Virus record (IMG/VR): IMGVR_UViG_3300046820_000088 | Location: 38,424 to 102,423 of that record | Length of the DNA: 64,000 nt | Reading direction: 5' to 3' (one strand) | Origin: a virus | Part shown: positions 1 through 64,000 of the stretch, in pieces | How the letters are laid out: the number at the start of each line of letters is the position of its first letter | How positions within the stretch are numbered: the stretch's first letter is position 1 | Notes under the pieces: generated by a model | What the model was told of the DNA's origin: nothing | What the model saw: the letters and a program-made list of their open reading frames with translations, nothing else | The model's database searches: none | Made by a program: the position numbers and the translations under genes

Positions 1-1
1 C

Positions 2-274
2 ACATATCGTATACAGGCAAGATGTAATGTTGCTAACAACTCCGGCGGTACTGCAAATGTTATTACATTTACAGTCAGTTGGATTGACAACTATGTTGAC
101 TCCGGCCCAGCAACATCGGAAAATCCTGCTCCGGGCGATCTAGTTGATGGTACATTAACATTAGATGTTGACCAAATACGTGCAACTGGTACACTGCAAC
201 CAGCTCCTGCTACCGGTCCATTTACTATTTCTGGACCATCTGGTTACACAATCTCTGCAATCTCCGGAACTTAA
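2..274 (+). CDS. C-terminal end of a virion structural protein (partial)
   Basis: An open frame enters from the left edge and ends at TAA 272-274, giving 90 visible residues. The sequence is rich in Thr, Gly, Ser, Pro and Val, with short beta-strand-like stretches and no catalytic motif, as in phage tail or baseplate appendage proteins. The start lies outside the window. It precedes the glycosyltransferase operon, so it could be a substrate of those enzymes, but that is inference from position only. Confidence 0.6.
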   Translation, partial: TYRIQARCNVANNSGGTANVITFTVSWIDNYVDSGPATSENPAPGDLVDGTLTLDVDQIRATGTLQPAPATGPFTISGPSGYTISAISGT

Positions 275-281
275 AATTTAA

Positions 282-325
282 CTCCTATTAAGTACCACAT
301 AAATAATGTGCGTATTTAATAGGAG
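282..325 (+). promoter_or_regulatory. Long hairpin hiding a ribosome site, with a late promoter octamer inside
   Basis: The arms CTCCTATTAA (282-291) and TTAATAGGAG (316-325) are exact reverse complements. Pairing continues with GTAC/GTAT and CACAT/ATGTG around the loop AAATA, with one bulged C, so the stem is about 19 bp. The 3' arm carries the AGGAG ribosome site of the gene at 331. CATAAATA (298-305) matches the T4 late promoter octamer; its predicted +1 is near 311, after the 5' arm. Read-through mRNA would hide the ribosome site while late mRNA would not. This is the logic known for T4 genes e and soc; here it is inferred from sequence. Confidence 0.72.
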
Positions 326-330
326 ATCTC

Positions 331-681
331 ATGGACGAACGTCTACAAAAAGCCTTAGAATTTTCTAACTACAGGCAAACACTCTCAATCCAACGTAAGC
401 AACTTAAAGAAAAGATTGACGCTAGATTAACCTACGGATTTAACGGCGGTATCTTTAAGATTGATAGATCTCTGTTAACATTTGTACAGATGTTATTAGA
501 TCAAGGCAGAGCAACAGATGTTCCGTTGTTAGATTCTAATGAGAATCCAATATTGATTAATAATCTTGAAGCATTTAGGGATGAAATATTGGATAGATAT
601 TTTACATCAACGTATGAATATTACGAAGAATATCAAAAACTAAAACAGAGCAGGTCTGTTGAAAAGTTACTAGATTTATGA
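331..681 (+). CDS. Unknown 116-aa protein, first gene of the glycosyltransferase operon
   Basis: Starts at ATG 331, seven bases after an AGGAG ribosome site that lies in the hairpin described at 282-325. The product is charged, mostly helical in composition, without Cys clusters or membrane segments; residues 30-60 contain a hydrophobic patch and the C-terminus is rich in Tyr and Glu. Its stop overlaps the next start by 4 nt (ATGA), so it is co-translated with the glycosyltransferase-like gene downstream. I do not recognise the family. A small virion or assembly protein is possible, because the hairpin switch implies late-only synthesis. Confidence 0.7.
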   Translation: MDERLQKALEFSNYRQTLSIQRKQLKEKIDARLTYGFNGGIFKIDRSLLTFVQMLLDQGRATDVPLLDSNENPILINNLEAFRDEILDRYFTSTYEYYEEYQKLKQSRSVEKLLDL

Positions 682-1541
682 ACAAAGGTGTATTAATATT
701 TGCTCATAACAATCCTAACATTGATTATGGTCTAATGGCGATTATTGCCGGAGGGCTTGCTAAGAAAAACTTAGGAGTTCCTGTGTCTGTTATTACGGAC
801 AAGTGGACAATCTCTTGGCTAAAAGAAACAGGTATGTACGACAAAGCTGTTGAGGTGTTTGATAAAATAATAGAAGTTGAAAAGCCTGTTACAAAGAATA
901 CTCGAAAGTTACACGACGGTTTTGACAGCAAGATTGTTCCATTTGAAAACTCTAACAGATATTCAGTATATGATTTAAGCCCTTATGATAAAACACTTAT
1001 GATTGACAGTGATTATCTAATCTTCACTGATACACTAAATGAGTATTGGGATGTTGATGCAAGTGTTATGATGAGCGAATCGATGAATGATATTATAGGA
1101 GATCGCGTAGGTATCCTTGACAAGCGTGTATCCGAAACAGGTATTCATATGTTTTGGGCCACAACTGTGATGTTTACAAAGAATGAAGAGAGTCGGTTCT
1201 TCTTTAAGCTAGTTGACTTTATTAAAGACAACTATAGATACTATGCAGATTTGTTTAGATTTAATCCTAAACAATATAGAAACGATATTGCGTTTAGTAT
1301 TGCAAAACATTTAATGAATGGTTTTGAAACTGAGTTTGTCTATACCTTACCGCCTGTGCTAACAGTTTCTGATAAAGATATGCTTCACTTAGTTAAAGAT
1401 AACGGCGACTTGATATTTTTATTAGATCAGCCACTCGATTGCGGCAGCTTTTGGTCGTCGGTTACACGTTCGGCAGATATACATGTAATCAATAAACAAA
1501 GTATCATTAGACATTCTAAACCTCTATTGGAGTTGATATGA
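678..1541 (+). CDS. Glycosyltransferase-like protein (GT-A type)
   Basis: 287 aa. The N-terminus has the strand-helix start of nucleotide-sugar-binding folds (VLIFAHNN), and an acidic D110-S-D112 motif sits in LMIDSDYLIF, the position where GT-A enzymes bind metal and nucleotide sugar. This places it near GT8-like or related transferases; donor and acceptor cannot be told. It overlaps both neighbours by 4 nt (678-681 and 1538-1541), showing an operon with the next transferase. Possible roles are sugar addition to tail fibres, DNA or host surface glycans. Family assignment rests on motif and length only. Confidence 0.65.
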   Translation: MNKGVLIFAHNNPNIDYGLMAIIAGGLAKKNLGVPVSVITDKWTISWLKETGMYDKAVEVFDKIIEVEKPVTKNTRKLHDGFDSKIVPFENSNRYSVYDLSPYDKTLMIDSDYLIFTDTLNEYWDVDASVMMSESMNDIIGDRVGILDKRVSETGIHMFWATTVMFTKNEESRFFFKLVDFIKDNYRYYADLFRFNPKQYRNDIAFSIAKHLMNGFETEFVYTLPPVLTVSDKDMLHLVKDNGDLIFLLDQPLDCGSFWSSVTRSADIHVINKQSIIRHSKPLLELI

Positions 1542-2380
1542 ACTTTGGGTACCTAATAGTTGTATCGTCAAACTCTGAAGTGGACTATCTCAAGTTAGCC
1601 TATGCTGCCGCATTGAGTATCAAGAATACACAAAAAGAAGGTTACGATAAGGTAGCGCTGGTCATCGATGACAACTCCAAACTATCTGATATAAAGAGTC
1701 CTTGGGTATTTGATCACGTTATTGAATGGAGTCAGGAAACATTTTGGGATGGCCGTAGTTGGATGGATCAGCTAAGTCCTTTCGAATACACAGTCTGTAT
1801 TGACGCAGATATGTTGTTCTTAAGAGATTACAGCCATTGGATAGATTATTTTATTGAAAACTCTGAGTTGTATGTTGCTAATAAAGCATACACCTTCCGA
1901 GGCGAAGTTATCACAAATGACTTTTATAGAAAAGCATTTACTAAAAATGATTTGCCTAATCTTTATTCAATGTTTACGTTCTTTAAAAAGGATGCAGCAA
2001 TTGTTAACGAGTTCTTTTCTTTAGGGAGATATATTGTTAAAAATCAAACAGAGTTTTCTAACTTGTTTTTAACAGCACACAAGCCAAAGATTATTGGAAC
2101 AGATGAAGCATTTGCATTGTCTGCAAAGTTGTTAGATATTACAGATGAGATTGCATATACTTTAGATTTTCCTAAACTAGTACATATGAAACCTATGGTA
2201 CAAAACTGGCCATGGCCTGCTGATCGAGTTACTGACCATGCAGGGTTTTACCTGTCAACAAATGGAAAGTTGAAGATAGGAAACTATCAACAACACGACA
2301 TTATTCATTATGTTGAAAAAGATATTATAACTGATGAGCTAGTTAGTATGTTAGAGGAGTTAGCATGGCACAAGAAATAA
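1538..2380 (+). CDS. Glycosyltransferase-like protein with DAD motif
   Basis: 280 aa. A D89-A-D91 motif in VCIDADMLFL follows a Rossmann-like N-terminal half, typical of GT-A transferases using nucleotide sugars and a divalent metal. Weakly similar in layout to the preceding 287-aa protein (both start with a strand, then have the acidic motif near residues 90-110 and a Trp/His-rich C-terminal part), so they may be paralogues. It starts inside the end of its upstream neighbour (ATGA) and overlaps the next gene by 16 nt. Substrate unknown. Confidence 0.68.
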   Translation: MNFGYLIVVSSNSEVDYLKLAYAAALSIKNTQKEGYDKVALVIDDNSKLSDIKSPWVFDHVIEWSQETFWDGRSWMDQLSPFEYTVCIDADMLFLRDYSHWIDYFIENSELYVANKAYTFRGEVITNDFYRKAFTKNDLPNLYSMFTFFKKDAAIVNEFFSLGRYIVKNQTEFSNLFLTAHKPKIIGTDEAFALSAKLLDITDEIAYTLDFPKLVHMKPMVQNWPWPADRVTDHAGFYLSTNGKLKIGNYQQHDIIHYVEKDIITDELVSMLEELAWHKK

Positions 2381-2949
2381 AAGACTTCGATGAGTGGCTA
2401 GCAACATTTCAGGCTCCAACAGTTGAGTACTTTTTTTCTTACGACGAGGAAGGAAAGGTAACGGCATTATATTCTACATTTAATGTAGGAGATTTGACTA
2501 ATATAGTAAAAGTTGATACTGAAGTTGCAGACGCAATCAACTCTGGATTAGAAACACTATTTTCCTATCGTGTAGATATTCGAACAAAGCAGTTGATAAA
2601 GATCAATAGATTTTTAACTCACGGACTTGTTAAGATTGACGATGTATTACATAGAGTAGTTGATAAAAAATGGTCAACAATAGATGATCCTGACCTTAAC
2701 ATCGTATATGATTCTGTAAGCAGTCAACTATCATTTGAGATCAACAAAAAATATAACTCTACCTACTGGGCAGGGGAAACTGAAATGATATTTTTAATCA
2801 CTGCCTATAACGATCCGAATCAGTTAAACGATATGATAAGTGTGAACGTTGCTGATTTATCAAAGAAAACATTTAAAATAACACCGCCTAAAAAGTTTAG
2901 CATTTATACTCGCAGAATCTTTGAGAACTACGTATTTGAAACATTATGA
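2365..2949 (+). CDS. Unknown 194-aa protein in the glycosyltransferase operon
   Basis: Begins at ATG 2365, preceded by GAGGAG within the coding end of the upstream gene, and overlaps it by 16 nt; its stop overlaps the next start by 4 nt. Composition is mixed alpha/beta with many aromatic residues and no recognisable catalytic or metal motif. Being locked between transferase genes suggests a partner, acceptor or scaffold role, but nothing in the sequence proves it. I do not recognise the family. Confidence 0.65.
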   Translation: MAQEIKDFDEWLATFQAPTVEYFFSYDEEGKVTALYSTFNVGDLTNIVKVDTEVADAINSGLETLFSYRVDIRTKQLIKINRFLTHGLVKIDDVLHRVVDKKWSTIDDPDLNIVYDSVSSQLSFEINKKYNSTYWAGETEMIFLITAYNDPNQLNDMISVNVADLSKKTFKITPPKKFSIYTRRIFENYVFETL

Positions 2950-3824
2950 AAACAGTTGAACTAGATATTGTATTTTTAAGTTACGATGAGCCCAACGCTG
3001 ATCTACACTACGCTGACCTATGTAATAAAGTACCATGGGCAAAACGTGTACACGGAGTCAAAGGAAGTGATCACGCACATAAAGCTGCCGCAGAGCTCAG
3101 TGAAACTGAATGGTTGATCACAGTTGATGCTGACAACATTGTTGATTCTAGATTCTTTAATCTTGATATAGACACATCAAATCCGAAAGTTGAAGTTTTT
3201 AGTTGGCTTGCAAGAAACAAGATTAACGGTCTTCTGTACGGAAATGGTGGATTAAAAATCTGGAAAAAAGACTTTATCCTTAACATGAAAAGTCATGAAG
3301 CTAGTGACAGCGAACGTGCTCAAGTTGACTTCTGTTGGGAAGATGGTTATGTACAGTTTAAAGATTGTTATAGCGAAACAGTTATAACAGGCAGTCCTTT
3401 CCAAGCATGGCGTGCAGGATTCCGTGAAGGCGTTAAGATGACCTTGCTCGACGGAATTAAAGTTCCTCCTCAAGAAATCAAAGAACGTATCTGGTGGCAT
3501 AATCTTCATAGACTAAAAATGTGGTCAACTGTTGGCGCTCATGAAGAAAACGGAAAGTATGCGATCCTTGGAGCACGCATGGGAACATGGATGACCAACT
3601 GTACAGATTGGAACTATGTAGATGTGCGTGACTTTGAAGTGTTAAAAAACATTTATGAACAAAATGTCAATCATACTTTCTTAGAACAGGACGCACAAGA
3701 TCTAGGAGTCAAAATTAAACAACAACTGGGTTTAGATTGGCCTTGGCTAGATGAAAAACAAAGTCAATATACATTAGACTTATACGAAGAAACAATCAAA
3801 CTCACAAACACATACCTAAGATGA
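2946..3824 (+). CDS. Glycosyltransferase-like protein, DAD motif, shares a module with the next gene
   Basis: 292 aa. The N-terminal part reads DIVFLSYDEPNAD, then KRVHGVKG at 33-40, then the metal-binding-type D61-A-D63 motif. The order of these three blocks is repeated almost unchanged in the C-terminal domain of the following 550-aa protein, so the two are paralogues. The blocks resemble a GT2-like transferase core. A Trp/His-rich segment near residue 180 and an Arg-rich stretch follow. Overlaps both neighbours by 4 nt. Acceptor unknown; candidates are virion fibres or modified DNA. Confidence 0.62.
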   Translation: MKTVELDIVFLSYDEPNADLHYADLCNKVPWAKRVHGVKGSDHAHKAAAELSETEWLITVDADNIVDSRFFNLDIDTSNPKVEVFSWLARNKINGLLYGNGGLKIWKKDFILNMKSHEASDSERAQVDFCWEDGYVQFKDCYSETVITGSPFQAWRAGFREGVKMTLLDGIKVPPQEIKERIWWHNLHRLKMWSTVGAHEENGKYAILGARMGTWMTNCTDWNYVDVRDFEVLKNIYEQNVNHTFLEQDAQDLGVKIKQQLGLDWPWLDEKQSQYTLDLYEETIKLTNTYLR

Positions 3825-5473
3825 TTTATGATATCTTTTATGCTTCGAGGTCGTCTATAGACTCTGATGACTGGAATCAGTTTCATTCTAGATTTCCGTC
3901 TTCTCAAAAAATAGAAAATGTAAAAACATTTGCCGATATAAAGAAGAAAGCATTTACTAAGTTCTTTTGGGTAGTTTGGAACGATTTAACAATATCACCC
4001 GAGTTTGATTTTAGTTACAGGGTTCCTAAGTGGGACGAAGAGTACATACATATTTGGAAAAATGCAGAATATTTTGACGGGGTGTGTTTATTTTCTAAAG
4101 GAAATACTTTTTCTCAAAGAGAGTTTGACACACGATTCTTTGTTAATAACAAAAAAGAAATAGATGAAGTTGCTAGCTACCCAAAAGCATTTGAAATAGT
4201 AACCATCGATACCTATGAAGAATATCTAGAAACTATTGAGTCTGCAAAGACAAACATGTTCTGGATAGTTTGGAACGATCTAATGCCGTTAGACAGTTTT
4301 AAGTTTGATTTTCAGGTACCTTTTTATAATCAACATATTCCTCACATTTTTAAAAATGGAGAGTTTTTTGACGGTATTGTATTATTGTCTAAAACTAAAC
4401 CAGTTTCTAAAAAAGAGTTTGTACATAGATTTTTTATCAATAAAAAAGAAATCAATATACTGGCAAGCGTTCCAAAACAATATGAACAGTTTTCTTTAGA
4501 ATATTATGAAGACTATCTAGAAGCCAAAGAAAAGTCAAAGACTGAACTTTTCTATTTGGTACCTGAAGAAGTTGAAGTTAAAGATAACTTTAAGTTTGAT
4601 TTATATTTCAGCCATCATAATAGTTACGAGCGTAAGATAAATCACGTATTTAAAAATCAAGATATCGATGAAGACAAGTACAATGGTATAATGCTGTTGT
4701 CAAAATCTAGTGAACTTAGTAAGAGAGAGATTGATTTTAGATATCTGATCGAGAAGAAAGAATACGATGTTGTAGCAAGTACACTAAAGTATTACGACAT
4801 TATTTTTATCAGTTACAATGAGCCAAATGCTGACGAAAGCTATAAAACACTTTTAAAACGCTTTCCTGGGGCAAAACGTGTACACGGAGTCAAAGGTATA
4901 CATCAAGCGCATATAGAAGCTGCAAAGCTGTCTAAGACGCCAATGTTTTGGGTAGTAGATGCCGATGCAACTATTGTTGACGATTTTAACTTTGATTTGC
5001 GTTTGCACAAGTATGACAGAGACATTGTTCATATTTGGCACAGCCGTAATCCTGTCAACGATTTGGAATACGGATATGGCGGAGTTAAACTACTTCCAAA
5101 ATATCTAGCGTTATCTATGAGCACTGATACTGTAGACATGACAACATCTATCAGCAAAAAGATTAGAATAATGCCTACAGTTAGTAACTATACATCGTTT
5201 AATACTGATCCTTTCAGTACCTGGAAATCAGCATTTAGAGAATGTGTAAAACTTGCTAGCCGAGCTATTGATAGAGATTATCAAGCAGAGACTGAATCTA
5301 GATTAAGAACTTGGTGTACAGTTGGATCCGATAAACCATTTGGCAGCTATGCTATTGCCGGAGCAATAGCAGGAGCCAAATACGGATATAACAATATTAC
5401 TGATCCCGAAGCCTTGTCTAAGATTAACAACTTTGAATGGTTGTTAGAACAATATCAGTTGTCAATAAACTGA
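3821..5473 (+). CDS. Large glycosyltransferase-like protein with three degenerate repeats before the active domain
   Basis: 550 aa in four units. Residues about 323-550 form a transferase-like domain with FISYNEPNAD, KRVHGVKG and D380-A-D382. The three units before it (about 1-120, 121-220, 221-322) repeat a shorter version: a strand, then FWVVWND (53-55), FWIVWND (151-153) or FYLVPEE, then a FDF strand, a HIxKN..FDG segment, and LLSK...FxxRF. In these repeats the DAD position is WND or PEE, so they look like copies that lost the metal site. They may bind glycan or dimerise. The stop lies within the convergent radical SAM gene (19-nt overlap). Confidence 0.65.
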   Translation: MIYDIFYASRSSIDSDDWNQFHSRFPSSQKIENVKTFADIKKKAFTKFFWVVWNDLTISPEFDFSYRVPKWDEEYIHIWKNAEYFDGVCLFSKGNTFSQREFDTRFFVNNKKEIDEVASYPKAFEIVTIDTYEEYLETIESAKTNMFWIVWNDLMPLDSFKFDFQVPFYNQHIPHIFKNGEFFDGIVLLSKTKPVSKKEFVHRFFINKKEINILASVPKQYEQFSLEYYEDYLEAKEKSKTELFYLVPEEVEVKDNFKFDLYFSHHNSYERKINHVFKNQDIDEDKYNGIMLLSKSSELSKREIDFRYLIEKKEYDVVASTLKYYDIIFISYNEPNADESYKTLLKRFPGAKRVHGVKGIHQAHIEAAKLSKTPMFWVVDADATIVDDFNFDLRLHKYDRDIVHIWHSRNPVNDLEYGYGGVKLLPKYLALSMSTDTVDMTTSISKKIRIMPTVSNYTSFNTDPFSTWKSAFRECVKLASRAIDRDYQAETESRLRTWCTVGSDKPFGSYAIAGAIAGAKYGYNNITDPEALSKINNFEWLLEQYQLSIN

Positions 5474-6702
5474 TCCCAGTTATCCTTATTAGGTCTTGGG
5501 TTATCTTTGTGAGACCAGATTTTGTCTATCTGACTATTTTCGCCACAGGTGTTTGCACAGAACATAAGTTTATTAGCACCTGTTTGATTCCAAGAATCGG
5601 CAAACACTCTGTTTAAGTGTCCTGCTTCTAATATTTCTTCTAAAGAATAGTTATTAAGATTAAAATATTGATTGCCGTAATCCTGTAGTTTTTTCTTTAG
5701 TTGTACGATTTCCGGAGTTGAATGTGTAGTTTCGATGTTAGTTCCGACATAGCAACACGGACTTACTCTTCCGGCTGAACTAACATATATTTCTCTACCG
5801 CCTCCCCAGGTTTCGGACTTGCATGAAATGTTTTTACAATCTGTATCTGTATAATCGATTTCGCGCTCTTTGAAAGATTTACCGTCAAACTTGTCAACAA
5901 GCTCGTTGTGCGGATCTAATACAGCATATTTGTAAAACTTGATTACTGATGGTTCAATATGGTCGAACCTTGGGATTGGATCTTTTGCAATATCGAAGTT
6001 TCTGTTATCAAGCTCAGTAGGTGGTTCTAACCAATACTTGAACTCTCCTTCTTTTCCTAGTGCTGCTACTTTGACTAGTTTTCCTTCGTTGTTAAATCCC
6101 AATGCTTTTTTAGGAGCAAAGGTTGCAAATCCAAGTTCTATGGATAAGTTCTTGGCTTCTTGGATCTGATGTTCGTTGTGACGAAATATTAAAAAGTCCC
6201 ACTCAGCCTTTCCTCCTGCATTAATAAATGCTTTGGAGTTTTTCATTAAAGTGTTCCAGTTTACATTTCTTCTGTAAAGATGGTTGGTATCTTCTAGACC
6301 ATCGATAGAAAATATAACTTTAAATCTTCGATTAAAACTGTTGGCTGAAAGATGTCCTAATCTAGTCCAATCCTTTTCTCCCCTCATCCCACCGTTAGTA
6401 TTAACAGTGATGTTAACCGTAGGATTGATTGTAAGAATGTGTTCAATGATATTGATAGCATCCTTTGCCATCATAGGATCACCGACAGTACCGCAGAATA
6501 TCCAATGATTAGTTTTCTTAACAATATCGTCAGAGAACCACTCTTTAAACTGTTCGAGAGTTATTTGATTTAACTCTATATCTGGTCGGAGTATTTCTGT
6601 GCCTTCGTAGTATCTAGGACATAGGGGACATGCAGCATTACAATAACTTGAAAGCTCGCAGTGTATTTGAAATAACTTTTCTTTAATCCAAAAATCTGTC
6701 AT
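5455..6702 (-). CDS. Radical SAM protein with C-terminal SPASM-type domain
   Basis: 415 aa. The radical SAM cluster motif is C21-x3-C25-x2-C28, followed by a (beta/alpha)6-type core. The C-terminal third has further cysteines, including SAGRVSPCCYVG and a final CANTC, the layout of SPASM auxiliary iron-sulphur domains. Such enzymes commonly modify peptides or proteins by radical chemistry; the substrate here is unknown. Last of four radical SAM genes on this strand, overlapping the previous by 4 nt and running into the convergent glycosyltransferase gene at its 3' end. Confidence 0.85.
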   Translation of the reverse strand: MTDFWIKEKLFQIHCELSSYCNAACPLCPRYYEGTEILRPDIELNQITLEQFKEWFSDDIVKKTNHWIFCGTVGDPMMAKDAINIIEHILTINPTVNITVNTNGGMRGEKDWTRLGHLSANSFNRRFKVIFSIDGLEDTNHLYRRNVNWNTLMKNSKAFINAGGKAEWDFLIFRHNEHQIQEAKNLSIELGFATFAPKKALGFNNEGKLVKVAALGKEGEFKYWLEPPTELDNRNFDIAKDPIPRFDHIEPSVIKFYKYAVLDPHNELVDKFDGKSFKEREIDYTDTDCKNISCKSETWGGGREIYVSSAGRVSPCCYVGTNIETTHSTPEIVQLKKKLQDYGNQYFNLNNYSLEEILEAGHLNRVFADSWNQTGANKLMFCANTCGENSQIDKIWSHKDNPRPNKDNWDQFIDN

Positions 6703-7874
6703 TTGTATTTTTTAATAAGTTCGCCGAACTCTTTGAATGTTTCGTAATAGTTTTCTTTTCGATAAGCATCATGTATATCGATCTGTTCTTTGAACTTATT
6801 CCAACGCCAGTCTGTAAATGTCCCGTCTTGAACAAACTTTATAATACCGGGAATCTGATGCCATTCTCTTTCAAACTTTTTATCGATGCTTTCTAGTTTT
6901 TTACATATTGCTTCTTTTATCTCATCTGGAAAGATATTAGAACAATAGTAGTCTGGATAGTGTACAAGATTTAGATATATATGCCAGTTTTCTTTTTCAA
7001 AGAATTCTAAAAACTCAGGCACATAGTAGACGTTCAATGCACTGATGGTATGACATATTCCGAATAAAATATTGTCTCGACCTTTAGCCCATTCTCTAGC
7101 TTTTTGCATATTTGCATATACTTCGTTCCACTTTGCAGGATGTCTCATAAATTCAAACTGTAGACCAATACCATCGATGCTGAAGCCAATATCGACAAAC
7201 TTGAAATGATCAAACAACTTAATATGTTCTTCATTCCATTGAGTTCCGTTGGTATTGTAGTGTAGAGTTTGATTCTTGCTCCAGCCGTTAGCTACAGACT
7301 TTTCAATAAACTCCCACTGCTGTTTTATAAGCCAAGGTTCTCCTCCGTAGAAATCTATTTGAATAACATCTTTACCGATGTCCTCTATTTCTGACCACAG
7401 CTTGCTTTCTTTTTCCCAGCTATCGTTATATATTTTAGCATTGATGAGATATTCTTTCTTTGGTAGCTTAACACCTTCGATCATTGTGTCGTAATATTCG
7501 TTAAGCCATAGGCTGCTGCTATATGGGTGACAAGTTCTGCATTTAATATTGCAGGTGTTGCCCATGTTTAGTTCTAGTGTTTTAATACCGTCTGTTTCTG
7601 CAAAGTCAAACTTTGCATTGTCTCGGATTCGTTTACTATCACGCCCGGCATCTTCTTCGTTCCAGCACTTAATACACGCAGGATGTCTTTCACCTTTTTT
7701 AAACGCCTCCCTAACATCTTCCATATAGGGATCTTTCCATAACTCTGTTAGTGTATGATCAACGACTCTATTTTTAGATGATCCGTCAATCATACAACAG
7801 TGTTTTATAGACCCCGTTGAATTTATGCTAAGATTATGAAATGCATTGACACAATAAAACTTTTTATTTTCCAT
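6699..7874 (-). CDS. Radical SAM protein with N-terminal twitch/SPASM-like cysteines
   Basis: 391 aa from ATG 7874; the longer frame to 7913 lacks a good ribosome site and would deepen the overlap with the upstream gene. The N-terminal 90 residues carry C8, C26-C27, C67 and C70 in the style of an auxiliary iron-sulphur (twitch/SPASM) module (STGSIKHCC, then CIKCWNEEDAG). The radical SAM motif C108-x3-C112-x2-C115 follows, then GGEPW. The auxiliary module therefore precedes the core, opposite to classical SPASM proteins. Overlaps the upstream gene by 11 nt and the next by 4 nt. Substrate unknown. Confidence 0.83.
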   Translation of the reverse strand: MENKKFYCVNAFHNLSINSTGSIKHCCMIDGSSKNRVVDHTLTELWKDPYMEDVREAFKKGERHPACIKCWNEEDAGRDSKRIRDNAKFDFAETDGIKTLELNMGNTCNIKCRTCHPYSSSLWLNEYYDTMIEGVKLPKKEYLINAKIYNDSWEKESKLWSEIEDIGKDVIQIDFYGGEPWLIKQQWEFIEKSVANGWSKNQTLHYNTNGTQWNEEHIKLFDHFKFVDIGFSIDGIGLQFEFMRHPAKWNEVYANMQKAREWAKGRDNILFGICHTISALNVYYVPEFLEFFEKENWHIYLNLVHYPDYYCSNIFPDEIKEAICKKLESIDKKFEREWHQIPGIIKFVQDGTFTDWRWNKFKEQIDIHDAYRKENYYETFKEFGELIKKYK

Positions 7875-9258
7875 AGTTCTCGTACTCTGTTTTACATATA
7901 GCCATAAACTCACTATACTCTGGAAATAGGGTGTGAAAGTCTGTTCCTAATCTTTTGTCGTTTTCTGTAAAGAAACTATAGAAGTCTCTGCGTCCTTGTT
8001 TAATCTTTTCGTCGCTGACTGGATTTTCTCTCATGTAATCTACTACACGCTTGAACACTTCGTACTCTAGTTCGTTAAATCCTACAGCTAGTCCATTAGA
8101 CATCATGTTGTCTTTGATAAACTGTAGATTATCTGACATGTACTGATTGAAGCTTTCTGGTAAGATATTGATCATCCAGTGTGGAGGTTCTTTTAAGTAC
8201 GGAGTATCGAACTGCACACGTTGATGCCACGGAGTTCCTGGATAGTCTCTTCTAAGTTCTAAGATCTTTTCCAACAGTGTTCTAAAGTTTGCAACTGTTA
8301 GTACATTAAAGGTAATCATAAAACTGATATCTTGTTGAGGAAGATTATCTAGATAGTATCTAAGATTCTTTTCCCAAAGAACAATGTCTAACCCAGTGCG
8401 AATATATTCGGCTTGTGGCCCCCAGGTGTCGATACTGGTATACAACTTAAACCCTTTGATGGCTTTTTTCTCTAATAACACCTTAACATGATCAACTAGT
8501 TTTTGTACAAGTCTGTGTGTTACTCCTAGATTACTGTTAAGATGAATTTCTAAGTGCGGACTAGGATCGTTTTCCAACATCTCTAACATCTTAAATGTAT
8601 TCGGATTCATCAACGGCTCTCCGCCTGTGATACGGAACACACGTAGATCTTTCTTAAGACTAGGCCACCATTCCCAGAATGCATCTACATAGGGATTGGG
8701 GTCATCTTTATTAAAAAATTCGCTGTAATTTAAAAAATCGATACCATACTGATTGTATGTTAGATCGTAGTTGCCGTGTCTCTTTACTTCTTCCATCCAA
8801 CTACTAGATGCCTGAGGGCAGCAATATCCACATCTAAAGTTACAACCGTTTCCGAAACTAACTTCGAGATGTCTAGGATTCCAATCGGCTTCCCAACCAC
8901 CGGCAACAATATCGTCGATTGTAGAGTCGATATAGTTAGAACTGTGCTTCATGCGATCACTAATATGCTCGCCCGGCAAGTCTTCAATATTCCAGCAATA
9001 ATAACATTCTTGAGGTCTGCCACCCTCCATCATTTCTTTACGTTGTTGTTTTTTCCAAGGTGTATTATGTAATGCACTAGGATTGTCTTTCAGCAACGTT
9101 TTGTCAATTTTGTGTGGCCGTGGATGATAGCAGCTATGATTATCTCCCATGTGAAGATATAGCGTTTCCATATTCCATTTTGCTAGACAAAATCCTTTGC
9201 CTACTTTGTTTAACTGGTCTCGTGTATCCTGTATAATCTCGATGTATTTTCTTGTCAT
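7864..9258 (-). CDS. Radical SAM protein, paralogue of the next upstream gene
   Basis: 464 aa. N-terminal module: C24 in FCLAKW, C43 in HSCYHP, C85 and C88 in CYYCWNIED. Radical SAM core: C139-x3-C143-x2-C146, then TGGEPL, the SAM-binding GGE motif. The order and spacing match the 539-aa protein encoded just upstream, so the two arose by duplication. The start ATG 9258 shares one base with the upstream stop. Probably works on the same kind of substrate as its paralogue; a phage protein or host factor is possible. Confidence 0.85.
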   Translation of the reverse strand: MTRKYIEIIQDTRDQLNKVGKGFCLAKWNMETLYLHMGDNHSCYHPRPHKIDKTLLKDNPSALHNTPWKKQQRKEMMEGGRPQECYYCWNIEDLPGEHISDRMKHSSNYIDSTIDDIVAGGWEADWNPRHLEVSFGNGCNFRCGYCCPQASSSWMEEVKRHGNYDLTYNQYGIDFLNYSEFFNKDDPNPYVDAFWEWWPSLKKDLRVFRITGGEPLMNPNTFKMLEMLENDPSPHLEIHLNSNLGVTHRLVQKLVDHVKVLLEKKAIKGFKLYTSIDTWGPQAEYIRTGLDIVLWEKNLRYYLDNLPQQDISFMITFNVLTVANFRTLLEKILELRRDYPGTPWHQRVQFDTPYLKEPPHWMINILPESFNQYMSDNLQFIKDNMMSNGLAVGFNELEYEVFKRVVDYMRENPVSDEKIKQGRRDFYSFFTENDKRLGTDFHTLFPEYSEFMAICKTEYENYGK

Positions 9259-10877
9259 TATTTTCCTAGATAGATATTTGGAAATGCTTTTTTAAAATCT
9301 GTTCCTCTTCGTTGATCGTGTTGTACAAAAAACTCAGATAGATTTTGAATATTAGTTTCTCTTATTTCAGCGGTGTATTTATTTTCTTCTATTAGCGCGA
9401 TGTTTCTTTTCAACTTCTCAACCTCGTAGGGTTTAAATCCAGTTAAAGATTTTTGATATATGTTTTCGTTGCAGTGTGTTTCCATCCATGTAAGTACTCC
9501 TTTCAAATGCTCTATATCTTTATCAGTAGCATTAAAAATATTAAGCCATTGGGGATTTCTTAATACTGGAATATCAAACCATACTCGTTGAAATGGTCTT
9601 ATTTTATATTTCATTTGAGCTAATACTGACCATTCTTTTCTCAACTGAAGAATCATTTCTAAGTATTCTTTTATATTAGGTATACTTAAAAGATTGAATG
9701 TATTGATAAAACTCACGCTGGTATTTCTGGTCTTACTTAAGAATGTTCTAGTATTTGTCAACATTCTATCAAAGTCAAGACCATTGCGTATATATTCGGC
9801 CTGCTCGCCTACGCTATCAACACTTACATAAAGTGTAAAATGTTTACAGGCTTTATCATTGTATTTGTAAAGATAAGTGAAGCTACCATCTTCAAGAGCG
9901 TGACCTATTACTGGAAATGTTTGAGGAATATCGAATCGTTCAATACTAGGAAGATCGCTGTTGTGATATTCTTTAGAGTCTTTACCGATGATAAAATGCT
10001 TCCACGAAGTCCAATCGCTTCCGTCTTTAGGATCAGGAACATAGCATTCTGCAGAATGTTCTACAGTATCTAATGCTTTAACTTTATCTACAAACTTATC
10101 AAACAGTTCCTGCTTCGGAGGGCACATGTTACTAGTAATGCTTAATTCTAGATTTTTATTAGGATTATCTTTTACGTAGTCTAGAACCTTAAAGGTATTT
10201 GCATCTAGCAAAGGTTCGCCGCCAGTCATGCGAAATACTTTGAGATTGGCGTATATGTCCGGCCACCATTTCCAGAAAGCTTCAACATAGGGATTATCTT
10301 TGTTTGCAAGACCGATTGGCATCAATCCAACATTTTTTAGAACAGCAATATTATTGTGTTCTTCTTTTCCTATGTTATAGGGACCGTATATTTCGATTTC
10401 GTTTTGCCATTCACTACTTAGGTGAGGACTACAGTAACTACATTTAAAGTTACATGTTTGATTGAAGTTTACTTCAACGTAAGTTGGCTTGACGTTAAAG
10501 TCAAACGGCTGACTGACAATCTCGTCGATTTTATCAACAGCCCAATGTTCGCTACTTCTGTAATATCTATCGCTAACGTGCCCGGCATCTTCAATCTTCC
10601 AGCAGTAATCACACCCTGTAGGTCGTTGACCTTCGAGCATCATTTTTCGTTCTTCGAACTTTTGATAGGTATTATGTAATGCACCAGGATCTAACTTTAG
10701 CTGATCTAAGTTAATCTGATGTGTGGGAGGGTGATAGCAACTATGTGTGCGACCATTAGTTAGATGCAAACTAACTTGAAGCCATTTGGCCGCACAGAAG
10801 CTCGGGCTTATACTGTCTATATGAGATTTTGATGAATCAAAACCTTTAACGTAAAAGTTGACTTTTTTTGTTTCCAC
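9258..10877 (-). CDS. Radical SAM protein, longest of the quartet
   Basis: 539 aa. N-terminal cysteines: C28 (FCAAKW), C47 (HSCYHP), C89 and C92 (CDYCWKIED). Radical SAM motif C142-x3-C146-x2-C149, then TGGEPL. Compared with its 464-aa paralogue it has an insert of roughly 70 residues in the middle of the core (around residues 270-340). First gene of the four-gene radical SAM run; it starts one base after the stop of a small unknown gene. Radical SAM proteins of this layout occur in aquatic T4-like phages but I know of no assigned function. Confidence 0.85.
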   Translation of the reverse strand: METKKVNFYVKGFDSSKSHIDSISPSFCAAKWLQVSLHLTNGRTHSCYHPPTHQINLDQLKLDPGALHNTYQKFEERKMMLEGQRPTGCDYCWKIEDAGHVSDRYYRSSEHWAVDKIDEIVSQPFDFNVKPTYVEVNFNQTCNFKCSYCSPHLSSEWQNEIEIYGPYNIGKEEHNNIAVLKNVGLMPIGLANKDNPYVEAFWKWWPDIYANLKVFRMTGGEPLLDANTFKVLDYVKDNPNKNLELSITSNMCPPKQELFDKFVDKVKALDTVEHSAECYVPDPKDGSDWTSWKHFIIGKDSKEYHNSDLPSIERFDIPQTFPVIGHALEDGSFTYLYKYNDKACKHFTLYVSVDSVGEQAEYIRNGLDFDRMLTNTRTFLSKTRNTSVSFINTFNLLSIPNIKEYLEMILQLRKEWSVLAQMKYKIRPFQRVWFDIPVLRNPQWLNIFNATDKDIEHLKGVLTWMETHCNENIYQKSLTGFKPYEVEKLKRNIALIEENKYTAEIRETNIQNLSEFFVQHDQRRGTDFKKAFPNIYLGK

Positions 10878-10878
10878 A

Positions 10879-11187
10879 TTATTCTAGTAAACTTTTACTT
10901 TTAGCAGTGACATCTTTTCTTAACCGTTCGACGTCCACTTTAAAATCTACTTTCTTGATTTCGTTTCTGTACTCGTAGAATGTTTCTAAAAGTTTATCTG
11001 CAACGACCTGTGCTTTTGTTTCTTGGATCTTATTCTTTATATCTATTTCCCAAACTCTACCGTTGGTAAACTCTAGACGAATATAATCTAGGTAAGCAAC
11101 CGGTAGAGTATTAATATAAAGGTCTTCAAAAATCTCAGGCCATTCTCTAACTAGGTCTAAAGGCGGTCTGAAGAAGTTTTTAGACAT
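10879..11187 (-). CDS. Unknown 102-aa protein before the radical SAM genes
   Basis: Small charged protein, probably alpha/beta at the start (PPLDLVREWPEIF) and helical at the C-terminus with alternating Lys and Glu. No Cys and no signal peptide. It overlaps the upstream 219-aa gene by 8 nt and abuts the radical SAM run, so it is transcribed with both. Its lack of a leader/core layout with a Cys, Ser or Thr-rich tail argues against it being a peptide substrate of the radical SAM enzymes. Family not recognised. Confidence 0.65.
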   Translation of the reverse strand: MSKNFFRPPLDLVREWPEIFEDLYINTLPVAYLDYIRLEFTNGRVWEIDIKNKIQETKAQVVADKLLETFYEYRNEIKKVDFKVDVERLRKDVTAKSKSLLE

Positions 11188-11839
11188 CAGCAGGTTCGTC
11201 GACCTTCTTAGTTACTTTCTTTACAGGTGGATCTAACGAATCTGCTTCTTTACGTAATCTAGCAGCTTCCTTATACATAGCATCTGCTTGACTACGATAT
11301 GATTTAGCAATGTCTTTGTCGCTTAACACTTCATTAGCCGCCGCCTTCAATGGCTCAACTCTTGTAGGAATGTTTGGCTCTCCGACATCTCTTCCTAGAT
11401 CTTTAACTTCTACGATTTCTTCTACAGAAGAATTCTTCTTAGGAGCACCTGCCACAAATGTATATAGATCATCTATAGCACAGTTTTTTTGTTCTGCAAT
11501 CAATACGTTTAGCTGATGAAGGTCGATAGCTGTTCCCGGAGTGGGGGTCATTTCGATAGAATCAGTAGGAACTTTTTGTAGAGCGCTGTCTGCATTTAAT
11601 GCCTGTAGCATCGGACGTCCGTCTGGAAATGTTCGTGTGAACATAATCTCGCCAAACTCAAATGCTTCTTGTGCTTGATCAGTTTCAACAACTTTCATGA
11701 TAGAATCATGATACTCATTTGAGAGTGGAGCAACTGGCAGTATCAATGCATAGTTTGATTCGCCGGGTAGTGTTCTAAACACTACTAATACTTTCGCCCC
11801 AGTTTTTTTAACCCTTCCAATGTGCTTTAACGATTTCAT
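11180..11839 (-). CDS. Unknown 219-aa protein (GRVKKTGAKVLVVFRTLPG family)
   Basis: The first 100 residues look globular (beta-rich, with a VVFRTLPGES segment); the last 60 are a charged helical tail with Lys, Asp and Ala. I recall similar proteins as conserved unknowns of T4-like cyanophages, from memory only. It overlaps both neighbours by 4-8 nt, so it is part of a translationally coupled run from 12048 to 10879. No enzyme motif is visible; a virion or scaffolding role is a guess. Confidence 0.65.
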   Translation of the reverse strand: MKSLKHIGRVKKTGAKVLVVFRTLPGESNYALILPVAPLSNEYHDSIMKVVETDQAQEAFEFGEIMFTRTFPDGRPMLQALNADSALQKVPTDSIEMTPTPGTAIDLHQLNVLIAEQKNCAIDDLYTFVAGAPKKNSSVEEIVEVKDLGRDVGEPNIPTRVEPLKAAANEVLSDKDIAKSYRSQADAMYKEAARLRKEADSLDPPVKKVTKKVDEPADV

Positions 11840-12048
11840 TGTTGTTCCCTTTTAGCAACGGACTCTAAAAATGTATTGAGTTTGTTATAAACTTTACCTA
11901 CAGCTTCCATCTCAGCTGCTTTGAAAGCACCTCGTTGGCTTGCAATATCGATTACACTTTTTAATGCTACTAGATCAGAAATATTAAGATCTGGTGCAGC
12001 TTGTTGTGGAGCAGCTGGTGCAGCTTGCTCTTTTACTTCTTCGGTCAT
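11836..12048 (-). CDS. Small Ala/Gln-rich protein (70 aa), unknown
   Basis: The N-terminal 20 residues are Ala, Pro, Gln and Glu-rich and likely flexible; the rest is a predicted helical hairpin (ISDLVALKSVIDIA then AEMEAVGKVYNKLN). Starts at ATG 12048 with a GGAGAA ribosome site inside the end of the upstream gene, and overlaps the next gene by 4 nt. No function assigned. Similar short proteins occur next to structural and replication genes in aquatic T4-like phages. Confidence 0.6.
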   Translation of the reverse strand: MTEEVKEQAAPAAPQQAAPDLNISDLVALKSVIDIASQRGAFKAAEMEAVGKVYNKLNTFLESVAKREQQ

Positions 12049-12321
12049 TTAGTTTCTCCTTAAGTGAGGACAAGCTAACATAAAGTAGGTAAGTTCTTTC
12101 TGGTCCTCAAATCCAACAACTGTTGAAGATTTAAACTTTCCTTGTGAATCAACACCAGGATTTTTAAGAACAAAAAACCTGCCTTTTAGTTTGCTTTGAA
12201 TCCAGTTGATCATTTTCTCATTATAGTAATCGCTTTCGTGTAGCGTAGCTTTGTTAAAATGAACACATGCTACTTTTACACGACGTTGACCTAAAACATC
12301 TAATGGGTTTATATCAAACAT
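12049..12321 (-). CDS. Unknown 90-aa protein, start without a ribosome site
   Basis: Basic alpha/beta protein with one Cys pair (VACVHF and LACPHL). The ATG at 12321 has no purine-rich ribosome site; instead a perfect TATAAATA late octamer lies 8 bases before it, which would give a 3-nt leader. An internal GTG (in RRVKV) has a better ribosome site (TAGGT) and could be used instead. The stop abuts the next gene's start. Family not recognised. Confidence 0.6.
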   Translation of the reverse strand: MFDINPLDVLGQRRVKVACVHFNKATLHESDYYNEKMINWIQSKLKGRFFVLKNPGVDSQGKFKSSTVVGFEDQKELTYFMLACPHLRRN

Positions 12322-12329
12322 AGTGTGAA

Positions 12330-12337
12330 TATTTATA
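12330..12337 (-). promoter_or_regulatory. T4-type late promoter octamer TATAAATA
   Basis: Exact match to the T4 late promoter consensus on the minus strand. With the usual 5-base gap the transcript would start at 12324, three bases before the ATG at 12321. The gene it serves has no ribosome site, so initiation would be nearly leaderless if the octamer is used. Confidence 0.6.
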
Positions 12338-12345
12338 GAGTGGGG

Positions 12346-12747
12346 TTAATCTTGAGACGATTCTTGGTTTAATCGCTTGGATAATGCTTTGTTGTAGCCC
12401 ATTTTCCGTATATCTCCTGAAAACAGATATAACTCAAATGCTGCACGTTCTTTCATTACAGTGATAGATTTCTTTGTGATGTAAAAAGGGGATTCGATAT
12501 GTTGATCTAACCATACCAAGACTTGTGGAGTTATTCCAAAATCTGGAGGAAAGTCAACTTTGTATGTTTTTATTTTAGCATACTTTTCAATAAACTCCAA
12601 ACATTGATCAGTCATTCGGAGTCCGCCGCTGTGCTTGTCTCTGATGTTCCACCACCAAACGGCTTTGTATTTCTTTCTTAACTCTTCATTAGCTTCAATA
12701 CCAGCAGCTTTCAAAAAAACTGAAGTATAAGCATCTTTAAGTTCCAT
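12346..12747 (-). CDS. Unknown 133-aa protein
   Basis: Helical, Trp and Lys-rich in the N-terminal half (KYKAVWWWNIRDKHSGG) with a later LVWLDQHIESPFYI segment. No metal motif. Its start ATG 12747 directly abuts the stop of the upstream gene at 12748, suggesting coupled translation. I recall such a GGLRM-type protein among conserved unknowns of T4-like phages, but cannot assign a role. Confidence 0.65.
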   Translation of the reverse strand: MELKDAYTSVFLKAAGIEANEELRKKYKAVWWWNIRDKHSGGLRMTDQCLEFIEKYAKIKTYKVDFPPDFGITPQVLVWLDQHIESPFYITKKSITVMKERAAFELYLFSGDIRKMGYNKALSKRLNQESSQD

Positions 12748-13032
12748 TTACTTAATTTCTTCACCTTGTGTCAACTTATATACTGCAAAATCATTAGTCT
12801 TAAACAGTTTGTTTAGTTTTTTGGCTAGATTATGAGCATGGCCTGGATTCGAAAAGCTGACCTTTTTATATTTTGGTCCAGGATAACTAGCAACTAAACT
12901 ACCACTTTTTAAATTAAATGGTTGCCCTTTATAAAAAACAGCCCAGATGGCTTCGCTTTCAAGGATCTGTTCGATCTTGAAGTTTTCCTTGTTAGCATAT
13001 TCGAGAATCACTCGAGGTTTTGGTCGACTCAT
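12748..13032 (-). CDS. Unknown 94-aa protein under hairpin control
   Basis: Basic alpha/beta protein with aromatic residues; no catalytic motif. The start ATG (13030-13032) lies at the foot of an 11-bp perfect hairpin whose loop holds the AGGAA ribosome site, and a late promoter octamer overlaps the other arm. Translation is therefore expected only from late transcripts starting inside the hairpin. The stop abuts the next gene. Function unknown; late expression hints at a virion or packaging role. Confidence 0.65.
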   Translation of the reverse strand: MSRPKPRVILEYANKENFKIEQILESEAIWAVFYKGQPFNLKSGSLVASYPGPKYKKVSFSNPGHAHNLAKKLNKLFKTNDFAVYKLTQGEEIK

Positions 13033-13069
13033 ATATACGTGTTCCTAATTAACCACGTATATATTTATC
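13031..13069 (-). promoter_or_regulatory. Start-site hairpin overlapped by a late promoter octamer
   Basis: ATATATACGTG (13031-13041) and CACGTATATAT (13054-13064) are exact reverse complements, 11 bp with a 12-base loop. On the minus-strand mRNA the loop carries AGGAA and the 3' arm includes the first two bases of the AUG at 13032. GATAAATA (13069-13062) is a late octamer with predicted +1 at 13056, which removes 8 of the 11 bases of the 5' arm. So read-through mRNA folds and hides the start, late mRNA does not. Confidence 0.72.
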
Positions 13070-13072
13070 TTT

Positions 13073-13321
13073 TTAGAACGCCCCGCCGTCGAACTTAACT
13101 TCTACACTAGATGTAGATGCTTTTATTTCGGACAACATTTGATGTATCTCTTGGACTGTCTTACCAAGTTTAGATGTCATAATAGCTAATTCATTAGTAA
13201 GATCTCTTGCCTCTTGAATAGATATTCGAATATCTTTCTGTTGGGACTTTTCGGCAGCATTTACTCGTTGAATGAGTTTTTCAACACTGGGTAGATTGTT
13301 TGGCAGATTACTTTGAGACAT
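13073..13321 (-). CDS. Small coiled-coil protein (82 aa), unknown
   Basis: Helical throughout with heptad-like spacing of Leu and Ile from about residue 14 to 68 (VEKLIQRVNAAEKS, then LTNELAIMTSKLGKTV), followed by a short acidic tail. Likely an oligomerising small protein. Overlaps the upstream gene by 14 nt. No homologue recognised. Confidence 0.65.
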   Translation of the reverse strand: MSQSNLPNNLPSVEKLIQRVNAAEKSQQKDIRISIQEARDLTNELAIMTSKLGKTVQEIHQMLSEIKASTSSVEVKFDGGAF

Positions 13322-13778
13322 TTGACAGTACCTGCTTCATTTCTATTTCAGTTTTAAACGGACCTTTGTAGTCATATCGTTGCAATGTAATCAGTTTAGG
13401 ACAGTGCGACTTAACCCACCCTTTTTCGAACTTAATAACATAGTAACCAGCACAATAAAGACTTTTACTATCTCCGCTTTTAGTAAATAACGGTAGTTTT
13501 CTTTTAACATCAAACATTGCGTTGTGCGGAGTAGCAGATGTAGAATATCCGTGTACTTCATTGGGTTCGGCGTTGTCTGCTTCTTTAACAATCTTAACTG
13601 TAAAAAAGTCTTTACCGAATTGATCTGTTAGACTTTCTTTATTGTCGTAGATCTTAATCCCTGACTCATTGCTGAGAACAAAACGATCATCTTCGTTCTT
13701 TCTAAGTGTTGCAAACTTTGAACCGTTTTGTTCTACAATCCAAAACTTATCTTGAATAATCGGTTTTGCTTGAATCAT
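13308..13778 (-). CDS. Unknown 156-aa protein
   Basis: Start set at ATG 13778, which has a strong GAGGAAA ribosome site 6 bases upstream; the longer frame to 13835 would run 35 nt into the RNase H gene and has no such site. Alpha/beta protein with a conserved-looking C-terminal half (YCAGYYVIKFEKGW, CPKLITLQRYDYKGPF). No membrane segment or enzyme motif. I recall it only as a conserved unknown of T4-like phages. Overlaps the next gene by 14 nt. Confidence 0.7.
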   Translation of the reverse strand: MIQAKPIIQDKFWIVEQNGSKFATLRKNEDDRFVLSNESGIKIYDNKESLTDQFGKDFFTVKIVKEADNAEPNEVHGYSTSATPHNAMFDVKRKLPLFTKSGDSKSLYCAGYYVIKFEKGWVKSHCPKLITLQRYDYKGPFKTEIEMKQVLSNVSK

Positions 13779-13800
13779 TTCTGTTTCCTCGCATGTATCA

Positions 13801-14805
13801 TTATGCTGTAATACTTTCATTGTTGTATCTTGCATTTAGTGGTTCCGCATAGCTTTGAGCTTGTTCGGAGATTTTTTTCAGATCATATAAACCACAGAAC
13901 TTCATCAGTCTAAGACCAACTTGATTAATATTCTTGTTAAGAGAAGTTGCTTCGGCAATAGTTTCAGCAATACGCATTTTAATATCATCGGGTTGATGGT
14001 TTAAATCAATAAGTCTTCGATTTCGTTCGTAGTCATCGATTACTCTGTGTTCGACACCTTCGTGGTCAGTCCATCTCTGTAACATGAGATTGTTCCAGGC
14101 ATATCCTTTGCTTTTACGATCTTCGAACGCTTCAGTAAGACCCACTTTTTTGCTTGTGCCTTTAGTACGTACACCCGGATACGCCGAGAAGACATTATCA
14201 CTGGTATCACCGCGCATACATTTTTCGAACAAGAGCCACTCTGGATTTGGAGCTGCTTTTTCTTCTTGAGTTTTTTTGTCGATGATCGGTTTGCCTTTAT
14301 CATCAAAGTAGCCTTCGTGTGTAATAGTAGTTTCTTGAACACCGTTGTATTGTTTTACATTGGGCGCGATTAACTGCACAAAGTCTGTGTCTGTAGAGAT
14401 AATAACGTGATTATCGTTCGGATGACTTTGTATCCATCCTGCAATTAAATCATCAGCTTCTAAAGAAGCGTGTTGCATTACAGTGCAGTTAGTTTTTTCT
14501 TTGACAAAATCTTTGAATGTGTCAAATGCTTCCCAAAAAACTTTTTCTTCTTCAGCTTCTCGTTCTGTGTGTGCAGCGCGAGCATCTGATCGATTGCGTT
14601 TGTAAGGAGCATAGTAGTCTTTACGCCAGCTACGACCTTCTAAGCAAAAGATAACATGACTACCATTAAACTGATTCCATGCTTTTCGAATACTGTTTAA
14701 TGTAATATGAAAGGCCATGCCGAGTTTAATATCGGCGTCGCCGTTGATAACGTGTCTAGCACGAAAAAATGTATTAGCTGTGTCTACTAAAATGTATGTT
14801 TTCAT
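13801..14805 (-). CDS. rnh: RNase H / 5'-3' exonuclease of the T4 Rnh (FEN) family
   Basis: 334 aa, close to T4 Rnh (305 aa). Acidic metal-binding motifs of the FEN/PIN nuclease fold: LVDTANTFFRA at the start, FCLEGRSWRKDYYAPYK near residue 54, LEADDLI near 120, and ISTDTDFVQL near 141, followed by RGDTSDN in the helix-hairpin-helix region. The role is removal of RNA primers from lagging-strand fragments. The first residues overlap the upstream gene by 4 nt. The helix-hairpin-helix GVRTKGTSKK region looks intact, so the enzyme is probably active. Confidence 0.88.
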   Translation of the reverse strand: MKTYILVDTANTFFRARHVINGDADIKLGMAFHITLNSIRKAWNQFNGSHVIFCLEGRSWRKDYYAPYKRNRSDARAAHTEREAEEEKVFWEAFDTFKDFVKEKTNCTVMQHASLEADDLIAGWIQSHPNDNHVIISTDTDFVQLIAPNVKQYNGVQETTITHEGYFDDKGKPIIDKKTQEEKAAPNPEWLLFEKCMRGDTSDNVFSAYPGVRTKGTSKKVGLTEAFEDRKSKGYAWNNLMLQRWTDHEGVEHRVIDDYERNRRLIDLNHQPDDIKMRIAETIAEATSLNKNINQVGLRLMKFCGLYDLKKISEQAQSYAEPLNARYNNESITA

Positions 14806-15263
14806 TGTTGTTCTTTTTTAAGGCGTTCTTTTAGACTACCAGAATCTATAGGACCGCCATAATCTCCGTCAACAACTACGTTTGCACATAGTTCTCGAAA
14901 CCATCGATCAACGATTTCTTCATCGGGATCTCCGTCGGAGCCGTAACCCTCTTGTTTTAATTTTAACACAAAATACTCATTCCAGTCAAGCTCTAAGAAC
15001 CCGTTGCGAATATTATCTTCGTTAACATGAGTATTAAGTACTCCTACCCAGGATTCTTTTTTACGAGTTGCACGTTCTTTTGGACTGAGTTTTGATAGTT
15101 CTTCAGCTTCTTTTGCTTTTTCAGCTTCTTGCCTAGCACGTTCTGCTTCACGCTGATGAGCTGCTGTTTCTTCTACAGCCTGCATTAGTTTCGATTCTGC
15201 ATCTGCAATAGTCTTTTCTAACTTATCTACACCAGTAATCTTTTTAAAGAATTTTCCTAACAT
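14802..15263 (-). CDS. Coiled-coil protein of unknown function (153 aa)
   Basis: Start set at ATG 15263 (TAATG overlap with queE, with GGGGAA upstream); a GTG four codons earlier lacks a ribosome site. Residues about 14-65 form a Glu/Ala/Lys-rich coiled coil (EEAEELSKL type), and the C-terminal part is globular and acidic, with WNEYFVLKLKQEG. I recall this C-terminal segment as common in aquatic phage unknowns. It ends inside the RNase H start (ATGA). No function assigned. Confidence 0.68.
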   Translation of the reverse strand: MLGKFFKKITGVDKLEKTIADAESKLMQAVEETAAHQREAERARQEAEKAKEAEELSKLSPKERATRKKESWVGVLNTHVNEDNIRNGFLELDWNEYFVLKLKQEGYGSDGDPDEEIVDRWFRELCANVVVDGDYGGPIDSGSLKERLKKEQQ

Positions 15264-16102
15264 TATGTTCCCCACTCGTTTTTAAACAACGGCACTTGTA
15301 ATCGATCACTGTATCGTAAGCCATTCTTCATTGCTAAATCTGCCACTGTTCGATTGTTTAGTGTGTAAACACTTTCGACGCCACCTACTGGCATTAGATA
15401 AACGTGTCCTTTAAATCCAGCCGCACGATACGCACCAATAGCACACTCTGCATCAGCAAAGTCTTGTTCTGTAGCAATAACAAACTTTAGATAAGCTGTG
15501 CCAACTTGTTCGTATTCGCATACAACGTCTGGCAGGATGGCTTCTTCCCACTTCTCGCCACTGCATGGAAGTTTAGCACTTACACTGAATGTGATTTCTC
15601 TATCAGTTCTGCCAGCCCACATATTCAAATAAGATTTAAATTCTTCTGTTAGCTTTTGAGTACCGTTTGTTTCAAACGTAATTTCTTTAAGCCCACGCAT
15701 TTTATTGTGTTCTAGCAAATCTGGATAAGCACGTTGCCAACCCAGCAACGGCTCACCACCTGTAATTACAAGATGTTCGTCCCGCCATTCTTTGTACGGT
15801 AGCGTATCCACAATAGCATCGGCAATTGAATCAGAAGAAAGAACGGGAGATAGATGCTTAAAGCGAGGATCCCAGCTAGCGTAACTATCACAACCTGTAC
15901 TAACCAAAGGTAACGATTTGTACTCGGAGTAAAGAGACGGGTTAATATTTTCTGCTTCATTGCTAAGTTCTCCTCTAGTCATACCAAACCCTGCACATTT
16001 GAAGTTACACCCAAATGTACGTAAGAAAACAGAAGGAACTCCCATGTAACGTCCTTCGCCTTGTATGCTGTAGAACAGCTCTGCTATTTTAATTTTACTC
16101 AT
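15263..16102 (-). CDS. queE: 7-carboxy-7-deazaguanine synthase QueE (radical SAM), with an insertion in the cluster motif
   Basis: 279 aa. Starts with the QueE signature FYSIQGEGRYMGVPSVFLR, then C32-x3-C36, and GGEPLLGW in the SAM site. QueE makes 7-carboxy-7-deazaguanine from 6-carboxytetrahydropterin, the second or third step of preQ0 synthesis. Unusually, the third cluster cysteine is C71, in CDSYASWDP, after a 34-residue insert, instead of two residues after the second. With FolE, the QueD-like protein and the DpdA-like enzyme in this window it forms a deazaguanine pathway. Overlaps neighbours by 1 and 8 nt. Confidence 0.85.
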   Translation of the reverse strand: MSKIKIAELFYSIQGEGRYMGVPSVFLRTFGCNFKCAGFGMTRGELSNEAENINPSLYSEYKSLPLVSTGCDSYASWDPRFKHLSPVLSSDSIADAIVDTLPYKEWRDEHLVITGGEPLLGWQRAYPDLLEHNKMRGLKEITFETNGTQKLTEEFKSYLNMWAGRTDREITFSVSAKLPCSGEKWEEAILPDVVCEYEQVGTAYLKFVIATEQDFADAECAIGAYRAAGFKGHVYLMPVGGVESVYTLNNRTVADLAMKNGLRYSDRLQVPLFKNEWGT

Positions 16103-16367
16103 AAATGTTTGACCACTTCTTTAGTTTTTCGATCTTAGCAGCCTTAGCAGATTCTAAGTGACTATTAGCAACAATGCCTTTTTCAAGAAGGATGTCGATC
16201 ATTGCTAACACATCGCCGATTTCTTCTTCTAGGTGTTCACGATTTGTTTTAGGTTTTCCTGGTTTGAGATTATCAATACCGAACCTGCTGATTTTGCTTA
16301 CAGCTTGAATAACCTCTGCACATTCTTCTTGCAGAATATCCATAACTTCTTTTGTTTGTGTATTCAT
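16095..16367 (-). CDS. MazG-like nucleotide pyrophosphohydrolase (short form)
   Basis: 90 aa, one all-alpha NTP-PPase domain. ECAEVIQAVSKI and EEEIGDVLAMID give the paired acidic motifs (ExxE and ExxD) that bind Mg and the triphosphate. Such enzymes hydrolyse (d)NTPs or related nucleotides to monophosphates; which nucleotide is unknown. Short MazG forms are frequent in T4-like aquatic phages. It lies just upstream of queE and overlaps it by 8 nt, so it could remove a modified or competing nucleotide, but that is speculation. A second unrelated MazG-type gene lies at 45366. Confidence 0.8.
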   Translation of the reverse strand: MNTQTKEVMDILQEECAEVIQAVSKISRFGIDNLKPGKPKTNREHLEEEIGDVLAMIDILLEKGIVANSHLESAKAAKIEKLKKWSNIYE

Positions 16368-16555
16368 GTTGTTATTTTACTACCTTTCATATATTCTTGT
16401 CTACGTTTGCGACATTCTTCTTTTACTGCTGGAGGCACATCTGGATGCCATTCGGCTACTCTACAATCATATATTTTTTCTTCAGTGTCTGGTAAAATCC
16501 AAGCCAGACCAAAAATAAATGCAATACCGGCAATAAATCCTATGATATATTTCAT
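16364..16555 (-). CDS. Small membrane protein (63 aa)
   Basis: Start set at ATG 16555, which forms an ATGA overlap with the upstream stop; the frame is open further but only inside the neighbouring gene. The product has one hydrophobic segment at about residues 2-20 (YIIGFIAGIAFIFGLAWIL), then a polar tail with C34 and C50 and a basic end. It would be an inner-membrane or secreted anchor protein. Function unknown. Confidence 0.6.
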   Translation of the reverse strand: MKYIIGFIAGIAFIFGLAWILPDTEEKIYDCRVAEWHPDVPPAVKEECRKRRQEYMKGSKITT

Positions 16556-17022
16556 GTTGCCTTTGATTTGTTGTATCTTTCTTGTAGATACTGTTCGTGT
16601 TGAACCCATTTATTATTAACTAAAAATCCCCATTCTCTTTTCTTGGGGCCTGGCATGAACAGAGTCCATGCTGTCACGTTAGGATCAAGCTCAATACGAT
16701 GATAGCTGTTAGCCCCACATACACGAAAATGGCCGGGTCCTCGCCATACACATATTTCAGCAATCTTGTCGCCTTTGTTGTTAAACTGAGGAAGCCATTC
16801 ATAATATCCGCCCTTTAGAATAAGTGTTGCATACGGCCACGGATGGTCATGCACATCATCCGGGTCACCTTTTAAAAACTTATGTAGGAATACATTGAAC
16901 GGAAAGTTCTCTCGATCTTTTAAGAACAGATAATAACGTTCTAAGTACGGCTCGTCACTTTGACGGTCCATGACAATACGCTTACGACCCATGCGTTCTA
17001 AAAGATTGAGAAACCATTTCAT
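16552..17022 (-). CDS. Cupin-like protein
   Basis: 156 aa. DDVHDHPWPYATLILKGGYYEW gives a cupin-1-type metal site (HxHxxxxxxxLxxG with following Gly and Glu), and the second motif region lies near YHRIELD and TLFMPGPKK. Such small double-stranded beta-helix proteins occur in T4-like cyanophages as unknowns. Possible roles are metal-dependent oxygenase, isomerase or sugar binding. It overlaps both neighbours by 4 nt. Metal ligands look present (two His), so an enzymatic role is possible but unproven. Confidence 0.7.
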   Translation of the reverse strand: MKWFLNLLERMGRKRIVMDRQSDEPYLERYYLFLKDRENFPFNVFLHKFLKGDPDDVHDHPWPYATLILKGGYYEWLPQFNNKGDKIAEICVWRGPGHFRVCGANSYHRIELDPNVTAWTLFMPGPKKREWGFLVNNKWVQHEQYLQERYNKSKAT

Positions 17023-17234
17023 TTACATGTCTCCAGGTATTCATTAAGTCTGTGTGCAGCTTCGTCGAAATCAACAGCCCAAACTTTAGCTGCAATTTCT
17101 TCACCGTTGATCTGCATATCAAAAGGAACAACACCGTTGAATCTAAATCCCTCGGGTACCGTTGTAGTAACTACAAACTCGTTTAGATTCTTAGCTCTAA
17201 AGATAAGATTATTAGCCATGTCTACTGAGTTCAT
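17019..17234 (-). CDS. Small protein of unknown function (71 aa)
   Basis: Starts at ATG 17234 after GGGAG with 5-base spacing. Beta-strand-like centre (FNGVVPFDMQINGEEIAAKVWAVD) and helical end (EAAHRLNEYLE). No motif known to me. Overlaps the cupin start by 4 nt. Confidence 0.6.
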   Translation of the reverse strand: MNSVDMANNLIFRAKNLNEFVVTTTVPEGFRFNGVVPFDMQINGEEIAAKVWAVDFDEAAHRLNEYLETCK

Positions 17235-17236
17235 AC

Positions 17237-17440
17237 TTACTCCCTAAAGTACTTTTCCATCATTTCTAGTTTGTCATGATATTCAGCAATCAGATCAACT
17301 TCTTTCTCGATAGCATCCATTAGATCTGAATGATCGTGAATAGCTGTAGGATTGTTTAACATAATGTCAACATTCATTTTATGTTTACGAATGTGTGCTT
17401 CGAAGTGCTGTTTAAGAACACTGATCATTTCATTTCTCAT
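17237..17440 (-). CDS. Small helical protein (67 aa), unknown
   Basis: Helical, charged, with His and Met-rich N-terminal half and Asp/Glu-rich C-terminal half (DLMDAIEKEVDLIAEYHDKL). Good AAAGGATA ribosome site before ATG 17440. Located directly after folE. No family recognised. Confidence 0.6.
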   Translation of the reverse strand: MRNEMISVLKQHFEAHIRKHKMNVDIMLNNPTAIHDHSDLMDAIEKEVDLIAEYHDKLEMMEKYFRE

Positions 17441-17449
17441 AATATCCTT

Positions 17450-18274
17450 TTATCGTGGTGCAAACTCTTGTTGCAGTTTAATGTTATCAAAGAACTCTTT
17501 CTTAGTGTTACCGTCGTCTTTAAACGCACCTTTAAGCACAGTAGTCTGTGTAAGACTGGAGTGTGCCATAATGCCGCGATTCTCACAGCAACCATGCACT
17601 GCTTGAATGTAAACGCCTAAATCTTCTGCTCCAGTAGCCTTAGCAATTTCTCGAGCGATATCATTAGCCAGTTCTTCTTGAAGTGTACCACGGCGAGCGC
17701 ACCACTGAGCAATACGAGTGTACTTGCTAAGACCAATGAGCTTTTGAGCGGCAATAATCCCAATATAAGCAACGCCACTAACAGGCTGGTGGTGATGTGA
17801 ACACATACTACGAAGCTCACTACGTACCACCAGCATACCTTCGTATCGATCTTCGCTATCATTTGGAAAAGCCGTTGCATCCGGGGGTGCTTCATATCTA
17901 CCTGCCATTATTTCGTTGAAGTACATTTTCGCAAGACGTCTTGCAGTACCTTTAGAGTTGGGATCGTTGTCGCGATCAATCAGCAGACGATCAAGCACTA
18001 GTTCAAATGCTTCTGTTGCTTCGTCGATTAGTTTTTCTTTATCGCCTTCGCTTAGGTATTCACTAATGTTATCGCCCGCCCAGAAACGTTTATTATCACG
18101 TTTCATTTTAAAACGAAGTGTGTCTCCGAGATATGCTTCTTCGTAGCCTTTATCAGACATTGCATCTGAAGCCTTAACATATACTTCTTTCTTTAAGGGA
18201 ACGTATGTATCTTCTTTAAAATCTGGTTTAAGATTGGATTCTATTACTGGGTCTAGTTTAAATGTATTTGTCAA
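17450..18274 (-). CDS. folE: GTP cyclohydrolase I (FolE)
   Basis: 274 aa, slightly longer than the 222-aa E. coli enzyme. Zinc ligands are visible: SMCSHHHQP (CxHH) in the middle and the cysteines of VHGCCENRG near the end; YIQAVHGCC and LIGLSKYTRI match the active-site and binding blocks. It converts GTP to dihydroneopterin triphosphate, the first step for both folate and 7-deazaguanine. With queE, the QueD-like gene and dpdA here, deazaguanine supply is the likely use. The start is TTG at 18274, preceded by CGGAGAA; no ATG start fits. The N-terminal 50 residues are extra. Confidence 0.88.
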   Translation of the reverse strand: MTNTFKLDPVIESNLKPDFKEDTYVPLKKEVYVKASDAMSDKGYEEAYLGDTLRFKMKRDNKRFWAGDNISEYLSEGDKEKLIDEATEAFELVLDRLLIDRDNDPNSKGTARRLAKMYFNEIMAGRYEAPPDATAFPNDSEDRYEGMLVVRSELRSMCSHHHQPVSGVAYIGIIAAQKLIGLSKYTRIAQWCARRGTLQEELANDIAREIAKATGAEDLGVYIQAVHGCCENRGIMAHSSLTQTTVLKGAFKDDGNTKKEFFDNIKLQQEFAPR

Positions 18275-18315
18275 TTATTATTCTCCGAGTTAGTGTCGTG
18301 GATGACATCATATAG

Positions 18316-19416
18316 TTATTTTAACAGTTCTAAGAGTTTATTACAACTGAAGAACTGTTCAGTTAGATCACTTACCTGTTTATTTAGGCTTGGTAAAAAC
18401 TTTTCGTAACTATTCATGTATTGAATGATTTTATTGCAGACATCTGGTCTATGCACAGTATATGCTTCATAACTTTCAGTCCACTCACTAGGATACTTAA
18501 AAGTATCAAATGCCATTTCACTGTAGCTTAGTCGATCCGGAACCATAGGAATAGCATCAACTACTGAGCCTTCATACCAACTGATGCCCAGTGTTTCTTG
18601 CAAGTTTGCACTAAAGACTAGTTTTGCTTCGCCTAATAAGTTATGGTATTCATTCTTTGTTAGTTGTTGATCTTGGCACACAACAAATTCATATTGTGGC
18701 AAGTGTTCTTTTAAATCTCTAAAGATTTCAACTTGCTTCTCTGGAGCGATGCGATGTGGGAATAATATAAGGTCACGCTTAGGCATATTCTTATACATCA
18801 TTAATGTATCGGACATGTACTCCATCGGCCAACCTGTACGTACAATTTTACTAGCTGATACCCACTCCTTAACGTCAGCCCTTTCTAGTACAGGTGTACT
18901 AGATTGGATACCATTGTTAAGCAGATTAATGAAAAACATTTCGATGTGAAAGTTTGTAGCAAAGTGGTTGTGATCAAATGCATGGAAGAAACTCTTCTCA
19001 GCGTGTCTAACCCAAGGCTTATTTCCAACAAGACGCCCTAAAAAGTCCTGAGGATCATAACTGCCAGCATGCCATAAGCCGTGTGTAACTACTGGAATAT
19101 TCAGTAGTTCACTCATATACTTTAGATTAATGATACCTGGGTGCCAAGCATCAGTAAAGATAAAATGATCGCCAGTCTTGACGGATCCTGAACAAAAAAG
19201 TCTTCCAAGCTGCTCAACTTGGTTTGCCTTATAGATATTAGTGCCCCCAAAATTGAGAAATGCACCAGGAGTAGTGGCGCTAGGGATGTCGCTAGGGCCC
19301 GATATAACATGAACTTCATGTCCTGCCTTTTGTAAGAGATTAGGTACATGGGACTTCCATTGTCCCGTGTACCTTGTTTCTACGCTTTCTAGATCAACGA
19401 GAAAAATTTTGCTCAT
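18316..19416 (-). CDS. Glycosyltransferase, GT-B fold
   Basis: 366 aa. A Rossmann-like N-terminal domain (FLVDLESVETRYTG, then VHVISG) and a C-terminal domain with a NAALQ..LGISWYEG-type segment (ANLQETLGISWYEGSVV at about 270) that resembles the donor-binding block of GT4-like enzymes (E-x7-E). Overlaps the upstream 78-aa gene by 23 nt. Similar genes lie beside folE in other T4-like aquatic phages, as I recall. The acceptor may be phage DNA bases, given the deazaguanine genes around, but this is inference. Confidence 0.7.
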   Translation of the reverse strand: MSKIFLVDLESVETRYTGQWKSHVPNLLQKAGHEVHVISGPSDIPSATTPGAFLNFGGTNIYKANQVEQLGRLFCSGSVKTGDHFIFTDAWHPGIINLKYMSELLNIPVVTHGLWHAGSYDPQDFLGRLVGNKPWVRHAEKSFFHAFDHNHFATNFHIEMFFINLLNNGIQSSTPVLERADVKEWVSASKIVRTGWPMEYMSDTLMMYKNMPKRDLILFPHRIAPEKQVEIFRDLKEHLPQYEFVVCQDQQLTKNEYHNLLGEAKLVFSANLQETLGISWYEGSVVDAIPMVPDRLSYSEMAFDTFKYPSEWTESYEAYTVHRPDVCNKIIQYMNSYEKFLPSLNKQVSDLTEQFFSCNKLLELLK

Positions 19417-19630
19417 TGTAGCGTGGCTTGAAGTTTCTGTGGCCGTTATTATTAAATCTACGACCGCCTCTCTTGTTGGCTAGATAGGCTTGATAGTTTG
19501 CAGAATCCTTACGATAAAGATCTGCGGGATTAAACTCGCACAATTCAAAACGACAGTAGTCGTGATATGCATCTAGGTCGTCAAAGACCTTAGTAGCTTC
19601 GGAACGGTGATCGTTGTAATGTTTAGCCAT
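19394..19630 (-). CDS. Small basic protein with Asn/Arg/Gly-rich tail (78 aa)
   Basis: N-terminal half has Tyr, His, Asp and two Cys (CRFELCEF). The last 25 residues are NNNGHRNF-type, rich in Arg, Asn, Gly, Phe, as in RNA- or DNA-binding low-complexity tails. No recognised domain. ATG 19630 with ribosome site AAGGAAAG. Overlaps the start of the downstream glycosyltransferase by 23 nt. Confidence 0.6.
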   Translation of the reverse strand: MAKHYNDHRSEATKVFDDLDAYHDYCRFELCEFNPADLYRKDSANYQAYLANKRGGRRFNNNGHRNFKPRYNEQNFSR

Positions 19631-19645
19631 TATAGCTTTCCTTAA

Positions 19646-20035
19646 TTAATATTTGATGAAAGAACCATTTTCTCCGTCTTCGGAGACCTCAATCCAAACC
19701 TCACGGCCTGGATACTTGCTGGAAATGCTGTCATATAAATCTTGTGACATCATCTCGCAACTCTTGTAGTCTAGTTGTAGTGTGCCTTCTTTATAAAGGT
19801 TTTCCAACCAGCGCTTAAACTGAATAAACTCAATATCACGATCGTCATGTGTAACACCAATCCACACAGTAAAGTGGAAGATATGACGATGCGGATGACC
19901 TAAAAAACTTACATCATATTCATCACCTGTAGCAAGTGCCGGGTCTGTCAATGCCGCTGGGTATTTGTGCATACCCTCTTTGCGAAATGTAACCCAGATC
20001 ATTTTGTTAGGGCGAACGTCTTGTTTAATATTCAT
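19646..20035 (-). CDS. QueD / 6-pyruvoyltetrahydropterin synthase-like protein
   Basis: 129 aa from ATG 20035 (AAAGGA upstream, ATGA overlap); a GTG seven codons earlier is weaker. The layout matches the T-fold family: metal-type His in MHKYP and in GHPHRHIFHF, an acidic segment DIEFIQFKRWLENLY like the QueD DFxxLK block, LDYKSC near 100, and a C-terminal VSEDGENG Glu that in QueD binds the pterin. QueD makes 6-carboxytetrahydropterin. Differences: the catalytic Cys four residues before the HxH appears to be Ser, and the LDH His is Tyr. It may therefore be a divergent or altered enzyme. Confidence 0.6.
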   Translation of the reverse strand: MNIKQDVRPNKMIWVTFRKEGMHKYPAALTDPALATGDEYDVSFLGHPHRHIFHFTVWIGVTHDDRDIEFIQFKRWLENLYKEGTLQLDYKSCEMMSQDLYDSISSKYPGREVWIEVSEDGENGSFIKY

Positions 20036-20259
20036 ACTGATAGTAATCCTTTGCACAGTTCTCCAATCTCTTCTTTGGTAAGATGAAAGTTGTATGTGCT
20101 AGTGAAGTCTACTTCACCGTCTTTATTTAGGCATTCCTGAACAAAGTCTACATTATGAAGACCCTCGGGACTAGTTACTTCCCAAGAACGTACTTTCATT
20201 CTAAATGCTTTATCTTCTTTAACGACAAACTCGTTAACGGTTAAACTTTCGTGAATCAT
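20032..20259 (-). CDS. Small unknown protein (75 aa) between queD-like and upstream genes
   Basis: Alpha/beta composition; middle part VTSPEGLHNVDFVQECLN and a C-terminal helix KEEIGELCKGLL. Start ATG 20259 overlaps the upstream stop (ATGA). No recognisable domain. Its place in the deazaguanine gene run is the only hint. Confidence 0.6.
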   Translation of the reverse strand: MIHESLTVNEFVVKEDKAFRMKVRSWEVTSPEGLHNVDFVQECLNKDGEVDFTSTYNFHLTKEEIGELCKGLLSV

Positions 20260-20621
20260 CTTAGACTCTCCATTGTAATAATTTTACCAAGCTCTTCTCC
20301 AAGATCTTGATTCTCGGTAACAATATGCAGTTTGTTAATGTTACGATCATTGCGTTCATCATACAACCGAGTTTCAACGACAAAACCACCATTTGCTTTG
20401 TATAGATTAAATCTCATACCATTGCTGTTGATAGTCTCAGTCTCCTGAGCAACTGGATTGAGATATTGATCGTCGTTACTAGAACTAGTGAGCCAGTTAG
20501 CTAGTCGCTGTTTCCATGTTAGTTTCATTTCTTTTTTTAATCCTATTCGTCGTACGGGGGTAACTCGTCCTCTGCTAAGAGTTGAAGCAGACTTTGCTTG
20601 TGCGTAACCAGTTGAACTCAT
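20256..20621 (-). CDS. Unknown 121-aa protein
   Basis: N-terminal third basic with a short Arg/Lys run (RRIGLKKEMKLTWKQR), later beta-strand-like (FNLYKANGGFVVETRLYD). No Cys. Overlaps both neighbours by 4 nt, so it is translated together with them. Family unknown. Confidence 0.6.
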   Translation of the reverse strand: MSSTGYAQAKSASTLSRGRVTPVRRIGLKKEMKLTWKQRLANWLTSSSNDDQYLNPVAQETETINSNGMRFNLYKANGGFVVETRLYDERNDRNINKLHIVTENQDLGEELGKIITMESLR

Positions 20622-21130
20622 TTTATAATCTCATCATTTTTGTAAGCGTCCCAAGAAGTAAACTTTGAACGATTAGTTAGGTCATGAAGACTATGTGACC
20701 ATACACCTGGATTTGTTGCTTTAAAATCTTTATCGTCAATCTTAACCATAGTGTTATAGTTCCATAGTTTGACGTATGGAATAGGAACTCTAATCTGCGG
20801 AATAAAGTTGTCGTAGGAGTTTAAACTACCGTCATTAAATTGTTCAACAGCACTTAGCGGAATATCTAGACTGCAAAGATAATCTTTTTGTAGAAAGAAC
20901 TCGATCATTTCTTCCCAGTCATGCCACTCTTGCCATGTAGTAGGGTTAAAGCTGTGATTGGCACCAAAAAAGATGTGCTCACAACCATTTAGTTTTGAAG
21001 CAATATTATCGTATGTTTGTACCCCAGTTACAAACAGAGTCTTTTTTCCGTATGCAGGAGTATGCTCAACTTCGATACCTGTAAAGAACGTAACATTGCC
21101 GTGCTCGCCTGTATTATAATCACGAATCAT
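20618..21130 (-). CDS. Unknown 170-aa protein in the deazaguanine region
   Basis: The N-terminal half reads VTFFTGIEVEHTPAYGKKTL and FVTGVQTYDNIASKL, then HIFFGANHSF; the C-terminal half has DIPLSAVEQF, IPQIRVPIPYVKL. The regular strand-helix alternation and conserved-looking His/Asp/Glu residues suggest an enzyme, but I cannot match it to QueC or any known family. It overlaps neighbours by 4 and 11 nt and lies between the dpdA-like and queD-like genes, so it is the best candidate here for an unrecognised partner of base modification. Confidence 0.65.
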   Translation of the reverse strand: MIRDYNTGEHGNVTFFTGIEVEHTPAYGKKTLFVTGVQTYDNIASKLNGCEHIFFGANHSFNPTTWQEWHDWEEMIEFFLQKDYLCSLDIPLSAVEQFNDGSLNSYDNFIPQIRVPIPYVKLWNYNTMVKIDDKDFKATNPGVWSHSLHDLTNRSKFTSWDAYKNDEIIK

Positions 21131-21563
21131 GATTTTCCTTATTTGCTGACATAGCTTCTTTTTCTATAATGTGAAAGTCGCACAATGTTTGTACCCAACC
21201 CCCACTTGTGCGTTTTCCAACATTGCCACATTCTTCGCAACTGTGTGACGCCCATGCTTCGGCCATACGTACCATTCCGTAAATGGTATCATCGCCGCCT
21301 TCGTAGTAAAACCGCAAACCGCCAAACTTTTCTTTAATCTGATCTACAGTTACCTGTCGAATAGGTTTATGTTGATCGGGGTATTGACTTGCAAGTAAGT
21401 TTCGGTGTTTAAGATGAGCCTGTATATTATCGCACAGACTAGCAATAATCGGCCACCAGCCTGCACCAACAGCGACTCCGCCGTATTCTTTGGAAAACAT
21501 TTCGGGATACTTACGATGCAATGTATCTACAAATACATCGTAGTTTTGTTCAACGGTTACCAT
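21120..21563 (-). CDS. Phage protein with a C-terminal zinc-ribbon-like end (147 aa)
   Basis: GVAVGAGWWPIIASLCDNIQ and VDQIKEKFGGLRFYY form the main blocks; the end has CEECGNVGKR and TLCDFH, a CxxC...C-x2-H zinc-binding-like cluster. Proteins of this layout (FGGLRFYY type) are common in phages as unknowns. Start ATG 21563 has no strong ribosome site (GGTAACC); it overlaps the upstream 62-aa gene by 7 nt and is probably coupled. Role unknown. Confidence 0.65.
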   Translation of the reverse strand: MVTVEQNYDVFVDTLHRKYPEMFSKEYGGVAVGAGWWPIIASLCDNIQAHLKHRNLLASQYPDQHKPIRQVTVDQIKEKFGGLRFYYEGGDDTIYGMVRMAEAWASHSCEECGNVGKRTSGGWVQTLCDFHIIEKEAMSANKENHDS

Positions 21564-21745
21564 GAGCTTACGTCGGTGATATCAACAGTTACTTCGTTTC
21601 CAGACATTTGGAATGATACCGTTGTTGTTGGTCCAATACCGCTAGAATTGTTCAAAAGTATTTCAAACGATTCCACTTCTTTGAATCGAGTTGTTAGCTC
21701 GGCTAGTGTTTTGATCTGTGTAGGTGTAAGTGAAAATGACTTCAT
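21557..21745 (-). CDS. Small unknown protein (62 aa)
   Basis: Starts LTPTQIKTLAEL as a helix, then Thr/Ser/Val-rich strands. The ATG at 21745 overlaps the upstream stop by 4 nt (ATGA). No function or family recognised. Short, but the ribosome-coupled layout supports translation. Confidence 0.55.
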   Translation of the reverse strand: MKSFSLTPTQIKTLAELTTRFKEVESFEILLNNSSGIGPTTTVSFQMSGNEVTVDITDVSSW

Positions 21746-21927
21746 TTATTTTGCAATAGTTGTTGCTTATTCTTAAGTATAGAGATCTCATCTCGCAAAT
21801 GCAACCTTTGCTTCTTCAAATCTGCAAGTTCGTTGTCGTTAAAATGTCCATTACTTTCTAACTCATCAACTTTTTTATCTAGAACTCTGTGAGATTCTTC
21901 TAAATGCTTTATTCGATTTTCGTACAT
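21742..21927 (-). CDS. DUF465/YdcH-type small coiled-coil protein
   Basis: 61 aa. The sequence MYENRIKHLEESHRVLDKKV, then LADLKKQRLHLRDEI, matches the pattern of short DUF465 (YdcH) proteins, a charged two-helix coiled coil ending in a conserved LKKxxLxLKDEI. Function of the family is unknown. Starts directly after the dpdA-like stop (23469 gene ends 21928). Confidence 0.65.
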   Translation of the reverse strand: MYENRIKHLEESHRVLDKKVDELESNGHFNDNELADLKKQRLHLRDEISILKNKQQLLQNK

Positions 21928-23469
21928 TTATTCCTCCACAATATTAGATTCGAGATTGCGAAGTTGATCATCGTCTGGATTACTGAAATCAATTTCTTTT
22001 TGTTTTTTGCCGTCTTCGAACTCGACCAAAGATTTATTTCCATAGGTAACAGGACCGCCTTGCAAACGAGTACCGTCTAAACTGGTTAAGAACTGAGATG
22101 CAGTGTCAATCATTGCAAACGCTTCTTCTTTATTTTTTGTGTTAAACAGTTCTTCAATAAAGTTTCTAAAGTACAAAATCTTATTAGGCACCCAGTCGCT
22201 GTAATCTTTTTCTTTCTTTCCTTCAACACCCCAAGATCTCCAGTTTGGATTATATTTTGCACACTCAGTATCCATTAACTGTTGAGCACGTTGTACAGCC
22301 TTGATATGACATTCTACATTATGACCCATCATTAAAGCATAGGCAAAACTATCCCAAGAAGTTTTACCTTCTTTACCGATCTTGTTTAACATGCCAGGAG
22401 CATAGTAACAGATATCGCCCATAGTTAATCTACTACCAAACTCACTTTCGAAAGGAAACGGAATATCTGATCCTGCAAGTGCTTTTGTATCCGGTGCCTT
22501 GTCCATGATAACTGACCAACGCTTGTTAGTGTGTTGTGCATTTGTATAAACAAGACCGTGTGCTGTTGCAATAAACGGACTTGCACAGTCAAAACTAATA
22601 GTAAGTTCGGGATTAATATGCTTCTTGATCTGTCTTTGTATTAAGGTTAAGAAACAACTCCAATCTAACTGAGCAGTACCTAGAAAGTGAATCCAGTTCT
22701 TGCCAGTTAACATTCCTTCATCACGCATTACCATGAGACGCTTTAGTGTAATATTCATCTTACACATGTTTGCACCACCAAAGGCCCAACCTTCAGCTTC
22801 ACGCCCTGCGTATTTGCCCTTAGGATCGCTAAACTCTTTTACACCTTCGTACCACTTTTCAGCGGTATCCCAGTCACTGCCCTGCAAGACGTTTAGCCAC
22901 TTAGTTTGGCCTAATCGATTCATCAAAAAGTAGTCGTTGTTGTAACGAGTCTTCTCAAGACAGTCTTCAAATGTCTTTAACCCTGTCTTTGGACTATGAA
23001 TATGATCACACGCCCATGTCGGAACGTCAAGCATCATAGACCAGTCAGCAGTTACTTCTAACCATTCGAGAATCTTTTGACGAGTCTTAGTTGCTTCGGG
23101 ACCTTCAAAGTTTAACCAGTCAAACTTAAGAACACCCTTACCAATCTGGTATCCGCCTGAGTCGCCTAGAATCATTGTGTTTCCGCGATCTCTTTGTTGG
23201 ATCATTGATTCTTGTGTTTGTGCTTTAACAACATCGAGTTGTGCATGACCTGCAGAGTATAGACCATACTTATAGGTAAAATATCCTTGTTCAGGATTTA
23301 AGAAGTTCATTCCCTCAATACCGCGATCAAAGCCTTTAGGAATACGCTCATCTGGGATAAACTTTTCTAATCTTTGTTTTGCTACATATGTGGAATAAAA
23401 AGAACTGATAGCAGGCAAATATACTGCATAGTCTTTTTGTAATGGTGTTAAGTTAACTTGTCGTGTCAT
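21928..23469 (-). CDS. DpdA-like DNA guanine transglycosylase (TGT fold)
   Basis: 513 aa. TGT landmarks: DSGGYQ at 103-108 (D103 general acid/base position), LDVP 147-150, VLQG 194-197, GWAFGG 227-232, HFLG 261-264 and SFDCASP 292-298, where D294 fits the nucleophile position of bacterial TGT (FDCVLPTR). The bacterial C-terminal zinc cysteine set is not seen. DpdA enzymes exchange guanine in DNA for a 7-deazaguanine. Together with FolE, QueD-like and QueE here, the phage probably modifies its own DNA to evade restriction. Overlaps the upstream gene by 17 nt. Confidence 0.8.
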   Translation of the reverse strand: MTRQVNLTPLQKDYAVYLPAISSFYSTYVAKQRLEKFIPDERIPKGFDRGIEGMNFLNPEQGYFTYKYGLYSAGHAQLDVVKAQTQESMIQQRDRGNTMILGDSGGYQIGKGVLKFDWLNFEGPEATKTRQKILEWLEVTADWSMMLDVPTWACDHIHSPKTGLKTFEDCLEKTRYNNDYFLMNRLGQTKWLNVLQGSDWDTAEKWYEGVKEFSDPKGKYAGREAEGWAFGGANMCKMNITLKRLMVMRDEGMLTGKNWIHFLGTAQLDWSCFLTLIQRQIKKHINPELTISFDCASPFIATAHGLVYTNAQHTNKRWSVIMDKAPDTKALAGSDIPFPFESEFGSRLTMGDICYYAPGMLNKIGKEGKTSWDSFAYALMMGHNVECHIKAVQRAQQLMDTECAKYNPNWRSWGVEGKKEKDYSDWVPNKILYFRNFIEELFNTKNKEEAFAMIDTASQFLTSLDGTRLQGGPVTYGNKSLVEFEDGKKQKEIDFSNPDDDQLRNLESNIVEE

Positions 23470-23824
23470 AGTTTCTCGCTAGTTTGGCTGTTATGTCCAG
23501 CTGACGTTTTGCATTTTCTAAATTTTCTAATGCTATTCTAACTGCTTCGTTTTCCAACGCTAAAGATTGCCAGACTAGTTCTTCGTCACGTCTTTGACGT
23601 GCCCAATCAAGAAGGCTTTCGGCTTCTCCTGTTAGTCCTACGGATGCAGACCCCATATTAAGTGTAATCCAACTACTTCCGTCGTAGACTTCTATATTTT
23701 GATTAGAAGTATTGTATCGCATATTACCGGTACCTATAGCACCTGAGTAGTTGTTTACATAGGTGCTGGCAGTACCGCCAGCTACCTGTGTGTATCTTCC
23801 ACTGGGAAAAATAGTCTTAATCAT
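23453..23824 (-). CDS. Small virion-type protein (123 aa)
   Basis: The N-terminal 60 residues are beta-rich with a Gly/Ser/Asn/Thr pattern (RYTQVAGGTASTYVNNYSG, then YDGSSWITLNM), as in tail or neck proteins; the rest is a charged helix (WARQRRDEELVW). The ATG is at 23824. It may be a neck or tail component but no family is named. It overlaps the start of the downstream DpdA-like gene by 17 nt. Confidence 0.6.
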   Translation of the reverse strand: MIKTIFPSGRYTQVAGGTASTYVNNYSGAIGTGNMRYNTSNQNIEVYDGSSWITLNMGSASVGLTGEAESLLDWARQRRDEELVWQSLALENEAVRIALENLENAKRQLDITAKLARNYDTTS

Positions 23825-23826
23825 AT

Positions 23827-24564
23827 TTAGGTTGTTACAGCAAGAATAATATATTTGTAAGTTGCCAAACCGCTATCAAGAGTAATCTGAATAGCACCTT
23901 CGTTACTTAGACTCATCTTAGCATTGTTTGCATCAGCAATATTTAGAATGCTCAAGATTGGCAGTACCGGCCAAGTCCAGCCTCGATCTAACTTTCCTGT
24001 AACACCGCTAGCAAATACAAACTCACCTGCATGTGAACCTGCATTACCGAAGATAAACTTTAGATTTCCACCATCTGTCTTAGCTAAGAAGGTTGGAGAT
24101 TCGTTATTAGCACCAGCCTGGAACTTAAATCGTTGGATAGATTCAACAGTTGGCTCAATCTCAACATCCCACTTAACTCCACGAAACTTTACAGTCTTCA
24201 TTTTTTCAACAATGATTTCTTGACTCATGAAACCGTAATCGTTTTTAACATCGCCGTCTTTGTTCTCAAAGCGAATGCCTACTGGTACAGTTTTATCGTT
24301 TCGTGGTTCAAACTTAACTTCGATCTTTGCTCCTTCTTTGTAGACAGCACCGTCTAACAAATACTTGAGCTTGTTAAGTTGTGGCATACCAAAGATGCCG
24401 ATCATGTCCGGATATGGATTTGCAGTTTCTGCCTCCATAATAACACTGCGATCGTCTGCAATGCTATTGATGATTGTTTTTTCTTCTGTGCCTGTTACTT
24501 TAACTGTAGTAATGAAGCCTAGATTCTGTGTATGACTTACAATGTCTTGTAAAATATCTTTCAT
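23827..24564 (-). CDS. 45: Sliding clamp (gp45-like)
   Basis: 245 aa from ATG 24564 (AGGAGA 8 bases upstream); the longer frame to 24693 has no ribosome site. Beta-rich, three-fold-like clamp composition with IGIFGMPQLNKLKYLL near 70 and a C-terminal ATYKYIILAVT. gp45 tethers the polymerase and the late transcription complex, acting with gp44. It directly follows the gp43 gene on this strand. Recognition is by composition and context, as clamps are divergent. Confidence 0.75.
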   Translation of the reverse strand: MKDILQDIVSHTQNLGFITTVKVTGTEEKTIINSIADDRSVIMEAETANPYPDMIGIFGMPQLNKLKYLLDGAVYKEGAKIEVKFEPRNDKTVPVGIRFENKDGDVKNDYGFMSQEIIVEKMKTVKFRGVKWDVEIEPTVESIQRFKFQAGANNESPTFLAKTDGGNLKFIFGNAGSHAGEFVFASGVTGKLDRGWTWPVLPILSILNIADANNAKMSLSNEGAIQITLDSGLATYKYIILAVTT

Positions 24565-24586
24565 TAAAGATTCTCCTGTTATTAAG

Positions 24587-24615
24587 ATTATATTTAGATC
24601 GTTGGTAAAATGCAA
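24587..24615 (-). promoter_or_regulatory. Overlapping late octamer and sigma-70-like promoter before the clamp gene
   Basis: TCTAAATA (24598-24591) is a late-type octamer with +1 near 24585, giving a 20-nt leader that includes AGGAGA. The same stretch holds TATAAT (24592-24587) with TTGCAT 17 bases upstream (24615-24610), a weak host-type promoter. Both would transcribe the clamp gene at 24564. Confidence 0.5.
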
Positions 24616-24622
24616 CAGCAAT

Positions 24623-27289
24623 TTACTCAAAGTCGAATAGTTTGTTAAATGTGTTATCACTTCTAGTAGAAGCAATATCCCATTCCAGCACACCGATTAA
24701 GTTTTCTAACTTTTCGTCGATAACTGTAGTTTCCATTAGGCCATCGTCGAATGGTAAGTCCTTAAACCATTGCGGTAATCGCAACTCGTCTACTGGATAG
24801 GCCACTGACGTATAGGCCATCGGGTTATCTTTGAGTTTACAGACAATAACTTTTGCACCGTCTGTAATGTTCATTGAATACTTGTCGTCCATCATACGCT
24901 TTAAAGTGTTCCAGTTAAGGCTTGCACGAACATGCCCTGGCATATTTGCCTTACCTGCTTTCTTCTCTTTATCGCGATACTGAGAAATATTGTTAGCACG
25001 TTTAGGACTACCTTTCTCCCAGCCCGGGCGAGTCTTAAACTCTGTTCGGAAGTTAGTGATGTATTCTAAGACAACTTCTTTCTCAACACCGTTTAGGACC
25101 TGTGTTAATACTTCGCTTAAAAAGTCTTGGATAACAACCGGGGTATCTGAGCGCTTGAGGTCCAACCCCATCGCTTTAATCTTTCCTGGCTTTCCGTCAA
25201 TGTCTGATCTCTTTCCTTCTTTGTCGTAGTAAAGAACTGCATATCTCTTCTTAGTAATAAACAAACCTTTTGATGCGACAATTTCTCGTCCTGCTTTGAT
25301 AACTTCTCCTCTGCTTTTTGGGCAGTGGAAAGTGTCCTGCATGAATTTTGGAAATGTTCCATTAACTTCTTCTCCTATGGTATCGTAAAGTTCAATAACT
25401 GCTTCTTTGCTCCACGGAATAAGACCTTTATCAATGTCTTTCTTCAGGGTACTGTATGCACTAAAATAACAAGAGTCAGTGTCACCATAAATGATAGACT
25501 TACCTCTGTAATCATAGTCGCCTGTAATGATTTCATTTACTTTACCTGCCATGTGTTTAACAATCTGGCGACCGGTAAGAGTTGTACTTTGTCCAATGCG
25601 GTTATCGAAAAATCTACAACCGGGGTTAAGAATAGCACCATACAAGCTGTTCAAGTTAATCTTCTTGACCAGTTGTCGCTTGTCCCAGTATTCTTCTTCA
25701 ATTTTATTTCCTGCTTTGATACATTCTTTAAGTTTAGCCTGCATCTCTTTACGTTCAGCATACCAACGCTTTAACAGTCCAGGAATAATACCTTCTTTTT
25801 CGTAGGTAAAAATAGTGCCGTTAGCACTGAGCATCCAAGGTTGATTACTATCAAAGATTAGATCGTAGATTTGTGCTCCACTAAGTGTATCATTTCCGCC
25901 ATCTTCCCAGTCAATAGTAATCTCACGCCCAACTTCACGTGCCATTACACTTTCGTATTCGTCGCTACCAAATCTACCTTCCCATGAACTTGCAAATGAT
26001 TTGCCTTTGGCAATTTCTGCTTCAATAGACGCCTTGGTTCCGTCTTGACGTAACTGTCCAACAATAGTCTCTGGCCCCATGTTCAAGGCACGAATCGCAC
26101 TAGGATACAGCGAGTTAATATCTAGTGAACCGATCCATTCGTGAATGCCTTTCTTGGGATATGCAACATACGCACCCGCAGCCTGTGTATCTAGTCCATC
26201 GCGATTTACACGGTTAGGAACAATAAATCCACGTCTGTGTGCTTCGTTAATAATCGCCTGTTCAGTAACAGCCACTGCACCCATTGTGGTCTGTAGAAGC
26301 ACTGTGTTTTCATGAGCAATGCTGTTAGCAAGGTCAATAAACTTTAGTTTTTTATCTAGTTTATCTAACAGCGCACAATCCTGTCTGTTGTACTCAATGA
26401 ACTTGCGGAAGTCGTTGTTGTAAAGCTGATCCAATGTACCTTCGTACACAGTCTTGCTTTCGCCAACCTCCATTTCTCCAATGGCATCCAGTCGGTATGT
26501 GTGTCGTTCTTCATAGGTGTATTTGCGGTACAGCTCGAGACTGTCTAGATGAACACGACCAACCAGATCGTAAGTAACAGCGGCTTTTCCATATTTTTCG
26601 TATTCTCTCTTTTTAGGAAACTGATTCCACAAGCAGAATCTGCGAGTATCTTCTTTGCTCAGCACCTTAACAACGCGATTAACTGTATAGGGAATATCGA
26701 AACCTTCGCTGTTCCACCCACTTAGAATATCTGCTTCTTCGATCAAGTTTAAAAACGTGTCTAGCATGTCCCCTTCATTGTCGAATAACATTGTATTAGG
26801 AAACTCGGCAACAGCTTTAGTTGCTTCTTCCATGCTCATAGTTTTTGGAGGAATCGCAAGACACACAAGGGTGTCTAACCATTGCAGATGAACCGCGATC
26901 GCAGTAATGGGCATAAATGGATCGTCTGGCGATGCATAGCCACGTTCTGGATCAAAGTCCACCTCAATATCAAAAAATGCTACATTTAGTTTCGGAGCAT
27001 CGATATTAAGATAGTTGTCTTCAAGACAGCGATAGATGGGGTTTATGTCACTTTCAAACAGTCGTTTGTTTGAGTTGATTGCAAGTTCTTTGCGATGTTC
27101 TTTAAGATTCTTAGATGTTACTCTAGTTAAAGTTTCGCCTTTGATACTTTGGAACTTGCCTCTGGGGTCGGGATAATAAAATATATGACGGGCTGGATAT
27201 TCTTTATAGTGTCTTTGACCTTTGTTATCTCGCTCGACAACATTGATCATATCCTGCTCTCGGTCATAGAAAGCGTCTACGTAACTCAT
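24623..27289 (-). CDS. 43: DNA polymerase, family B (gp43-like)
   Basis: 888 aa from ATG 27289 (AGGAGA site); T4 gp43 is 898 aa. 3'-5' exonuclease motifs are present: FFDIEVDF, NSEGFDIPYTVNR and YNRQDCALLDKL. Polymerase motifs: SLDINSLYPSAIRALNMG (A), KINLNSLYGA (B) and YGDTDSCYF (C, catalytic Asp). All look intact. It copies the phage genome with the clamp gp45 and the loader gp44, both in the window. The upstream dsbA-27357 genes share its strand and probably its transcript. Confidence 0.95.
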   Translation of the reverse strand: MSYVDAFYDREQDMINVVERDNKGQRHYKEYPARHIFYYPDPRGKFQSIKGETLTRVTSKNLKEHRKELAINSNKRLFESDINPIYRCLEDNYLNIDAPKLNVAFFDIEVDFDPERGYASPDDPFMPITAIAVHLQWLDTLVCLAIPPKTMSMEEATKAVAEFPNTMLFDNEGDMLDTFLNLIEEADILSGWNSEGFDIPYTVNRVVKVLSKEDTRRFCLWNQFPKKREYEKYGKAAVTYDLVGRVHLDSLELYRKYTYEERHTYRLDAIGEMEVGESKTVYEGTLDQLYNNDFRKFIEYNRQDCALLDKLDKKLKFIDLANSIAHENTVLLQTTMGAVAVTEQAIINEAHRRGFIVPNRVNRDGLDTQAAGAYVAYPKKGIHEWIGSLDINSLYPSAIRALNMGPETIVGQLRQDGTKASIEAEIAKGKSFASSWEGRFGSDEYESVMAREVGREITIDWEDGGNDTLSGAQIYDLIFDSNQPWMLSANGTIFTYEKEGIIPGLLKRWYAERKEMQAKLKECIKAGNKIEEEYWDKRQLVKKINLNSLYGAILNPGCRFFDNRIGQSTTLTGRQIVKHMAGKVNEIITGDYDYRGKSIIYGDTDSCYFSAYSTLKKDIDKGLIPWSKEAVIELYDTIGEEVNGTFPKFMQDTFHCPKSRGEVIKAGREIVASKGLFITKKRYAVLYYDKEGKRSDIDGKPGKIKAMGLDLKRSDTPVVIQDFLSEVLTQVLNGVEKEVVLEYITNFRTEFKTRPGWEKGSPKRANNISQYRDKEKKAGKANMPGHVRASLNWNTLKRMMDDKYSMNITDGAKVIVCKLKDNPMAYTSVAYPVDELRLPQWFKDLPFDDGLMETTVIDEKLENLIGVLEWDIASTRSDNTFNKLFDFE

Positions 27290-27356
27290 TTTTCTCCTAA
27301 TGTCATTTGTGGCTGACAAACACCTATATTGCGGCTTATGGCCCGCCGACCTTCTC

Positions 27357-27647
27357 TTAGATATTTAGTAACCGTATATAGCCTATAAGATCGATAGTGA
27401 CTAATAAAATATAGTTAGCCACCATGCCTGTACTTTTTCGAGTCCAAGCGGCCCACCCAAAAATAGCACATTGAGTAATAAAGATCGGATACAACCATAT
27501 AAACAGTGGATCTGTGGCACCGGCTGCTAAAACAAGAGAGCATGTTAGACTCATAAACCAGGCAGCAATTTCTAGAATGAACCGAAGAGGCCATTCTTTG
27601 AAATCGTGATGTGCCCAGTTATAGACACCTTTAAAGAAGTTAATCAT
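27357..27647 (-). CDS. Small membrane protein (96 aa)
   Basis: Three hydrophobic segments at about residues 24-42 (FILEIAAWFMSLTCSLVLAAG), 48-65 and 76-94 with short polar links, so a multi-span inner-membrane protein. Its ATG 27647 overlaps the upstream dsbA-like gene by 4 nt. Function unknown; common in the polymerase neighbourhood of aquatic T4-like phages, from memory. Confidence 0.65.
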   Translation of the reverse strand: MINFFKGVYNWAHHDFKEWPLRFILEIAAWFMSLTCSLVLAAGATDPLFIWLYPIFITQCAIFGWAAWTRKSTGMVANYILLVTIDLIGYIRLLNI

Positions 27648-27904
27648 TCGGGTAGACGCTTAGTAACTCCGAGGATCATTTCGATTTCATCCCATTCTTC
27701 TTCATGAGCCTTCCAGTTATCTTTATGTGCAATACGAATTGCTTTATTAATAATGCTAGGCTTAACCTGTAGCTCTTCTGCTACTGCTTTTACAGTTTCT
27801 TTAAGACCTTCTTGCAGATCTTCAACTTCTCGCAATACATTTGATCCTTCGTTGATAAGTCTCTCTAGTTTTGCTTTTTCTTCTGGTCCGTACATTTTAG
27901 ACAT
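27644..27904 (-). CDS. dsbA: DsbA-like double-stranded DNA-binding protein
   Basis: 86 aa. The C-terminal half reads VKAVAEELQVKPSIINKAIRIAHKDNW followed by EEEWDEIEMIL, which lines up with the T4 DsbA pattern ending LYHKDNRDxFExExEE. T4 DsbA binds DNA and assists late transcription and replication. The N-terminal half is a charged helix. A near-consensus sigma-70 promoter sits just upstream (27926-27954), so early synthesis is expected. Confidence 0.75.
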   Translation of the reverse strand: MSKMYGPEEKAKLERLINEGSNVLREVEDLQEGLKETVKAVAEELQVKPSIINKAIRIAHKDNWKAHEEEWDEIEMILGVTKRLPE

Positions 27905-27925
27905 ATGTTTCTCCTGTAAGCTGAT

Positions 27926-27954
27926 ATTATACAGGGATAAAAAAAGCCGGTCAA
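27926..27954 (-). promoter_or_regulatory. Sigma-70-like promoter embedded in a terminator
   Basis: Minus strand TTGACC (27954-27949), a 17-base spacer, and TATAAT (27931-27926). The -35 box lies in the stem of the terminator hairpin at 27942-27971, which ends the upstream gene. The promoter drives dsbA, the small membrane gene and gp43, and is expected to be read by host polymerase. Confidence 0.75.
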
Positions 27955-27971
27955 CTTAGTTGCCGGCTTTT
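27939..27971 (-). terminator. Rho-independent terminator after the 337-aa gene
   Basis: Stem of 9 bp (AAAAGCCGG with CCGGCTTTT, 27942-27950 and 27963-27971) plus a 4-bp inner stem with one bulged base and a 3-base loop, then a T-rich run on the minus strand. It ends transcripts of the gene at 27989-29002. Confidence 0.75.
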
Positions 27972-27988
27972 GATAGTAAATGGTAATA

Positions 27989-29002
27989 TTACTTTTTAGA
28001 TTCGCTTAGTACGTCAAACATTTCAAACTGACCACCCATGCGCTCGTATACCATACCTGCATAGACTTCTGCCTTCATGCTTTCTGTAAACTTGCTTTGA
28101 GCAACTCTTGTGGCCCAGTCAAACAAATCTTTGTCTAATGGATCGATAGCTTGTTGTCCGCCGCTTTCTACAACTAACTTCATCATTTCTTTAAAAGTTA
28201 GTTTTTGTTCAACACTTTCTTTAACTGGACGCTTCTTGCCCTTTGGCATCATTTTGCTTTCGTCTTTTTTCTTTTCCCCACCTAGTACCTTGTCGCGTCC
28301 AGTGAAGTAATCGTAATCGTCTTTATCATTTCCACTAGATGGCATATTTTTGCCTTTGTTAGCCGCGTGGAACGCAGCATTCTTCTCGGCAGTTGTTGCT
28401 GGCTTCTTCTTTCCTAGACCAACGGCATTCTTTACAGTGTCTATAACACCTTCAGTTTTCTTGCCGCCAACGGCCTTACTAACTGCGGCACGACGATTCT
28501 TTAGATAGTCGTCCGTCTTATCTTTCTTACCATCGTTGTTAACATCGTCGTCTTCTTTGCCAACTGGATCCATTGCTTCTTCCATTTTCTTTTTCTTGGC
28601 ATCGGCTTTTTTCTTGTCTTCTTTTTCAGTTTTCTTAGCTTCGACCATCTTCATGAACTTGGACTTAAACTGTGGCTCAATACTTTCGTCTTTCTTTTTG
28701 GCTTTCTTTTCTTCAGAATCAGCTTCGTCGCCTTTGTACTTGTCGCCCTTGACAGCCATACCAGGATGCTTTTTACCTGACTTATCGGTCCAAGGCTTGT
28801 CTGTTTTTTCAGCAGCTTCGTCTACTTTTTCTTCTGCTTCTGCTTTCTTTTTAGCTTCAGCAACATATGTAGAAGCTCCGCTAAGAACACGTAACTGTGC
28901 GTCTTCGTTTAGTTGAACAGCTTGCGGTAGCTTTGGAGCAGCTGGAGTAGCAACTGGCGGTTCCATGCTATCTAGTTTATTGAGTAGTGATTTGAAGTCC
29001 AT
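27989..29002 (-). CDS. Lys/Glu/Ala-rich internal-head-type protein (337 aa)
   Basis: Low-complexity basic-acidic protein: Lys/Glu runs at about 75-165, then a globular, helical C-terminus ([14 protein letters not shown], then [16 protein letters not shown]). No enzymatic motif. It opens the set of neighbouring proteins (27989-33452) that look like prohead core or injected proteins. The start [13 protein letters not shown] is helical but not an exact MR..E tag. Late octamer upstream (29035-29042). Family not recognised. Confidence 0.65.
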
Positions 29003-29034
29003 TTTAAATTCCTTGATCCTTAAGGTTCATATTA

Positions 29035-29042
29035 TATTTATC
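29035..29042 (-). promoter_or_regulatory. Late-type octamer GATAAATA
   Basis: Minus-strand GATAAATA overlaps the stop-codon end of the upstream gene (29038). With a 5-base gap the start would be 29029, giving a 26-nt leader with AAGGA and AGGAAT sites before the ATG at 29002. One mismatch from the T4 octamer. Confidence 0.6.
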
Positions 29043-29283
29043 TTTTGAGTGCTACACCTGCACCAAATAAACTGACATTAGAATCTAATGCGTTTGTACC
29101 TGGTTTTTGCATTACTGGTTTTGGTTGCGGAGGAGATTTAGTTCCTGATTTTCCAGGACTTCCTATGTAGCTTTTCTTTCCTCTAGCAGGACCCGGGCTT
29201 AGGTGCGGATTAGGAACAGTAGCAATATTACCTGCTGAAGTTGCTCCTGCGCTAGCGGTTTCGAATAGTTCGTGTAATCTCAT
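29038..29283 (-). CDS. Small protein with MRLHELFE tag (81 aa)
   Basis: N-terminus MRLHELFETASAGATS looks like a capsid-targeting tag with an LFE-TA type cleavage site. The rest is Pro/Gly/Ser/Lys-rich and probably disordered, as in phage internal proteins. The ATG 29283 has no ribosome site; a GATAAATA octamer is placed so that the transcript would begin exactly at the ATG. No family recognised. Confidence 0.65.
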   Translation of the reverse strand: MRLHELFETASAGATSAGNIATVPNPHLSPGPARGKKSYIGSPGKSGTKSPPQPKPVMQKPGTNALDSNVSLFGAGVALKR

Positions 29284-29288
29284 GCTAA

Positions 29289-29296
29289 TATTTATC
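29289..29296 (-). promoter_or_regulatory. Late octamer for a leaderless transcript
   Basis: Minus-strand GATAAATA followed by the five bases TTAGC, so the T4-rule start is 29283, the A of the ATG itself. The gene has no Shine-Dalgarno site. The octamer overlaps the stop codon of the upstream GH19 gene. Confidence 0.55.
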
Positions 29297-30143
29297 GTAT
29301 TGCAACTTTAAAATCTTGGAACTTGTCTTGTCGTTGGTCCAAATGTTTTAATCCAGGATTAATGCCTTTTGTAACATCTTTGACATTATCAAAGTTTTTA
29401 ACTTTATTGCTGACTCTGTTTTGCCAGAACCAAACTGATGTTTTAGCGGCAATTTCTGGCCTTTCAACAAGTTCTGGATTTTGGACTAATCTGTTATCGC
29501 CAAATAAGGCTTTAGATGCCTCGGCATAGTTGTATTTGCCTGTTAGTTGAATGTAACCCCTACCAGAATATCTTGCTCCGTCGCCGGGCTTAGTATTACC
29601 TAATCGTTTGGCTTTTGCTGGAGCAAATCTAATATCGTATTTTTTAAAGTCTAGTTTGCCCCCTATTTCTTTCATGTGTTTGAAATCCATAGTTTCGTGA
29701 GCACACTGACTTAAGAAGGCTGCAAGTTCTTGCCCTTTTATTCCTGCTTTCTCTGCTGTTTTTCTTAACAAAACTTCGTGCGGATTGCCTGTTACAGATT
29801 TTTCTATTTCTTTTTTACTAATCTGTTTTAAGGGATCAACTTTCTTAACGTCTTGTTTAACTTGTTGAACAACGGCTGGTTTTTCTGTAGGTTTCTTTTT
29901 GGCTGCTTCTGCATCTCCAGAAGCTCCTAGTGCGGCTGCACCCATAGCAGCACCTGCTACCCAATCTTTCCAACCTTCTTGTTCGATACTTTCGCTTCCG
30001 CCTTCCCCGACAGATTCCCCGCCATCACCACTATATCCAGCATAGTATCCGTATCCGCCGTAAGGACCTGGACCATATGCTGCCCAACGAGGTTTACGTT
30101 TCTTTTTTCTTTTTCTTTCTGAAACAAACTCGTGAGCTCTCAT
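29292..30143 (-). CDS. Virion-type GH19 lysozyme with MRAHEFVSE tag
   Basis: 283 aa. N-terminal tag MRAHEFVSE, then a basic RKRKKKRKPR run, a Gly/Tyr-rich part and a hydrophobic stretch AAMGAAALGASGDA. The C-terminal 170 residues are a GH19 chitinase-like domain: QCAHETMDFKHMKE with the catalytic Glu, RYSGRGYIQLTGKYNY, and an SVWFWQNR helix. GH19 lysozymes cleave glycosidic bonds in peptidoglycan. The tag suggests packaging in the head or virion for entry, whereas a separate GH19 endolysin lies at 40341. Confidence 0.78.
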   Translation of the reverse strand: MRAHEFVSERKRKKKRKPRWAAYGPGPYGGYGYYAGYSGDGGESVGEGGSESIEQEGWKDWVAGAAMGAAALGASGDAEAAKKKPTEKPAVVQQVKQDVKKVDPLKQISKKEIEKSVTGNPHEVLLRKTAEKAGIKGQELAAFLSQCAHETMDFKHMKEIGGKLDFKKYDIRFAPAKAKRLGNTKPGDGARYSGRGYIQLTGKYNYAEASKALFGDNRLVQNPELVERPEIAAKTSVWFWQNRVSNKVKNFDNVKDVTKGINPGLKHLDQRQDKFQDFKVAIR

Positions 30144-30334
30144 TTCTTTTTACCTGATTTCATGTTTGCACACCAGTGTGCCATGCGTGCTTTTTCACCA
30201 GAGCTATTTTTAGCAGTTTTTCTTAGACTACTAACGCTAGCCTTACAATTTACTCCACTGCGTTTGGCCAAACCTTTGCGACCTGGCTTTTTGCCGTCAG
30301 CAAAGTTTTCGATGATAAACTCGCTTGCTCTCAT
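30140..30334 (-). CDS. Small basic protein with MRASEFIIE tag (64 aa)
   Basis: Tag MRASEFIIENFADG, then a very basic stretch KKPGRKGLAKRSGVNCKASV with a Cys, ending SGKKK. The pattern GRKGLAKRS... resembles the basic segment also present in the 375-aa protein C-terminus, so the two could share a DNA-binding or processing function. Overlaps both neighbours by 4 nt. No family named. Confidence 0.6.
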   Translation of the reverse strand: MRASEFIIENFADGKKPGRKGLAKRSGVNCKASVSSLRKTAKNSSGEKARMAHWCANMKSGKKK

Positions 30335-30408
30335 ACTGGACTGTAGGGGTTGCGAAAACGATCATACCCGTCGTCTTCTGGATATACTGGATAATCATCT
30401 GGACCCAT
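30331..30408 (-). CDS. Possible 25-aa small protein
   Basis: ATG 30408 follows GGGGAGAAGAAAT, a strong ribosome site, and the stop overlaps the next ATG by 4 nt (ATGA), as elsewhere in this run. The product is acidic and Tyr/Pro-rich, starting MGPDDYPVYPEDDG. It overlaps the end of the upstream 98-aa gene by 14 nt. Too short for composition tests; the ribosome-site pattern is the evidence. Confidence 0.5.
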   Translation of the reverse strand: MGPDDYPVYPEDDGYDRFRNPYSPV

Positions 30409-30691
30409 ATTTCTTCTCCCCAGTAAGGTAAGGCTTACTAAACCATAACTGAAACCATTCCGGAGTTCCGGGTTTGATATTATGCTCTTTCTCGATCTTT
30501 TGGTTTTCCATTCCAGTAACACTGATATTGCTACCTTGATCCACTCGATATTCGTGTAGTCTAGCTGAATGCCCTAGACCTGCGAGATATTGAATAGATT
30601 TTAATTCGTAGATAGGATCACTTGGATCAAGGACACAGTCATCTGGGCTGTCTTGATTTAAGTTTTCAGTAGTGATCTTATATTGCTTCAT
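30395..30691 (-). CDS. Unknown 98-aa protein
   Basis: Globular mixed composition: an N-terminal half with SPDDCVLDPSDPIYEL, then LAGLGHSARLHEYRVD, and a C-terminal KPGTPEWFQLWFSKPYLTG. The N-terminus is MKQYKITTEN and resembles a weak tag. Stop overlaps the 25-aa frame by 14 nt; the start shares one base with the previous stop. Family unknown, probably a phage head-associated protein by position. Confidence 0.6.
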   Translation of the reverse strand: MKQYKITTENLNQDSPDDCVLDPSDPIYELKSIQYLAGLGHSARLHEYRVDQGSNISVTGMENQKIEKEHNIKPGTPEWFQLWFSKPYLTGEKKYGSR

Positions 30692-31320
30692 TACATTCCA
30701 CCGCCGACTAGTTTTCCTTTTGGATAACCTTTAGGATCTTTTCCTTTAAGTTGTCCTGCTGGACCTTCTTTCTGACCAACTTTTTTTCCTGCAAATGGAA
30801 TATCGGCAGCTTCTTCAACACTGCCAAATCTAGATTCGTATTGCTCTTCGTCTCTAGCATCATCTAGTGCATAGTTAGCAAACTTGATTAAACTTTTTAA
30901 TGTTTTTTCGATATTATAAACTGCACCATTAGCTGCTCTAATCGCTTGAACAGCTTCTTCAATAGAATCGGTCATGTCAACTTTGGCGCTATCGTCCGCA
31001 ATACTGTTAATGCCTTCCATCATAGAAGTAAGCTCGTCTTCAATAGCTTCGAACTCGTAGTGATTTTTTTGTGCTTTAAGGACGGCAGGCATTAACTGTT
31101 CTAGTTGAGCAATCATAGATTCTATTTGCTGAACTTTGCTTCCCTGAGCGGCTTCTTCAGCAACGGCTTTTTGTTTGTGTTTTGTATCGCCTTGCTTCTG
31201 TGCTTTCTTTTTATCTTTATGTGCGCCAGCGCCGCCCATCTTTGCATTTTTAGCAACAAAGTTTCTTGGTTTTGATGCGTCGATCTTTTTAGATTCTGTA
31301 AGTATTTCTATTGCTCTCAT
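30691..31320 (-). CDS. Internal-head-type protein with MRAIEILTE tag (209 aa)
   Basis: Tag MRAIEILTESKK, then a Lys/Ala-rich basic part, then a long helical region (IESMIAQLEQLMPAVLKAQK, and more), ending with a Gly/Lys-rich tail. No enzyme motif. Prohead-core or injected protein by its tag and composition. Overlaps the next gene upstream (31317) by 4 nt. Similar tagged proteins occur in aquatic T4-like phages. Confidence 0.65.
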   Translation of the reverse strand: MRAIEILTESKKIDASKPRNFVAKNAKMGGAGAHKDKKKAQKQGDTKHKQKAVAEEAAQGSKVQQIESMIAQLEQLMPAVLKAQKNHYEFEAIEDELTSMMEGINSIADDSAKVDMTDSIEEAVQAIRAANGAVYNIEKTLKSLIKFANYALDDARDEEQYESRFGSVEEAADIPFAGKKVGQKEGPAGQLKGKDPKGYPKGKLVGGGM

Positions 31321-31997
31321 TTTGATTTCCTTGTTTGCTTTGGACCTTTCCTAGTCTTCCATTTCTTGTCGGTTGAACACCAGTAACGTCCGTAGCCTTC
31401 TTCTACAGTGTCTTTTACACCTAGACCTTGTTTAACAGCACTAAACAGCTTTTCTGCATGTTGTCCAGCACCTGTGGATTCTTTAAACTTTTCGAAGTCG
31501 TTATTTGCAGCAGCAGATCTAGCATTACTTGCACTAACACCAGACACTCCCTCGGCACCATCTTCTCTCTCGCCGCTGGATTTAAAATCTAATACTTCAA
31601 AGTTATAAAAACCGTGGCTCTTGCCTTCTACATTATTATAGTCTTTGAGTAGTTTAGACATTTCTTCGATACGATCGCTGCCTGCAACAAATGTAGCATT
31701 TCTGTAACCTAGATCGTGTAGATGACTTGCAACTTTAAGAACAGTATTAAGACTTGCATCGTCTACAATATTTTTGGCATGTTCGGGAAACATGGACTTC
31801 ATGAATCCTATTTTAGTAGAATAGTCCAGAGGATTTTTCTTTTTGTCTTGAGTTTGACTGAGAAATATTTTGTACTCTCCGCCGATACCTTTGAGAGTAT
31901 CTAGCAATAACTTATGACCTACCGTAGGAGGATTCATTCTACCGAAGCAGAATGAAACATGAGAGTTAGAAGATTCGAAAAGTTCACTGATCCTCAT
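31317..31997 (-). CDS. Nucleotidyltransferase-like protein with MRISELFES tag
   Basis: 226 aa from ATG 31997; two codons further upstream also read open. After the tag MRISELFESS the sequence has FCFGRMNPPTVGHKLLLDTL, with TVGH in place of the HxGH motif of cytidylyl- or adenylyltransferases, and a later SASNARSAA block in the place of the ISSTxIR motif. Family members join nucleotides to phosphate-bearing substrates (for example NMN or pantetheine phosphate). The N-terminal tag suggests it is packaged or membrane-targeted, which is unusual for this enzyme class. Confidence 0.65.
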   Translation of the reverse strand: MRISELFESSNSHVSFCFGRMNPPTVGHKLLLDTLKGIGGEYKIFLSQTQDKKKNPLDYSTKIGFMKSMFPEHAKNIVDDASLNTVLKVASHLHDLGYRNATFVAGSDRIEEMSKLLKDYNNVEGKSHGFYNFEVLDFKSSGEREDGAEGVSGVSASNARSAAANNDFEKFKESTGAGQHAEKLFSAVKQGLGVKDTVEEGYGRYWCSTDKKWKTRKGPKQTRKSK

Positions 31998-32325
31998 AGT
32001 CACCGTTTGACATATGTTTTTCTTGTTCTTCTGCGATCTTTTTCGCTAGCTCGATAAGTCCCTCTTTAGAAAACTTATTTTCTTTTTCATCTATTTCAAA
32101 TTTTGAGCAATACTGTTCTACACACTGTTCAAGAGGTCTGATATAGAGTTTAAATGCACTTGGATTACCTTTGTACTCTTTATGTTTTTTAACAGCAGGA
32201 AAGAATACATTGGTTAGAAGTTTATCATCATTGTCGATGAAAAACTTCAAATCTCCCATCCAGTCAACGTCTGATTTTTCTTCAGTTGGCGCACCGATGG
32301 GGCTAAACATTTCTCTTAATAGCAT
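31984..32325 (-). CDS. Unknown 113-aa protein
   Basis: Starts MLLREMFSPIG, a loose variant of the tag found in neighbours, then a helical acidic domain with two Cys (QCVEQYC). Overlaps the upstream gene by 1 nt and the next by 14 nt. Family unknown; probably head-associated by location. Confidence 0.6.
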   Translation of the reverse strand: MLLREMFSPIGAPTEEKSDVDWMGDLKFFIDNDDKLLTNVFFPAVKKHKEYKGNPSAFKLYIRPLEQCVEQYCSKFEIDEKENKFSKEGLIELAKKIAEEQEKHMSNGDYEDQ

Positions 32326-33452
32326 TACCAGCTCCTACAAGACCAGTAACGTGCTTTCCAACGTGGTCCTGGATTTTTACAGTTATGGCGAGCACGGAAA
32401 GATTTTCTACGTGCTGGATTTGATTTCTTAATACGCATTTTCTTATCGCCAAAGTTTACCTTGACAATCTTGCCGTTGGGCTTGCGTACATATACTTTTG
32501 ATTTCTTTACATCGCCTGGTAGTTTTTTACCTAGCGGAACATTCTTGCCATGATACTCGGCTTCGTCTACATTTTCGTCATAGTTGTTGGCTTTCATGTA
32601 GTCTCTAGCAGTATCGATGTAATCCATAGCCTTGGTGATTTTAGATTGAACCCACTCTGGTAAATTGTCGTCTGTATCTAAAATGTCATATAACTCTTGA
32701 GCAGCATCGTTAATGGTACGTAGATCGTCTTTGGCCATGTCGCCTTCGTTATCGTACTCTGCATAGTTTTCTGGATCTTCTGGATTCTCAGAATGATCTT
32801 CTTTCTTAAACTTGTCTTTAATTTTGCCTAGCTCTTCTTCTGAAGCACCATCACGTCCGGCCTGTGCTAGTGCAGACATGCCGTCTTTACCGTATTTCTT
32901 TTTACCTGTGTAGTATTGCAAACCACTTTCGTCAAGATCTTCGCCAATCTTTTCGCAGTCGTTTACACGTTTGCCAGCATTTTTACCTGTTCCGGGCTTT
33001 GTGCCTACTTTACGATAACCTTTCCAGCAGCTCTTTGGTCCTGCTACGCCTTCTACAAGTTCACCTTCTAAGAAACTTAATCCTTCGTTGGTTAACATTT
33101 CCATAGCTGCATCGTCTAGATCAATAACAATCCCGTCAGCAACAAATCCTACGATCTCTGTTGATATTTCTAAATCTTCAGAGAAGCTAATACCAAAGTC
33201 GTCTCCAACTACAAACGTACTTTCGTTAGCGGTATCTTTACCAGCAAGTCCTTTCTTTCCGTAGTTGATTTCGTAATCGTCGTCTGTCGGCTCCATATTG
33301 GTCTTAACTCCGCTAGGACTAACATGTTCTTTTTCTTTATCTGCAATAGCTTTTTTGATTACAGGGTCTTGGGCAGCAGGCATCTTTTTTAGATCCTGCA
33401 AGGTGGCTTCTTCTGATAGAATTTTGTCCAGTTTAGATATAATGTCTCTCAT
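32325..33452 (-). CDS. Large tagged protein with basic C-terminal domain (375 aa)
   Basis: Starts MRDIISKLDKILSE, tag-like. The N-terminal half is acidic, with a cysteine-containing CWKGYRKVGTKPGTGKNAGK segment near 145-165; the last 40 residues are strongly basic with two Cys (SFRARHNCKNPGPRW, then YWSCRSW), like DNA-binding or core-protein tails. Likely an internal head or scaffold-like protein. Its start is inside a hairpin overlapped by a late octamer (33450-33484), so late-only synthesis is expected. Confidence 0.65.
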   Translation of the reverse strand: MRDIISKLDKILSEEATLQDLKKMPAAQDPVIKKAIADKEKEHVSPSGVKTNMEPTDDDYEINYGKKGLAGKDTANESTFVVGDDFGISFSEDLEISTEIVGFVADGIVIDLDDAAMEMLTNEGLSFLEGELVEGVAGPKSCWKGYRKVGTKPGTGKNAGKRVNDCEKIGEDLDESGLQYYTGKKKYGKDGMSALAQAGRDGASEEELGKIKDKFKKEDHSENPEDPENYAEYDNEGDMAKDDLRTINDAAQELYDILDTDDNLPEWVQSKITKAMDYIDTARDYMKANNYDENVDEAEYHGKNVPLGKKLPGDVKKSKVYVRKPNGKIVKVNFGDKKMRIKKSNPARRKSFRARHNCKNPGPRWKARYWSCRSW

Positions 33453-33484
33453 AGTACGATTCCAAAGGTCATACTATATTTAGC
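33450..33484 (-). promoter_or_regulatory. Start-codon hairpin overlapped by late octamer
   Basis: On the minus strand ATAGTATG (33477-33470) pairs with CGTACTAT (33458-33451), 8 bp with one G-U, around an 11-base loop holding GGA; the AUG is the end of the 3' arm. GCTAAATA (33484-33477) is a late octamer with predicted +1 at 33471, which removes nearly all of the 5' arm. Third case of this layout in the window, the weakest of the three. Confidence 0.55.
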
Positions 33485-33496
33485 GTTTTTGAAAAC

Positions 33497-33853
33497 TTAG
33501 TAATTATAACGTATTTGAACGATCTTTCCGTTCTCGAGATTGTATGCTGCGCGAATCCACACAAAGTTACCGGTAAAGTTGCCAGTATACACTGTGATTT
33601 CGTTGGAGATAGTGCTGTCTCCGCCCTCGTTTGTGCCTACAATATCTATCCAGTCTGCATCACCTGGATAAGATTCTAGACTTCCTTGTAGTTTAATAGA
33701 ACCCGAAAATGCTTCTACTTCGTATATGTAGGTGTGCAAGCCACCGTTTTTCTTATGATACCCTGCACCTACTTGTTTTGTAGAATACGAAAATGCAGAA
33801 CTTCCTGCTTCTGCAGAAGTTTCATCTAATAAAATAACGCTTTTTGTGGACAT
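33497..33853 (-). CDS. Small virion-type protein (118 aa)
   Basis: ATG 33853; a TTG codon just before is less likely. Thr/Ser/Gly-rich, beta-strand pattern with IYEVEAFSGSIKLQGSL and aromatic ends, typical of tail or baseplate accessory proteins. No motif. It stands between the tagged head-type genes and the 225-aa unknown. Confidence 0.6.
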   Translation of the reverse strand: MSTKSVILLDETSAEAGSSAFSYSTKQVGAGYHKKNGGLHTYIYEVEAFSGSIKLQGSLESYPGDADWIDIVGTNEGGDSTISNEITVYTGNFTGNFVWIRAAYNLENGKIVQIRYNY

Positions 33854-33856
33854 CAA

Positions 33857-34534
33857 CTATTTATCGACTAAAACATAATTATAAACTCGGCCCATAACTT
33901 CTGGGTTTCGCAGTTTCAGCAATAATAACGTTTTATCGTCCTCAACTAGCACATATCTTCTATCCCAGTTCCAATCAGTAGCCATAAACCAGTGCTGAAT
34001 AGCTGGAGTGCAGGTTATTTTATCACCTTGACCTAAAATCCATTCTAGATATTTGGTTTTGCTCTCTGGATCTTTTGCTAGTTTATGTGGTAAAAGAAAG
34101 ACCTTGTGTCGGTATTTCTTATGCGGAAACTTCTTAACCAGTATAACTTCTTCATTTTCGAGACTGTCTATAGTGTTAACTGCTGGTTCATATTGATGAA
34201 CTACTATAGATTGAAACTTTGAAGATAGCTCTAGGTAGAAATCTCGATCATTTGTATAGAAATCAACACATTTACTTTCGATTCGTTTGGTCCATGTATT
34301 AGAATCTTTGCTTAACAAGAACTCTGTAAGATCATGTATTGAATCTCGATTAAACCATGCCTTATAGTGCATAGAATAGGGTTGATAATATGCACCCGTA
34401 TTAGACAAACAAAACTTTTTAATCTCTTCAAGAGGCAGCAATCGAAAGATTCCCGCCCCTTGAATGATTAATGTTGTTTTATAAAGCCACTTATTGTAAA
34501 ACTTACGGTTAGTTACCTTCGTTTTCTGTGACAT
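33857..34534 (-). CDS. Unknown 225-aa protein
   Basis: ATG 34534 with AAGGAAAC upstream; a longer frame to 34558 is open. Basic N-terminal part (VTNRKFYNKWLYKTTLIIQG) and a Trp-containing core (FMATDWNWDRRYVLVEDD). It overlaps the end of the clpA-like gene by 26 nt, so it is translated after it. I do not recognise the family. The basic start could bind nucleic acid, but no motif shows it. Confidence 0.6.
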   Translation of the reverse strand: MSQKTKVTNRKFYNKWLYKTTLIIQGAGIFRLLPLEEIKKFCLSNTGAYYQPYSMHYKAWFNRDSIHDLTEFLLSKDSNTWTKRIESKCVDFYTNDRDFYLELSSKFQSIVVHQYEPAVNTIDSLENEEVILVKKFPHKKYRHKVFLLPHKLAKDPESKTKYLEWILGQGDKITCTPAIQHWFMATDWNWDRRYVLVEDDKTLLLLKLRNPEVMGRVYNYVLVDK

Positions 34535-36854
34535 CAACGGTTGTTTCCTTCTCAGCATTGGCCTTCTTAAGGGCTTTACGCTCTTCTTTGGTCAACGGTT
34601 TGGGCATATCTTCTACAGTAAATGCCAGCTCGTTATTTACAACAGACACTGTAACACGACCGCCATTGACTAGATCACCAAACAATACTCGGCGGCTTAG
34701 TGGACTCTTGATGTTGTTATCGATCATTCGAGCAAGTGGTCTCGCACCCATCTTGCTGTCGTATCCTTTTTCTGATAACCATTTTAGTGCATCAGCATCA
34801 GCAACGATTTCGATGTTTTTGTCCTTGAGCTGCGAGTTAAGTTCGTTGATAAACTTTTTCACAATCTGAACAACTACCTCTTCACCCAACTTACGGAACT
34901 TGATAACAGCGTCTAAGCGATTACGAAACTCTGGTGCAAAAAACTTTTTAATAGCTTTGTCATCCTCACCGTCTTTACCTAGATCACCAAAGCCGATAGT
35001 ATTCTTTTCGTTATCGGCAGCTCCTAAGTTACTGGTCATGATCAAGATAGTGTTGCGACCATCGGCCTGCTTTCCATTTGATCCTGTTACAAAACCGTTA
35101 TCCATGAACTGCAACAAGATATTCGAAACATCTGGATGTGCTTTTTCAATCTCGTCTAACAACAGAATACTGTTAGGATGCTCTTGTAACTTTGTGATCA
35201 GTTGTCCTGCATTATCTTCGTATCCAACATAACCAGGAGGAGAACCAATCAGTTTTGCTACGCTGTGTTTTTCTTGATACTCACTCATATCGAATCTGAT
35301 TAGATTCATACCCATCTTTTCAGACAATGCACGAGCTGTTTCAGTCTTACCGCAACCTGTTGGGCCGAGGAATAAGAAACTGCCGATTGGTTTATTTGGA
35401 TGCTTCATGCCAGCTTGTGCTACAAAGATCTTATCTAGCAATGTATCTACAGCAGTATCTTGACCGTAGACAGCAGTCTTCATACCTTTTTCAAGCTCTG
35501 CAAGATTCTTAGATTCTTTCTGAGCAACAGCCTCCAACGGCATATTGATCATCTTGCTAAGTTCGTAAGTAATCTGCTCGATGTCGACAATCTGTTCAAC
35601 ACCCTCCATACCTTCTTCATCTTTGACTTTGTATCGTGCAGATGCACAGTCGATAATGTCAATAGCCTTGTCGGGCAACTTTTTATCTGCCATATATTTG
35701 ACAGATAGTTTAACTGCCTGCTCAATAGCACCGTCGGTAATCTTAACGTTATGATGTTTCTCGTAATACTTTTTAAGACCTTTGATGATCTTTACAGTCA
35801 TTTCTGAACTTGGCTCGTCAACTGTAACACGTTGGAATCGACGCATTAGAGCACGATCCTTTTCAAAGTGCTTGCGATACTCTTCCCATGTTGTTGAAGC
35901 AATCAGTTTCAGAACACCTTTTGTCAACATAGGTTTAAGCATATTGCTCATATCGTTGCTGGATTGATTGGCAGCACCTGCACCTTGCATCATATGAGCT
36001 TCGTCGATAAACAGGATGATCTTGCCTTTCTTTTCAAGTGCAGCAAGAACCGCTTTTAGACGTTCTTCAAAATCACCACGATATTTACTGCCTGCAAGCA
36101 ATGCACTAATGTCTAGTGTGTAAACTTGATGATCCTGAATAAACTTAGGAACTTTCTTTTCAAAGATTTTACGTGCAAGGCCTTCTGCGATAGCAGTTTT
36201 ACCGACACCTGGATCACCAACTAGCAATACGTTTGACTTGTTGCGACGAGCAAGTACTAGTTGAATCTTTTCTAGTTCTTCGTCACGACCGATAACTGGA
36301 TCGATCTGACGTTGTTTAGCTCTAAGACTAAGGTTAGTACAGAACTGATTCAATACTCGTTCGATTTGATTAGAGTTTGCAACTTGAGCAGGAACTTGTT
36401 CCTCGTCATCTGACTCTTCCACTTGCATATTTTCTTGGAAGTATTTGACAAACTTTTCTTTAGATAGTCCGCCTTTAGTAAGGAAGTAGTAACTAAAGCT
36501 GTTCTTTTCACTCAAGATGCTAATAATAACATCGGCGATTTCAATACGCTGTCTGCCACTAAACAGTACCTGTGTAAATGCACGATTCAATGCACGTTCG
36601 ATAGAGTTTGTTTTCTTGGGCTTTGCGCCAGAATCTGTTACAATATCTGCCAGATTATTTTTTAGATAATGATCGAGATTTGATTTAATAAAGTTAGCAT
36701 CTGCTCCGAAGCTTTCTACAAACGAGTAAGATTCTTCGTGACACATAATACTATATGTCAGATGCTCGATAGTAATGTATTCGTGCTTCAGATCTTTTGC
36801 AACACCAATGGCGTGTTCAAAGATTGAATGTAACGTGCTGCTAGGTTCGATCAT
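34509..36854 (-). CDS. clpA: ClpA-like AAA+ unfoldase
   Basis: 781 aa, close to E. coli ClpA (758). N-terminal Clp-repeat domain (about 1-145), then AAA-1 with Walker A GDPGVGKT (213-220) and Walker B ILFIDEAH (280-287), and AAA-2 with GPTGCGKT (497-504) and LLLDEIEKAHPD. An IGF tripeptide at 620-622 fits the ClpP-binding loop (IGL in ClpA, IGF in ClpX). No ClpP gene is in the window, so it would dock host ClpP. Coupled to the deformylase upstream (shares one base). Its role in the infection is unknown. Confidence 0.9.
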   Translation of the reverse strand: MIEPSSTLHSIFEHAIGVAKDLKHEYITIEHLTYSIMCHEESYSFVESFGADANFIKSNLDHYLKNNLADIVTDSGAKPKKTNSIERALNRAFTQVLFSGRQRIEIADVIISILSEKNSFSYYFLTKGGLSKEKFVKYFQENMQVEESDDEEQVPAQVANSNQIERVLNQFCTNLSLRAKQRQIDPVIGRDEELEKIQLVLARRNKSNVLLVGDPGVGKTAIAEGLARKIFEKKVPKFIQDHQVYTLDISALLAGSKYRGDFEERLKAVLAALEKKGKIILFIDEAHMMQGAGAANQSSNDMSNMLKPMLTKGVLKLIASTTWEEYRKHFEKDRALMRRFQRVTVDEPSSEMTVKIIKGLKKYYEKHHNVKITDGAIEQAVKLSVKYMADKKLPDKAIDIIDCASARYKVKDEEGMEGVEQIVDIEQITYELSKMINMPLEAVAQKESKNLAELEKGMKTAVYGQDTAVDTLLDKIFVAQAGMKHPNKPIGSFLFLGPTGCGKTETARALSEKMGMNLIRFDMSEYQEKHSVAKLIGSPPGYVGYEDNAGQLITKLQEHPNSILLLDEIEKAHPDVSNILLQFMDNGFVTGSNGKQADGRNTILIMTSNLGAADNEKNTIGFGDLGKDGEDDKAIKKFFAPEFRNRLDAVIKFRKLGEEVVVQIVKKFINELNSQLKDKNIEIVADADALKWLSEKGYDSKMGARPLARMIDNNIKSPLSRRVLFGDLVNGGRVTVSVVNNELAFTVEDMPKPLTKEERKALKKANAEKETTVDVTENEGN

Positions 36855-37348
36855 TATTTCTTTTTCCTTAGTTTCTTCATTGCTAATTGTAACTTTAACG
36901 GTGATACTTTGTCAACAAAACACACGCCGTTAAGGTGATCTAGCTCATGCTGAAAGCACTTTGCTAGATATCCGTCTACACGAATTTCTTTGAGATTGCC
37001 CTTGCTGTCTTGATATTCAGCAACAATCCAGCTTGGCCTCTTTAGTTTTAAGTAAAGATCCGGATAGCTTAAACATCCTTCTTCATCAAGCACCTCTTCT
37101 GTGCTTGACTCTTTAATCACGGGATTGAATACAGCAAAGGGCTCTGGGAAGCCTTCAAGGTTTCGACTGCCCATTACAAAGACTCTACGAGCAATACCGA
37201 TTTGATTTGCTGCTAGTCCTATGCCTCTGTTCGTTTCCATGAATGAAATCATGTCTGCTTCTAGTTGAGCAGCATCCCCGTCTGTTTCGAAGTTCCAGGG
37301 CTCGCTAACTTCGACAAGGGTATTGTGTGGTCCTAGTTTAAAATCCAT
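36854..37348 (-). CDS. def: Peptide deformylase
   Basis: 164 aa. All three motifs of the family are intact: GIGLAANQ (42-49), EGCLS (90-94) and QHELDH (133-138), whose Cys and two His bind the iron and whose Glu is catalytic. The enzyme removes formyl from new proteins; phage versions are common in marine T4-like phages. It lies between dnaJ and clpA, sharing 1 and 11 nt with them, so the three form a protein-quality operon. Confidence 0.95.
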   Translation of the reverse strand: MDFKLGPHNTLVEVSEPWNFETDGDAAQLEADMISFMETNRGIGLAANQIGIARRVFVMGSRNLEGFPEPFAVFNPVIKESSTEEVLDEEGCLSYPDLYLKLKRPSWIVAEYQDSKGNLKEIRVDGYLAKCFQHELDHLNGVCFVDKVSPLKLQLAMKKLRKKK

Positions 37349-38165
37349 CTTTTATTTTTTTGATTTGGTCTTTTTGCTCTTGTGTGAGATTCTTAGGAAT
37401 AGACACTTTAACTCTAACTAACAGATTTCCTCTCTGTCTAGTACGCATATCCGGCAAGCCTTCTCCTTTACAACTAAGGACAGTGTCTGGCTGAGTGCCT
37501 GAAGGAATAGTTATATTTAAAGTTCTCTTGTCGATGTTGTCAATCTCTATTTTAGATCCTAACAGTGCATCCCATGCAGAGATAGTAGTTTCGTATATTA
37601 AAGAACTACCTTCTCTTCTAAAAGTTCTATGAGGTCTTACAATAACATTAACAATGAGATCACCTGGGCGAAGATCGCTAATCGAATCATCCCCCATTCC
37701 TGTATATTTGATCTGTTGACCCGATTCTATTCCGGGTGGAATAGCAATGTTAACTACTTTAGTTTTACCGCCAGGGATTCCAACTTCTGCGCTGATGTCC
37801 TTGCCATTGAGTACATCTTCTAGAGTTATCTCTATATTAACACTTAGGCTTCTGTTTCTTCTAGCAGGTCTTCCAAACCCAAAGTTGCCAAAGATATCTT
37901 CGAAGTTTCCTGAGTTAAAGTGAAACTCAAATGGTCCCTGACCAAACCCATGATGACCTGGTTGTGCATTTGGATCGCCACCCATGTCAATGATACGTTT
38001 CTTTTCGGGATTTGACAGTGACTCGTATGCTGTTGAAATCTCTTTAAACTTTTGTTCATCGCCCCCACGATCGGGGTGATGTTTCATTGCAAGACTACGG
38101 TATGCCTTTTTTATTTCAGCGTCAGACGCACCTCTTTGTAAACCTAATGTAGAATAGTAATCCAT
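37338..38165 (-). CDS. dnaJ: DnaJ-like co-chaperone without zinc fingers
   Basis: 275 aa. A J domain (about 1-65) with YYSTLGLQRGASDAEIKKAY and the HPD motif in KHHPDRGGDE, then a Gly/Phe-rich linker (about 68-100) and two C-terminal substrate-binding domains. The CxxCxGxG zinc-finger region of type I DnaJ is missing, so it is like CbpA (type II). It stimulates host DnaK. A sigma-70 promoter with TATAAT 6 bases before the ATG drives it, so the transcript is leaderless or nearly so. No ribosome site is visible. Confidence 0.9.
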   Translation of the reverse strand: MDYYSTLGLQRGASDAEIKKAYRSLAMKHHPDRGGDEQKFKEISTAYESLSNPEKKRIIDMGGDPNAQPGHHGFGQGPFEFHFNSGNFEDIFGNFGFGRPARRNRSLSVNIEITLEDVLNGKDISAEVGIPGGKTKVVNIAIPPGIESGQQIKYTGMGDDSISDLRPGDLIVNVIVRPHRTFRREGSSLIYETTISAWDALLGSKIEIDNIDKRTLNITIPSGTQPDTVLSCKGEGLPDMRTRQRGNLLVRVKVSIPKNLTQEQKDQIKKIKDGF

Positions 38166-38171
38166 TTTATT

Positions 38172-38200
38172 ATTATACGAAAAAAATAGGACTACGTCAA
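38172..38200 (-). promoter_or_regulatory. Sigma-70 promoter TTGACG-17-TATAAT with leaderless start
   Basis: Minus strand TTGACG (38200-38195), 17-base spacer, TATAAT (38177-38172), then 6 bases to the ATG of dnaJ (38165). The -35 box lies in the loop of the terminator at 38186-38210. It should be read by host polymerase early and start transcripts at or next to the ATG. Confidence 0.75.
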
Positions 38201-38210
38201 GTAGTCCTAT
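38180..38210 (-). terminator. Rho-independent terminator after the secreted small protein gene
   Basis: ATAGGACTAC (38186-38195) pairs perfectly with GTAGTCCTAT (38201-38210), 10 bp with a 5-base loop, followed on the minus strand by a run of about six T. Its loop includes the -35 box of the next promoter. Confidence 0.8.
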
Positions 38211-38235
38211 GTATTTACTGAGTAAGTGTCAGTGA

Positions 38236-38457
38236 TTATTTTTTCTTTTCGTCTTTCTTAGCGGGAGCCTTTTCTGGAACAGCAGTTCCTTCGTGCTTCT
38301 TGTGTATCTTAACGTTTTTACAAACTTCTTTTTCTTTGCCTGTCTTTGCGTCTTTTTGTGTTACACATGCCTTTTTAACTTCTGGCTTAGCATCGTCAGC
38401 AGCCATTGCTGGCATAACAAATGCTGTTGCTAGTAATAATGCAAATAGTTTTTTCAT
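38236..38457 (-). CDS. Secreted small Lys-rich protein (73 aa)
   Basis: A classic Sec signal peptide MKKLFALLLATAFVMPAMA (1-19, cleavage after AMA) is followed by a 54-residue mature chain with two Cys (C31, C46) and a Lys/Glu/Ala-rich tail ending KKDEKKK. It could be periplasmic with a disulphide. It precedes the lysis genes and has its own terminator. The role may be envelope disturbance or exclusion, but no family is known to me. Confidence 0.75.
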   Translation of the reverse strand: MKKLFALLLATAFVMPAMAADDAKPEVKKACVTQKDAKTGKEKEVCKNVKIHKKHEGTAVPEKAPAKKDEKKK

Positions 38458-38466
38458 AGTGGTTCC

Positions 38467-39003
38467 TTATAGTTCCTCGTCTTCGGGTTGAACTGGCATT
38501 GGCTTTCCAGTTGATGAAGTTAATACAGGTGCCGCAACTGCCGGAGCACTGAAGCTCGGTGTTGGTGCTGGTGCGCTTGCTGCTGGTGCTGTTGGAGCAC
38601 TAAAACTTGGTCTTGGTGCTGATGGAGCACTGAAGCTCTGTGCTGGTACTGCTGGAGAAGGGCTAAATGCTGCTGGCCCGCCTGCTGGTAAGGTTGGTGC
38701 TGAAATGCCGCCATTGTTTGCTCCGTTTAGTTTTTCCTGTGTACGACCCCATGCTGCAAGGCCTAATACTGCACCCATTGCAATATGGTATAGACCAGCA
38801 CCCTGTAGTGTAAGTGGTTGCCATTGGGTAACAGGCATTTTTAACATGGCTTGTAATAGACTCCATAATATTGGGAATAGAACAAAGTCACAAATACAAG
38901 TGCCCATGTAAATCCACCCCATCATCGGACGCCATTTACTGTTCATCCAATCTTCTTTTTTCTTTTCTGAATCACTCATTTTTGCATATTCTTCTGCTGT
39001 CAT
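38467..39003 (-). CDS. Holin-like membrane protein (three-TM type) with Pro/Ala/Ser tail
   Basis: 178 aa. Segments WRPMMGWIYMGTCICDFVLFPILWSLL and GLYHIAMGAVLGLAAWG are hydrophobic and match the pattern of three-TM holins (GTA-holin type, WRPxxGWxY...). The last 80 residues repeat SFSAP-type units, Pro/Ala/Ser-rich and probably exposed. First of the lysis genes with spanins and endolysin upstream in the same operon. The tail is unusual for a holin. Assignment rests on pattern and context. Confidence 0.65.
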   Translation of the reverse strand: MTAEEYAKMSDSEKKKEDWMNSKWRPMMGWIYMGTCICDFVLFPILWSLLQAMLKMPVTQWQPLTLQGAGLYHIAMGAVLGLAAWGRTQEKLNGANNGGISAPTLPAGGPAAFSPSPAVPAQSFSAPSAPRPSFSAPTAPAASAPAPTPSFSAPAVAAPVLTSSTGKPMPVQPEDEEL

Positions 39004-39022
39004 TGTTCGCTCCTACTTATTT

Positions 39023-39586
39023 TTAAAACCAAAGGAATAAGCCGTTTAGACTTAACAGTATTCCTATACCTGCGACAGCAAAACTGCCCCAGAACATTGC
39101 CATACTAACTGCAAGAATACTTGCCGATAGAACAACAATTGCCAGCTGATAAGCTGTACTTGCATAGCCGATCCACGGACTAGATTTCTTTGCTACTTCA
39201 CGTTCTGCTTCCATCTTACGTGCTTTAACTGCAATCTCTTTCTTGTCAGCTTCCATTCGATCTGCTTCTGCACGAAACTCTGCTTTAAGTTTAGAATCGC
39301 TAGTAGTTTTAGCAGCAATATCAAAACTAACTAATCTATTATTCTTTGCTTGATATTGTGACCACTCGTTGTTAGCACCCAGTGTATTGTTTAATACTGT
39401 GCTAGATAACTTACCACCATACCATGCGTTTACTGCTAGCAATAGAGCAAATACGGAAATAACCATACCTGCTTTGTCTTTTAGTTTTGCTTCACGTTCG
39501 CTACGTGATCCAACTGGTGGCTTTGGTGCATTTGGGTCTTTGGGTTCTTTATTGATTAATTTTAAAATCGAGTCGTGTAATGCCAT
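39023..39586 (-). CDS. DUF4337-like membrane protein
   Basis: 187 aa. Hydrophobic segments near residues 40-55 (VISVFALLLAVNAWYGG), 140-160 and 165-186 bracket a helical basic-acidic middle with AEADRMEADKKEIAVKARKMEAE. The layout matches DUF4337 bacterial membrane proteins (KLSSTVLNN, ANNEWSQYQAKN and so on). It lies between holin-like and spanin genes, suggesting a lysis-related role. A late octamer, GTTAAATA, is just upstream. Confidence 0.7.
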   Translation of the reverse strand: MALHDSILKLINKEPKDPNAPKPPVGSRSEREAKLKDKAGMVISVFALLLAVNAWYGGKLSSTVLNNTLGANNEWSQYQAKNNRLVSFDIAAKTTSDSKLKAEFRAEADRMEADKKEIAVKARKMEAEREVAKKSSPWIGYASTAYQLAIVVLSASILAVSMAMFWGSFAVAGIGILLSLNGLFLWF

Positions 39587-39611
39587 ACTGATTTTTTGCT
39601 CCTTCTATATT

Positions 39612-39872
39612 TTATTTAACTGCTTCGTTAAATATTTGCTTTTGACGTTTGTGCCATTCTAACCATGCATCAACCTTAACTCTGCACTCGTAGTATGTGC
39701 TGTAGTTAACAACTACTACATCTAGCAGTTTGCTGAGCTCTTGTGTATCTTTCGAGGCTTCTTTAAGTTCTGGACACGCAGTCTGTAACTCCGGAGGAAT
39801 CTCTGGAAACTTAGGTGCAGTTGACAAACAACCTGTTAAGAACAAGGCTAATGAAATAACTAGATATCTCAT
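39612..39872 (-). CDS. o-spanin (Rz1-like lipoprotein)
   Basis: 86 aa. A lipoprotein signal with lipobox LTGC at residues 12-15 (Cys15 acylated), then a Pro-containing segment and helical chain with three Cys. It overlaps the i-spanin start region on this strand (39869, 4 nt), the usual Rz/Rz1 arrangement as separate overlapping genes. It would anchor in the outer membrane and join the i-spanin to fuse membranes at lysis. Confidence 0.8.
   Translation of the reverse strand: MRYLVISLALFLTGCLSTAPKFPEIPPELQTACPELKEASKDTQELSKLLDVVVVNYSTYYECRVKVDAWLEWHKRQKQIFNEAVK
39613..39620 (-). promoter_or_regulatory. Late-type octamer GTTAAATA before the DUF4337 gene
   Basis: Minus-strand GTTAAATA overlaps the stop codon of the o-spanin gene. 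With the T4 gap, +1 is 39607, giving a 21-nt leader including AAGGAGC before ATG 39586. It would boost the last lysis genes. Confidence 0.5.
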
Positions 39873-40339
39873 TTCTTTTCCTCTGGTTTTCTATTTTTTG
39901 CTGCATCGTTATGGATGTCTATTGCAATGCCGGGTACTTTACAGTCTTTGTCGATAAACTCTTTTTCTTTTATGATTCTATCTTGATTGACTACCTGAAC
40001 TTCCTTAACTACTTTTACTCTTTCGACTATCTTTGTCTGTATTTGAACATTGGTTTCTTTTGCTTTTTCTTCAGCAACAGCAGCACGTTCTTCCGCAACT
40101 TTTAGTTTTTCACGCCATTCCATTTCAACACTATATCCGCCTTTGAGATAAATGCCTGAAACTAGTAGCAGAGCACTTACTATCTGTAATATCAAATAAT
40201 AAGGTGCGATTGCTGGAAAATATCTCAGTAATCTGTTGATAGCAAAAAAAGTAAGGAATGAACTAATAGCTCCTGCAATCAATATAGTGTTAACTATATA
40301 GATCAAAAAAGAATCAGGAACAAAAGAAAAAGCCCACAT
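39869..40339 (-). CDS. i-spanin (Rz-like) inner-membrane protein
   Basis: 156 aa. Two or three hydrophobic segments (about 11-30 and 41-63), then a long coiled coil (EKLKVAEERAAVAEEKAKE and VKVVKEVQVVNQDRIIKEKE) in the periplasm, ending in a Cys-containing tail. With the adjoining lipoprotein this is a two-component spanin for the last step of lysis in a Gram-negative host. Follows the endolysin by 1 base. Confidence 0.72.
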   Translation of the reverse strand: MWAFSFVPDSFLIYIVNTILIAGAISSFLTFFAINRLLRYFPAIAPYYLILQIVSALLLVSGIYLKGGYSVEMEWREKLKVAEERAAVAEEKAKETNVQIQTKIVERVKVVKEVQVVNQDRIIKEKEFIDKDCKVPGIAIDIHNDAAKNRKPEEKK

Positions 40340-40340
40340 T

Positions 40341-40967
40341 TTATAAACCTAGAACGTGTAGTGCGTGATTGTAATGCTTAATGCGATCTTCAAGACCAAT
40401 AGTACCGCCGTTAATACGCTTAGTCATTGTTAGGATGTCGCCCTTATCAGCCCATTGGTTTAGGTTGTTTGTTTCCCAGAACCAGCAAGCTGATTGAACA
40501 GCACCTTCAAAGGTTGCTAGGTATTCCGGAACATCTTCAACAGGCATTTCTAAACTTGCTGCAAACCAGCTATAGTTGTCCTTACCGGTCAGCTGAATAA
40601 GTCCACGACCACAGTAACGGAAGCCGTCTCCCGATGCTTCGTCTCCGTTGCCCATACGATTACCGTAAACACGGTTAGCAATCATTTCTTGTTTGTTTGC
40701 ATATGCAGCGGCAATAGCATCGTCGGGGAAATATTTAGGAAACACTTTTCTCAAACTAGCGGCCTTATAGTTTAGATTTTCTTTAAGCAATCTAAAGTTT
40801 CCAGATTCGTGAGCACACTGAGCAATAAATGATGCTACACGTTGTGGAGTATTGATTTCGTATTCCGGTAAGATTTCGCTTAAAGCACTGTACCAGTTAT
40901 CCAAGTAAGGATTACCTGGAATCATCTGTGCTAGTTGTTCTTTTGTAAAATCAAATGTGAAACTCAT
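40341..40967 (-). CDS. GH19 endolysin
   Basis: 208 aa. A GH19 chitinase-like core: FIAQCAHESGNFRLLKENLN with the catalytic Glu, RYCGRGLIQLTGKDNY in the active-site cleft, and an ACWFWETNNL helix. No signal peptide or membrane segment, so it needs the holin to reach the wall. It degrades peptidoglycan and belongs with spanins and holin. Its RBS is AAGGATAT. A second GH19 with a capsid tag lies at 29292; the two are only distantly similar. Confidence 0.9.
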   Translation of the reverse strand: MSFTFDFTKEQLAQMIPGNPYLDNWYSALSEILPEYEINTPQRVASFIAQCAHESGNFRLLKENLNYKAASLRKVFPKYFPDDAIAAAYANKQEMIANRVYGNRMGNGDEASGDGFRYCGRGLIQLTGKDNYSWFAASLEMPVEDVPEYLATFEGAVQSACWFWETNNLNQWADKGDILTMTKRINGGTIGLEDRIKHYNHALHVLGL

Positions 40968-40969
40968 TG

Positions 40970-41722
40970 TTATATCCTTTGTAGTAACATTGCTTGACCG
41001 TTATTGTCAAACATAAAGTTGTCGCCTACCTTATTAATGTTGTAGTCGCCTAAAACTTTTGTGAGCCAAAATATTTCGCTCATAGCATCTTGATCCATCG
41101 TGATAGCATCTGTAACACCTTCTAAGATGGATTCGGTTGTTGCTTCCTTGACCATGCGCAATTGAACTTTTTTATCAAATGCTTTATGTATTGTGATAAT
41201 ATCGTTTTCGATAGTTAGGTCATCCATCAGAGTCTTGTTGAAAAACTTTTTGATACCTTCAGTCTTGATGTTTAGCATTAGTCCGTCGTAGTCTCTTGGA
41301 GTTTGAGGAATAACTGATCTAAGTGTTTCTTCAGAGACTTCGTGTTCTCCGCTTTTCTTATGATACTTAAACTTAAAGTCCTCAATGCCTGTTAACTTTT
41401 TAATACCGTAGGTTAACTCTCTAATATTCTCTGCAAGTTTGCCCGACCTATCTAGTTCGACGAACACGTGATATTCACCTTTGTCATTTTCTCCGGAGCT
41501 TACATCGGAGTCAAGAACAAAGTGATATCCTTTCTCGATAAACTCCATGAGGTCATTTGCTGGAGCACGATCTTTAACATAGAAACTTAAAACGCAGACA
41601 TCTCTATCTTCGCCCATCTTTGATCTAAATGTATCTACGTCGAACATAGGATGTACCATTTCTTTTAGATCCAACGGACGCAGACCTTCATTAAGCTGCT
41701 GGTGCTGATTGTTCTTCTGCAT
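40970..41722 (-). CDS. Unknown 250-aa protein
   Basis: Mostly alpha/beta and acidic, with segments DVCVLSFYVKDRAPANDLM and HFVLDSDVSSGENDKGEYH that look like a globular domain. No known motif. It overlaps the upstream 179-aa gene by 32 nt and lies next to the endolysin. Possibly a virion or lysis-timing protein; I do not recognise the family. Confidence 0.6.
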   Translation of the reverse strand: MQKNNQHQQLNEGLRPLDLKEMVHPMFDVDTFRSKMGEDRDVCVLSFYVKDRAPANDLMEFIEKGYHFVLDSDVSSGENDKGEYHVFVELDRSGKLAENIRELTYGIKKLTGIEDFKFKYHKKSGEHEVSEETLRSVIPQTPRDYDGLMLNIKTEGIKKFFNKTLMDDLTIENDIITIHKAFDKKVQLRMVKEATTESILEGVTDAITMDQDAMSEIFWLTKVLGDYNINKVGDNFMFDNNGQAMLLQRI

Positions 41723-42230
41723 TTGTCATGTCCTGTACTTGTTCGTCGGCCGCTTGTATCTCTCCAGATCTATTATTTTGATTTAATAGATCGTCAACCT
41801 TGTTCTTATCTAATTCTGTATAGCCTCTGTTGATATCGTTCATCAACTTCTTAGGCATTGCAATCTTAACCATCCATATTGGCTTGTGGTCAATCTTGCC
41901 TTTTCGTGTTCCTGGTCTGATATCGCCTGGTGTTTTAATTTTTCTTACAGATGCTATTTCAGATTCTGCAAACTGTACTTTGCATCCGTACTCTAATAAT
42001 CTCATGCCGCCCTTGGGTTCGGGCATTTTTTCTTTAGGCCACATAAAAGTACATTCTACCCAGTACTTTGTTTCCTTGGGCCCTTCTACTAGCTCGCCGT
42101 CGATCCAGTTATCGTAAACATAGGTGTCTAGTTCGTCAATAACACGTTCGAAGTCTTTGAGTAAATTTAGGCTGTTGTTAGAACCGTAAACCTGTTCTAT
42201 ATTTGCTATAATGTCTTTAATGTCTGCCAT
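41691..42230 (-). CDS. Unknown 179-aa protein
   Basis: ATG 42230 after GGGAGAT; the longer frame to 42257 is open but lacks a better site. Helical start, then Trp-rich middle (YWVECTFMWPKEK) and a Gln/Ala/Glu-rich tail. No motif recognised. A late octamer at 42245-42252 would give a 9-nt leader starting with the ribosome site itself. Confidence 0.62.
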   Translation of the reverse strand: MADIKDIIANIEQVYGSNNSLNLLKDFERVIDELDTYVYDNWIDGELVEGPKETKYWVECTFMWPKEKMPEPKGGMRLLEYGCKVQFAESEIASVRKIKTPGDIRPGTRKGKIDHKPIWMVKIAMPKKLMNDINRGYTELDKNKVDDLLNQNNRSGEIQAADEQVQDMTNAEEQSAPAA

Positions 42231-42244
42231 GATATCTCCCATTG

Positions 42245-42300
42245 TATTTATCGTCAAAACTTAAACATAACTTATATCTTTTTGAATCTCGTCTTAAATA
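42245..42300. promoter_or_regulatory. Divergent late-type octamers between the 179-aa gene and phoH
   Basis: Minus-strand GATAAATA (42252-42245) has predicted +1 at 42239, so the mRNA would start GGAGATATC then AUG. Plus-strand CTTAAATA (42293-42300) has +1 near 42306 toward phoH. Both fit the window's NNTAAATA pattern; the plus one is the looser match. An imperfect 7-bp stem, CACGGAC with GTCCGTG (42315-42321, 42336-42342), follows in the phoH leader. Confidence 0.5.
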
Positions 42301-42373
42301 CAAATGTGTTCGGACACGGACACAAGCGGTTTGAGGTCCGTGCCTAACACGTTAAAGGAGGGCTAACCTTAAT

Positions 42374-43117
42374 ATGAAGCGAAAAAAAGCGCAACAGCAG
42401 CAATCAAGTCAGCATTATGACCCACGTTTTCAAGATAACGTTATAAATATTGATCAACGTCTAAATGAAAAGCGCAAGCGAGTCCAGATATATCCCAAGA
42501 ATCTAAGTCAAGAGACTTACTTACTCAAACTAAACGATCCCCAGAAAATGATAGTTTTTGCTATCGGCCCAGCCGGTACAGGAAAAACCATGCTGGCCGT
42601 TCAGTGGGCAGTTGATCAGTTGAAGTATGGAGATGTTGATAAGATCATTGTTACAAGACCTGCTGTTTCCGTAGACGAGGAACATGGATTCCTCCCAGGC
42701 GATCTAAATGAAAAAATGGCGCCTTGGACCAAGCCTATTTTTGATGTATTTTCTGAAAACTTCAATGCTAGAGAAATCGAAAACTTTGTACGAGAAGGAG
42801 TGATTGAAACTAGCCCTCTAGCATATATGAGAGGAAGAACATTCAAAAACGCGATAGTTATTGCTGACGAGATGCAGAATGCAACGCCAAGCCAAATGAA
42901 GATGTTACTTACTAGATTAGGAACCGGATCAAGAATGGTTGTAACTGGAGACCTACAACAAGCAGACCGCCCAAGTAACAATGGACTTCTAGAATTTTTG
43001 AAGTTGTATAATGACTTTGATGCACATAGATATGTAGATCTATGTAAGTTTACAGTGCAAGACGTAGAACGTCATGAAGCAGTTAAGGAGATACTAGCTA
43101 TATACGGTGACAAATAA
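42374..43117 (+). CDS. phoH: PhoH-like ATPase
   Basis: 247 aa. Walker A GPAGTGKT (65-72), then IIVTRPAVSVDEEHGFLPGD and Walker B VIADEMQNATPSQMKM, with RMVVTGDLQQAD as sensor. PhoH-like proteins are phosphate-starvation ATPases found in most marine T4-like phages; their function is still unclear (RNA-related helicase or nuclease roles are discussed). Runs on its own on the plus strand with a strong terminator after it. The AAAGGAGGG ribosome site is rather far (about 12 nt) from ATG. Confidence 0.9.
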   Translation: MKRKKAQQQQSSQHYDPRFQDNVINIDQRLNEKRKRVQIYPKNLSQETYLLKLNDPQKMIVFAIGPAGTGKTMLAVQWAVDQLKYGDVDKIIVTRPAVSVDEEHGFLPGDLNEKMAPWTKPIFDVFSENFNAREIENFVREGVIETSPLAYMRGRTFKNAIVIADEMQNATPSQMKMLLTRLGTGSRMVVTGDLQQADRPSNNGLLEFLKLYNDFDAHRYVDLCKFTVQDVERHEAVKEILAIYGDK

Positions 43118-43147
43118 AAAGTGGGGGATCACTCCCCCACTTTGTTT
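43118..43147. terminator. Bidirectional terminator between phoH and dCMP deaminase genes
   Basis: AAAGTGGGGG (43118-43127) pairs perfectly with CCCCCACTTT (43134-43143), 10 bp with a 6-base loop; T-rich runs on both strands. The deaminase stop codon (43129-43131) lies in the loop, so the hairpin serves both convergent genes. Confidence 0.85.
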
Positions 43148-43572
43148 ACTTCTATCCCTGACTTTTTAAGAAACTCTAATCCCGCCATGTCCCTATAACT
43201 ATTGCGGTAGTATACATTAGATATGCCGCTTTGGTATATAAGTTTGGCACAATCAAGACAAGGAGCATGAGTAATAAAAACACTAGCATTACTACCACTT
43301 TGGCTCGAACGGGCCAACTTTGCAATCGCATTAGATTCAGCATGAAGTACCTCTGGTCTTGTTTTAAGTTCTGTTGTGTAGTCGTTATCTTCTTCTACAA
43401 GAACTTCATATTCGCAATTATTATCCCACCCAGCAGGCATACCATTGTACCCGTAGCTGATAACACTATCGTCTTTGACAATGACGGCCCCAACCTGTAA
43501 TCTTTTAGCATGACTAAGCTGGGCTGCTCTTTCCGCCCAATCCATGTACATGTTAACAAACTTTTCTTTCAT
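43129..43572 (-). CDS. dCMP deaminase-like
   Basis: 147 aa. Zinc site HAE (77-79) and PCLDC (104-108), with the catalytic Glu between His and zinc. dCMP deaminase makes dUMP for dTTP supply and is common in T4-like phages. An NGMPAGWDNN block matches the family's nucleotide loop. The start at 43572 shares a base with the gp44 stop. The loop between residues 55-70 is longer than the core but similar in T4 relatives. Confidence 0.88.
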   Translation of the reverse strand: MKEKFVNMYMDWAERAAQLSHAKRLQVGAVIVKDDSVISYGYNGMPAGWDNNCEYEVLVEEDNDYTTELKTRPEVLHAESNAIAKLARSSQSGSNASVFITHAPCLDCAKLIYQSGISNVYYRNSYRDMAGLEFLKKSGIEVNKVGE

Positions 43573-44495
43573 TATAGTCTTGCTAATCTAGCTAATGTTG
43601 CGCTGAGATTAATTTCTGGATCGATTACCAAGGTATGGTCGACCATACCTTGTTTTAGGATCTGAATAGCTTTAAACTGCTTCTCGTCGTCACCGAAGAC
43701 TTCGATGTTATCATACAGCCATCTATAGATATCTCCCATATCATCGGCCTGTACTTTACCGCAAAGCATTTTTCTAGCCTCATTAATTTTGCCTGCTTTA
43801 AAAAGTTCAACCATGTCGAACTTCCATTCGGCAAGCCCCGAGTCACTCTTAGCAGGAGGATGCAGTTTTCCTTCACTGCAATTTTGTTGCAGTAGATTGA
43901 TACATTTTCTTAAATCTGGATATGTAGTTGACACATAGAGATCGAGATTGTCGAGATCGAACTCTATATTTTCTTCTACTAAGATAGTTGCGGCTCTTGC
44001 AGTAAACTCAGTTTGATCAAGTTTAGTAAAATGAAACTGCTGGCAGCGACTATGCAGTGCAGGAACAATACGACTAGGAGTGTTGCATGTTAAAATGAAT
44101 CTAGCAAATCTAGAATATTCTTCCATAACACCTTTGAGAGCATCTTGTGCCTCAGGGCTCAATCGATCAGCCTCGTCGAGTAGTACAACCTTAAACGGAC
44201 CATATGGAATCATCTGTACAAAGTTTGTAATTTTTTCACGTACAACAACACCGATACCCGTTTCTCGACTGGCGTTAATCTCTAACACATCGAATGGTTC
44301 AATACCAATCTCGTGTACTAACATTTTAGCCATAGTAGTTTTTCCAATACCAGGTGTTCCGCTCAGCAGTAGGTGAGGAATACTTTTGTCAGTAACCCAC
44401 GAACTAACCTGCCTTCTTTGTCCTTCGTCTCTCCAGACATATTCATCTAATGTTTTAGGTCTATATTTTTCAACCCATAGTTCTTTTATGCTCAT
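43572..44495 (-). CDS. 44: Clamp-loader large subunit (gp44-like, RFC small-subunit type)
   Basis: 307 aa. AAA+ motifs: Walker A GTPGIGKT (46-53), Walker B VVLLDEADR, sensor-1 ILTCNTPSR and the SRC arginine-finger motif HSRCQQF. With the sliding clamp it loads it on primer-template. T4 gp44 works with gp62; no recognisable gp62 is adjacent, since the 55-aa protein next to it is a membrane protein. gp62 may lie outside the window. Confidence 0.92.
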   Translation of the reverse strand: MSIKELWVEKYRPKTLDEYVWRDEGQRRQVSSWVTDKSIPHLLLSGTPGIGKTTMAKMLVHEIGIEPFDVLEINASRETGIGVVVREKITNFVQMIPYGPFKVVLLDEADRLSPEAQDALKGVMEEYSRFARFILTCNTPSRIVPALHSRCQQFHFTKLDQTEFTARAATILVEENIEFDLDNLDLYVSTTYPDLRKCINLLQQNCSEGKLHPPAKSDSGLAEWKFDMVELFKAGKINEARKMLCGKVQADDMGDIYRWLYDNIEVFGDDEKQFKAIQILKQGMVDHTLVIDPEINLSATLARLARL

Positions 44496-44659
44496 ACCAT
44501 CTCCTCTAAAATACCAAGTCCCTCAGCAACAATAAGACTGGCACCACATAACACAGGAAACCCCATGATCAAAGCAATACCCGCGCCAATGCGGATAACA
44601 CTTTTTGCCAAGCTAACATAAAAATGTCCTCGGCTTGTATCCTTAGGTTGTATTTCCAT
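44492..44659 (-). CDS. Small membrane protein (55 aa)
   Basis: ATG 44659 with AAAGGATT site; the frame to 44680 is longer. One long or two short membrane segments at about residues 18-46 (VIRIGAGIALIMGFPVLCG, SLIVAEGLGIL). Overlaps both neighbours. Not gp62: too short and hydrophobic. Function unknown. Confidence 0.6.
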   Translation of the reverse strand: MEIQPKDTSRGHFYVSLAKSVIRIGAGIALIMGFPVLCGASLIVAEGLGILEEMV

Positions 44660-45077
44660 TTTTAATCCTTTCTGCATCAACTACTCGTTGACGTAATTCT
44701 GTTGTTGAGAAACTATGCCTGCGTTCGTTAAAATGTAGGATTACATTATTATCGATACATTGGTATTTGCCAGTAAATTCAACATCTCGGTATTCTGCAC
44801 CTAGTATTCTAACATTTATAGGGTAACTAAGCAATATGTCAACTAGTTCTTTTTCCGTAGCATATACAACTACTTCGTCTACGTACTTACAAGCCTGTAG
44901 CTGTACATATCTTTCAAACACTGATTGTACAGGTTTGTTTTTATTAGGGCGATCGATAGTTGGATCAGTTTGTAATCCTACTATTAGATAGTCACATTGT
45001 TCTTTAGCTTCTTTGAGCATCATAATATGACCTGCGTGAAACAAGTCAAAGGTCGAACATGTAAATCCAGTCTTCAT
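44643..45077 (-). CDS. Cytidylyltransferase-like protein (TagD/HldE type)
   Basis: 144 aa. Nucleotidyltransferase start TGFTCSTFDLFHAGHIMML with HAGH, then a DPTIDRP loop, VFERYVQLQACKYVDE, and a C-terminal HSFSTTELRQRV that matches the RxxSTT(E/S)LR end of glycerol-3-phosphate cytidylyltransferase-like enzymes. It activates a phosphorylated sugar or polyol as a nucleotide ester. Beside a UDP-glucose dehydrogenase-like gene, it may feed glycosylation. Confidence 0.82.
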   Translation of the reverse strand: MKTGFTCSTFDLFHAGHIMMLKEAKEQCDYLIVGLQTDPTIDRPNKNKPVQSVFERYVQLQACKYVDEVVVYATEKELVDILLSYPINVRILGAEYRDVEFTGKYQCIDNNVILHFNERRHSFSTTELRQRVVDAERIKNGNTT

Positions 45078-45373
45078 TCTTCTTCCTCTGGTAACATTTT
45101 GTCAATAATAGGCTCGTCGCTGCCTGGAAAGTATGTAACATGATATTCTGTTTCACCTATCATGTAATAGTCAGTCCAGCTTTGCTGATTGTTAGTTTGT
45201 TTGTAAGGCTTAGTTAAATTTAGTAGAAGCATTGTATGCTGTTTCTCATCGCCCTCTAACGTCTTATGGGGAGGACCCATAACCCTACGCATGAACTCTT
45301 TGAGCTTTACAGGATCTTTCCGTAGCTCGGCTCCGTGAGCTCGTATACGTTTTAAATATTCTTCGTTAGTCAT
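45074..45373 (-). CDS. Unknown 99-aa protein
   Basis: ATG 45373 (a TTG 21 bases earlier has no better ribosome site). Charged, with EEYLKRIRAHGAELRKDP and a C-terminal acidic end (DKMLPEEEE). Overlaps both neighbours by 4-8 nt. Family unknown. Confidence 0.55.
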   Translation of the reverse strand: MTNEEYLKRIRAHGAELRKDPVKLKEFMRRVMGPPHKTLEGDEKQHTMLLLNLTKPYKQTNNQQSWTDYYMIGETEYHVTYFPGSDEPIIDKMLPEEEE

Positions 45374-45737
45374 TCTTTTTAAGGAACGGTGCAAGTTCAG
45401 GAGCCGTCCAACCTAATGGTTTGAGCACCTTGCCATCTTCGCGTTTGCGAACCTTACCTGTTTCACTATCGATCTTAGCAAAGTTAGTACGCATAACTTC
45501 TTTCCATGCGCCTTCGCCGTCTGCGCCCATTGAATGAATAGCACCAATAGTAACAACTAGAATATCGATTAGTGCATCAAGTGTTTCTACTTCATCACCT
45601 GCTGCCAATGCTTCTAGCAATTCTTTGTTTTCTTCTTGAATCAGTTTAACGTACATGTCAAACTGTGGGGTATCACCAGTGACGCTTTGGTCACAGGCTT
45701 TCATAAACTTCGCTTGATCACGGAACGGATTTGTCAT
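45366..45737 (-). CDS. MazG-like/all-alpha NTP pyrophosphohydrolase (second one)
   Basis: 123 aa. EENKELLEALAAGDEVETLD and LIDILVVTIGAIHSMGADG form the ExxE...D-x3-D pattern of the all-alpha NTP-PPase fold, followed by a KxDSETGKxxKREDGKVLKPxGW tail seen in phage dCTP/dUTP-type relatives. Substrate not determined. Shares one base with the upstream dehydrogenase-like gene. Distinct from the 90-aa enzyme at 16095. Confidence 0.8.
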   Translation of the reverse strand: MTNPFRDQAKFMKACDQSVTGDTPQFDMYVKLIQEENKELLEALAAGDEVETLDALIDILVVTIGAIHSMGADGEGAWKEVMRTNFAKIDSETGKVRKREDGKVLKPLGWTAPELAPFLKKND

Positions 45738-46543
45738 TATAATTTCCTATGTTTTTTATTAATAGTTTCGACTTGTTGCATTAATTCAAAGTCGATATTT
45801 TTATCTAATGCTTCTGTTATTATAGCAGCTATGTCCTTAGGAAAACAAGCACCGCCCCAACCTTTCTGACCATCTGTTCCCGGAACATTTATATGAGTTT
45901 GTCCGATCCTGTTATCTAACGTTAATAGGTATTTGATGTCGTTCCAACTGGTATCCTGGGCATCGGCGAGTTCTTTAAACTCGTTCATAAAGGTTACCTT
46001 CATTGCTAGGTAACTATTCATCATGTATTTGAACAATGCCGCAGTCTGAATTGGAACATTAACAAATCTCTGGCCGCCTGGATTAACACATCTTCCCCTA
46101 CGCACGGTTACCTCGGCCTTAGAAGTCCAGTTGGGATGACCTCCCATTACTTGATACTCGGCAGTCTGGTAGTCAACGATATTATTAGCAGCCGTTAGGA
46201 ATTCAGGAATGTGAACAATGTTTGGATATTGTTGTTGTAAACGTACATACACGCTCGGAGGTGCAGTTGTTTTGCAGATGATTGGGATTTGTTTGTTGAT
46301 CAGAACAAACAAAAGATCTTTAAGAACTTGTTCTAAGATCGATGTATCGCATCGACCGTCTTCTAATGTAGGATCTACACACGGACTAGGAACGCAGACA
46401 AAAATAGCATCACATTTAGTTAGGTCTGCGTAGTTAACACTATCTGGATATTTTGGATCTTTGATTAGAATCTCATCGCTGTACTTATGAGCTTCTCTTA
46501 CGGCCTGTCCAACATATCCGTACCCTACAATGCCAATAATCAT
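45737..46543 (-). CDS. UDP-glucose/GDP-mannose dehydrogenase-like, shortened
   Basis: 268 aa. NAD-binding GYGYVG (7-12), an FVCVPSP strand, and the catalytic cysteine in GGACFPKD near 228-235, preceded by a PGTDGQKGWG loop. Family enzymes are about 400-450 aa; the C-terminal UDP-binding domain seems missing. It may still oxidise a sugar nucleotide, or act on a different substrate. No Shine-Dalgarno site is clear before ATG 46543, but the upstream stop is three bases away. With the cytidylyltransferase it suggests sugar-nucleotide metabolism. Confidence 0.82.
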   Translation of the reverse strand: MIIGIVGYGYVGQAVREAHKYSDEILIKDPKYPDSVNYADLTKCDAIFVCVPSPCVDPTLEDGRCDTSILEQVLKDLLFVLINKQIPIICKTTAPPSVYVRLQQQYPNIVHIPEFLTAANNIVDYQTAEYQVMGGHPNWTSKAEVTVRRGRCVNPGGQRFVNVPIQTAALFKYMMNSYLAMKVTFMNEFKELADAQDTSWNDIKYLLTLDNRIGQTHINVPGTDGQKGWGGACFPKDIAAIITEALDKNIDFELMQQVETINKKHRKL

Positions 46544-46546
46544 ATA

Positions 46547-46786
46547 TTAAGACTTTAAAATCTTAATTATACGCTTTTGTTCTAGGTCTTTCAACCATGC
46601 ATCTTCCATTTCTCCGAAGTTTGGAGACTTCTCTAGTTCTCTATCTAAAACTTCTTTGATTAGATACAGGTCTTGTTTGCAGCCCCATTGGGTAAATCCG
46701 TCGTTGTATGAGCTGTTAGTTTCACGAGAGATACTGCGAATAGCATTCGCAATATCCCCAATGTCCCAGTTTTTTCTAAAGCCCAT
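46547..46786 (-). CDS. Unknown 79-aa protein
   Basis: Helical, Trp and Asp-rich (FTQWGCKQDLYLIKEVLD), starting in coupling with the GroES-like gene stop (TAATG). I recall this type as a conserved small protein in T4-like aquatic phages. Function unknown. Confidence 0.6.
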   Translation of the reverse strand: MGFRKNWDIGDIANAIRSISRETNSSYNDGFTQWGCKQDLYLIKEVLDRELEKSPNFGEMEDAWLKDLEQKRIIKILKS

Positions 46787-47181
46787 TACCTTGCACCAAA
46801 ATCCTCGGGACGGACTGTAATACTATCTCCGTTCTTAATTTCATTGCCTATATAGAAATCATTGGGCTCTTCGTCTGTTACTGCTAAAATAGCATTGACA
46901 TCGACTCTTTGTACTACTTTTGTGCCAGACCCGTCATCAATAGTGATTCCCCTGGTCCATCGTCCGTGTTCTACTAAAATCCATTGTCCAACATTAACAT
47001 CTTTTTGGTCAGGGCCTATACAATAGACCTTACCCCATCTAGGTTTAATACCGTGAGATTTTGCATTGTCACTTTGCACTACAATGCCACTAGCAGTTTT
47101 CATTTCTCCAAACTCCATGTCAGTGATGATAACATGGTCGTGCAGAGCTCGAATCTTGATATGCTTTACGTTGTAGGACAT
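46786..47181 (-). CDS. GroES/gp31-like co-chaperonin
   Basis: 131 aa. IKIRALHDHVIITDMEFGE matches the GroES start (IRPLHDRVIV), then a mobile-loop-like GEMKTASGIVV in the position of the GroES loop, and RWGKVYCIGP ... VNVGQWILV ... VNAILAV in the later strands. Longer than E. coli GroES (97) because of a 30-residue tail. T4 gp31 replaces GroES for folding the capsid protein; the role here is the same by analogy, needing host GroEL. Confidence 0.8.
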   Translation of the reverse strand: MSYNVKHIKIRALHDHVIITDMEFGEMKTASGIVVQSDNAKSHGIKPRWGKVYCIGPDQKDVNVGQWILVEHGRWTRGITIDDGSGTKVVQRVDVNAILAVTDEEPNDFYIGNEIKNGDSITVRPEDFGAR

Positions 47182-47183
47182 TA

Positions 47184-47411
47184 TTAACCTTTCTTTCTAG
47201 GAGCTGTTTCTTCTGGTACTGCTCTTGGATTTGCAGAATAATAATCTTGTAGCAACTGTTCTCTGGTCTTAACAATCTGTCCGCCTGGTCCTAACTGGTC
47301 ACCACGAGCATTTACTTTCATGTTTCCCACTGCCGGCAACAGCTCGTTTTGAATGCTCAACTTTTCCATGTCTACTTGTTTGCCACGAAGGCTTGTGTAT
47401 GTCTTACCCAT
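47184..47411 (-). CDS. Unknown 75-aa protein
   Basis: Polar, Gly/Pro/Gln-rich with LSIQNELLPAVGNMKVNARG and a KKG end; possibly a small structural or assembly protein. Starts within the upstream 159-aa gene's end (8-nt overlap). Confidence 0.55.
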   Translation of the reverse strand: MGKTYTSLRGKQVDMEKLSIQNELLPAVGNMKVNARGDQLGPGGQIVKTREQLLQDYYSANPRAVPEETAPRKKG

Positions 47412-47883
47412 TTGTTTCTCCTTTGAAGAATTCTTCTATTGGTATGCTGTATTTAATACTGTCGATCTTATGGACCCCTATCAAATAGAGTGCATAACTA
47501 GCTACACTTGATCCACGCCCAACTCCCCAAACTATTTTATTTTTACGCAGAATATCTACAATATATTTCATGACATTTAGTACTTCAAACATATTGTGGT
47601 CTTTAAAGAGTGCGATCTCTTTAATAAGACGTTGACGATTTTCTTCCGGGCATTGCTCGTGTAAAAACTTTTCAATGTCGAGTGTTTTATAATCGTTTGG
47701 AATAAACCAGTTTTTTGAGTTGATAGAATCTGTTGGTACTGGATAATCTAAACGCTCTGTGAAGATTCTCTGTATATATGATTCTATTATTTGGGGATCT
47801 GTAACAGCATAGTTTAAAATATCAGGACCGTGACGCATCACACCTGCTACTAAATCATCTACGCTGTTAAGTTTAATCGACAT
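47404..47883 (-). CDS. Fragment of bacterial DNA polymerase III alpha (C family), catalytic Asp missing
   Basis: 159 aa. FKDHNMFEVLNVMKYIVDIL, then WGVGRGSSVASYALYLIGV (119-137), then IDSIKYSIPIEEFF matches the DnaE palm stretch (GxGRGSAAGSLVAY..IT.IDP). In DnaE the catalytic PDxDxDF follows directly; here the protein ends. No PHP, thumb or fingers domain is present. The phage has its own family B polymerase, so this is not a second replicase. A decoy, inhibitor or binding partner of host replication is possible. Confidence 0.72.
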   Translation of the reverse strand: MSIKLNSVDDLVAGVMRHGPDILNYAVTDPQIIESYIQRIFTERLDYPVPTDSINSKNWFIPNDYKTLDIEKFLHEQCPEENRQRLIKEIALFKDHNMFEVLNVMKYIVDILRKNKIVWGVGRGSSVASYALYLIGVHKIDSIKYSIPIEEFFKGETNG

Positions 47884-48106
47884 TAATTAATTGATCCAAA
47901 TCGCCGCTGTCATTGCCTTGCATTTTTTGTCTGTAACGCTTTGACAGCTCTTCTTTATATATTGTAATGAATGTAGCGATTTGTGTCAATAGTTCAGGTT
48001 TACCTAAACGACTGGCAGTATAGTACTTCCTATTAAGTTCATTTAGCTTATCTTCAACTTCGTTATCTTTCAATAAGCTAAGATCACCTTCAAATGGATG
48101 TATCAT
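47873..48106 (-). CDS. Unknown 77-aa protein
   Basis: Helical, acidic: NEVEDKLNELNRKYYTAS then LLTQIATFITIYKEEL. I recall similar small conserved genes in T4-like phages beside structural genes. Overlaps the Pol III-like gene by 11 nt. Function unknown. Confidence 0.6.
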   Translation of the reverse strand: MIHPFEGDLSLLKDNEVEDKLNELNRKYYTASRLGKPELLTQIATFITIYKEELSKRYRQKMQGNDSGDLDQLINVD

Positions 48107-48678
48107 TCAAAAGTACCGAGGTATCGAGCAAAGATATAATCAGTGCTGTGTTGCCAAACTTCAATAAATGTAGGATTGGTTGACGATGTTACTGATAGTG
48201 TAGTTGGAAATCCGGGAGACTTCATTAGTACAGTTCCTCCGGTAGTGATTAGGGACAGGACTCTTTCAGTATCATCTCCGTAGAGTTCTAATGTAACTTT
48301 ACCAACCCCATATCCGGGAACTAATGGATCAGAAGTTGTTGGAAAGTTTAAGAAATCGATATTGATACTTGAACCGATTCTATAAATCTGATAAGGCCCG
48401 TTTTCTAAATCTACTGTTAAAGTAGAAGTAATAGCCCCGCCGTCGAACTTTTTATCAACATTATTTTGAAATACAGCTCTACTGATAATTTTATTTTCAA
48501 AATCGTTGTCTTCGTTTAACTTTGCTGCGTTGGCCTGAAGGTCTGAAATTTCAGAAGCAGCAGATTGGAGACTTGATTTGATTGTATCAAAGTTATCTCT
48601 AAAGGTTTGAGTATCGTTGTCTTGTCCTGCTACAGGAAAAGTTTCGTCAATACTTGCGTAGTTAATAGCACTGGTCAT
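48103..48678 (-). CDS. Fibre/tail-type protein (191 aa)
   Basis: Starts with a trimer-like coiled stretch (DNDTQTFRDNFDTIKSSL), related to the NDNFxEL module of the three larger fibre genes. The remainder is beta-rich (IYRIGSSINIDFLNF, VTLELYGDDTERVL). Likely a small tail, whisker or fibre component. Overlaps neighbours by 4 nt. Confidence 0.6.
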   Translation of the reverse strand: MTSAINYASIDETFPVAGQDNDTQTFRDNFDTIKSSLQSAASEISDLQANAAKLNEDNDFENKIISRAVFQNNVDKKFDGGAITSTLTVDLENGPYQIYRIGSSINIDFLNFPTTSDPLVPGYGVGKVTLELYGDDTERVLSLITTGGTVLMKSPGFPTTLSVTSSTNPTFIEVWQHSTDYIFARYLGTFE

Positions 48679-51143
48679 GGTAGTTTTTCTCCGCGTTGTG
48701 GAAACGCTAGGTATTTATTTTCTATCTCTCCGTCCAACACATCAATCAGATATCTGTCTGCTGTGAAGTTTAGAGATTTAAAATCGTATTCGCTGGCTTT
48801 AATCCTAGCAATAATGCCAGCTGATGTTCCAGGATTGCAATAGCATAATACAAGTGCTTTTACAAAACCAGTTTCGACAAAGTTGTTACTTTGGATACTT
48901 CTCATCCAAAGCGGTAGGAATTCTCGATCTCTTTCGCCTACAGCACGGATACGAGAACGCATATTTTTGATACTATTTGGAAATATTCGTTGATGATCGC
49001 TATCGCTAACTAACGGAATATCGCTGTCAATACTGATAGCATCGTAGCTGACCAAAACCTTACTATTGATGTTATTCGCTAACAAGACTGTGGACTGAAC
49101 ACTAGTTCCGTTTTTTTCAAGATCGTCGATAACATCGATGTAGACAACTTCGTAAATAGTTTCTTGAGTGTTTGGATCTTTTGCTTCTGCAGATTTGATA
49201 TTGCCGAACTTTAGTTGTTTTCTATAATGATTACGACTCATGGCCTGTACGTACTTAACAGCTTCGACACTTTCGATACCTGCAAAAACTAGAGTCTTTA
49301 ATTCTGTTTGGATTCCAAAGTTCGGATCGCCGTAACGATACAGTTCCGTACTTCTAAAAATATTAGCATTAGTAATAAAATCAAACCATTCTAATCTTTT
49401 TTCTTTTGTTTGGAATGCCTTAAGATATAGGTTGGCAAAAGTTTTGGTGTTGTCAGCAACTACGGTTACTGAAAACTCTTTTATAGATTCTGCAAAGTTT
49501 GCACCGTCTCTTGCTTTGATTAAAAATGTGTATTTTTTGTCAAAGCTAGTTGAACTTCCGTCGAAGGTAGTATTGTAGCTAAATGATCCGACCGAATCAG
49601 ATAGACTAGAATCTCTATCGACAAATCTAGTAAGACCACTACTGGTTGCATCTGCAAATTGCTTTACTTTACCTTCAATGACTCCGGTTGATAATAGCGT
49701 TAGTCCAGGTGGTAGTGTTCCACTAACAAACTCATAGGATGTTCGTCCTCCATAGAATAGACTATTTGCCTTAACAAACAGTCTACTTGGCTGATTGGGT
49801 TTTATTGTTCCTAAATCACTATCGCTTACCCATTCAATAGAACTTTCAATCTCTCCAATGATTTCGAGATTGAATGTTTTTTCTGCGCTTGAAACACCTA
49901 ATGTCCAATACTCCTCGTTGTTTTGCGGGGTTTGGTTTCTGTGTATTTTAACGCAAACATACAATAGATTTAGAAACTTAACAACATCGTTGACTTGATA
50001 AATCGTATAAGTATTCCAATCTCCTAACACATTGTAACCGGAGGTAGATAGTGTTGGGGGAAAGTTAATGGCCTGTAATGTAAACTGATATGATTTTGAT
50101 ACAGCACTTTGATAAGGAACACGACCTGCAATCTCTCCGGTAGATTGGTCTAATGTCATTCCTGGCGGTAGAATACTAGCAGACAAATCTGGATTTGTCG
50201 GCAATAACAAATAGGTAATCAGTCCGGTTAGTGAAGGAGGGTCGTATACGTCAAGGTATAGAGTTATATAGTTGTTGGCTCTATAACGACCTAAGTTGCT
50301 GTCAGTAATCCAAAGTGGCTTTCTATCGCTTGATGAGTCAGCTTGGAATATGTTGGTATCAACTTGTACAATACTGTTGTCTGCTTGTAGAAACTCTTCT
50401 GTAACTACATATATTCTAAACAATCTTCGAACTTCGTTTATACCGTCTGAAACACCTACTACAAATGAATAGAATCGACTAACTCTTTTAGGAGACTGGC
50501 TAGGTTCGTTGTAATCGAATGTAGTGTTATCATATAAGAATGTGTCAAAGCCGTTCGATTTTGATTCGGCTTTGTCTAATGGAAGTATGTCAAAGGCCTG
50601 CGCATCATATGAACCGGATGCACTGTTGTTAAAGTTGACAGCAAATATTGGATCAGTGAATCCGCTGATTCTCCCGTCCTTGCTAAGACTTAGTCCAGGA
50701 GGTAGTTCTCCTCCGCTAGGTACAATATAATATTCTAATGATTCGCCAGCAGTAAGGTCTGTATCAGTTGCCGACAGTTGAAAATCGACATGGGCATTGT
50801 CTAGTACAAAATAGGCATCTCCCGGGCCCACATTAAGAAATCCTTCTGGAGTTAGCCATCTAGGTAGGTCCGCACCATCTACGGATATTCCGAATGTTCT
50901 GTCTAGTACACTGATACCATCAGATGCTCTTATAACAAATCTGCTGTCTGTAAACTTTCTAACTTCGACCGGGCTTCCTTTGATAACTCCGTTATCTAAT
51001 CTTAATCCAGTTGGTAGATTTCCTGCAATGAGAGAAAAGGTTACATCACCTACCGTAGAAGTTGCTTCAAGTGGTATGCTAAGAATATTTCTCTCTATAA
51101 CAAGTCCCAGGTTACCTGCAGGAGTAATCCATGTAATGGCCAT
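48675..51143 (-). CDS. Structural adhesin with Ig-like (He_PIG) repeats
   Basis: 822 aa. At least four units of the putative Ig type, each with a (N/L)LPxGLxL...G.I.G core: GNLPTGLRLDNGVIKG, LPPGLSLSKDGRISG, LPPGMTLDQSTGEIAG, LPPGLTLLSTGVIEG. These beta-sandwich repeats occur in surface-exposed phage proteins. C-terminal part mixed. It starts after AAGGAAAC, overlaps the 191-aa gene and may recognise the host surface or decorate the tail. Confidence 0.72.
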   Translation of the reverse strand: MAITWITPAGNLGLVIERNILSIPLEATSTVGDVTFSLIAGNLPTGLRLDNGVIKGSPVEVRKFTDSRFVIRASDGISVLDRTFGISVDGADLPRWLTPEGFLNVGPGDAYFVLDNAHVDFQLSATDTDLTAGESLEYYIVPSGGELPPGLSLSKDGRISGFTDPIFAVNFNNSASGSYDAQAFDILPLDKAESKSNGFDTFLYDNTTFDYNEPSQSPKRVSRFYSFVVGVSDGINEVRRLFRIYVVTEEFLQADNSIVQVDTNIFQADSSSDRKPLWITDSNLGRYRANNYITLYLDVYDPPSLTGLITYLLLPTNPDLSASILPPGMTLDQSTGEIAGRVPYQSAVSKSYQFTLQAINFPPTLSTSGYNVLGDWNTYTIYQVNDVVKFLNLLYVCVKIHRNQTPQNNEEYWTLGVSSAEKTFNLEIIGEIESSIEWVSDSDLGTIKPNQPSRLFVKANSLFYGGRTSYEFVSGTLPPGLTLLSTGVIEGKVKQFADATSSGLTRFVDRDSSLSDSVGSFSYNTTFDGSSTSFDKKYTFLIKARDGANFAESIKEFSVTVVADNTKTFANLYLKAFQTKEKRLEWFDFITNANIFRSTELYRYGDPNFGIQTELKTLVFAGIESVEAVKYVQAMSRNHYRKQLKFGNIKSAEAKDPNTQETIYEVVYIDVIDDLEKNGTSVQSTVLLANNINSKVLVSYDAISIDSDIPLVSDSDHQRIFPNSIKNMRSRIRAVGERDREFLPLWMRSIQSNNFVETGFVKALVLCYCNPGTSAGIIARIKASEYDFKSLNFTADRYLIDVLDGEIENKYLAFPQRGEKLP

Positions 51144-51153
51144 TCTAGTTTCC

Positions 51154-51729
51154 TTAAATAGAACCCATATCTAAACTTGTATTGCTAGATGGTTGTTCCT
51201 CTCCGTCAACGATATTAATAAGACCAAAATCAATGTTAGCAGATGCTACTGCAAACTGAACAGGACCAATATGATTACCACTAAGTGGACCAAAATCGTA
51301 TGACTGTAATATAGTGTTGAGATCTAGTATTGAGTCAACGGTAACTACTCTCCCGGTAGCTGTTACTCTTAGATTATCTCCACCTTGAATAGTGATGTCT
51401 GTAGTTAGACTGTTAGCATCTGCAACTATTACGCCGGCATTAGTTGTAATGGATGTAAATGCGTCAGGTGCTGTCGAGCTAATAATAACAGCGTCTGAGG
51501 TTCCTGATAAAGAAACTTTAGTACCTGCTAACAGAGATTTAAACTCTAGATTATTCCCTGTCTTTTGTTTGAATAGCCCTTCGCCAGTTGCGCTTAGATT
51601 AGAAGCCGTAACAGTTATGCTATTGCCTAGTTCTGTAAAGTTGTCATTGACTTTTTGAAACGCTGTTCTTAGGTTATCGCCTAGTCCGTCATTGACCAGA
51701 TTACCGATGTTTATTGTTTGTATAGCCAT
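51154..51729 (-). CDS. Small fibre-type protein with NDNF module (191 aa)
   Basis: N-terminus INIGNLVNDGLGDNLRTAFQ then KVNDNFTELGNS, the shared module of this gene group, followed by Ser/Thr-rich beta-strands. Probably a tail-fibre or baseplate accessory subunit. A late-type octamer (GGTAAATA region, 51746-51752) lies just upstream. Confidence 0.6.
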   Translation of the reverse strand: MAIQTINIGNLVNDGLGDNLRTAFQKVNDNFTELGNSITVTASNLSATGEGLFKQKTGNNLEFKSLLAGTKVSLSGTSDAVIISSTAPDAFTSITTNAGVIVADANSLTTDITIQGGDNLRVTATGRVVTVDSILDLNTILQSYDFGPLSGNHIGPVQFAVASANIDFGLINIVDGEEQPSSNTSLDMGSI

Positions 51730-51755
51730 ATTGTTCGCTCTTTTAAATATTTACC

Positions 51756-53996
51756 TTAACTAATAAACCCTGTACTTGGCGTCCATGCACCGTCTACAAA
51801 CACAGCAGTTGCTAATGCAGGTGTCATTAATCCTGCAGAGTTATATCTGGTTTTATCAAAAGGATTCCAATCGGCAGTAGTTGATACACTGACTACTCCT
51901 GTAGTCCCGTTTATCTTTCTGCCGTCAGATAGTCTTACCACTATCAAATCTACATCAGCACTTGACTGTGGAACAAAATGCATAATCTGTCCTTCAACTC
52001 CGTCTGCTAAAGAGAAGTTGCCTGAAGCTAACTTTTGAATAGATTTTGTTAGATCCAGTGCTGTGAATGTTTGTGTTATTGCAGTTACAGTTACAGTTAG
52101 GTCGTGTGTTGGAGTTAGACCGCCCAATGCTGTTCCTAGTACTGTAATGTTTTGAGATACTGAGAAGCCTGAACCACCGTTAATGATCGACGAACTAATG
52201 TTTCCAGATCCGTCAACAGTAAACTGCACACTGGCATTTGTTGTACCACCAGTTAGATCTAGAACATAGACACCTTCGTCCCAGTTAACGTTAGCTGTGG
52301 GGTTTAATGAGATAGTGGATATTACACCACTTGCTCCGCCTGTCTTCGAAACAAATGATCGAACATTTGGATCCACCCAACTTGCAGTTCCTAAACCATT
52401 AGTTGCTAACACAGCATTAGCACTTCCATCTGTAGCAGGTAGACTAAATCCAGGGGTACTTAGAGTTCCGTTGGCATTGAATGTCCACTCATAACCAGTA
52501 CCTTGTGCATCAGCAACGATACTAACAATACCTTCTGCTTCTAGATTAACATCAGTAATACCACGTACTTCGAAGTTACTATCTGCTGAATCGAGTATAG
52601 CACCGCCGGGAAGTGTTAAAAGTCCAGTAGGACCAAACACCCATCCATGAACAGTTCCGCTAAAATTACCAGCTGAGATCTTTACACCTTCGAGTGCATC
52701 ACCGTCAGTATTAAATCCAATAGTTGCTAGTTTAAGACCACTAGTAGACGACCATCCTAAAAGTGCATGAGAATTATCACCCGGAGTTAGTATGTGAATT
52801 GATTCATTAGCAGCTTGAATCATCATGGTTCCGAGACTTGGGCTATAATCACTTAACAGAGCAACTTTTAAACCAGTAGGAGTATCCAATGCACCGTTAT
52901 CACCAAACTGCCATTCATAACCTGTACCTTGTGAATCTGAGATTAAGCTGATAATACTTTCTGCTTCAAAGTTAACATTGGTAACACCACGCACTTCAAA
53001 ATTGCTGTCCGAAGAATCTAAGATAGCTCCACCAACCATTGATATTGTTTCTGCAAGAGGCCCAACGATTTGTCCACCAGTAGCGTCGACTAGCATTGAT
53101 GAGTTGTCTGCAAAAATAGAACCAACGATATCTACATGATTGTCGAATCCTATTGTGACAGTATCAGAACTAGCGTCTGTTGCTAGGGTGATAGCACCTG
53201 TTCTTGCGATGTTTAGTGTATCGGAGTTATTATCTGCTCTGATTGAAGGTTGACCAGATACTGATACATATTCAAAACTTCTAATAGTTGATGCAGGAGA
53301 ACCATTGGTAACTGTAACGACTCCTGTAGATACGTCAACAATCATTCCGTTGCCAGCTTCTAATCTCGTAACACCTGAGTTAGTTAGTGTTACTGCGCCT
53401 ACGCCTGCGTTTATTCCGATACCATTTCCAGCGGTTAAGGAAGTTACACCTGCATTGGTAATAGTAACGTTTCCAGTACCTACACCACTAACAGCAATAC
53501 CTGTCCCTGCAATGTTTCTCAAGACACCTGTATTAGAAATACTTAATGTATCGGTTGCATCATTGGTAGTGATTTCCACCCCAGATCCTGCGGAAAAGTT
53601 TAATGTGTCAGTTCCCTCATCAGCTTCGATTGTAGTTTGTCCTGCAACTGCAACAAATTTGAAGTAGTTCTCGTCTACCCTGAGTCCGTCAATAGTTGAA
53701 CCGGCTGGAAGATTAATAGTTGAACCAGTGGATGTAATCTGGGCGTTGCCTACATACAATGAGTTACCGCTCAGATAAAGATCTTTCCATCTTTTGGTAG
53801 GAGATCCTAAATCGTATACTTCACTGTTTCTAGGGATAAGACTAGTACCCAGAGTTGTAAAGTCTACAACAGCACCCCCGCTTCCTTCTACAGTAGAGTA
53901 AAGTTCTGTAAAGTTATCATTTATTTTTTCAAACTCTTGCTGTACCTTACTCCACACTAATGGAGGAACTCCTGGATTTATTGTTTTTTGTGTCAT
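51756..53996 (-). CDS. Fibre protein with duplicated segment (746 aa)
   Basis: Starts with the shared module (VQQEFEKINDNFTELYSTVE). Long Thr/Ser/Val/Gly-rich strands follow. The blocks GAILDSSDSNFEVRGVTNVN and GAILDSADSNFEVRGITDVN, followed by QGTGYEW, show a tandem-type duplication about 400 bp apart. Many VTIT-like repeats (VTITNAGVTSL) occur around residues 150-230. Probably a tail fibre or host-recognition protein; the start shares a base with the stop of the 2462-aa gene (51756 and 53996 ends are coupled). Confidence 0.7.
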   Translation of the reverse strand: MTQKTINPGVPPLVWSKVQQEFEKINDNFTELYSTVEGSGGAVVDFTTLGTSLIPRNSEVYDLGSPTKRWKDLYLSGNSLYVGNAQITSTGSTINLPAGSTIDGLRVDENYFKFVAVAGQTTIEADEGTDTLNFSAGSGVEITTNDATDTLSISNTGVLRNIAGTGIAVSGVGTGNVTITNAGVTSLTAGNGIGINAGVGAVTLTNSGVTRLEAGNGMIVDVSTGVVTVTNGSPASTIRSFEYVSVSGQPSIRADNNSDTLNIARTGAITLATDASSDTVTIGFDNHVDIVGSIFADNSSMLVDATGGQIVGPLAETISMVGGAILDSSDSNFEVRGVTNVNFEAESIISLISDSQGTGYEWQFGDNGALDTPTGLKVALLSDYSPSLGTMMIQAANESIHILTPGDNSHALLGWSSTSGLKLATIGFNTDGDALEGVKISAGNFSGTVHGWVFGPTGLLTLPGGAILDSADSNFEVRGITDVNLEAEGIVSIVADAQGTGYEWTFNANGTLSTPGFSLPATDGSANAVLATNGLGTASWVDPNVRSFVSKTGGASGVISTISLNPTANVNWDEGVYVLDLTGGTTNASVQFTVDGSGNISSSIINGGSGFSVSQNITVLGTALGGLTPTHDLTVTVTAITQTFTALDLTKSIQKLASGNFSLADGVEGQIMHFVPQSSADVDLIVVRLSDGRKINGTTGVVSVSTTADWNPFDKTRYNSAGLMTPALATAVFVDGAWTPSTGFIS

Positions 53997-56900
53997 TATG
54001 CTCTTCCTACGGCAACTTCGATTGTGCCAATATGATCTGAATCAAAGTTTGATAAAGATTTACCTATGATAGTTCCTGCTTTAACATCTCCTTTGGCAGC
54101 AACAGCTACACCAGGAATATTGGAAGTTACCAACAGATCTCCCTTACTAACTTTTCCTACTACCTTACAAGGTACTCGACCCTGTAAAGCAATACATGCT
54201 CTAGTTCCTTCGCAGCCGCTGTTCATAACATATGCAGGATCTGTAGTAACAACACCTGCTACTCTTGAATCACCATATGTATTTCCTGTTGTAACTTCTT
54301 CAGAACCACCAAATACCAACACGGTACCTGGTGCATAGTCCTTGTCTGCCTTGTAGTACTCTGCCAAGTCGGCATAAGTTGCTTGCAATCTACTACCAGC
54401 TGATAGACCCCAGTTTCCTGTAATAGTTCCCGCTGTACTAGTACCACCAGTAGTCAGTGCAGTAACTTGAATACTTGATGCTGTGATAGGAGAATAACCA
54501 ACGCCGTTCTGCGGACGGAAGATATGTCCTTCGTTATCATAATAGTTACGTTTGTCTGATGATAGACTTCCGTCGCCTAGTAAGATAGCTGCCTGCCCGG
54601 AATAACCGTAAAGCTGCATAACACCACCACCACCGGAGGTTGTTGTATCTGCAAATAGTTTAGTATCTAGTTTAAACTGCTCACCGGTAATAACACGACC
54701 TGCAAAGTCGCCGTTGCTGTCTCTCTTGACTAGCGTACTGACAGTGTTAGTTGAAGATTCTTCAACCATTTCATAACTGTCGCCAATACCGTTTCCGGTA
54801 TCACCTGCAGATGTCAACGAGTTCTTTCTGCGTAGATAACCTGTTGTAGTATAGTTGGACTTCTTGATTGCAAGACCTTCGTTAACAACAGTTGCAAACG
54901 TTACACTAGTTACGTTAGCTGTACTAGCAGATGAGTTACCTAATACAGTATCTGCACCTAGTTGAGGCAATGCACTTAGTGGAGTTCCATTATCTTTTAA
55001 TGTTACCCAACCGTTAGTAACTGTAAACTCTGCACTGTCAAAACTTGCTAGTCCTCTGTCAGCTTGTGTAATACCGGTAGCATTTGCTCTAGTACTTGCT
55101 GCTGTCATGTTTAGCTTACTTTGAGCAATTGCAGCAGCGGAGTTAATATCTGCATCAATAATTGTGTTTGGAACAATCTGAGCATCTATTGTATGCGCTG
55201 TACTGTCAATGCTTAGACTAATATCACCTACTACTGTAGAGTTTTGAATATTGTTACCGGCACCGGTAAATGTTACCAAGTCTGCAGATTGTATGTTTCC
55301 AAAATCTGAATCTTGGAAGTTAGCCCATGTTAAACTTCTTAGGTTTACTGCATCCTGTGCATCGACTGGATCACTTACATTTATAACTCTATTGTTATCT
55401 AGGTTCAACGCTCCCTTCATAGCCAGTTGACCATCAAGGGCCATGTAGCCGCCTGTGATTGAAGGTATTAAACTTTCTGCCGGAACAATAGAACCAGTAT
55501 GACTTAGGCCCAACCTACGTTCGATATAGGTTCTTGCTGCATTTTCTGTTGGTACTGTATCTGTTGCGTTGTCAGAGAATGCAGAGTCTGTTGAGAACTC
55601 AGCAATCGGAACACCACGTTTGAAACCAATACCGTCTAGGTTACTTAAGGCAATAGCTGCGGAGAATGTTACTCGACCAGTACCTTGGTCAACACGGAAA
55701 TATGGACCAACGTTGAAGTTACCAAACTGGTCAGTAGTTACATAGAAGCATCGTCCTACTCCGCGTTCTTCGGTTTCGGCAGCAGCATTAAGCGCATTGA
55801 CCGCGGCACCGTAGATTTCGTTCGGATAGTTGGTATCGGCATAAGAACCAGTACCGATTTCTAGCAAGTCATGGCCTGTAACACGAGTTAAAGAAATACG
55901 AATTGTAAGAGTTCCTGGCTCGTCTTTAGGTACCGCTGATTTTAAAGTTGGCATAGAGTTGTATAGCACAACACTGTCTACTAACGCAGGATTAAGCGTT
56001 AGCATTGAATACGGTTGTCCAGTTACAGATTCGTTATCATATGCAACAACTTCATATTCCTCACCAATCCAAACTAACTTACTTCCTAAGATCCTTGCCT
56101 CTTCGTCGGGCCCAACAGGAACCACAGCAAACTGATTGTCTCCAGCATTTCCAATAACCTTACCTATAGTATGAACTCCGCTTTGTGTTCCTGTAGTCTC
56201 AATAGGCGACCCGCCGACTGATGCTGTAACCCTAAATGTGCTACCGGATAGAATTGCCTCAACAAAATACATTCTGGTAACAGTTAATCCAGAAGGCAGA
56301 CTTCCAGTAGTCTCGAATCTGACAACATCATTAACACTTAACCCGTGACTTGCTTTGGTAACAACAGCAGGGTTGGCAATAGAAATAGTACAGGTACCTG
56401 AAGATTCGTATGGCTGAGTTGGCCATACTGTTAGATCTACATAATTGTAGTTTTCTCTTAGTGTTGTTCTTGCTAATCCTTCTACAGTGTATGAATGAAC
56501 TCCACTCTGTGAACCAGAAGTTGCAATAGCAAGCCCGCCCTTAGTAGATCCTATTTGGAAACTATTTTCAGTCCAGTTGTCTGCCAATACATAATAAATG
56601 TCAGAAGTACTTACCCCCGTAGGCAAGCTACCGGTAGTTGCAAATGAGATTTGATACCCTGGTTGAAGTCCGTGTCCTACTTTGGATACCACCGCCGGAT
56701 CAGCAATACTGATGGTAAATGTTCTAGCACCTTCTGGGTCGTTATATGCTTCAAACTGTAGAATACGATAAACGTCCGGACTTTCTCTTAAGACCAAACC
56801 AGTTGATGGTCTTGTAGCAACTTCAACAACATCACCGGTTAAGACTGTTTGAGAATTTTGTCTGATTGTTAGTTTAGTACCGTCAGGTATCACATCAAAC

Positions 56901-59900
56901 AATCCATCAACGCCGGCACCTTCAGATGCTGACAAGTTTAGTTTAGCAACACCAGCAGGTAGATCGTCAGTGCTTACAGATGTGATAGGATATCTATAGA
57001 TTGCATATCCGTGATCGACTTCGAGTTCTCCGTTGTTTAATGGAGCATAGGTATAGTTGGTTACATAAAGTTGTAGTCCGCCGGCAACGTTGGTATATGT
57101 ACCACCATCGTTATAACATTCGGCACCCTGCGCTAGATCGTAGTATAGTGTAACAGGAGTTGGAATCTCTAACGGGTCAGCTCCCTCGGCAACTAGAGCA
57201 TAAACACCGTGTGCTGATGAGCTAGCAACAGAACGAATCTGTCCGCCGTTTAACGAATACATTGAAATATAGCAGTAGTATGAGAACATACTAACAGCTT
57301 CGCATAATCCGCCGTTTGTAACAATAACACCATAACCCATGTCGTTAATCTGTGTGTAGTCGTTACCTAACATAGATCTGTTACCAGGCATCAATACTTC
57401 ATATATGTTGGCATTGTCTTCAACAAATGCAATAGTTCCAGATTGTATTGCAGACTTCTCAGTGTCAAGAATATCTTTAGCAGACTTCAGTGTTGCTGAA
57501 TATGCATAAGCATCAAGATCTGGATATACTGCTGTAGGAATAGACCCAGTGCCTCCAGTAATAACACTGGAAATCACAGTCATCAAATTGCTAATAATTG
57601 TGGCTTCAGCGGAACTGGCTGCTGTACCTGTTACTCTAGGAGTTGAACTGTAAGTAGATGCTGGTGCAAGATTTTGCACAACACGTTGCGCTAGATAACT
57701 GGCATAGTTTACCGCAGCAGCAGTTTCTTCTTCCTGACCAGCGGCGAGTTGTAGTTCTTCGGCAGATCCTACACCATCATAGTATTTTAATGCAGCGTCT
57801 CTAGTTTGACTGTTACCACCGTATAACAAGTCGTAGATTACGGCTTCGATAATGTAACCAACATCGCGAGCACATCTTACAGAGTCGTATGTAAACAGTG
57901 TAGAAAATGGAGCAATATTTCCAGCAATCTGTGCGTTCATCCAGCCAATAGTCTCATCTTTAATAAATGCGATATTACTGAATAATAAAGACTTAGCATT
58001 AGCTACGTTTGTAGAAACTCCAGTAGGGTTTGTAAATGTTAACGAAGGAGCAAAGGTTGCTCCATTCTGAACAACGTTAGCAATACTGGTCTTGCTAGTT
58101 TGAACAACTAACTGTGCAGAACTGTAACCGTCCAACAATCCGCTGGCAATGTCGTGTGCTTCTTCGATAGCAGCAACAGTTAAGGTCAACTGATCGTTAA
58201 TAACTACCGCAGCATTGGCCTGTCTATAGGTCAATCCTGCTTTGCGGGCATTGTAGTTTGTGCCCAACACCATGTCGTATCCTAGACCGTCGATAATGTA
58301 ACCTACGTCTCTAGAACAGATATCTGGATCATATGTAAACAGATCAAAAGTCCAAGGTGTTGTCTCGTCTAGAATAAACGATGCTGTCGATCCTGAGGTA
58401 TTAAATGTCCAATCTCTAATGTAGTTAATACGATAGATGTTGTCATTAACAATAAAGCTACATGGTACGTTAGGCATTCTCTTTAGGCCGCCAACACGTA
58501 GGAATGTATTTGAATCTTTACTTAGGATTTCAAACTTTAAGTTACCGGTAAAACCGTCAATGAACTGACCACCGGCAAACGTGTGAACACCTGTACTCTT
58601 AGTAAAGCTCGCACACTCTTGAGCATACGGAGATTTAGCAAGGATTTGGCCTTCTGGGTCAAGTACCATACCAAAACCACCATGGCCTTGGAAAGTTAGT
58701 GCTTGGAAACGAACAGCATCGTTACACAAGAACATGTCCATCTGATCGTTATCTTTTGGATAGTTAACGCTACCGGAGCCATCAATTACATCAATCAGCG
58801 CATCAATCAATGCACCAACAACACCTCTTGGTTCTGTTACAGTACCGCCACTTGCATAAACTCCGAAGTCGCTACTGTCGATTTGATCAGATCTATCAGC
58901 TAGTTCATGAATAGTAAACGATGTTGATGTTAGTACTGTAACATAATAGTCGTTACCATTTATTTCAGTAGTACCATTTATACCGCCGATAACAACTTGA
59001 TCGCCGTTTGATAATCCATGGTCTGTAGATGTTGTAACAACAATAGGATCAGCATTTGATACATTAGTAATATTGATACTGGTTCCAACAGCTCCTACTT
59101 CGGCAATATATGCACCGTCAACAATCTGTGGAAGTATACCGCCGTACAGTTCTGTTACTTGAATATTCTTGATGACTAGCTGTGCTAGAGTATTGATTCT
59201 TCTTATAGCAGCAGTTGTTTCGGAAAGCTGAGTTGTAATGGCTAGTCGTCCGCTAGCATTACCGTAATACTTTAAACCTGCTGATACAGTTCTATTGCTT
59301 CCACCCCACTTTAAGTCGAAGATCATAGAATCTAAAATCAATCCTACATCTCTTTCGCATAGTGAAGAATCGTATTGGAAAGCACTAGTATATGGAGCAA
59401 TGTTATTTGCAATCTGATGATTGATCCAACCAATGACCTGTTGTTGAATGAACTGTCTGTTCAATCTTAACAGTTCGGCAGCAGATCTGTAATATCCCTT
59501 GTTGTTTACTAATGGATATACAGGTGCAGTTGAATCGGTCAGATAATGATAACCGTAGAGTTGAGTTGCAACAGTTAAACCGTTGATTTCTGGTTCTCTT
59601 CTGAAATAGGTAAACGCCCAAGGGCTTGAACTTACGCCCGGCTTTGGACGAATAATACAGCGTCTAAACTCGTTACCAACAATAGAAACGTTTTGTGGCA
59701 CACGTAGCGGTAAGTTTTCTTCATAGATACCACTTTCTACAAGAATTGTTATCTGGGTAGTCTTTGTAAAGTCACCATAAGAGATTGTTTCTCCTAGTTC
59801 AAATGTCCCGTATAAAATGTCAACGTCAAATATTTCATTGCCTAGACTGTCTAGTTCGCCGGAGTGAGATAAGATTTGTGCAAGAGCTCCGGAATTTTCA

Positions 59901-61384
59901 CCTCGAAGATATAGACCTTCTCTAATATCTCTTCCTCTGATAGCAGTAGGAGTTCCTGTAGTTACATCGCCTGTAAAGTCTGTTCTGTAACCGTCCGTTT
60001 TGATCAAGAAGCGAGGCAAGTTAACAACAACGTTTGGAAGATTAGTAAAGCCACTACCACCGTCGGTGATTGTAATACTTTGAATAACACCTCCGATAAC
60101 GTCAGCAGTACCGAACGCACCACTACCGCCTCCTCCTTCGATACGTACAGACACCAGTCCATACCCGCTACCGCCATCTAATACCTGTGCATTGTTTACT
60201 CTGTAGGTAACATTAAATGTAGCACCTGCCCCAAAGTCGCTATCAGATACAGTTGCAACAGATGCACTGCCGGGTAAGGCCGTATAAACACCAGAACTTA
60301 GTTGCCTAAAGGAAATAACAGGACCCTTAGAAGTCCCCGGTAATGCACCAACGGACAGAACTTCGTATCTAGCAGGCTCGCTAAATGTTCCACCGCTTAG
60401 TGTAATGATGTCACCGACACTGTAGTTTGTACCAGGAGCAGAAAGACTGATAGTATTAACACTCATCAATACCTGACCGCTAAATCCTGCACCGGAACTC
60501 GGAGCAACATCGATATCTTGTAGTTCGCAGAAACCAACTCCGTTGTTGTAGGTTAATACCTTTTTATATGGTCCTATTTCTTTTCTTGATTCTAAAACAA
60601 TCTCTTCAGCTCTTTTTAGAGCAGCTTCCAACGATCTGTAAGCATAGGCCAATGCTCGACCTTGTAATGCTATGCTAACACCTACTCGGTCATCTTCACC
60701 GGATGTTGCAACATATAAGTTAACTGTGCTACCGAACGCAGAGTTATCAACATATCGTTTTGTGGCGGCAATCATTCCTCCGTAGACTTCGTCGTCGTCG
60801 GGTACAGGATCTCTAGCTAAGATCAAGGGCCCGGTCATTGTACCAAATGCACTGTTAGTAGTTCCAGTTGCTGGGTCAATGGCGTTTACACCGGCTCTAG
60901 CAAGTTTAGAATCTGCGTATGCTTTGTTAACAGCTTCATGTGAATATATTGGTTCTAACGGTGCTCCGCTAGTTCCTAAATCTAAAATACGATATTGATT
61001 ACCACCGGATTTTGCACTTAGATTTCCGCCAAGTTGCGGGCTAGGATCTCCCGATATTTCGGAAAATTCTGAGTTGATTAAGATTTCATTTTCGTTAGAA
61101 GTAAAATCTAACGAAACACCTGTGCCTGCTCTAAGGTGTTTAAACTGTATTCCAGATTCTGTACTGTTAATAGTTAATACAGGAGTGGCTCCTGTTTCTG
61201 GATCATTTTGTCCAACATAAGATAGTGGAGTATCGTCTAGACCGATGAATGTTAGTTTTTCACCTAGTCCTAACGAACTGTATAACTCTCTGAAGTTATC
61301 GTTTACTTTTCTAAACGAGTCACGAATACTATCTCCGGTACCGTCATTACCAACGGTACCAATGTCTATTACTTTTCTTGCCAT
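53996..61384 (-). CDS. Giant tail-fibre/spike protein (2462 aa)
   Basis: The largest gene. N-terminal shared module (VGNDGTGDSIRDSFRKVNDN, FRELYSSL). Three copies of a YDxxxCxRDVGxIIDxxxYD block (near residues 680, 1060, 1170), pectin-lyase-like parts with VSIVGNEFRRCIIRPKPG and NDYTQINDMGYGVIVTNGG, and three HGL-x-GD-type segments followed in two cases by TTGSLPxG. C-terminal part ADLAEYYKADKDYAPGTVL and VAVGRA resembles the end of cyanophage fibre or autoprotease-like domains. It would bind the host or act on surface glycans. The promoter and ATATATTATG lie upstream. Confidence 0.75.
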   Translation of the reverse strand: MARKVIDIGTVGNDGTGDSIRDSFRKVNDNFRELYSSLGLGEKLTFIGLDDTPLSYVGQNDPETGATPVLTINSTESGIQFKHLRAGTGVSLDFTSNENEILINSEFSEISGDPSPQLGGNLSAKSGGNQYRILDLGTSGAPLEPIYSHEAVNKAYADSKLARAGVNAIDPATGTTNSAFGTMTGPLILARDPVPDDDEVYGGMIAATKRYVDNSAFGSTVNLYVATSGEDDRVGVSIALQGRALAYAYRSLEAALKRAEEIVLESRKEIGPYKKVLTYNNGVGFCELQDIDVAPSSGAGFSGQVLMSVNTISLSAPGTNYSVGDIITLSGGTFSEPARYEVLSVGALPGTSKGPVISFRQLSSGVYTALPGSASVATVSDSDFGAGATFNVTYRVNNAQVLDGGSGYGLVSVRIEGGGGSGAFGTADVIGGVIQSITITDGGSGFTNLPNVVVNLPRFLIKTDGYRTDFTGDVTTGTPTAIRGRDIREGLYLRGENSGALAQILSHSGELDSLGNEIFDVDILYGTFELGETISYGDFTKTTQITILVESGIYEENLPLRVPQNVSIVGNEFRRCIIRPKPGVSSSPWAFTYFRREPEINGLTVATQLYGYHYLTDSTAPVYPLVNNKGYYRSAAELLRLNRQFIQQQVIGWINHQIANNIAPYTSAFQYDSSLCERDVGLILDSMIFDLKWGGSNRTVSAGLKYYGNASGRLAITTQLSETTAAIRRINTLAQLVIKNIQVTELYGGILPQIVDGAYIAEVGAVGTSINITNVSNADPIVVTTSTDHGLSNGDQVVIGGINGTTEINGNDYYVTVLTSTSFTIHELADRSDQIDSSDFGVYASGGTVTEPRGVVGALIDALIDVIDGSGSVNYPKDNDQMDMFLCNDAVRFQALTFQGHGGFGMVLDPEGQILAKSPYAQECASFTKSTGVHTFAGGQFIDGFTGNLKFEILSKDSNTFLRVGGLKRMPNVPCSFIVNDNIYRINYIRDWTFNTSGSTASFILDETTPWTFDLFTYDPDICSRDVGYIIDGLGYDMVLGTNYNARKAGLTYRQANAAVVINDQLTLTVAAIEEAHDIASGLLDGYSSAQLVVQTSKTSIANVVQNGATFAPSLTFTNPTGVSTNVANAKSLLFSNIAFIKDETIGWMNAQIAGNIAPFSTLFTYDSVRCARDVGYIIEAVIYDLLYGGNSQTRDAALKYYDGVGSAEELQLAAGQEEETAAAVNYASYLAQRVVQNLAPASTYSSTPRVTGTAASSAEATIISNLMTVISSVITGGTGSIPTAVYPDLDAYAYSATLKSAKDILDTEKSAIQSGTIAFVEDNANIYEVLMPGNRSMLGNDYTQINDMGYGVIVTNGGLCEAVSMFSYYCYISMYSLNGGQIRSVASSSAHGVYALVAEGADPLEIPTPVTLYYDLAQGAECYNDGGTYTNVAGGLQLYVTNYTYAPLNNGELEVDHGYAIYRYPITSVSTDDLPAGVAKLNLSASEGAGVDGLFDVIPDGTKLTIRQNSQTVLTGDVVEVATRPSTGLVLRESPDVYRILQFEAYNDPEGARTFTISIADPAVVSKVGHGLQPGYQISFATTGSLPTGVSTSDIYYVLADNWTENSFQIGSTKGGLAIATSGSQSGVHSYTVEGLARTTLRENYNYVDLTVWPTQPYESSGTCTISIANPAVVTKASHGLSVNDVVRFETTGSLPSGLTVTRMYFVEAILSGSTFRVTASVGGSPIETTGTQSGVHTIGKVIGNAGDNQFAVVPVGPDEEARILGSKLVWIGEEYEVVAYDNESVTGQPYSMLTLNPALVDSVVLYNSMPTLKSAVPKDEPGTLTIRISLTRVTGHDLLEIGTGSYADTNYPNEIYGAAVNALNAAAETEERGVGRCFYVTTDQFGNFNVGPYFRVDQGTGRVTFSAAIALSNLDGIGFKRGVPIAEFSTDSAFSDNATDTVPTENAARTYIERRLGLSHTGSIVPAESLIPSITGGYMALDGQLAMKGALNLDNNRVINVSDPVDAQDAVNLRSLTWANFQDSDFGNIQSADLVTFTGAGNNIQNSTVVGDISLSIDSTAHTIDAQIVPNTIIDADINSAAAIAQSKLNMTAASTRANATGITQADRGLASFDSAEFTVTNGWVTLKDNGTPLSALPQLGADTVLGNSSASTANVTSVTFATVVNEGLAIKKSNYTTTGYLRRKNSLTSAGDTGNGIGDSYEMVEESSTNTVSTLVKRDSNGDFAGRVITGEQFKLDTKLFADTTTSGGGGVMQLYGYSGQAAILLGDGSLSSDKRNYYDNEGHIFRPQNGVGYSPITASSIQVTALTTGGTSTAGTITGNWGLSAGSRLQATYADLAEYYKADKDYAPGTVLVFGGSEEVTTGNTYGDSRVAGVVTTDPAYVMNSGCEGTRACIALQGRVPCKVVGKVSKGDLLVTSNIPGVAVAAKGDVKAGTIIGKSLSNFDSDHIGTIEVAVGRA

Positions 61385-61442
61385 AATATATCCTGGTTAA
61401 ATGGATTGCTCGAGTATTTACCTTAAAATTTTATAAGCCTAA

Positions 61443-61450
61443 TGTAAATA
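61443..61450 (+). promoter_or_regulatory. Late-type octamer positioned at the start codon
   Basis: TGTAAATA, then the five bases AACGT, then ATG at 61456. By the T4 rule +1 is the A of the ATG. The gene has no ribosome site, so this gives a leaderless transcript if the octamer is used. Confidence 0.5.
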
Positions 61451-61455
61451 AACGT

Positions 61456-61743
61456 ATGTTCTTAAAAACAGAAATAGAGCAGTCAGAGTATACCCGTACC
61501 AGCAAAAACAACTTACAGCACACTTATAAGCGTTCTAAGACGGTGGCTGTGTTTCGTTGTGACAACTGTGATGCAGAGTTTAGGCGAGAGTTAAAGAAAG
61601 TACATCGTAAGAGATTGAGCAATAACTATTTTCATGTTTGCTCAAACTGTGATGCAAAGAGATTTGCCCAACGTAAGGGTGTTGAGCGGAAGCAGATATG
61701 GGATTTACCCGCTAGTGTTACTCTTCCTGTGGGGAAGTATTAA
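61456..61743 (+). CDS. Zinc-ribbon-type protein (95 aa)
   Basis: FRCDNCDAEF and HVCSNCDAKR form a CxxC...CxxC zinc site; the flanks are basic (YKRSKTVAVF, KKVHRKRLSNN). A DNA- or RNA-binding regulator is plausible. It has no ribosome site before ATG but a TGTAAATA octamer. It converges on the ACP gene with a 26-nt overlap. Confidence 0.7.
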   Translation: MFLKTEIEQSEYTRTSKNNLQHTYKRSKTVAVFRCDNCDAEFRRELKKVHRKRLSNNYFHVCSNCDAKRFAQRKGVERKQIWDLPASVTLPVGKY

Positions 61744-61966
61744 GAAGCTTAGTTAAACTATCAATAGCGTCTTGTACCGTTTTGATCTGTTCTGTATCAG
61801 AATCAGGAATCACAACATTAAATCGGTCTTCTATTGCTAGTACGATTTCAACAGTGTCTAAACTGTCTGCACCGAGGTGTGCAAACTTTTGAACATTGTT
61901 TATTCTTTCTACTTGTGTGTATAACTTTTCTGCAATAATTTTTTTGATTTCGAACTCGATATCCAT
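61718..61966 (-). CDS. acpP: Acyl carrier protein
   Basis: 82 aa. Central GADSLDTVEIVLAIEDRF, with Ser35 in DSL, is the phosphopantetheine attachment site of ACP; helices and length match. ACP carries acyl chains in fatty-acid synthesis and acylation. It stands divergent to the 88-aa gene and convergent to the zinc-ribbon gene. A phage copy may redirect host lipid or lipid-A metabolism, or assist acylation of a phage product; no other lipid gene is visible. Confidence 0.88.
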   Translation of the reverse strand: MDIEFEIKKIIAEKLYTQVERINNVQKFAHLGADSLDTVEIVLAIEDRFNVVIPDSDTEQIKTVQDAIDSLTKLLNTSPQEE

Positions 61967-61984
61967 ATTTTACTCTAGGTTAAT

Positions 61985-62112
61985 GTAGGGAACCTACTGT
62001 AGGAAACCTACACTGTATGTATTCCTATAAACAGCATAGAGTTTTAAGTCTGATTTGACTCATAATATACCTATATTACTATTTCTGAGTTAAATAAATC
62101 ACAAGGAGGAAT
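61985..62112. promoter_or_regulatory. Divergent control region with tandem short hairpins
   Basis: Two successive hairpins, GTAGG-GAA-CCTAC (61985-61997) and TGTAGG-AAA-CCTACA (61998-62012), lie before the ACP gene. Toward the plus strand, TTGACT (62055-62060), 16 bases and TACTAT (62077-62082) give a weak sigma-70-like promoter and GTTAAATA (62089-62096) a late octamer, followed by AAGGAGG before ATG 62117. Confidence 0.5.
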
Positions 62113-62116
62113 CCAC

Positions 62117-62383
62117 ATGTTAGGATTTTTAAAGAAACTATTTGGCGGTACACCAGCAGAAAAAACTGCGGAAGCCCCATATAAAGTAGAGGCACCAGTT
62201 GTTGAAGTCAAGCCAGTCGTTGAGTCTGCGCCCGAAGTTGCCCCAGTTGAAGCTAAAGCACCCGAAGCAAAACAACCAGCGCCAAAGAAACGACAGTATG
62301 CTAAAAAGCCTGCTGCTGAGAAGAAACCAGCCGCCGCTAAAAAGCCAGCCGGTCGTAAGCCAAAAGCAAAACCAGCAGTTTAA
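62117..62383 (+). CDS. Lys/Ala/Pro-rich histone-like protein (88 aa)
   Basis: Begins MLGFLKKLFGGTP, an amphipathic helix, then Pro/Val/Glu-rich linker and a KKPAAEKKPAAAKKP-type tail, like the C-terminal domain of histone H1 or AlgP-type proteins. It could bind DNA by charge, for genome or transcription control. An AAGGAGG site and a strong terminator show it is expressed on its own. Confidence 0.72.
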   Translation: MLGFLKKLFGGTPAEKTAEAPYKVEAPVVEVKPVVESAPEVAPVEAKAPEAKQPAPKKRQYAKKPAAEKKPAAAKKPAGRKPKAKPAV

Positions 62384-62396
62384 TGTTGGTCGTAAG

Positions 62397-62423
62397 AAAG
62401 CGGGCCCGGCCCGCTTTTCTTTT
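62397..62423 (+). terminator. Terminator after the histone-like gene
   Basis: AAAGCGGGC (62397-62405) pairs with GCCCGCTTT (62109+300: 62409-62417), 9 bp with a 3-base loop, then TCTTTT. It also sits just past the end of the convergent uvsE and may serve both. Confidence 0.85.
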
Positions 62424-62434
62424 GGCTAAACTGT

Positions 62435-63454
62435 TTAAATAGTTTTCGAGTACTCGTAAAGAGCAGAACTAGCCAAGTTCTTGGCCTTACTCTCACACAT
62501 GATATCGAACTGATCTCGGAATCCCAGCGCCCATTTATTAACCTCATTATTCCAGTAGAAGTCTGAGTGTGCCCGCATCTTTTGTTTTTTGTAGCCTGCT
62601 GTAATCAAGCTGTCGCGGCATGGAAGAGTATTAGGGCAATGACCAACAAGGCAATCTTCACGTGAAACACTGTAATGTAGAGTAGGGCGAAGACCGCGCC
62701 AAGAATCAACAACCCGCTGAACCCGCTCGCTGGATGGCACCAAGTATTCGCCTTCTCGCACCCAATGATGATGTATATCCAAAACAATTGGAAGCAGATT
62801 AGATAAAGTAAGGCAATCGTCGAGTCCCCAAGCATTTTCTTCGTTCTCGATAGTAATACAGTTACGTGCTTCGGGGCTTAACCGTTGATAGGCCTTGCGG
62901 ATACCGTCTGGACCTTGCTGACCTGAAATGTGTACATTGATTTTTAGATCCTGGAATGTTTGACCGTAGCCCATCCACCGGGCCATTGTGGCGTGGTACT
63001 CGAACTCTTCGATGGAACGCTCTACAATACCTGGATTAGCAGATGCAAGCACAGTAAACTGGCCGGGATGAAAACTAAGGCGAACACTATTCTTGCGAGC
63101 CAGATCTCCCACCTCTCTAAATGCTCTTTCGCAATATGATCGAACATCGGATAGCCCATAAAAGAACCCCCAACGAGGCTCAGTGAAAACAGGAAGTATA
63201 TCGCTACTGAGTCGTACCATTCTAAGATTTTCATCTAATCCGCTTACCTTTTCTACCAGCTTGCGTGTAGATTCGATGTTACCTTTTACTAGGTCCCACA
63301 GCTTTTCTTCTGCAACCTGCTGGCTCTGTCTATTTAACCAGGCAACAGTTGTGCTGCCTGTATTATAGATTTTAGCAGGATCGGTAGCCTTAATACCGTT
63401 CACTTGATCAGGAGTATCGATCCATTTGCAGGCAAAGCCTATGCGTTTATGCAC
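62435..63454 (-). CDS. uvsE: UV damage endonuclease UvsE/UVDE
   Basis: 339 aa from GTG 63454 (AAGG 9 bases upstream, 8-nt overlap with the previous gene); the ATG at 63538 would overlap that gene by 92 nt. TIM-barrel metal residues: SFHPGQF, IENEENAWGL, LDIHHHWV and LHYSVSR; VRLSSDILP and HISGQQG also match. The enzyme nicks DNA 5' of UV photoproducts, so this phage repairs sunlight damage. UvsE is known in other aquatic phages. Confidence 0.9.
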   Translation of the reverse strand: MHKRIGFACKWIDTPDQVNGIKATDPAKIYNTGSTTVAWLNRQSQQVAEEKLWDLVKGNIESTRKLVEKVSGLDENLRMVRLSSDILPVFTEPRWGFFYGLSDVRSYCERAFREVGDLARKNSVRLSFHPGQFTVLASANPGIVERSIEEFEYHATMARWMGYGQTFQDLKINVHISGQQGPDGIRKAYQRLSPEARNCITIENEENAWGLDDCLTLSNLLPIVLDIHHHWVREGEYLVPSSERVQRVVDSWRGLRPTLHYSVSREDCLVGHCPNTLPCRDSLITAGYKKQKMRAHSDFYWNNEVNKWALGFRDQFDIMCESKAKNLASSALYEYSKTI

Positions 63455-63662
63455 TTTTAATAACCTTAAAGATTTTGTAATAAGAATTTTGACATTGTTG
63501 TAGTGCCCATTGTAACTGCTTTGCTGGCATGTCGTCAACTACAAAGTTAATGTCTTTAGTTATATCTAGATGAGAATACATTCTTTTGAACGTTAAGCGA
63601 TTGTGTTCGTCTAGTAAAGACAGTAGACGCTTGATTTCGGTACGCTTCTGTTTTGGGGTCAT
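63447..63662 (-). CDS. Unknown 71-aa protein
   Basis: MTPKQKRTEIKRLLSLLDEHNRLTFKRMYS: helical, basic N-terminal half; C-terminal WALQQCQNSYYKIFKV. Family unknown, commonly seen as a small conserved phage gene, from memory. Overlaps upstream stop by 4 nt and uvsE start by 8 nt. Confidence 0.6.
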   Translation of the reverse strand: MTPKQKRTEIKRLLSLLDEHNRLTFKRMYSHLDITKDINFVVDDMPAKQLQWALQQCQNSYYKIFKVIKSA

Positions 63663-63880
63663 TTGTAGTCCAACTCCACTTCTCGTTCAACATAGGTTGT
63701 TGTAGCCATCTTCAACACGATAGCGGCACTATGACGCCACATGTCCTCACGCATACCAAGATAACTTAGTCCAAGTGCCTCGAAAGCATTGTCTAGTCCA
63801 TCGTAGTCCAGTGTGGGTGCGGCTTCGTGAAACTCACGAGCACGGTGCTTAAACTCTTCCCAGGAACATTCAAGCGTCAT
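63659..63880 (-). CDS. Unknown 73-aa protein
   Basis: Mixed helical protein with CSWEEFKHRAREFHEA and a Trp/His pair (MWRHSAAIVL). The start overlaps the stop of the next gene upstream (ATGA). No function known. Confidence 0.55.
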   Translation of the reverse strand: MTLECSWEEFKHRAREFHEAAPTLDYDGLDNAFEALGLSYLGMREDMWRHSAAIVLKMATTTYVEREVELDYK

Positions 63881-64000
63881 TCTTTAACTCCGAAATGTTG
63901 TTTAATCTTATCTACAATGTGTTCACTTTGTTGTATTCTTGCCCGGTTCCAGACCTCATCCTGAAGGTTATACACTTCCATTTCCTCCACCTGTTTCTTC
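63877..64000 (-). CDS. Small or partial protein at the right edge
   Basis: The frame is open from the right edge to TGA 63877-63879. ATG 63981 (GGAGGAA just before it) would give a 34-aa protein; the GTG six bases later has better spacing to the GGAGG; the frame also continues to the edge. The visible part ends IVDKIKQHFGVKE. The stop overlaps the next ATG by 4 nt. Confidence 0.5.
   Translation of the reverse strand, partial: KKQVEEMEVYNLQDEVWNRARIQQSEHIVDKIKQHFGVKE

Follow-up and report, generated by a model that had tools for sequence, protein, structure and literature searches.

Five neighbouring genes of an uncultured, T4-like aquatic phage encode otherwise unrelated proteins that begin with one kind of short peptide, and we conclude that these peptides are very probably capsid-targeting propeptides of the T4 kind, which would be cut after a terminal Glu in the head, with the cargo leaving together with the DNA. 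The genes lie in a stretch of 64,000 nucleotides (the window) that is part of a 102,423-base IMG/VR virus record, and the B-family polymerase of this record is nearest to those of the T4-like jumbo phages, namely Sinorhizobium phage Phosso (51%) and Agrobacterium phage Atu_ph07 (46%). If head-targeted proteins follow a rule in their sequence, one could predict from sequence alone which of the many genes of unknown function in T4-like aquatic phages have products that are carried in the virion and might act as soon as infection begins.

The tagged genes and their products

Eight minus-strand genes lie within 29038-33452 of the window, and five of them open with MRLHELFE, MRAHEFVSE, MRASEFIIE, MRAIEILTE and MRISELFE (ATG at 29283, 30143, 30334, 31320 and 31997, respectively, all on the minus strand), as a preliminary description of this DNA had claimed. 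The record as a whole (102,423 bases) has 5 ATG starts that fit MR..E[FILMV], and all of them are in this cluster; about 0.1 per record would be expected from a composition-based rate of 0.0009 per gene. By chance, five or more tags would fall in a run of 8 genes with a probability of about 4e-14, or about 4e-12 once position is allowed for. Behind the five tags we found a GH19 domain, a cytidylyltransferase-like enzyme and three proteins without useful family hits; that is, a short common N-terminal peptide is carried by otherwise unrelated proteins, the arrangement by which a T4-type capsid-targeting sequence (CTS) is recognized.

The first tagged gene encodes an 81-aa protein (MRLHELFE↓TASAGATSAGNIATV...; 29038..29283, minus strand, tag codons 29260-29283; here and below, arrows mark the position following Glu). 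Next to it, the GH19 (chitinase/endolysin-type) protein (MRAHEFVSE↓RKRKKKRKPRWAAYGPGPYGGYG...; 29292..30143, minus strand, tag codons 30117-30143) matches PF00182 with E 8.5e-14 (52.3 bits, cut-off 25.5) and phrog_181 with E 7.6e-40, keeps the HET and GRGYIQLTG motifs, and is tagged in 12 of 14 distinct relatives. The Pfam domain above its cut-off places the predicted product in the GH19 lysozyme/chitinase family, and a possible internal cutting site, ESIEQE↓GWKD, lies near 29975. The third tag is on a basic protein of 64 aa (MRASEFIIE↓NFADGKKPGRKGLAKRSGVN...; 30140..30334, minus strand, tag codons 30308-30334), in which a module termed NFADG begins directly after the tag Glu, and the fourth is on a protein of 209 aa (MRAIEILTE↓SKKIDASKPRNFVAKN...; 30691..31320, minus strand, tag codons 31294-31320). 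Most members of the SKPRNFVAKN family, under which the 209-aa protein is entered, open with MRAKDFIPAS and are missing the Glu, the site being present in 8/39.

The fifth tagged protein is cytidylyltransferase/NMNAT-like (MRISELFE↓SSNSHVSFCFGRMNPPTVGH...; 31317..31997, minus strand, tag codons 31974-31997); an alternative GTG start at 32003, two codons upstream, would give MTMRISELFE. It matches phrog_3041 with E 1.5e-50 and contains FGRMNPPTVGH, the Pfam CTP_transf_like match falling under its cut-off, and homology together with the nucleotidyltransferase motifs assigns the predicted product to the phage NMNAT/cytidylyltransferase family. The PF00182 and phrog_3041 matches agree with the earlier statement that the set includes a lysozyme and a nucleotidyltransferase.

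Two of the looser forms of the tag that had been described on other proteins proved not to be tags with a cleavage site. The 113-aa protein encoded at 31984..32325 (minus strand) has a look-alike start, MLLREMFSPIG, with Glu absent from the expected site, and the 375-aa modular protein encoded at 32325..33452 (minus strand) starts with MRDIISKLD and is untagged; among distinct members of the corresponding families, a site at residue 7-11 was found in 0/42 (MLLKEMFSPIG) and 0/37 (MRD.LSKLD). The gene run ends with another untagged product, of 337 aa (27989..29002, minus strand), which has weak PHROG similarities that include the cytidyltransferase phrog_764.

Conservation of the peptide in related loci

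The cytidylyltransferase and the GH19 protein served as queries in two scans of IMG/VR, which gave 94 related loci (2,118 ORFs). Of these ORFs, 133 have the pattern R..E[FILMVY] starting at residue 2, other offsets giving counts of 0-5 save for one offset with 26, and the tagged proteins of these loci split into many unrelated groups. When distinct sequences were counted, a hydrophobic-x-Glu ending at residue 7-11 was present in 52/52 cytidylyltransferases, 42/42 proteins of the 81-aa type, 37/38 proteins with an RWAAYGPG linker and 10/10 proteins with NFADG directly after the tag, against a background of 14% of other ORFs. The residue that follows the tag Glu is almost always A, S, R, K, D, T, N or G. 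The constant parts of the tag are an acidic or Gln residue plus a hydrophobic one at positions 5-6, and the terminal Glu; position 2 is variable, relatives having K, or L in the cytidylyltransferase. The Arg of the MR..E consensus proposed at the outset is less constant than was claimed. The variants go by family, and include MKI.E(I/L)LE, M(L/R)L.ELFE and MRA.EF(I/V).E. Among the genes read in Atu_ph07, a distant relative by its polymerase, there were no tagged genes beside ClpA/DnaJ; this, like the Glu that most of the SKPRNFVAKN family is missing, counts against the capsid-targeting reading.

These comparisons bear on whether the common start might instead reflect a signal in the nucleic acid, such as a translation-start or overlapping-gene constraint. 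At their starts, two of the five genes do overlap the gene before them by 4 bases (30140-30143 and 31317-31320), and codon 2 is dominated by AGA and AAA. However, the tag codons of relatives vary synonymously (AGA/AGG/CGA/CGT, AAA/AAG, GAA/GAG) and R/K and E/D are interchanged, from which it appears that selection acts on the peptide; moreover, the motif is missing from the other genes of the record, the Glu is kept at residue 8-9, far past the start codon, and a similar peptide in cyanophages is encoded by a different DNA sequence. We regard a nucleotide-level signal as largely refuted and reject it as scarcely credible.

Recent duplication of genes with a common N-terminus would also produce similar tags, and some tagged proteins do have the RWAAYGPG linker or the NFADG module in common. 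Against this, the cytidylyltransferase, the GH19 domain and the 81-aa protein have no visible likeness beyond the tag, the tag variants are family-specific, and different modules come after the conserved Glu. Duplication is accordingly very improbable as the source of the similarity, and we reject it also.

Head protease, virion proteins and the proposed targeting

A search for Peptidase_S77 genes (the T4 gp21 family) was positive in 5/5 relatives whose sequences reach 110 kb or more (E 1e-24 to 1e-25), and negative in the window's own record and in seven shorter records. The gp21-type protease for which a search had been proposed was thus found in the large relatives but not in the record itself, which has no head genes because it is a fragment. 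Around the protease of the relatives the gene order is portal, core, protease, scaffold and capsid, which is the T4 order; the names portal, core and scaffold were assigned from position and sequence rather than from family searches, and the capsid protein matches T4 gp23 with E of about 1e-40. Tagged proteins (MRINELLTESQ..., MRINEILTESQ...) adjoin this head module. Clusters of additional tags in a 280-kb relative, G002, lie near 39-64 kb, 189-190 kb and 266-269 kb.

For T4 it is known that the N-terminal 10 residues of IPIII are enough to carry a foreign protein into the core of the prohead, and that gp21 cleaves behind L/I-X-E (PMC9026906, PMC10229621). For the present phages we infer core binding, cleavage and injection along similar lines. 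The first 8-9 residues would bind to the prohead's scaffold core while the prohead is growing and so carry the protein inside; as the head matures, a gp21-type prohead protease would cut behind the terminal Glu (hydrophobic-x-Glu↓); and the cargo would stay in the head after cutting and exit with the DNA at infection. The proteins so carried would be the GH19 enzyme, the nucleotidyltransferase, which belongs to the NMNAT/cytidylyltransferase superfamily, and small proteins that are for the most part basic; among the latter, the 81-aa protein would be a cargo that also copies the N-arm of the capsid protein. The basic character of several cargos would fit packaging with DNA. The analogy drawn earlier to T4 starts of the MKTYQEF..E type fails for Alt, which is cut at ITE-6 (PMC5694885) and is for that reason a poor example of such a start.

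Evidence from virions comes from cyanophages. The window nucleotidyltransferase is 39% identical to its homologues in S-CREM2 and S-SCSM1, and these open with T4-like K/F-type tags, MKNFSSFLTE in S-CREM2 gp154 and MKSFLQFLKE in S-SCSM1 ORF91. Published mass spectrometry of purified virions identified both proteins, and the two studies report the same of the NMNAT/cytidylyltransferases of S-CBWM1 and S-SZBM1; the authors cautioned that such enzymes could be co-purifying contaminants (PMC10665884, PMC9602691). A shared targeting tag on virion-detected enzymes argues against contamination.

We applied a tag rule modelled on the T4 tag to all ORFs of S-CREM2 and S-SCSM1, the undetected proteins in this comparison being our own ORF calls. 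In S-CREM2 the tag was found on 5/27 virion proteins of non-tail or unknown type (SAM hydrolase, kinase, cytidylyltransferase, gp13 and gp136), on 2/196 undetected ORFs and on 0/23 canonical structural proteins, with a Fisher P of 3e-4 that is indicative, because the rule was written after tagged examples had been seen. In S-SCSM1 the corresponding counts, 1/20 non-structural virion proteins versus 2/244, do not differ significantly, and a tagged protein of this phage without detection by mass spectrometry was counted against the capsid-targeting reading. The Peptidase_S77 of relatives, the virion-detected cyanophage homologues, the S-CREM2 association and the capsid-site mimic considered below all nonetheless support the capsid-targeting-like interpretation that was offered in the preliminary description.

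The same evidence can be asked to support a different role, in which the tagged proteins are core- or scaffold-like assembly factors whose tag docks on the core and is cut, the proteins then being expelled or remaining as structural components rather than acting as host effectors. The tag ends in a protease site, the head module is flanked by tagged genes, the T4 core proteins gp22, gp67 and gp68 are gp21 substrates, and a structural role suits the small capsid-arm mimic. But the GH19 and nucleotidyltransferase cargos retain active-site motifs, and homologues of the latter are found in mature cyanophage virions, so that we consider assembly factors a rather unlikely description of the set.

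As capsid-targeting propeptides, the tags resemble the CTS of T4 IPI-IPIII in being N-terminal peptides of about 10 residues on unrelated proteins and ending in hydrophobic-x-Glu, and in that relatives have an S77 protease and the T4 order of head genes. The T4 tag is MKTYQEFIAE; the consensus forms here are MRA.EF(I/V).E and M.L.ELFE, the cargo is other than that of T4, there are possible internal sites, and one cargo copies the capsid arm. The cyanophages S-SCSM1, S-CREM2, S-CBWM1 and S-SZBM1 have an enzyme homologous to the window protein, yet the tag of S-SCSM1 and S-CREM2 is MK.F..FL.E, unlike those of the window. In phiKZ and SPN3US, similarly, many head proteins are cut after Glu by the prohead protease and cargo is ejected into the host, but the inner head propeptides of SPN3US are mostly far longer and the phiKZ motif is S/A-X-E.

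No targeting tag is mentioned in the available parts of the cyanophage virion studies (PMC9602691, PMC10665884). In the open-licence literature, a full-text search for capsid targeting sequence together with cyanophage matched only a T4 review, and the titles and abstracts that we could search held no paper on such tags in cyanophages or in this clade. The principle is known from the T4 CTS; what is new, as far as we have seen, is the lineage, the type of tag, the set of cargos, the mimic of the capsid arm and the possible polyproteins. The tag offers a simple explanation for the repeated detection of NMNAT-like enzymes in cyanophage virions, and of the SAM hydrolase and kinase in that of S-CREM2.

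Internal Glu junctions and a copy of the capsid arm

Some modules follow the tag Glu in certain proteins and an internal Glu in others, the sequence upstream being variable and the Glu constant. In relatives, E↓NFADGK comes after GESIEHE, SGVGE, TYNVE, KEFEE, QANE and others, and NFADG was preceded by Glu, either that of the tag or an internal one, in every junction listed. Likewise, E↓GVAGPKxCW is found after GELVE, including the 375-aa protein encoded at 32325-33452 (GELVE↓GVAGPKSCW, between residues 134 and 135, about 33050), and directly after the tag in relatives (MKVNEFIIE↓GVAGPKKCW); E↓DWQK is a third module with a Glu junction. When all queries were tested, Glu occupied 53/102 junction contexts, the rest being mostly out-of-register alignments or the tag itself, for which reason we rely for the junction claim on those modules that are clear (NFADG, GVAGPK and DWQK). 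The pattern [LIV].E[GASN] is enriched inside tagged proteins, yet also in untagged ones, which leaves as useful only the junction comparison and two forms of the pattern, the one with G following and V[AE]EG. These junctions suggest, indirectly, that the tagged and modular proteins may be polyproteins processed by the protease that would cut the tags, but the Glu may be no more than a part of the module.

In the capsid protein of relatives (...ENTRKYLAESATAGATSAGNVATLNRVILP), the last hydrophobic-x-Glu ahead of the conserved fold is LAE↓S, which the alignment places no more than about nine residues away from the T4 site. LAE↓S is the predicted protease site of this protein and matches the end of the tag. 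The neighbourhood of the predicted cut recurs in the 81-aa protein, LFE↓TASAGATSAGNIATV compared with LAE↓SATAGATSAGNVATL in the capsid protein, the match to the capsid arm covering residues 6-23 (about 29215-29268, minus strand). Alignment of MRLHELFETASAGATSAGNIATV from the 81-aa protein with the arm scored 65, compared with 24 +/- 4 for shuffled sequences (0/500 as high), and in G002 the arm sequence occurs only in the capsid protein and the homologue of the 81-aa protein. The capsid arm of cyanophages is copied by S-SCSM1 ORF97 and S-CREM2 gp160, both small and virion-detected (AVGAGGFTGSSAAEGPTAGYDPLM versus AVGSDGFQGGSADAGPTAGFDPVL). A tblastn search with the cyanophage arm returned no matches, a result that is probably due to low-complexity filtering. 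There was no similarity between the arm copies of the window lineage and those of the cyanophages. Because the small cyanophage proteins copy the cyanophage arm, the mimic follows the capsid of its own lineage.

We propose tentatively that this lineage may make modular head polyproteins, which would be cut at internal Glu residues into packaged peptides, and may anchor a small protein through its copy of the mature N-arm of the capsid protein; this is a possibility to which we give somewhat less than even weight. The lineage-matched copy of the arm gives a starting point, open to test, for learning how internal proteins become docked inside the head. A separate observation concerns annotation: two RefSeq records carry the label 'major head protein' at matches to the 81-aa type of protein.

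Small-protein matches and a Cas9-like virion protein

Two small-protein matches carry the RefSeq label 'major head protein'. The one in cyanophage S-SCSM1 (NC_070962.1, about 93166-93225) is a 61-aa virion protein, and was probably misnamed because the capsid N-arm is copied in it. The other, in S-N03 (NC_070959.1, about 117141-117176), could be the capsid gene itself. In cyanophage S-CREM2 (L121:7704-10313), the Cas9-like gp12, which was detected in virions, carries RFASFMAEA, a sequence resembling the tag, at about 17 residues past its annotated start; possible explanations are a wrongly annotated start or an internal tag.

ClpA-, DnaJ- and GroES-like genes

A ClpA-like ATPase (window 34509-36854) and a DnaJ-like protein (37338-38165) adjoin the tag cluster. 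In Agrobacterium phage Atu_ph07, the same pair (gp292 and gp293) lies within the virion-protein-rich region CDS 284-329 (PMC6102473). Elsewhere in the window, the ORF at 46786-47181 looks GroES-like on visual inspection.

Other reading frames

Within 48675-61384, a number of ORFs are very long, the longest reaching 2,462 aa, and three have a VNDNFxEL-type start in common; they are probably tail-fibre proteins. By eye, we also noted an acyl-carrier-protein-like ORF (GADSLDTVE; 61718-61966) and four adjacent minus-strand ORFs (5455-10877), one with a CxxxCxxC-type motif (CNAACPLC) and possibly radical-SAM-like.

Follow-up and report, generated by a model that had tools for sequence, protein, structure and literature searches.

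How closely can the terminator of one gene group, the promoter of the next and a start codon be packed in a phage genome, and would a message that begins there carry a leader? The question is raised by the DNA that precedes dnaJ in a virus contig of 102,423 bases (IMG/VR record IMGVR_UViG_3300046820_000088), of which a 64,000-nucleotide stretch, referred to as the window, was the starting point of this study. A preliminary description of the window had proposed that a terminator and a promoter are interlocked before dnaJ and that host RNA polymerase makes a leaderless mRNA for a chaperone, deformylase and ClpA operon early in infection. Here, the site, hereafter the cassette, was compared with its relatives and with the starts of other genes. 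A TAAATA box, the conservation in relatives and a genome-wide leaderless class that contains dnaJ are additions to the earlier account.

Genes and sequence elements at the dnaJ start

Judged by its replication and late-transcription genes, the phage is T4-type. T4-family matches were obtained for DNA polymerase (phrog_262), clamp loader (phrog_168) and gp55 (phrog_234); the gp55 match lies at 6089-6439 of contig G000 (E 3.5e-26), and gp55 is present in 11 of 16 contigs. A DNA search of the phage collection gave no near relative. Bacterial and archaeal genomes, when scanned, yielded 58 loci, every one in a cellular-organism record and none close (best segments 27-61% identity). Sinorhizobium phage Phosso has the dnaJ-def-clpA neighbourhood in common with the window and Agrobacterium phage Atu_ph07 the dnaJ-clpA neighbourhood; the cassette is absent from both. 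Elsewhere in the window, at 5455-10877, four ORFs with radical-SAM-type matches follow one another.

The proposed operon of chaperone, deformylase and ClpA genes is borne out by Pfam matches and overlapping frames (Table 1). A misplaced dnaJ start was considered and rejected, as the J domain begins at residue 2. Upstream of the hairpin lies a lysis group with holin-like and GH19 endolysin-like genes. Its last ORF is lysine-rich, with a signal-peptide-like start and a KKHEGTAVPEK-like tail; such tails also end the gene upstream of dnaJ in many relatives.

Table 1. Positions of genes and sequence elements in the window.
Feature	Position	Strand	Basis
Small upstream ORF, 73 aa, last of the lysis-gene group	38236..38457	-	Frames, family matches
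GTAAATAC, 5' of the hairpin	38218-38211	-	Sequence reading
TAAATA, core of T4-type late promoter box, just 5' of the hairpin (putative promoter)	38212..38217	-	Relatives; gp55 gene present
Intrinsic-terminator-like hairpin, 10 pairs, loop TTGAC, with T7 tract	38180..38210	-	Fold, covariation
Hairpin 5' arm, ATAGGACTAC	38210-38201	-	Sequence reading
Hairpin loop, TTGAC	38200-38196	-	Sequence reading
Hairpin 3' arm, GTAGTCCTAT	38195-38186	-	Sequence reading
T7 tract	38186-38180	-	Sequence reading
-35 hexamer TTGACG (hairpin loop and first 3'-arm base)	38195..38200	-	Sequence; relatives
-10 hexamer TATAAT, 6 bases 5' of dnaJ ATG	38172..38177	-	Sequence; relatives
dnaJ, 275 aa, J domain from residue 2, predicted leaderless	37338..38165	-	Pfam DnaJ, DnaJ_C; no SD-like motif
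Peptide deformylase (def), frame overlaps dnaJ end	36854..37348	-	Pfam, frames
ClpA-like AAA+ ATPase, start overlaps def end	34509..36854	-	Pfam, frames
Second interlocked terminator-promoter (TTGACC 27954-27949, TATAAT 27931-27926)	27926..27970	-	Relaxed scan, pattern search
Gene behind second cassette, 86 aa, phrog_639 'transcriptional regulator'; leader with SD AGGAG 27915-27911	27644..27904	-	Family match

Between the end of the small ORF (38236) and the dnaJ ATG (38165), the elements stand in the order GTAAATAC, hairpin (38210-38186), T7 tract and TATAAT, and 45 DNA letters hold both the terminator of one gene group and the promoter of the next. The preliminary description had placed TTGACG in the terminator loop, 17 bases before TATAAT, and TATAAT six bases before the ATG. 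Both distances are exact, with the last G of TTGACG forming the first base of the 3' arm and AATAAA separating TATAAT from the ATG. As RNA, the hairpin folds with -13.8 kcal/mol (z -2.9), and the features of an intrinsic terminator are present in its G+C-containing stem, T tract and conserved pairing. The window sequence holds no SD-like motif before the dnaJ ATG, as had been stated. The lack of an SD and a -10 about six bases 5' of the ATG make up the sequence signature of a leaderless gene.

Uniqueness and conservation of the cassette

The whole 102-kb record was scanned in three pieces for hairpins with at least 6 pairs, a loop of 3-8 bases overlapping a -35, a T-rich tail and at most 3 promoter mismatches. 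The dnaJ site alone was returned. At this loose setting, 20 shuffles gave 0 to 2 sites each and none of the quality of the dnaJ site (at least 7 pairs, at most 1 mismatch). The dnaJ cassette is not due to chance. A relaxed scan found one further site in the record, at 27954, presumably the first interlocked site of the preliminary description. When 86 related loci (970,809 bases with near-copies counted) were scanned at the relaxed setting, 61 matches came up, 29 of them distinct, and 61 of 61 lie directly before dnaJ; for the first 40 loci, 32 real matches compare with 1, 1 and 0 in three shuffles.

The further site, or second cassette, belongs to a type (TTGACYGGCTTTTT...TATAAT) that a pattern search of 16 contigs located downstream of dnaJ, about 10-13 kb from the dnaJ cassette in the contigs compared. 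A leader with an SD-like motif follows it in 11 of 11 copies examined (that of the window and 10 others). For this reason the missing SD at dnaJ is a real contrast, and phages with the dnaJ cassette therefore do use SD leaders; in the record of the window, SD-like motifs precede 38 of 75 ORFs. Within 27644-38217 of the window, about 10 kb of co-directional genes, starting with dnaJ and ending shortly before 27989, are flanked by the two cassettes and contain a leaderless-type late box before ORF 29038-29283. Two loci, L107 and L108 (contigs G010 and G012), carry a third interlocked site before another gene, whose proteins start with MTQPLKDDLMVQQQ and MAIPLRDDLMVQQQ; its -10 lies five to six bases from the ATG, upstream of dnaJ in the branch with a hairpin-less dnaJ.

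Relatives were collected from viral contigs in two scans, one with DnaJ and the other with deformylase as query, which gave 87 loci. Five loci without a dnaJ start and three without a dnaJ match were left out; the remaining 79 and the window gave 45 distinct upstream regions. Terminator and overlapping promoter are both kept in 32 of the 45, in classes assigned by hand, with L027, L033 and L082 (2 mismatches) placed here and L064 (3 mismatches) among those with none of the forms. Three regions have the promoter without the hairpin, at a gap of about 8 (L037, L059 and L070), and six have none of these cassette forms. Three others have the hairpin without a -35 and without a good -10 at the right place (L025, L029 and L032); the joint absence argues that -35 and -10 act together. 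The cassette is dispensable, since neither part is found in six relatives and only the hairpin in three. One region, L072, shows the inverse interlock in the last 60 bases before the dnaJ start, with the -10 TATAAT, and not the -35, inside a terminator-like hairpin. On a DnaJ tree, the distribution of the cassette class takes 6 changes, compared with 11.6 on average for shuffled labels.

The 32 regions with both parts keep TTGAC exactly in 30 cases, and the gap from -10 to ATG is 5 in 3, 6 in 22, 7 in 3 and 9 in 4 of them. A gap of 5-9 throughout supports the predicted leaderless dnaJ mRNA of the preliminary description, and the interlocking of terminator and promoter that it had proposed extends well beyond the window. 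Because the gap is 9 in four relatives, there is room for a leader of about 3 bases.

For the stem, the 35 hairpin-bearing regions were aligned, the 10 distinct regions without such a hairpin being left out. In this alignment, 91.6% of cells pair, and changes on both sides occur in 7 of 10 pairs; 28 cells changed on both sides, against at most 6 with the partner slid. The arm occurs as GGACTGC, GGACTAC, GGCTGC, GGCCGC and GGCAGC, each with a matching partner, around a mostly constant TTGAC. Since the stem covaries and TTGAC mostly does not change, selection keeps the hairpin and the -35 in its loop. The inverted repeat might instead be an operator bound by a protein over the -35, on which the palindrome is indeed centred. 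However, compensated changes in the arms are not what a fixed protein site would show, there is a T tract directly 3', and the repeat is found where the upstream gene group ends; we regard an operator in place of a terminator as very improbable.

TAAATA precedes the hairpin in 34 of the 35 aligned regions, outside the interval 38165-38210 of the preliminary description; the exception, L069, has hairpin and promoter. In pre-gene intergenic stretches of the record it is the most enriched hexamer (17 forward and 8 reverse, 4.9 in shuffles). The T4 late promoter consensus is TATAAATA. Of the full eight-base box only the TAAATA core is found here; the preceding positions vary, and the first two differ from the T4 consensus. 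According to an excerpt of PMC2988020, the T4 late box covers 8 base pairs from -13, with phage Aeh1 differing at -13/-12, and T4 late promoters are read by gp55. The TAAATA core is common to both systems, and the gp55 sigma factor that belongs to T4-type late promoters is encoded here too. We infer that TAAATA before the hairpin is a second, late promoter. If it works, late RNA would start at the hairpin foot and meet the terminator at once, and a late attenuator or a 5' hairpin formed from the TAAATA start is possible.

Two other reasons for TAAATA were weighed. A bidirectional terminator was rejected; the reverse-strand T run is absent in the window, L031 and L042. An UP element may be set aside, as TAAATA stays in three relatives without the promoter. 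Many relatives also conserve a further motif, CTCAGTAAAT, about 11 bases 5' of the TAAATA box; at 38225-38211 of the window, motif and box merge into TTACTCAGTAAATAC.

The late box might also supply the main dnaJ message, which would then start at the hairpin foot; the hairpin would serve as an attenuator or a 5' cap, and the match to -35 and -10 would be secondary. This would suit the gp55 gene, the near-universal box and its nearly fixed distance from the hairpin, also in the three regions without a promoter. Against it stand the immediate encounter with the terminator, the -35 and -10 conserved at a fixed ATG gap in 32 of 45 regions, and the promoter of L069 without TAAATA. A main message from the late box thus appears improbable, and the promoter with its -35 in the loop is preferred.

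Promoter-to-start gaps across the lineage

Gaps between promoter boxes and ATG were counted in six lineage contigs (1163 ORFs), of which three were counted first and three were added. G003, G005, G009 and G010 were covered over 280/282, 195/195, 200/210 and 360/364 kb. T4, KVP40 (220/245 kb), RaK2 (340/346 kb) and Atu_ph07 (400/490 kb) served as controls (1120 ORFs). ORFs with ATG starts and at least 80 aa were found in pieces of at most 20 kb, with GTG and TTG starts left out, and their starts are mechanical calls.

A sigma70-type -10 box ends at -7. If the late box ends at -6 and transcription begins with the A of ATG, the expected gaps are 6 for sigma70-type and 5 for late promoters. In the six contigs, sigma70-type gaps of 5, 6 and 7 were found before 7, 21 and 5 ORFs, a sharp peak at 6 followed by a trough and a broad hump at about 15-35. 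TAAATA gaps of 4, 5 and 6 were found before 27, 31 and 10 ORFs, a peak at 4-5 followed by a trough and a hump at about 16-36. Both peaks fit a predicted start no more than one base from the A of ATG. Gaps of 0 and 2 also show small peaks, which look like miscalled ORF starts.

With ranges of 5-7 (early) and 4-6 (late), chosen after viewing the first three contigs, 33 early and 68 late cases of leaderless type were counted in the lineage, against 4 and 0 in the controls; Fisher values are 1.0e-6 and 4.8e-21, with genomes within each side related and not independent trials. T4 has a late box 4-6 bases before the ATG in 0 of 153 ORFs, in contrast to the many in this lineage. The early cases in G000, G003, G015, G010, G009 and G005 number 2, 8, 9, 5, 5 and 4, and the late cases 3, 11, 21, 14, 11 and 8. 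Orthologue pairs are leaderless on both sides in 64 of 104 early cases (base rate 2.8%; 40 are not) and in 96 of 143 late cases (base rate 5.8%; 47 are not).

The early cases include DNA primase, DnaB-like helicase, SbcD-like nuclease, QueE and dnaJ, and the late cases tail tube, terminase large subunit, baseplate wedge and head-tail adaptor; those identified are mostly replication genes in the early class and virion genes in the late class. Primase has an early gap of 6 in 5 of 5 contigs where it was found, and tail tube a late gap of 5 in 5 of 5. Of ten late-class proteins scanned, four match virion families and six gave no match or families of unknown function, as did three further ones.

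Could the A/T-rich boxes by the ATG be translation signals of SD-less mRNAs, with transcription starting elsewhere? A/T-rich starts are described for many bacterial SD-less genes (excerpt of PMC5397173). However, dnaJ has a -35 at the right spacing, and each of the two distinct boxes peaks at the gap that suits its own distance to the start and occurs again at distances that leave room for a leader. In three contigs, moreover, the flanking preferences of TAAATA are alike in leaderless and leadered boxes, and a divergent gene precedes 12 of 35 leaderless late boxes, compared with 97 of 579 ORFs. Translation signals in place of promoters are thus quite improbable, and two leaderless classes, one of sigma70 type and one of gp55 type, probably exist in the lineage.

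Leaderless late boxes directly 3' of an intrinsic-terminator-like hairpin were seen at L116 4423-5511 and at L142 7114-8217 and 11086-12672. Such a hairpin directly precedes 3 of 35 leaderless late boxes and 11 of 592 ORFs. Because three late boxes follow terminator-like hairpins, terminator and leaderless promoter are combined beyond dnaJ as well.

The sequence itself shows the anatomy, its conservation and covariation, the gap peaks and the contrast with other T4-type phages; from these we infer the dnaJ start site, termination and leaderless translation. Most likely, the dnaJ message is leaderless as a member of a lineage-wide class. The region is probably a compact operon boundary, at which the hairpin would stop the lysis group and the promoter with its -35 in the loop would start a leaderless dnaJ-def-clpA message, with dnaJ as one of that class. 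Hairpin and T tract would end transcription of the lysis group, including the 73-aa ORF, and transcription of the operon from the strong sigma70-type promoter would begin with the A of the dnaJ ATG. After terminating, RNA polymerase may stay on the DNA and reinitiate at the overlapping promoter; in vitro, reinitiation at nearby promoters has been shown (excerpt of PMC6978380). Ribosomes would bind the 5'-terminal AUG of the dnaJ mRNA, a mode of initiation described for bacterial leaderless mRNAs, 375 of them in Caulobacter (excerpt of PMC4117421), and def and clpA would follow in overlapping frames. Across the lineage, sigma70-type promoters would stand before replication and other genes and gp55-type late boxes before virion and other genes. 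In T4, the sigma70 RNA polymerase of the host transcribes from the early promoters (excerpt of PMC2988021), and by this analogy the dnaJ promoter may be early, as the preliminary description had it.

A wider reading, which we consider doubtful, is a T4-type jumbo phage lineage with a two-stage leaderless programme. Host-type promoters would serve primase, helicase, recombination nuclease and dnaJ early, and gp55-type promoters terminase, tail tube and baseplate late; 5'-AUG initiation would serve operon-leading genes when SD-dependent initiation is limited by phage, defence or stress.

Comparison with known systems

To our knowledge, known leaderless phage messages are mostly single regulators. 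In PY54 cI and cro (excerpt of PMC4488713) and lambda cI (cited there), a strong promoter stands by the start codon and the mRNA begins with AUG, as predicted here; those are single regulators of temperate phages mapped by RACE, whereas a genome-wide class is predicted in this lineage. The AR9 paper states that phage transcripts are often leaderless, yet AR9 leaders measure 26 to 491 nt (excerpt of PMC5312081). Leaderless genes are common beside SD genes in Caulobacter crescentus too (excerpt of PMC4117421), a cellular genome with mapped 5' ends, whereas the phage starts are predicted from sequence. For T4-type phages, no report of leaderless genes, or of early and late leaderless classes, was found in searches of open-access papers, which is no proof of absence.

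If the prediction is true, a T4-type lineage whose sigma70-type and gp55-type starts fall on the AUGs of core genes would offer a natural test of leaderless initiation on a large scale; for about 100 ORFs of the six contigs, the start site is predicted to nearly single-base precision. It would also be a warning for gene callers that rely on the SD sequence. The dnaJ cassette also illustrates the close packing that is possible for a terminator, a promoter and a start codon.

PeSL (promoter-early stem-loop) cassettes were reportedly described by Arbiol et al. in 2010 in the T4-type phages RB49 and phi1, as mobile elements in variable regions. A PeSL joins a stem-loop terminator of a T4-type phage to a strong promoter of sigma70 type, and the dnaJ cassette has this composition too. 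PeSLs are mobile and repeated, whereas the dnaJ cassette is syntenic, all its matches lying before dnaJ; it also differs in the -35 within the loop and the predicted leaderless start. The dnaJ cassette would thus work like a PeSL but is not classed as one. As in the dnaJ cassette, interlocked sites of Klebsiella phage RaK2 combine a hairpin that contains or adjoins TTGAC with a T run and TATAAT after it. A cluster of such hairpin-promoter sites in RaK2 (NC_019526), at 210243, 211900, 214971 and 217321, has TTGAC in the hairpin and leaders after it. The RaK2 sites examined lead into leadered messages, whereas dnaJ is predicted to be leaderless. PeSLs and the RaK2 sites are the nearest known design, without the leaderless start.
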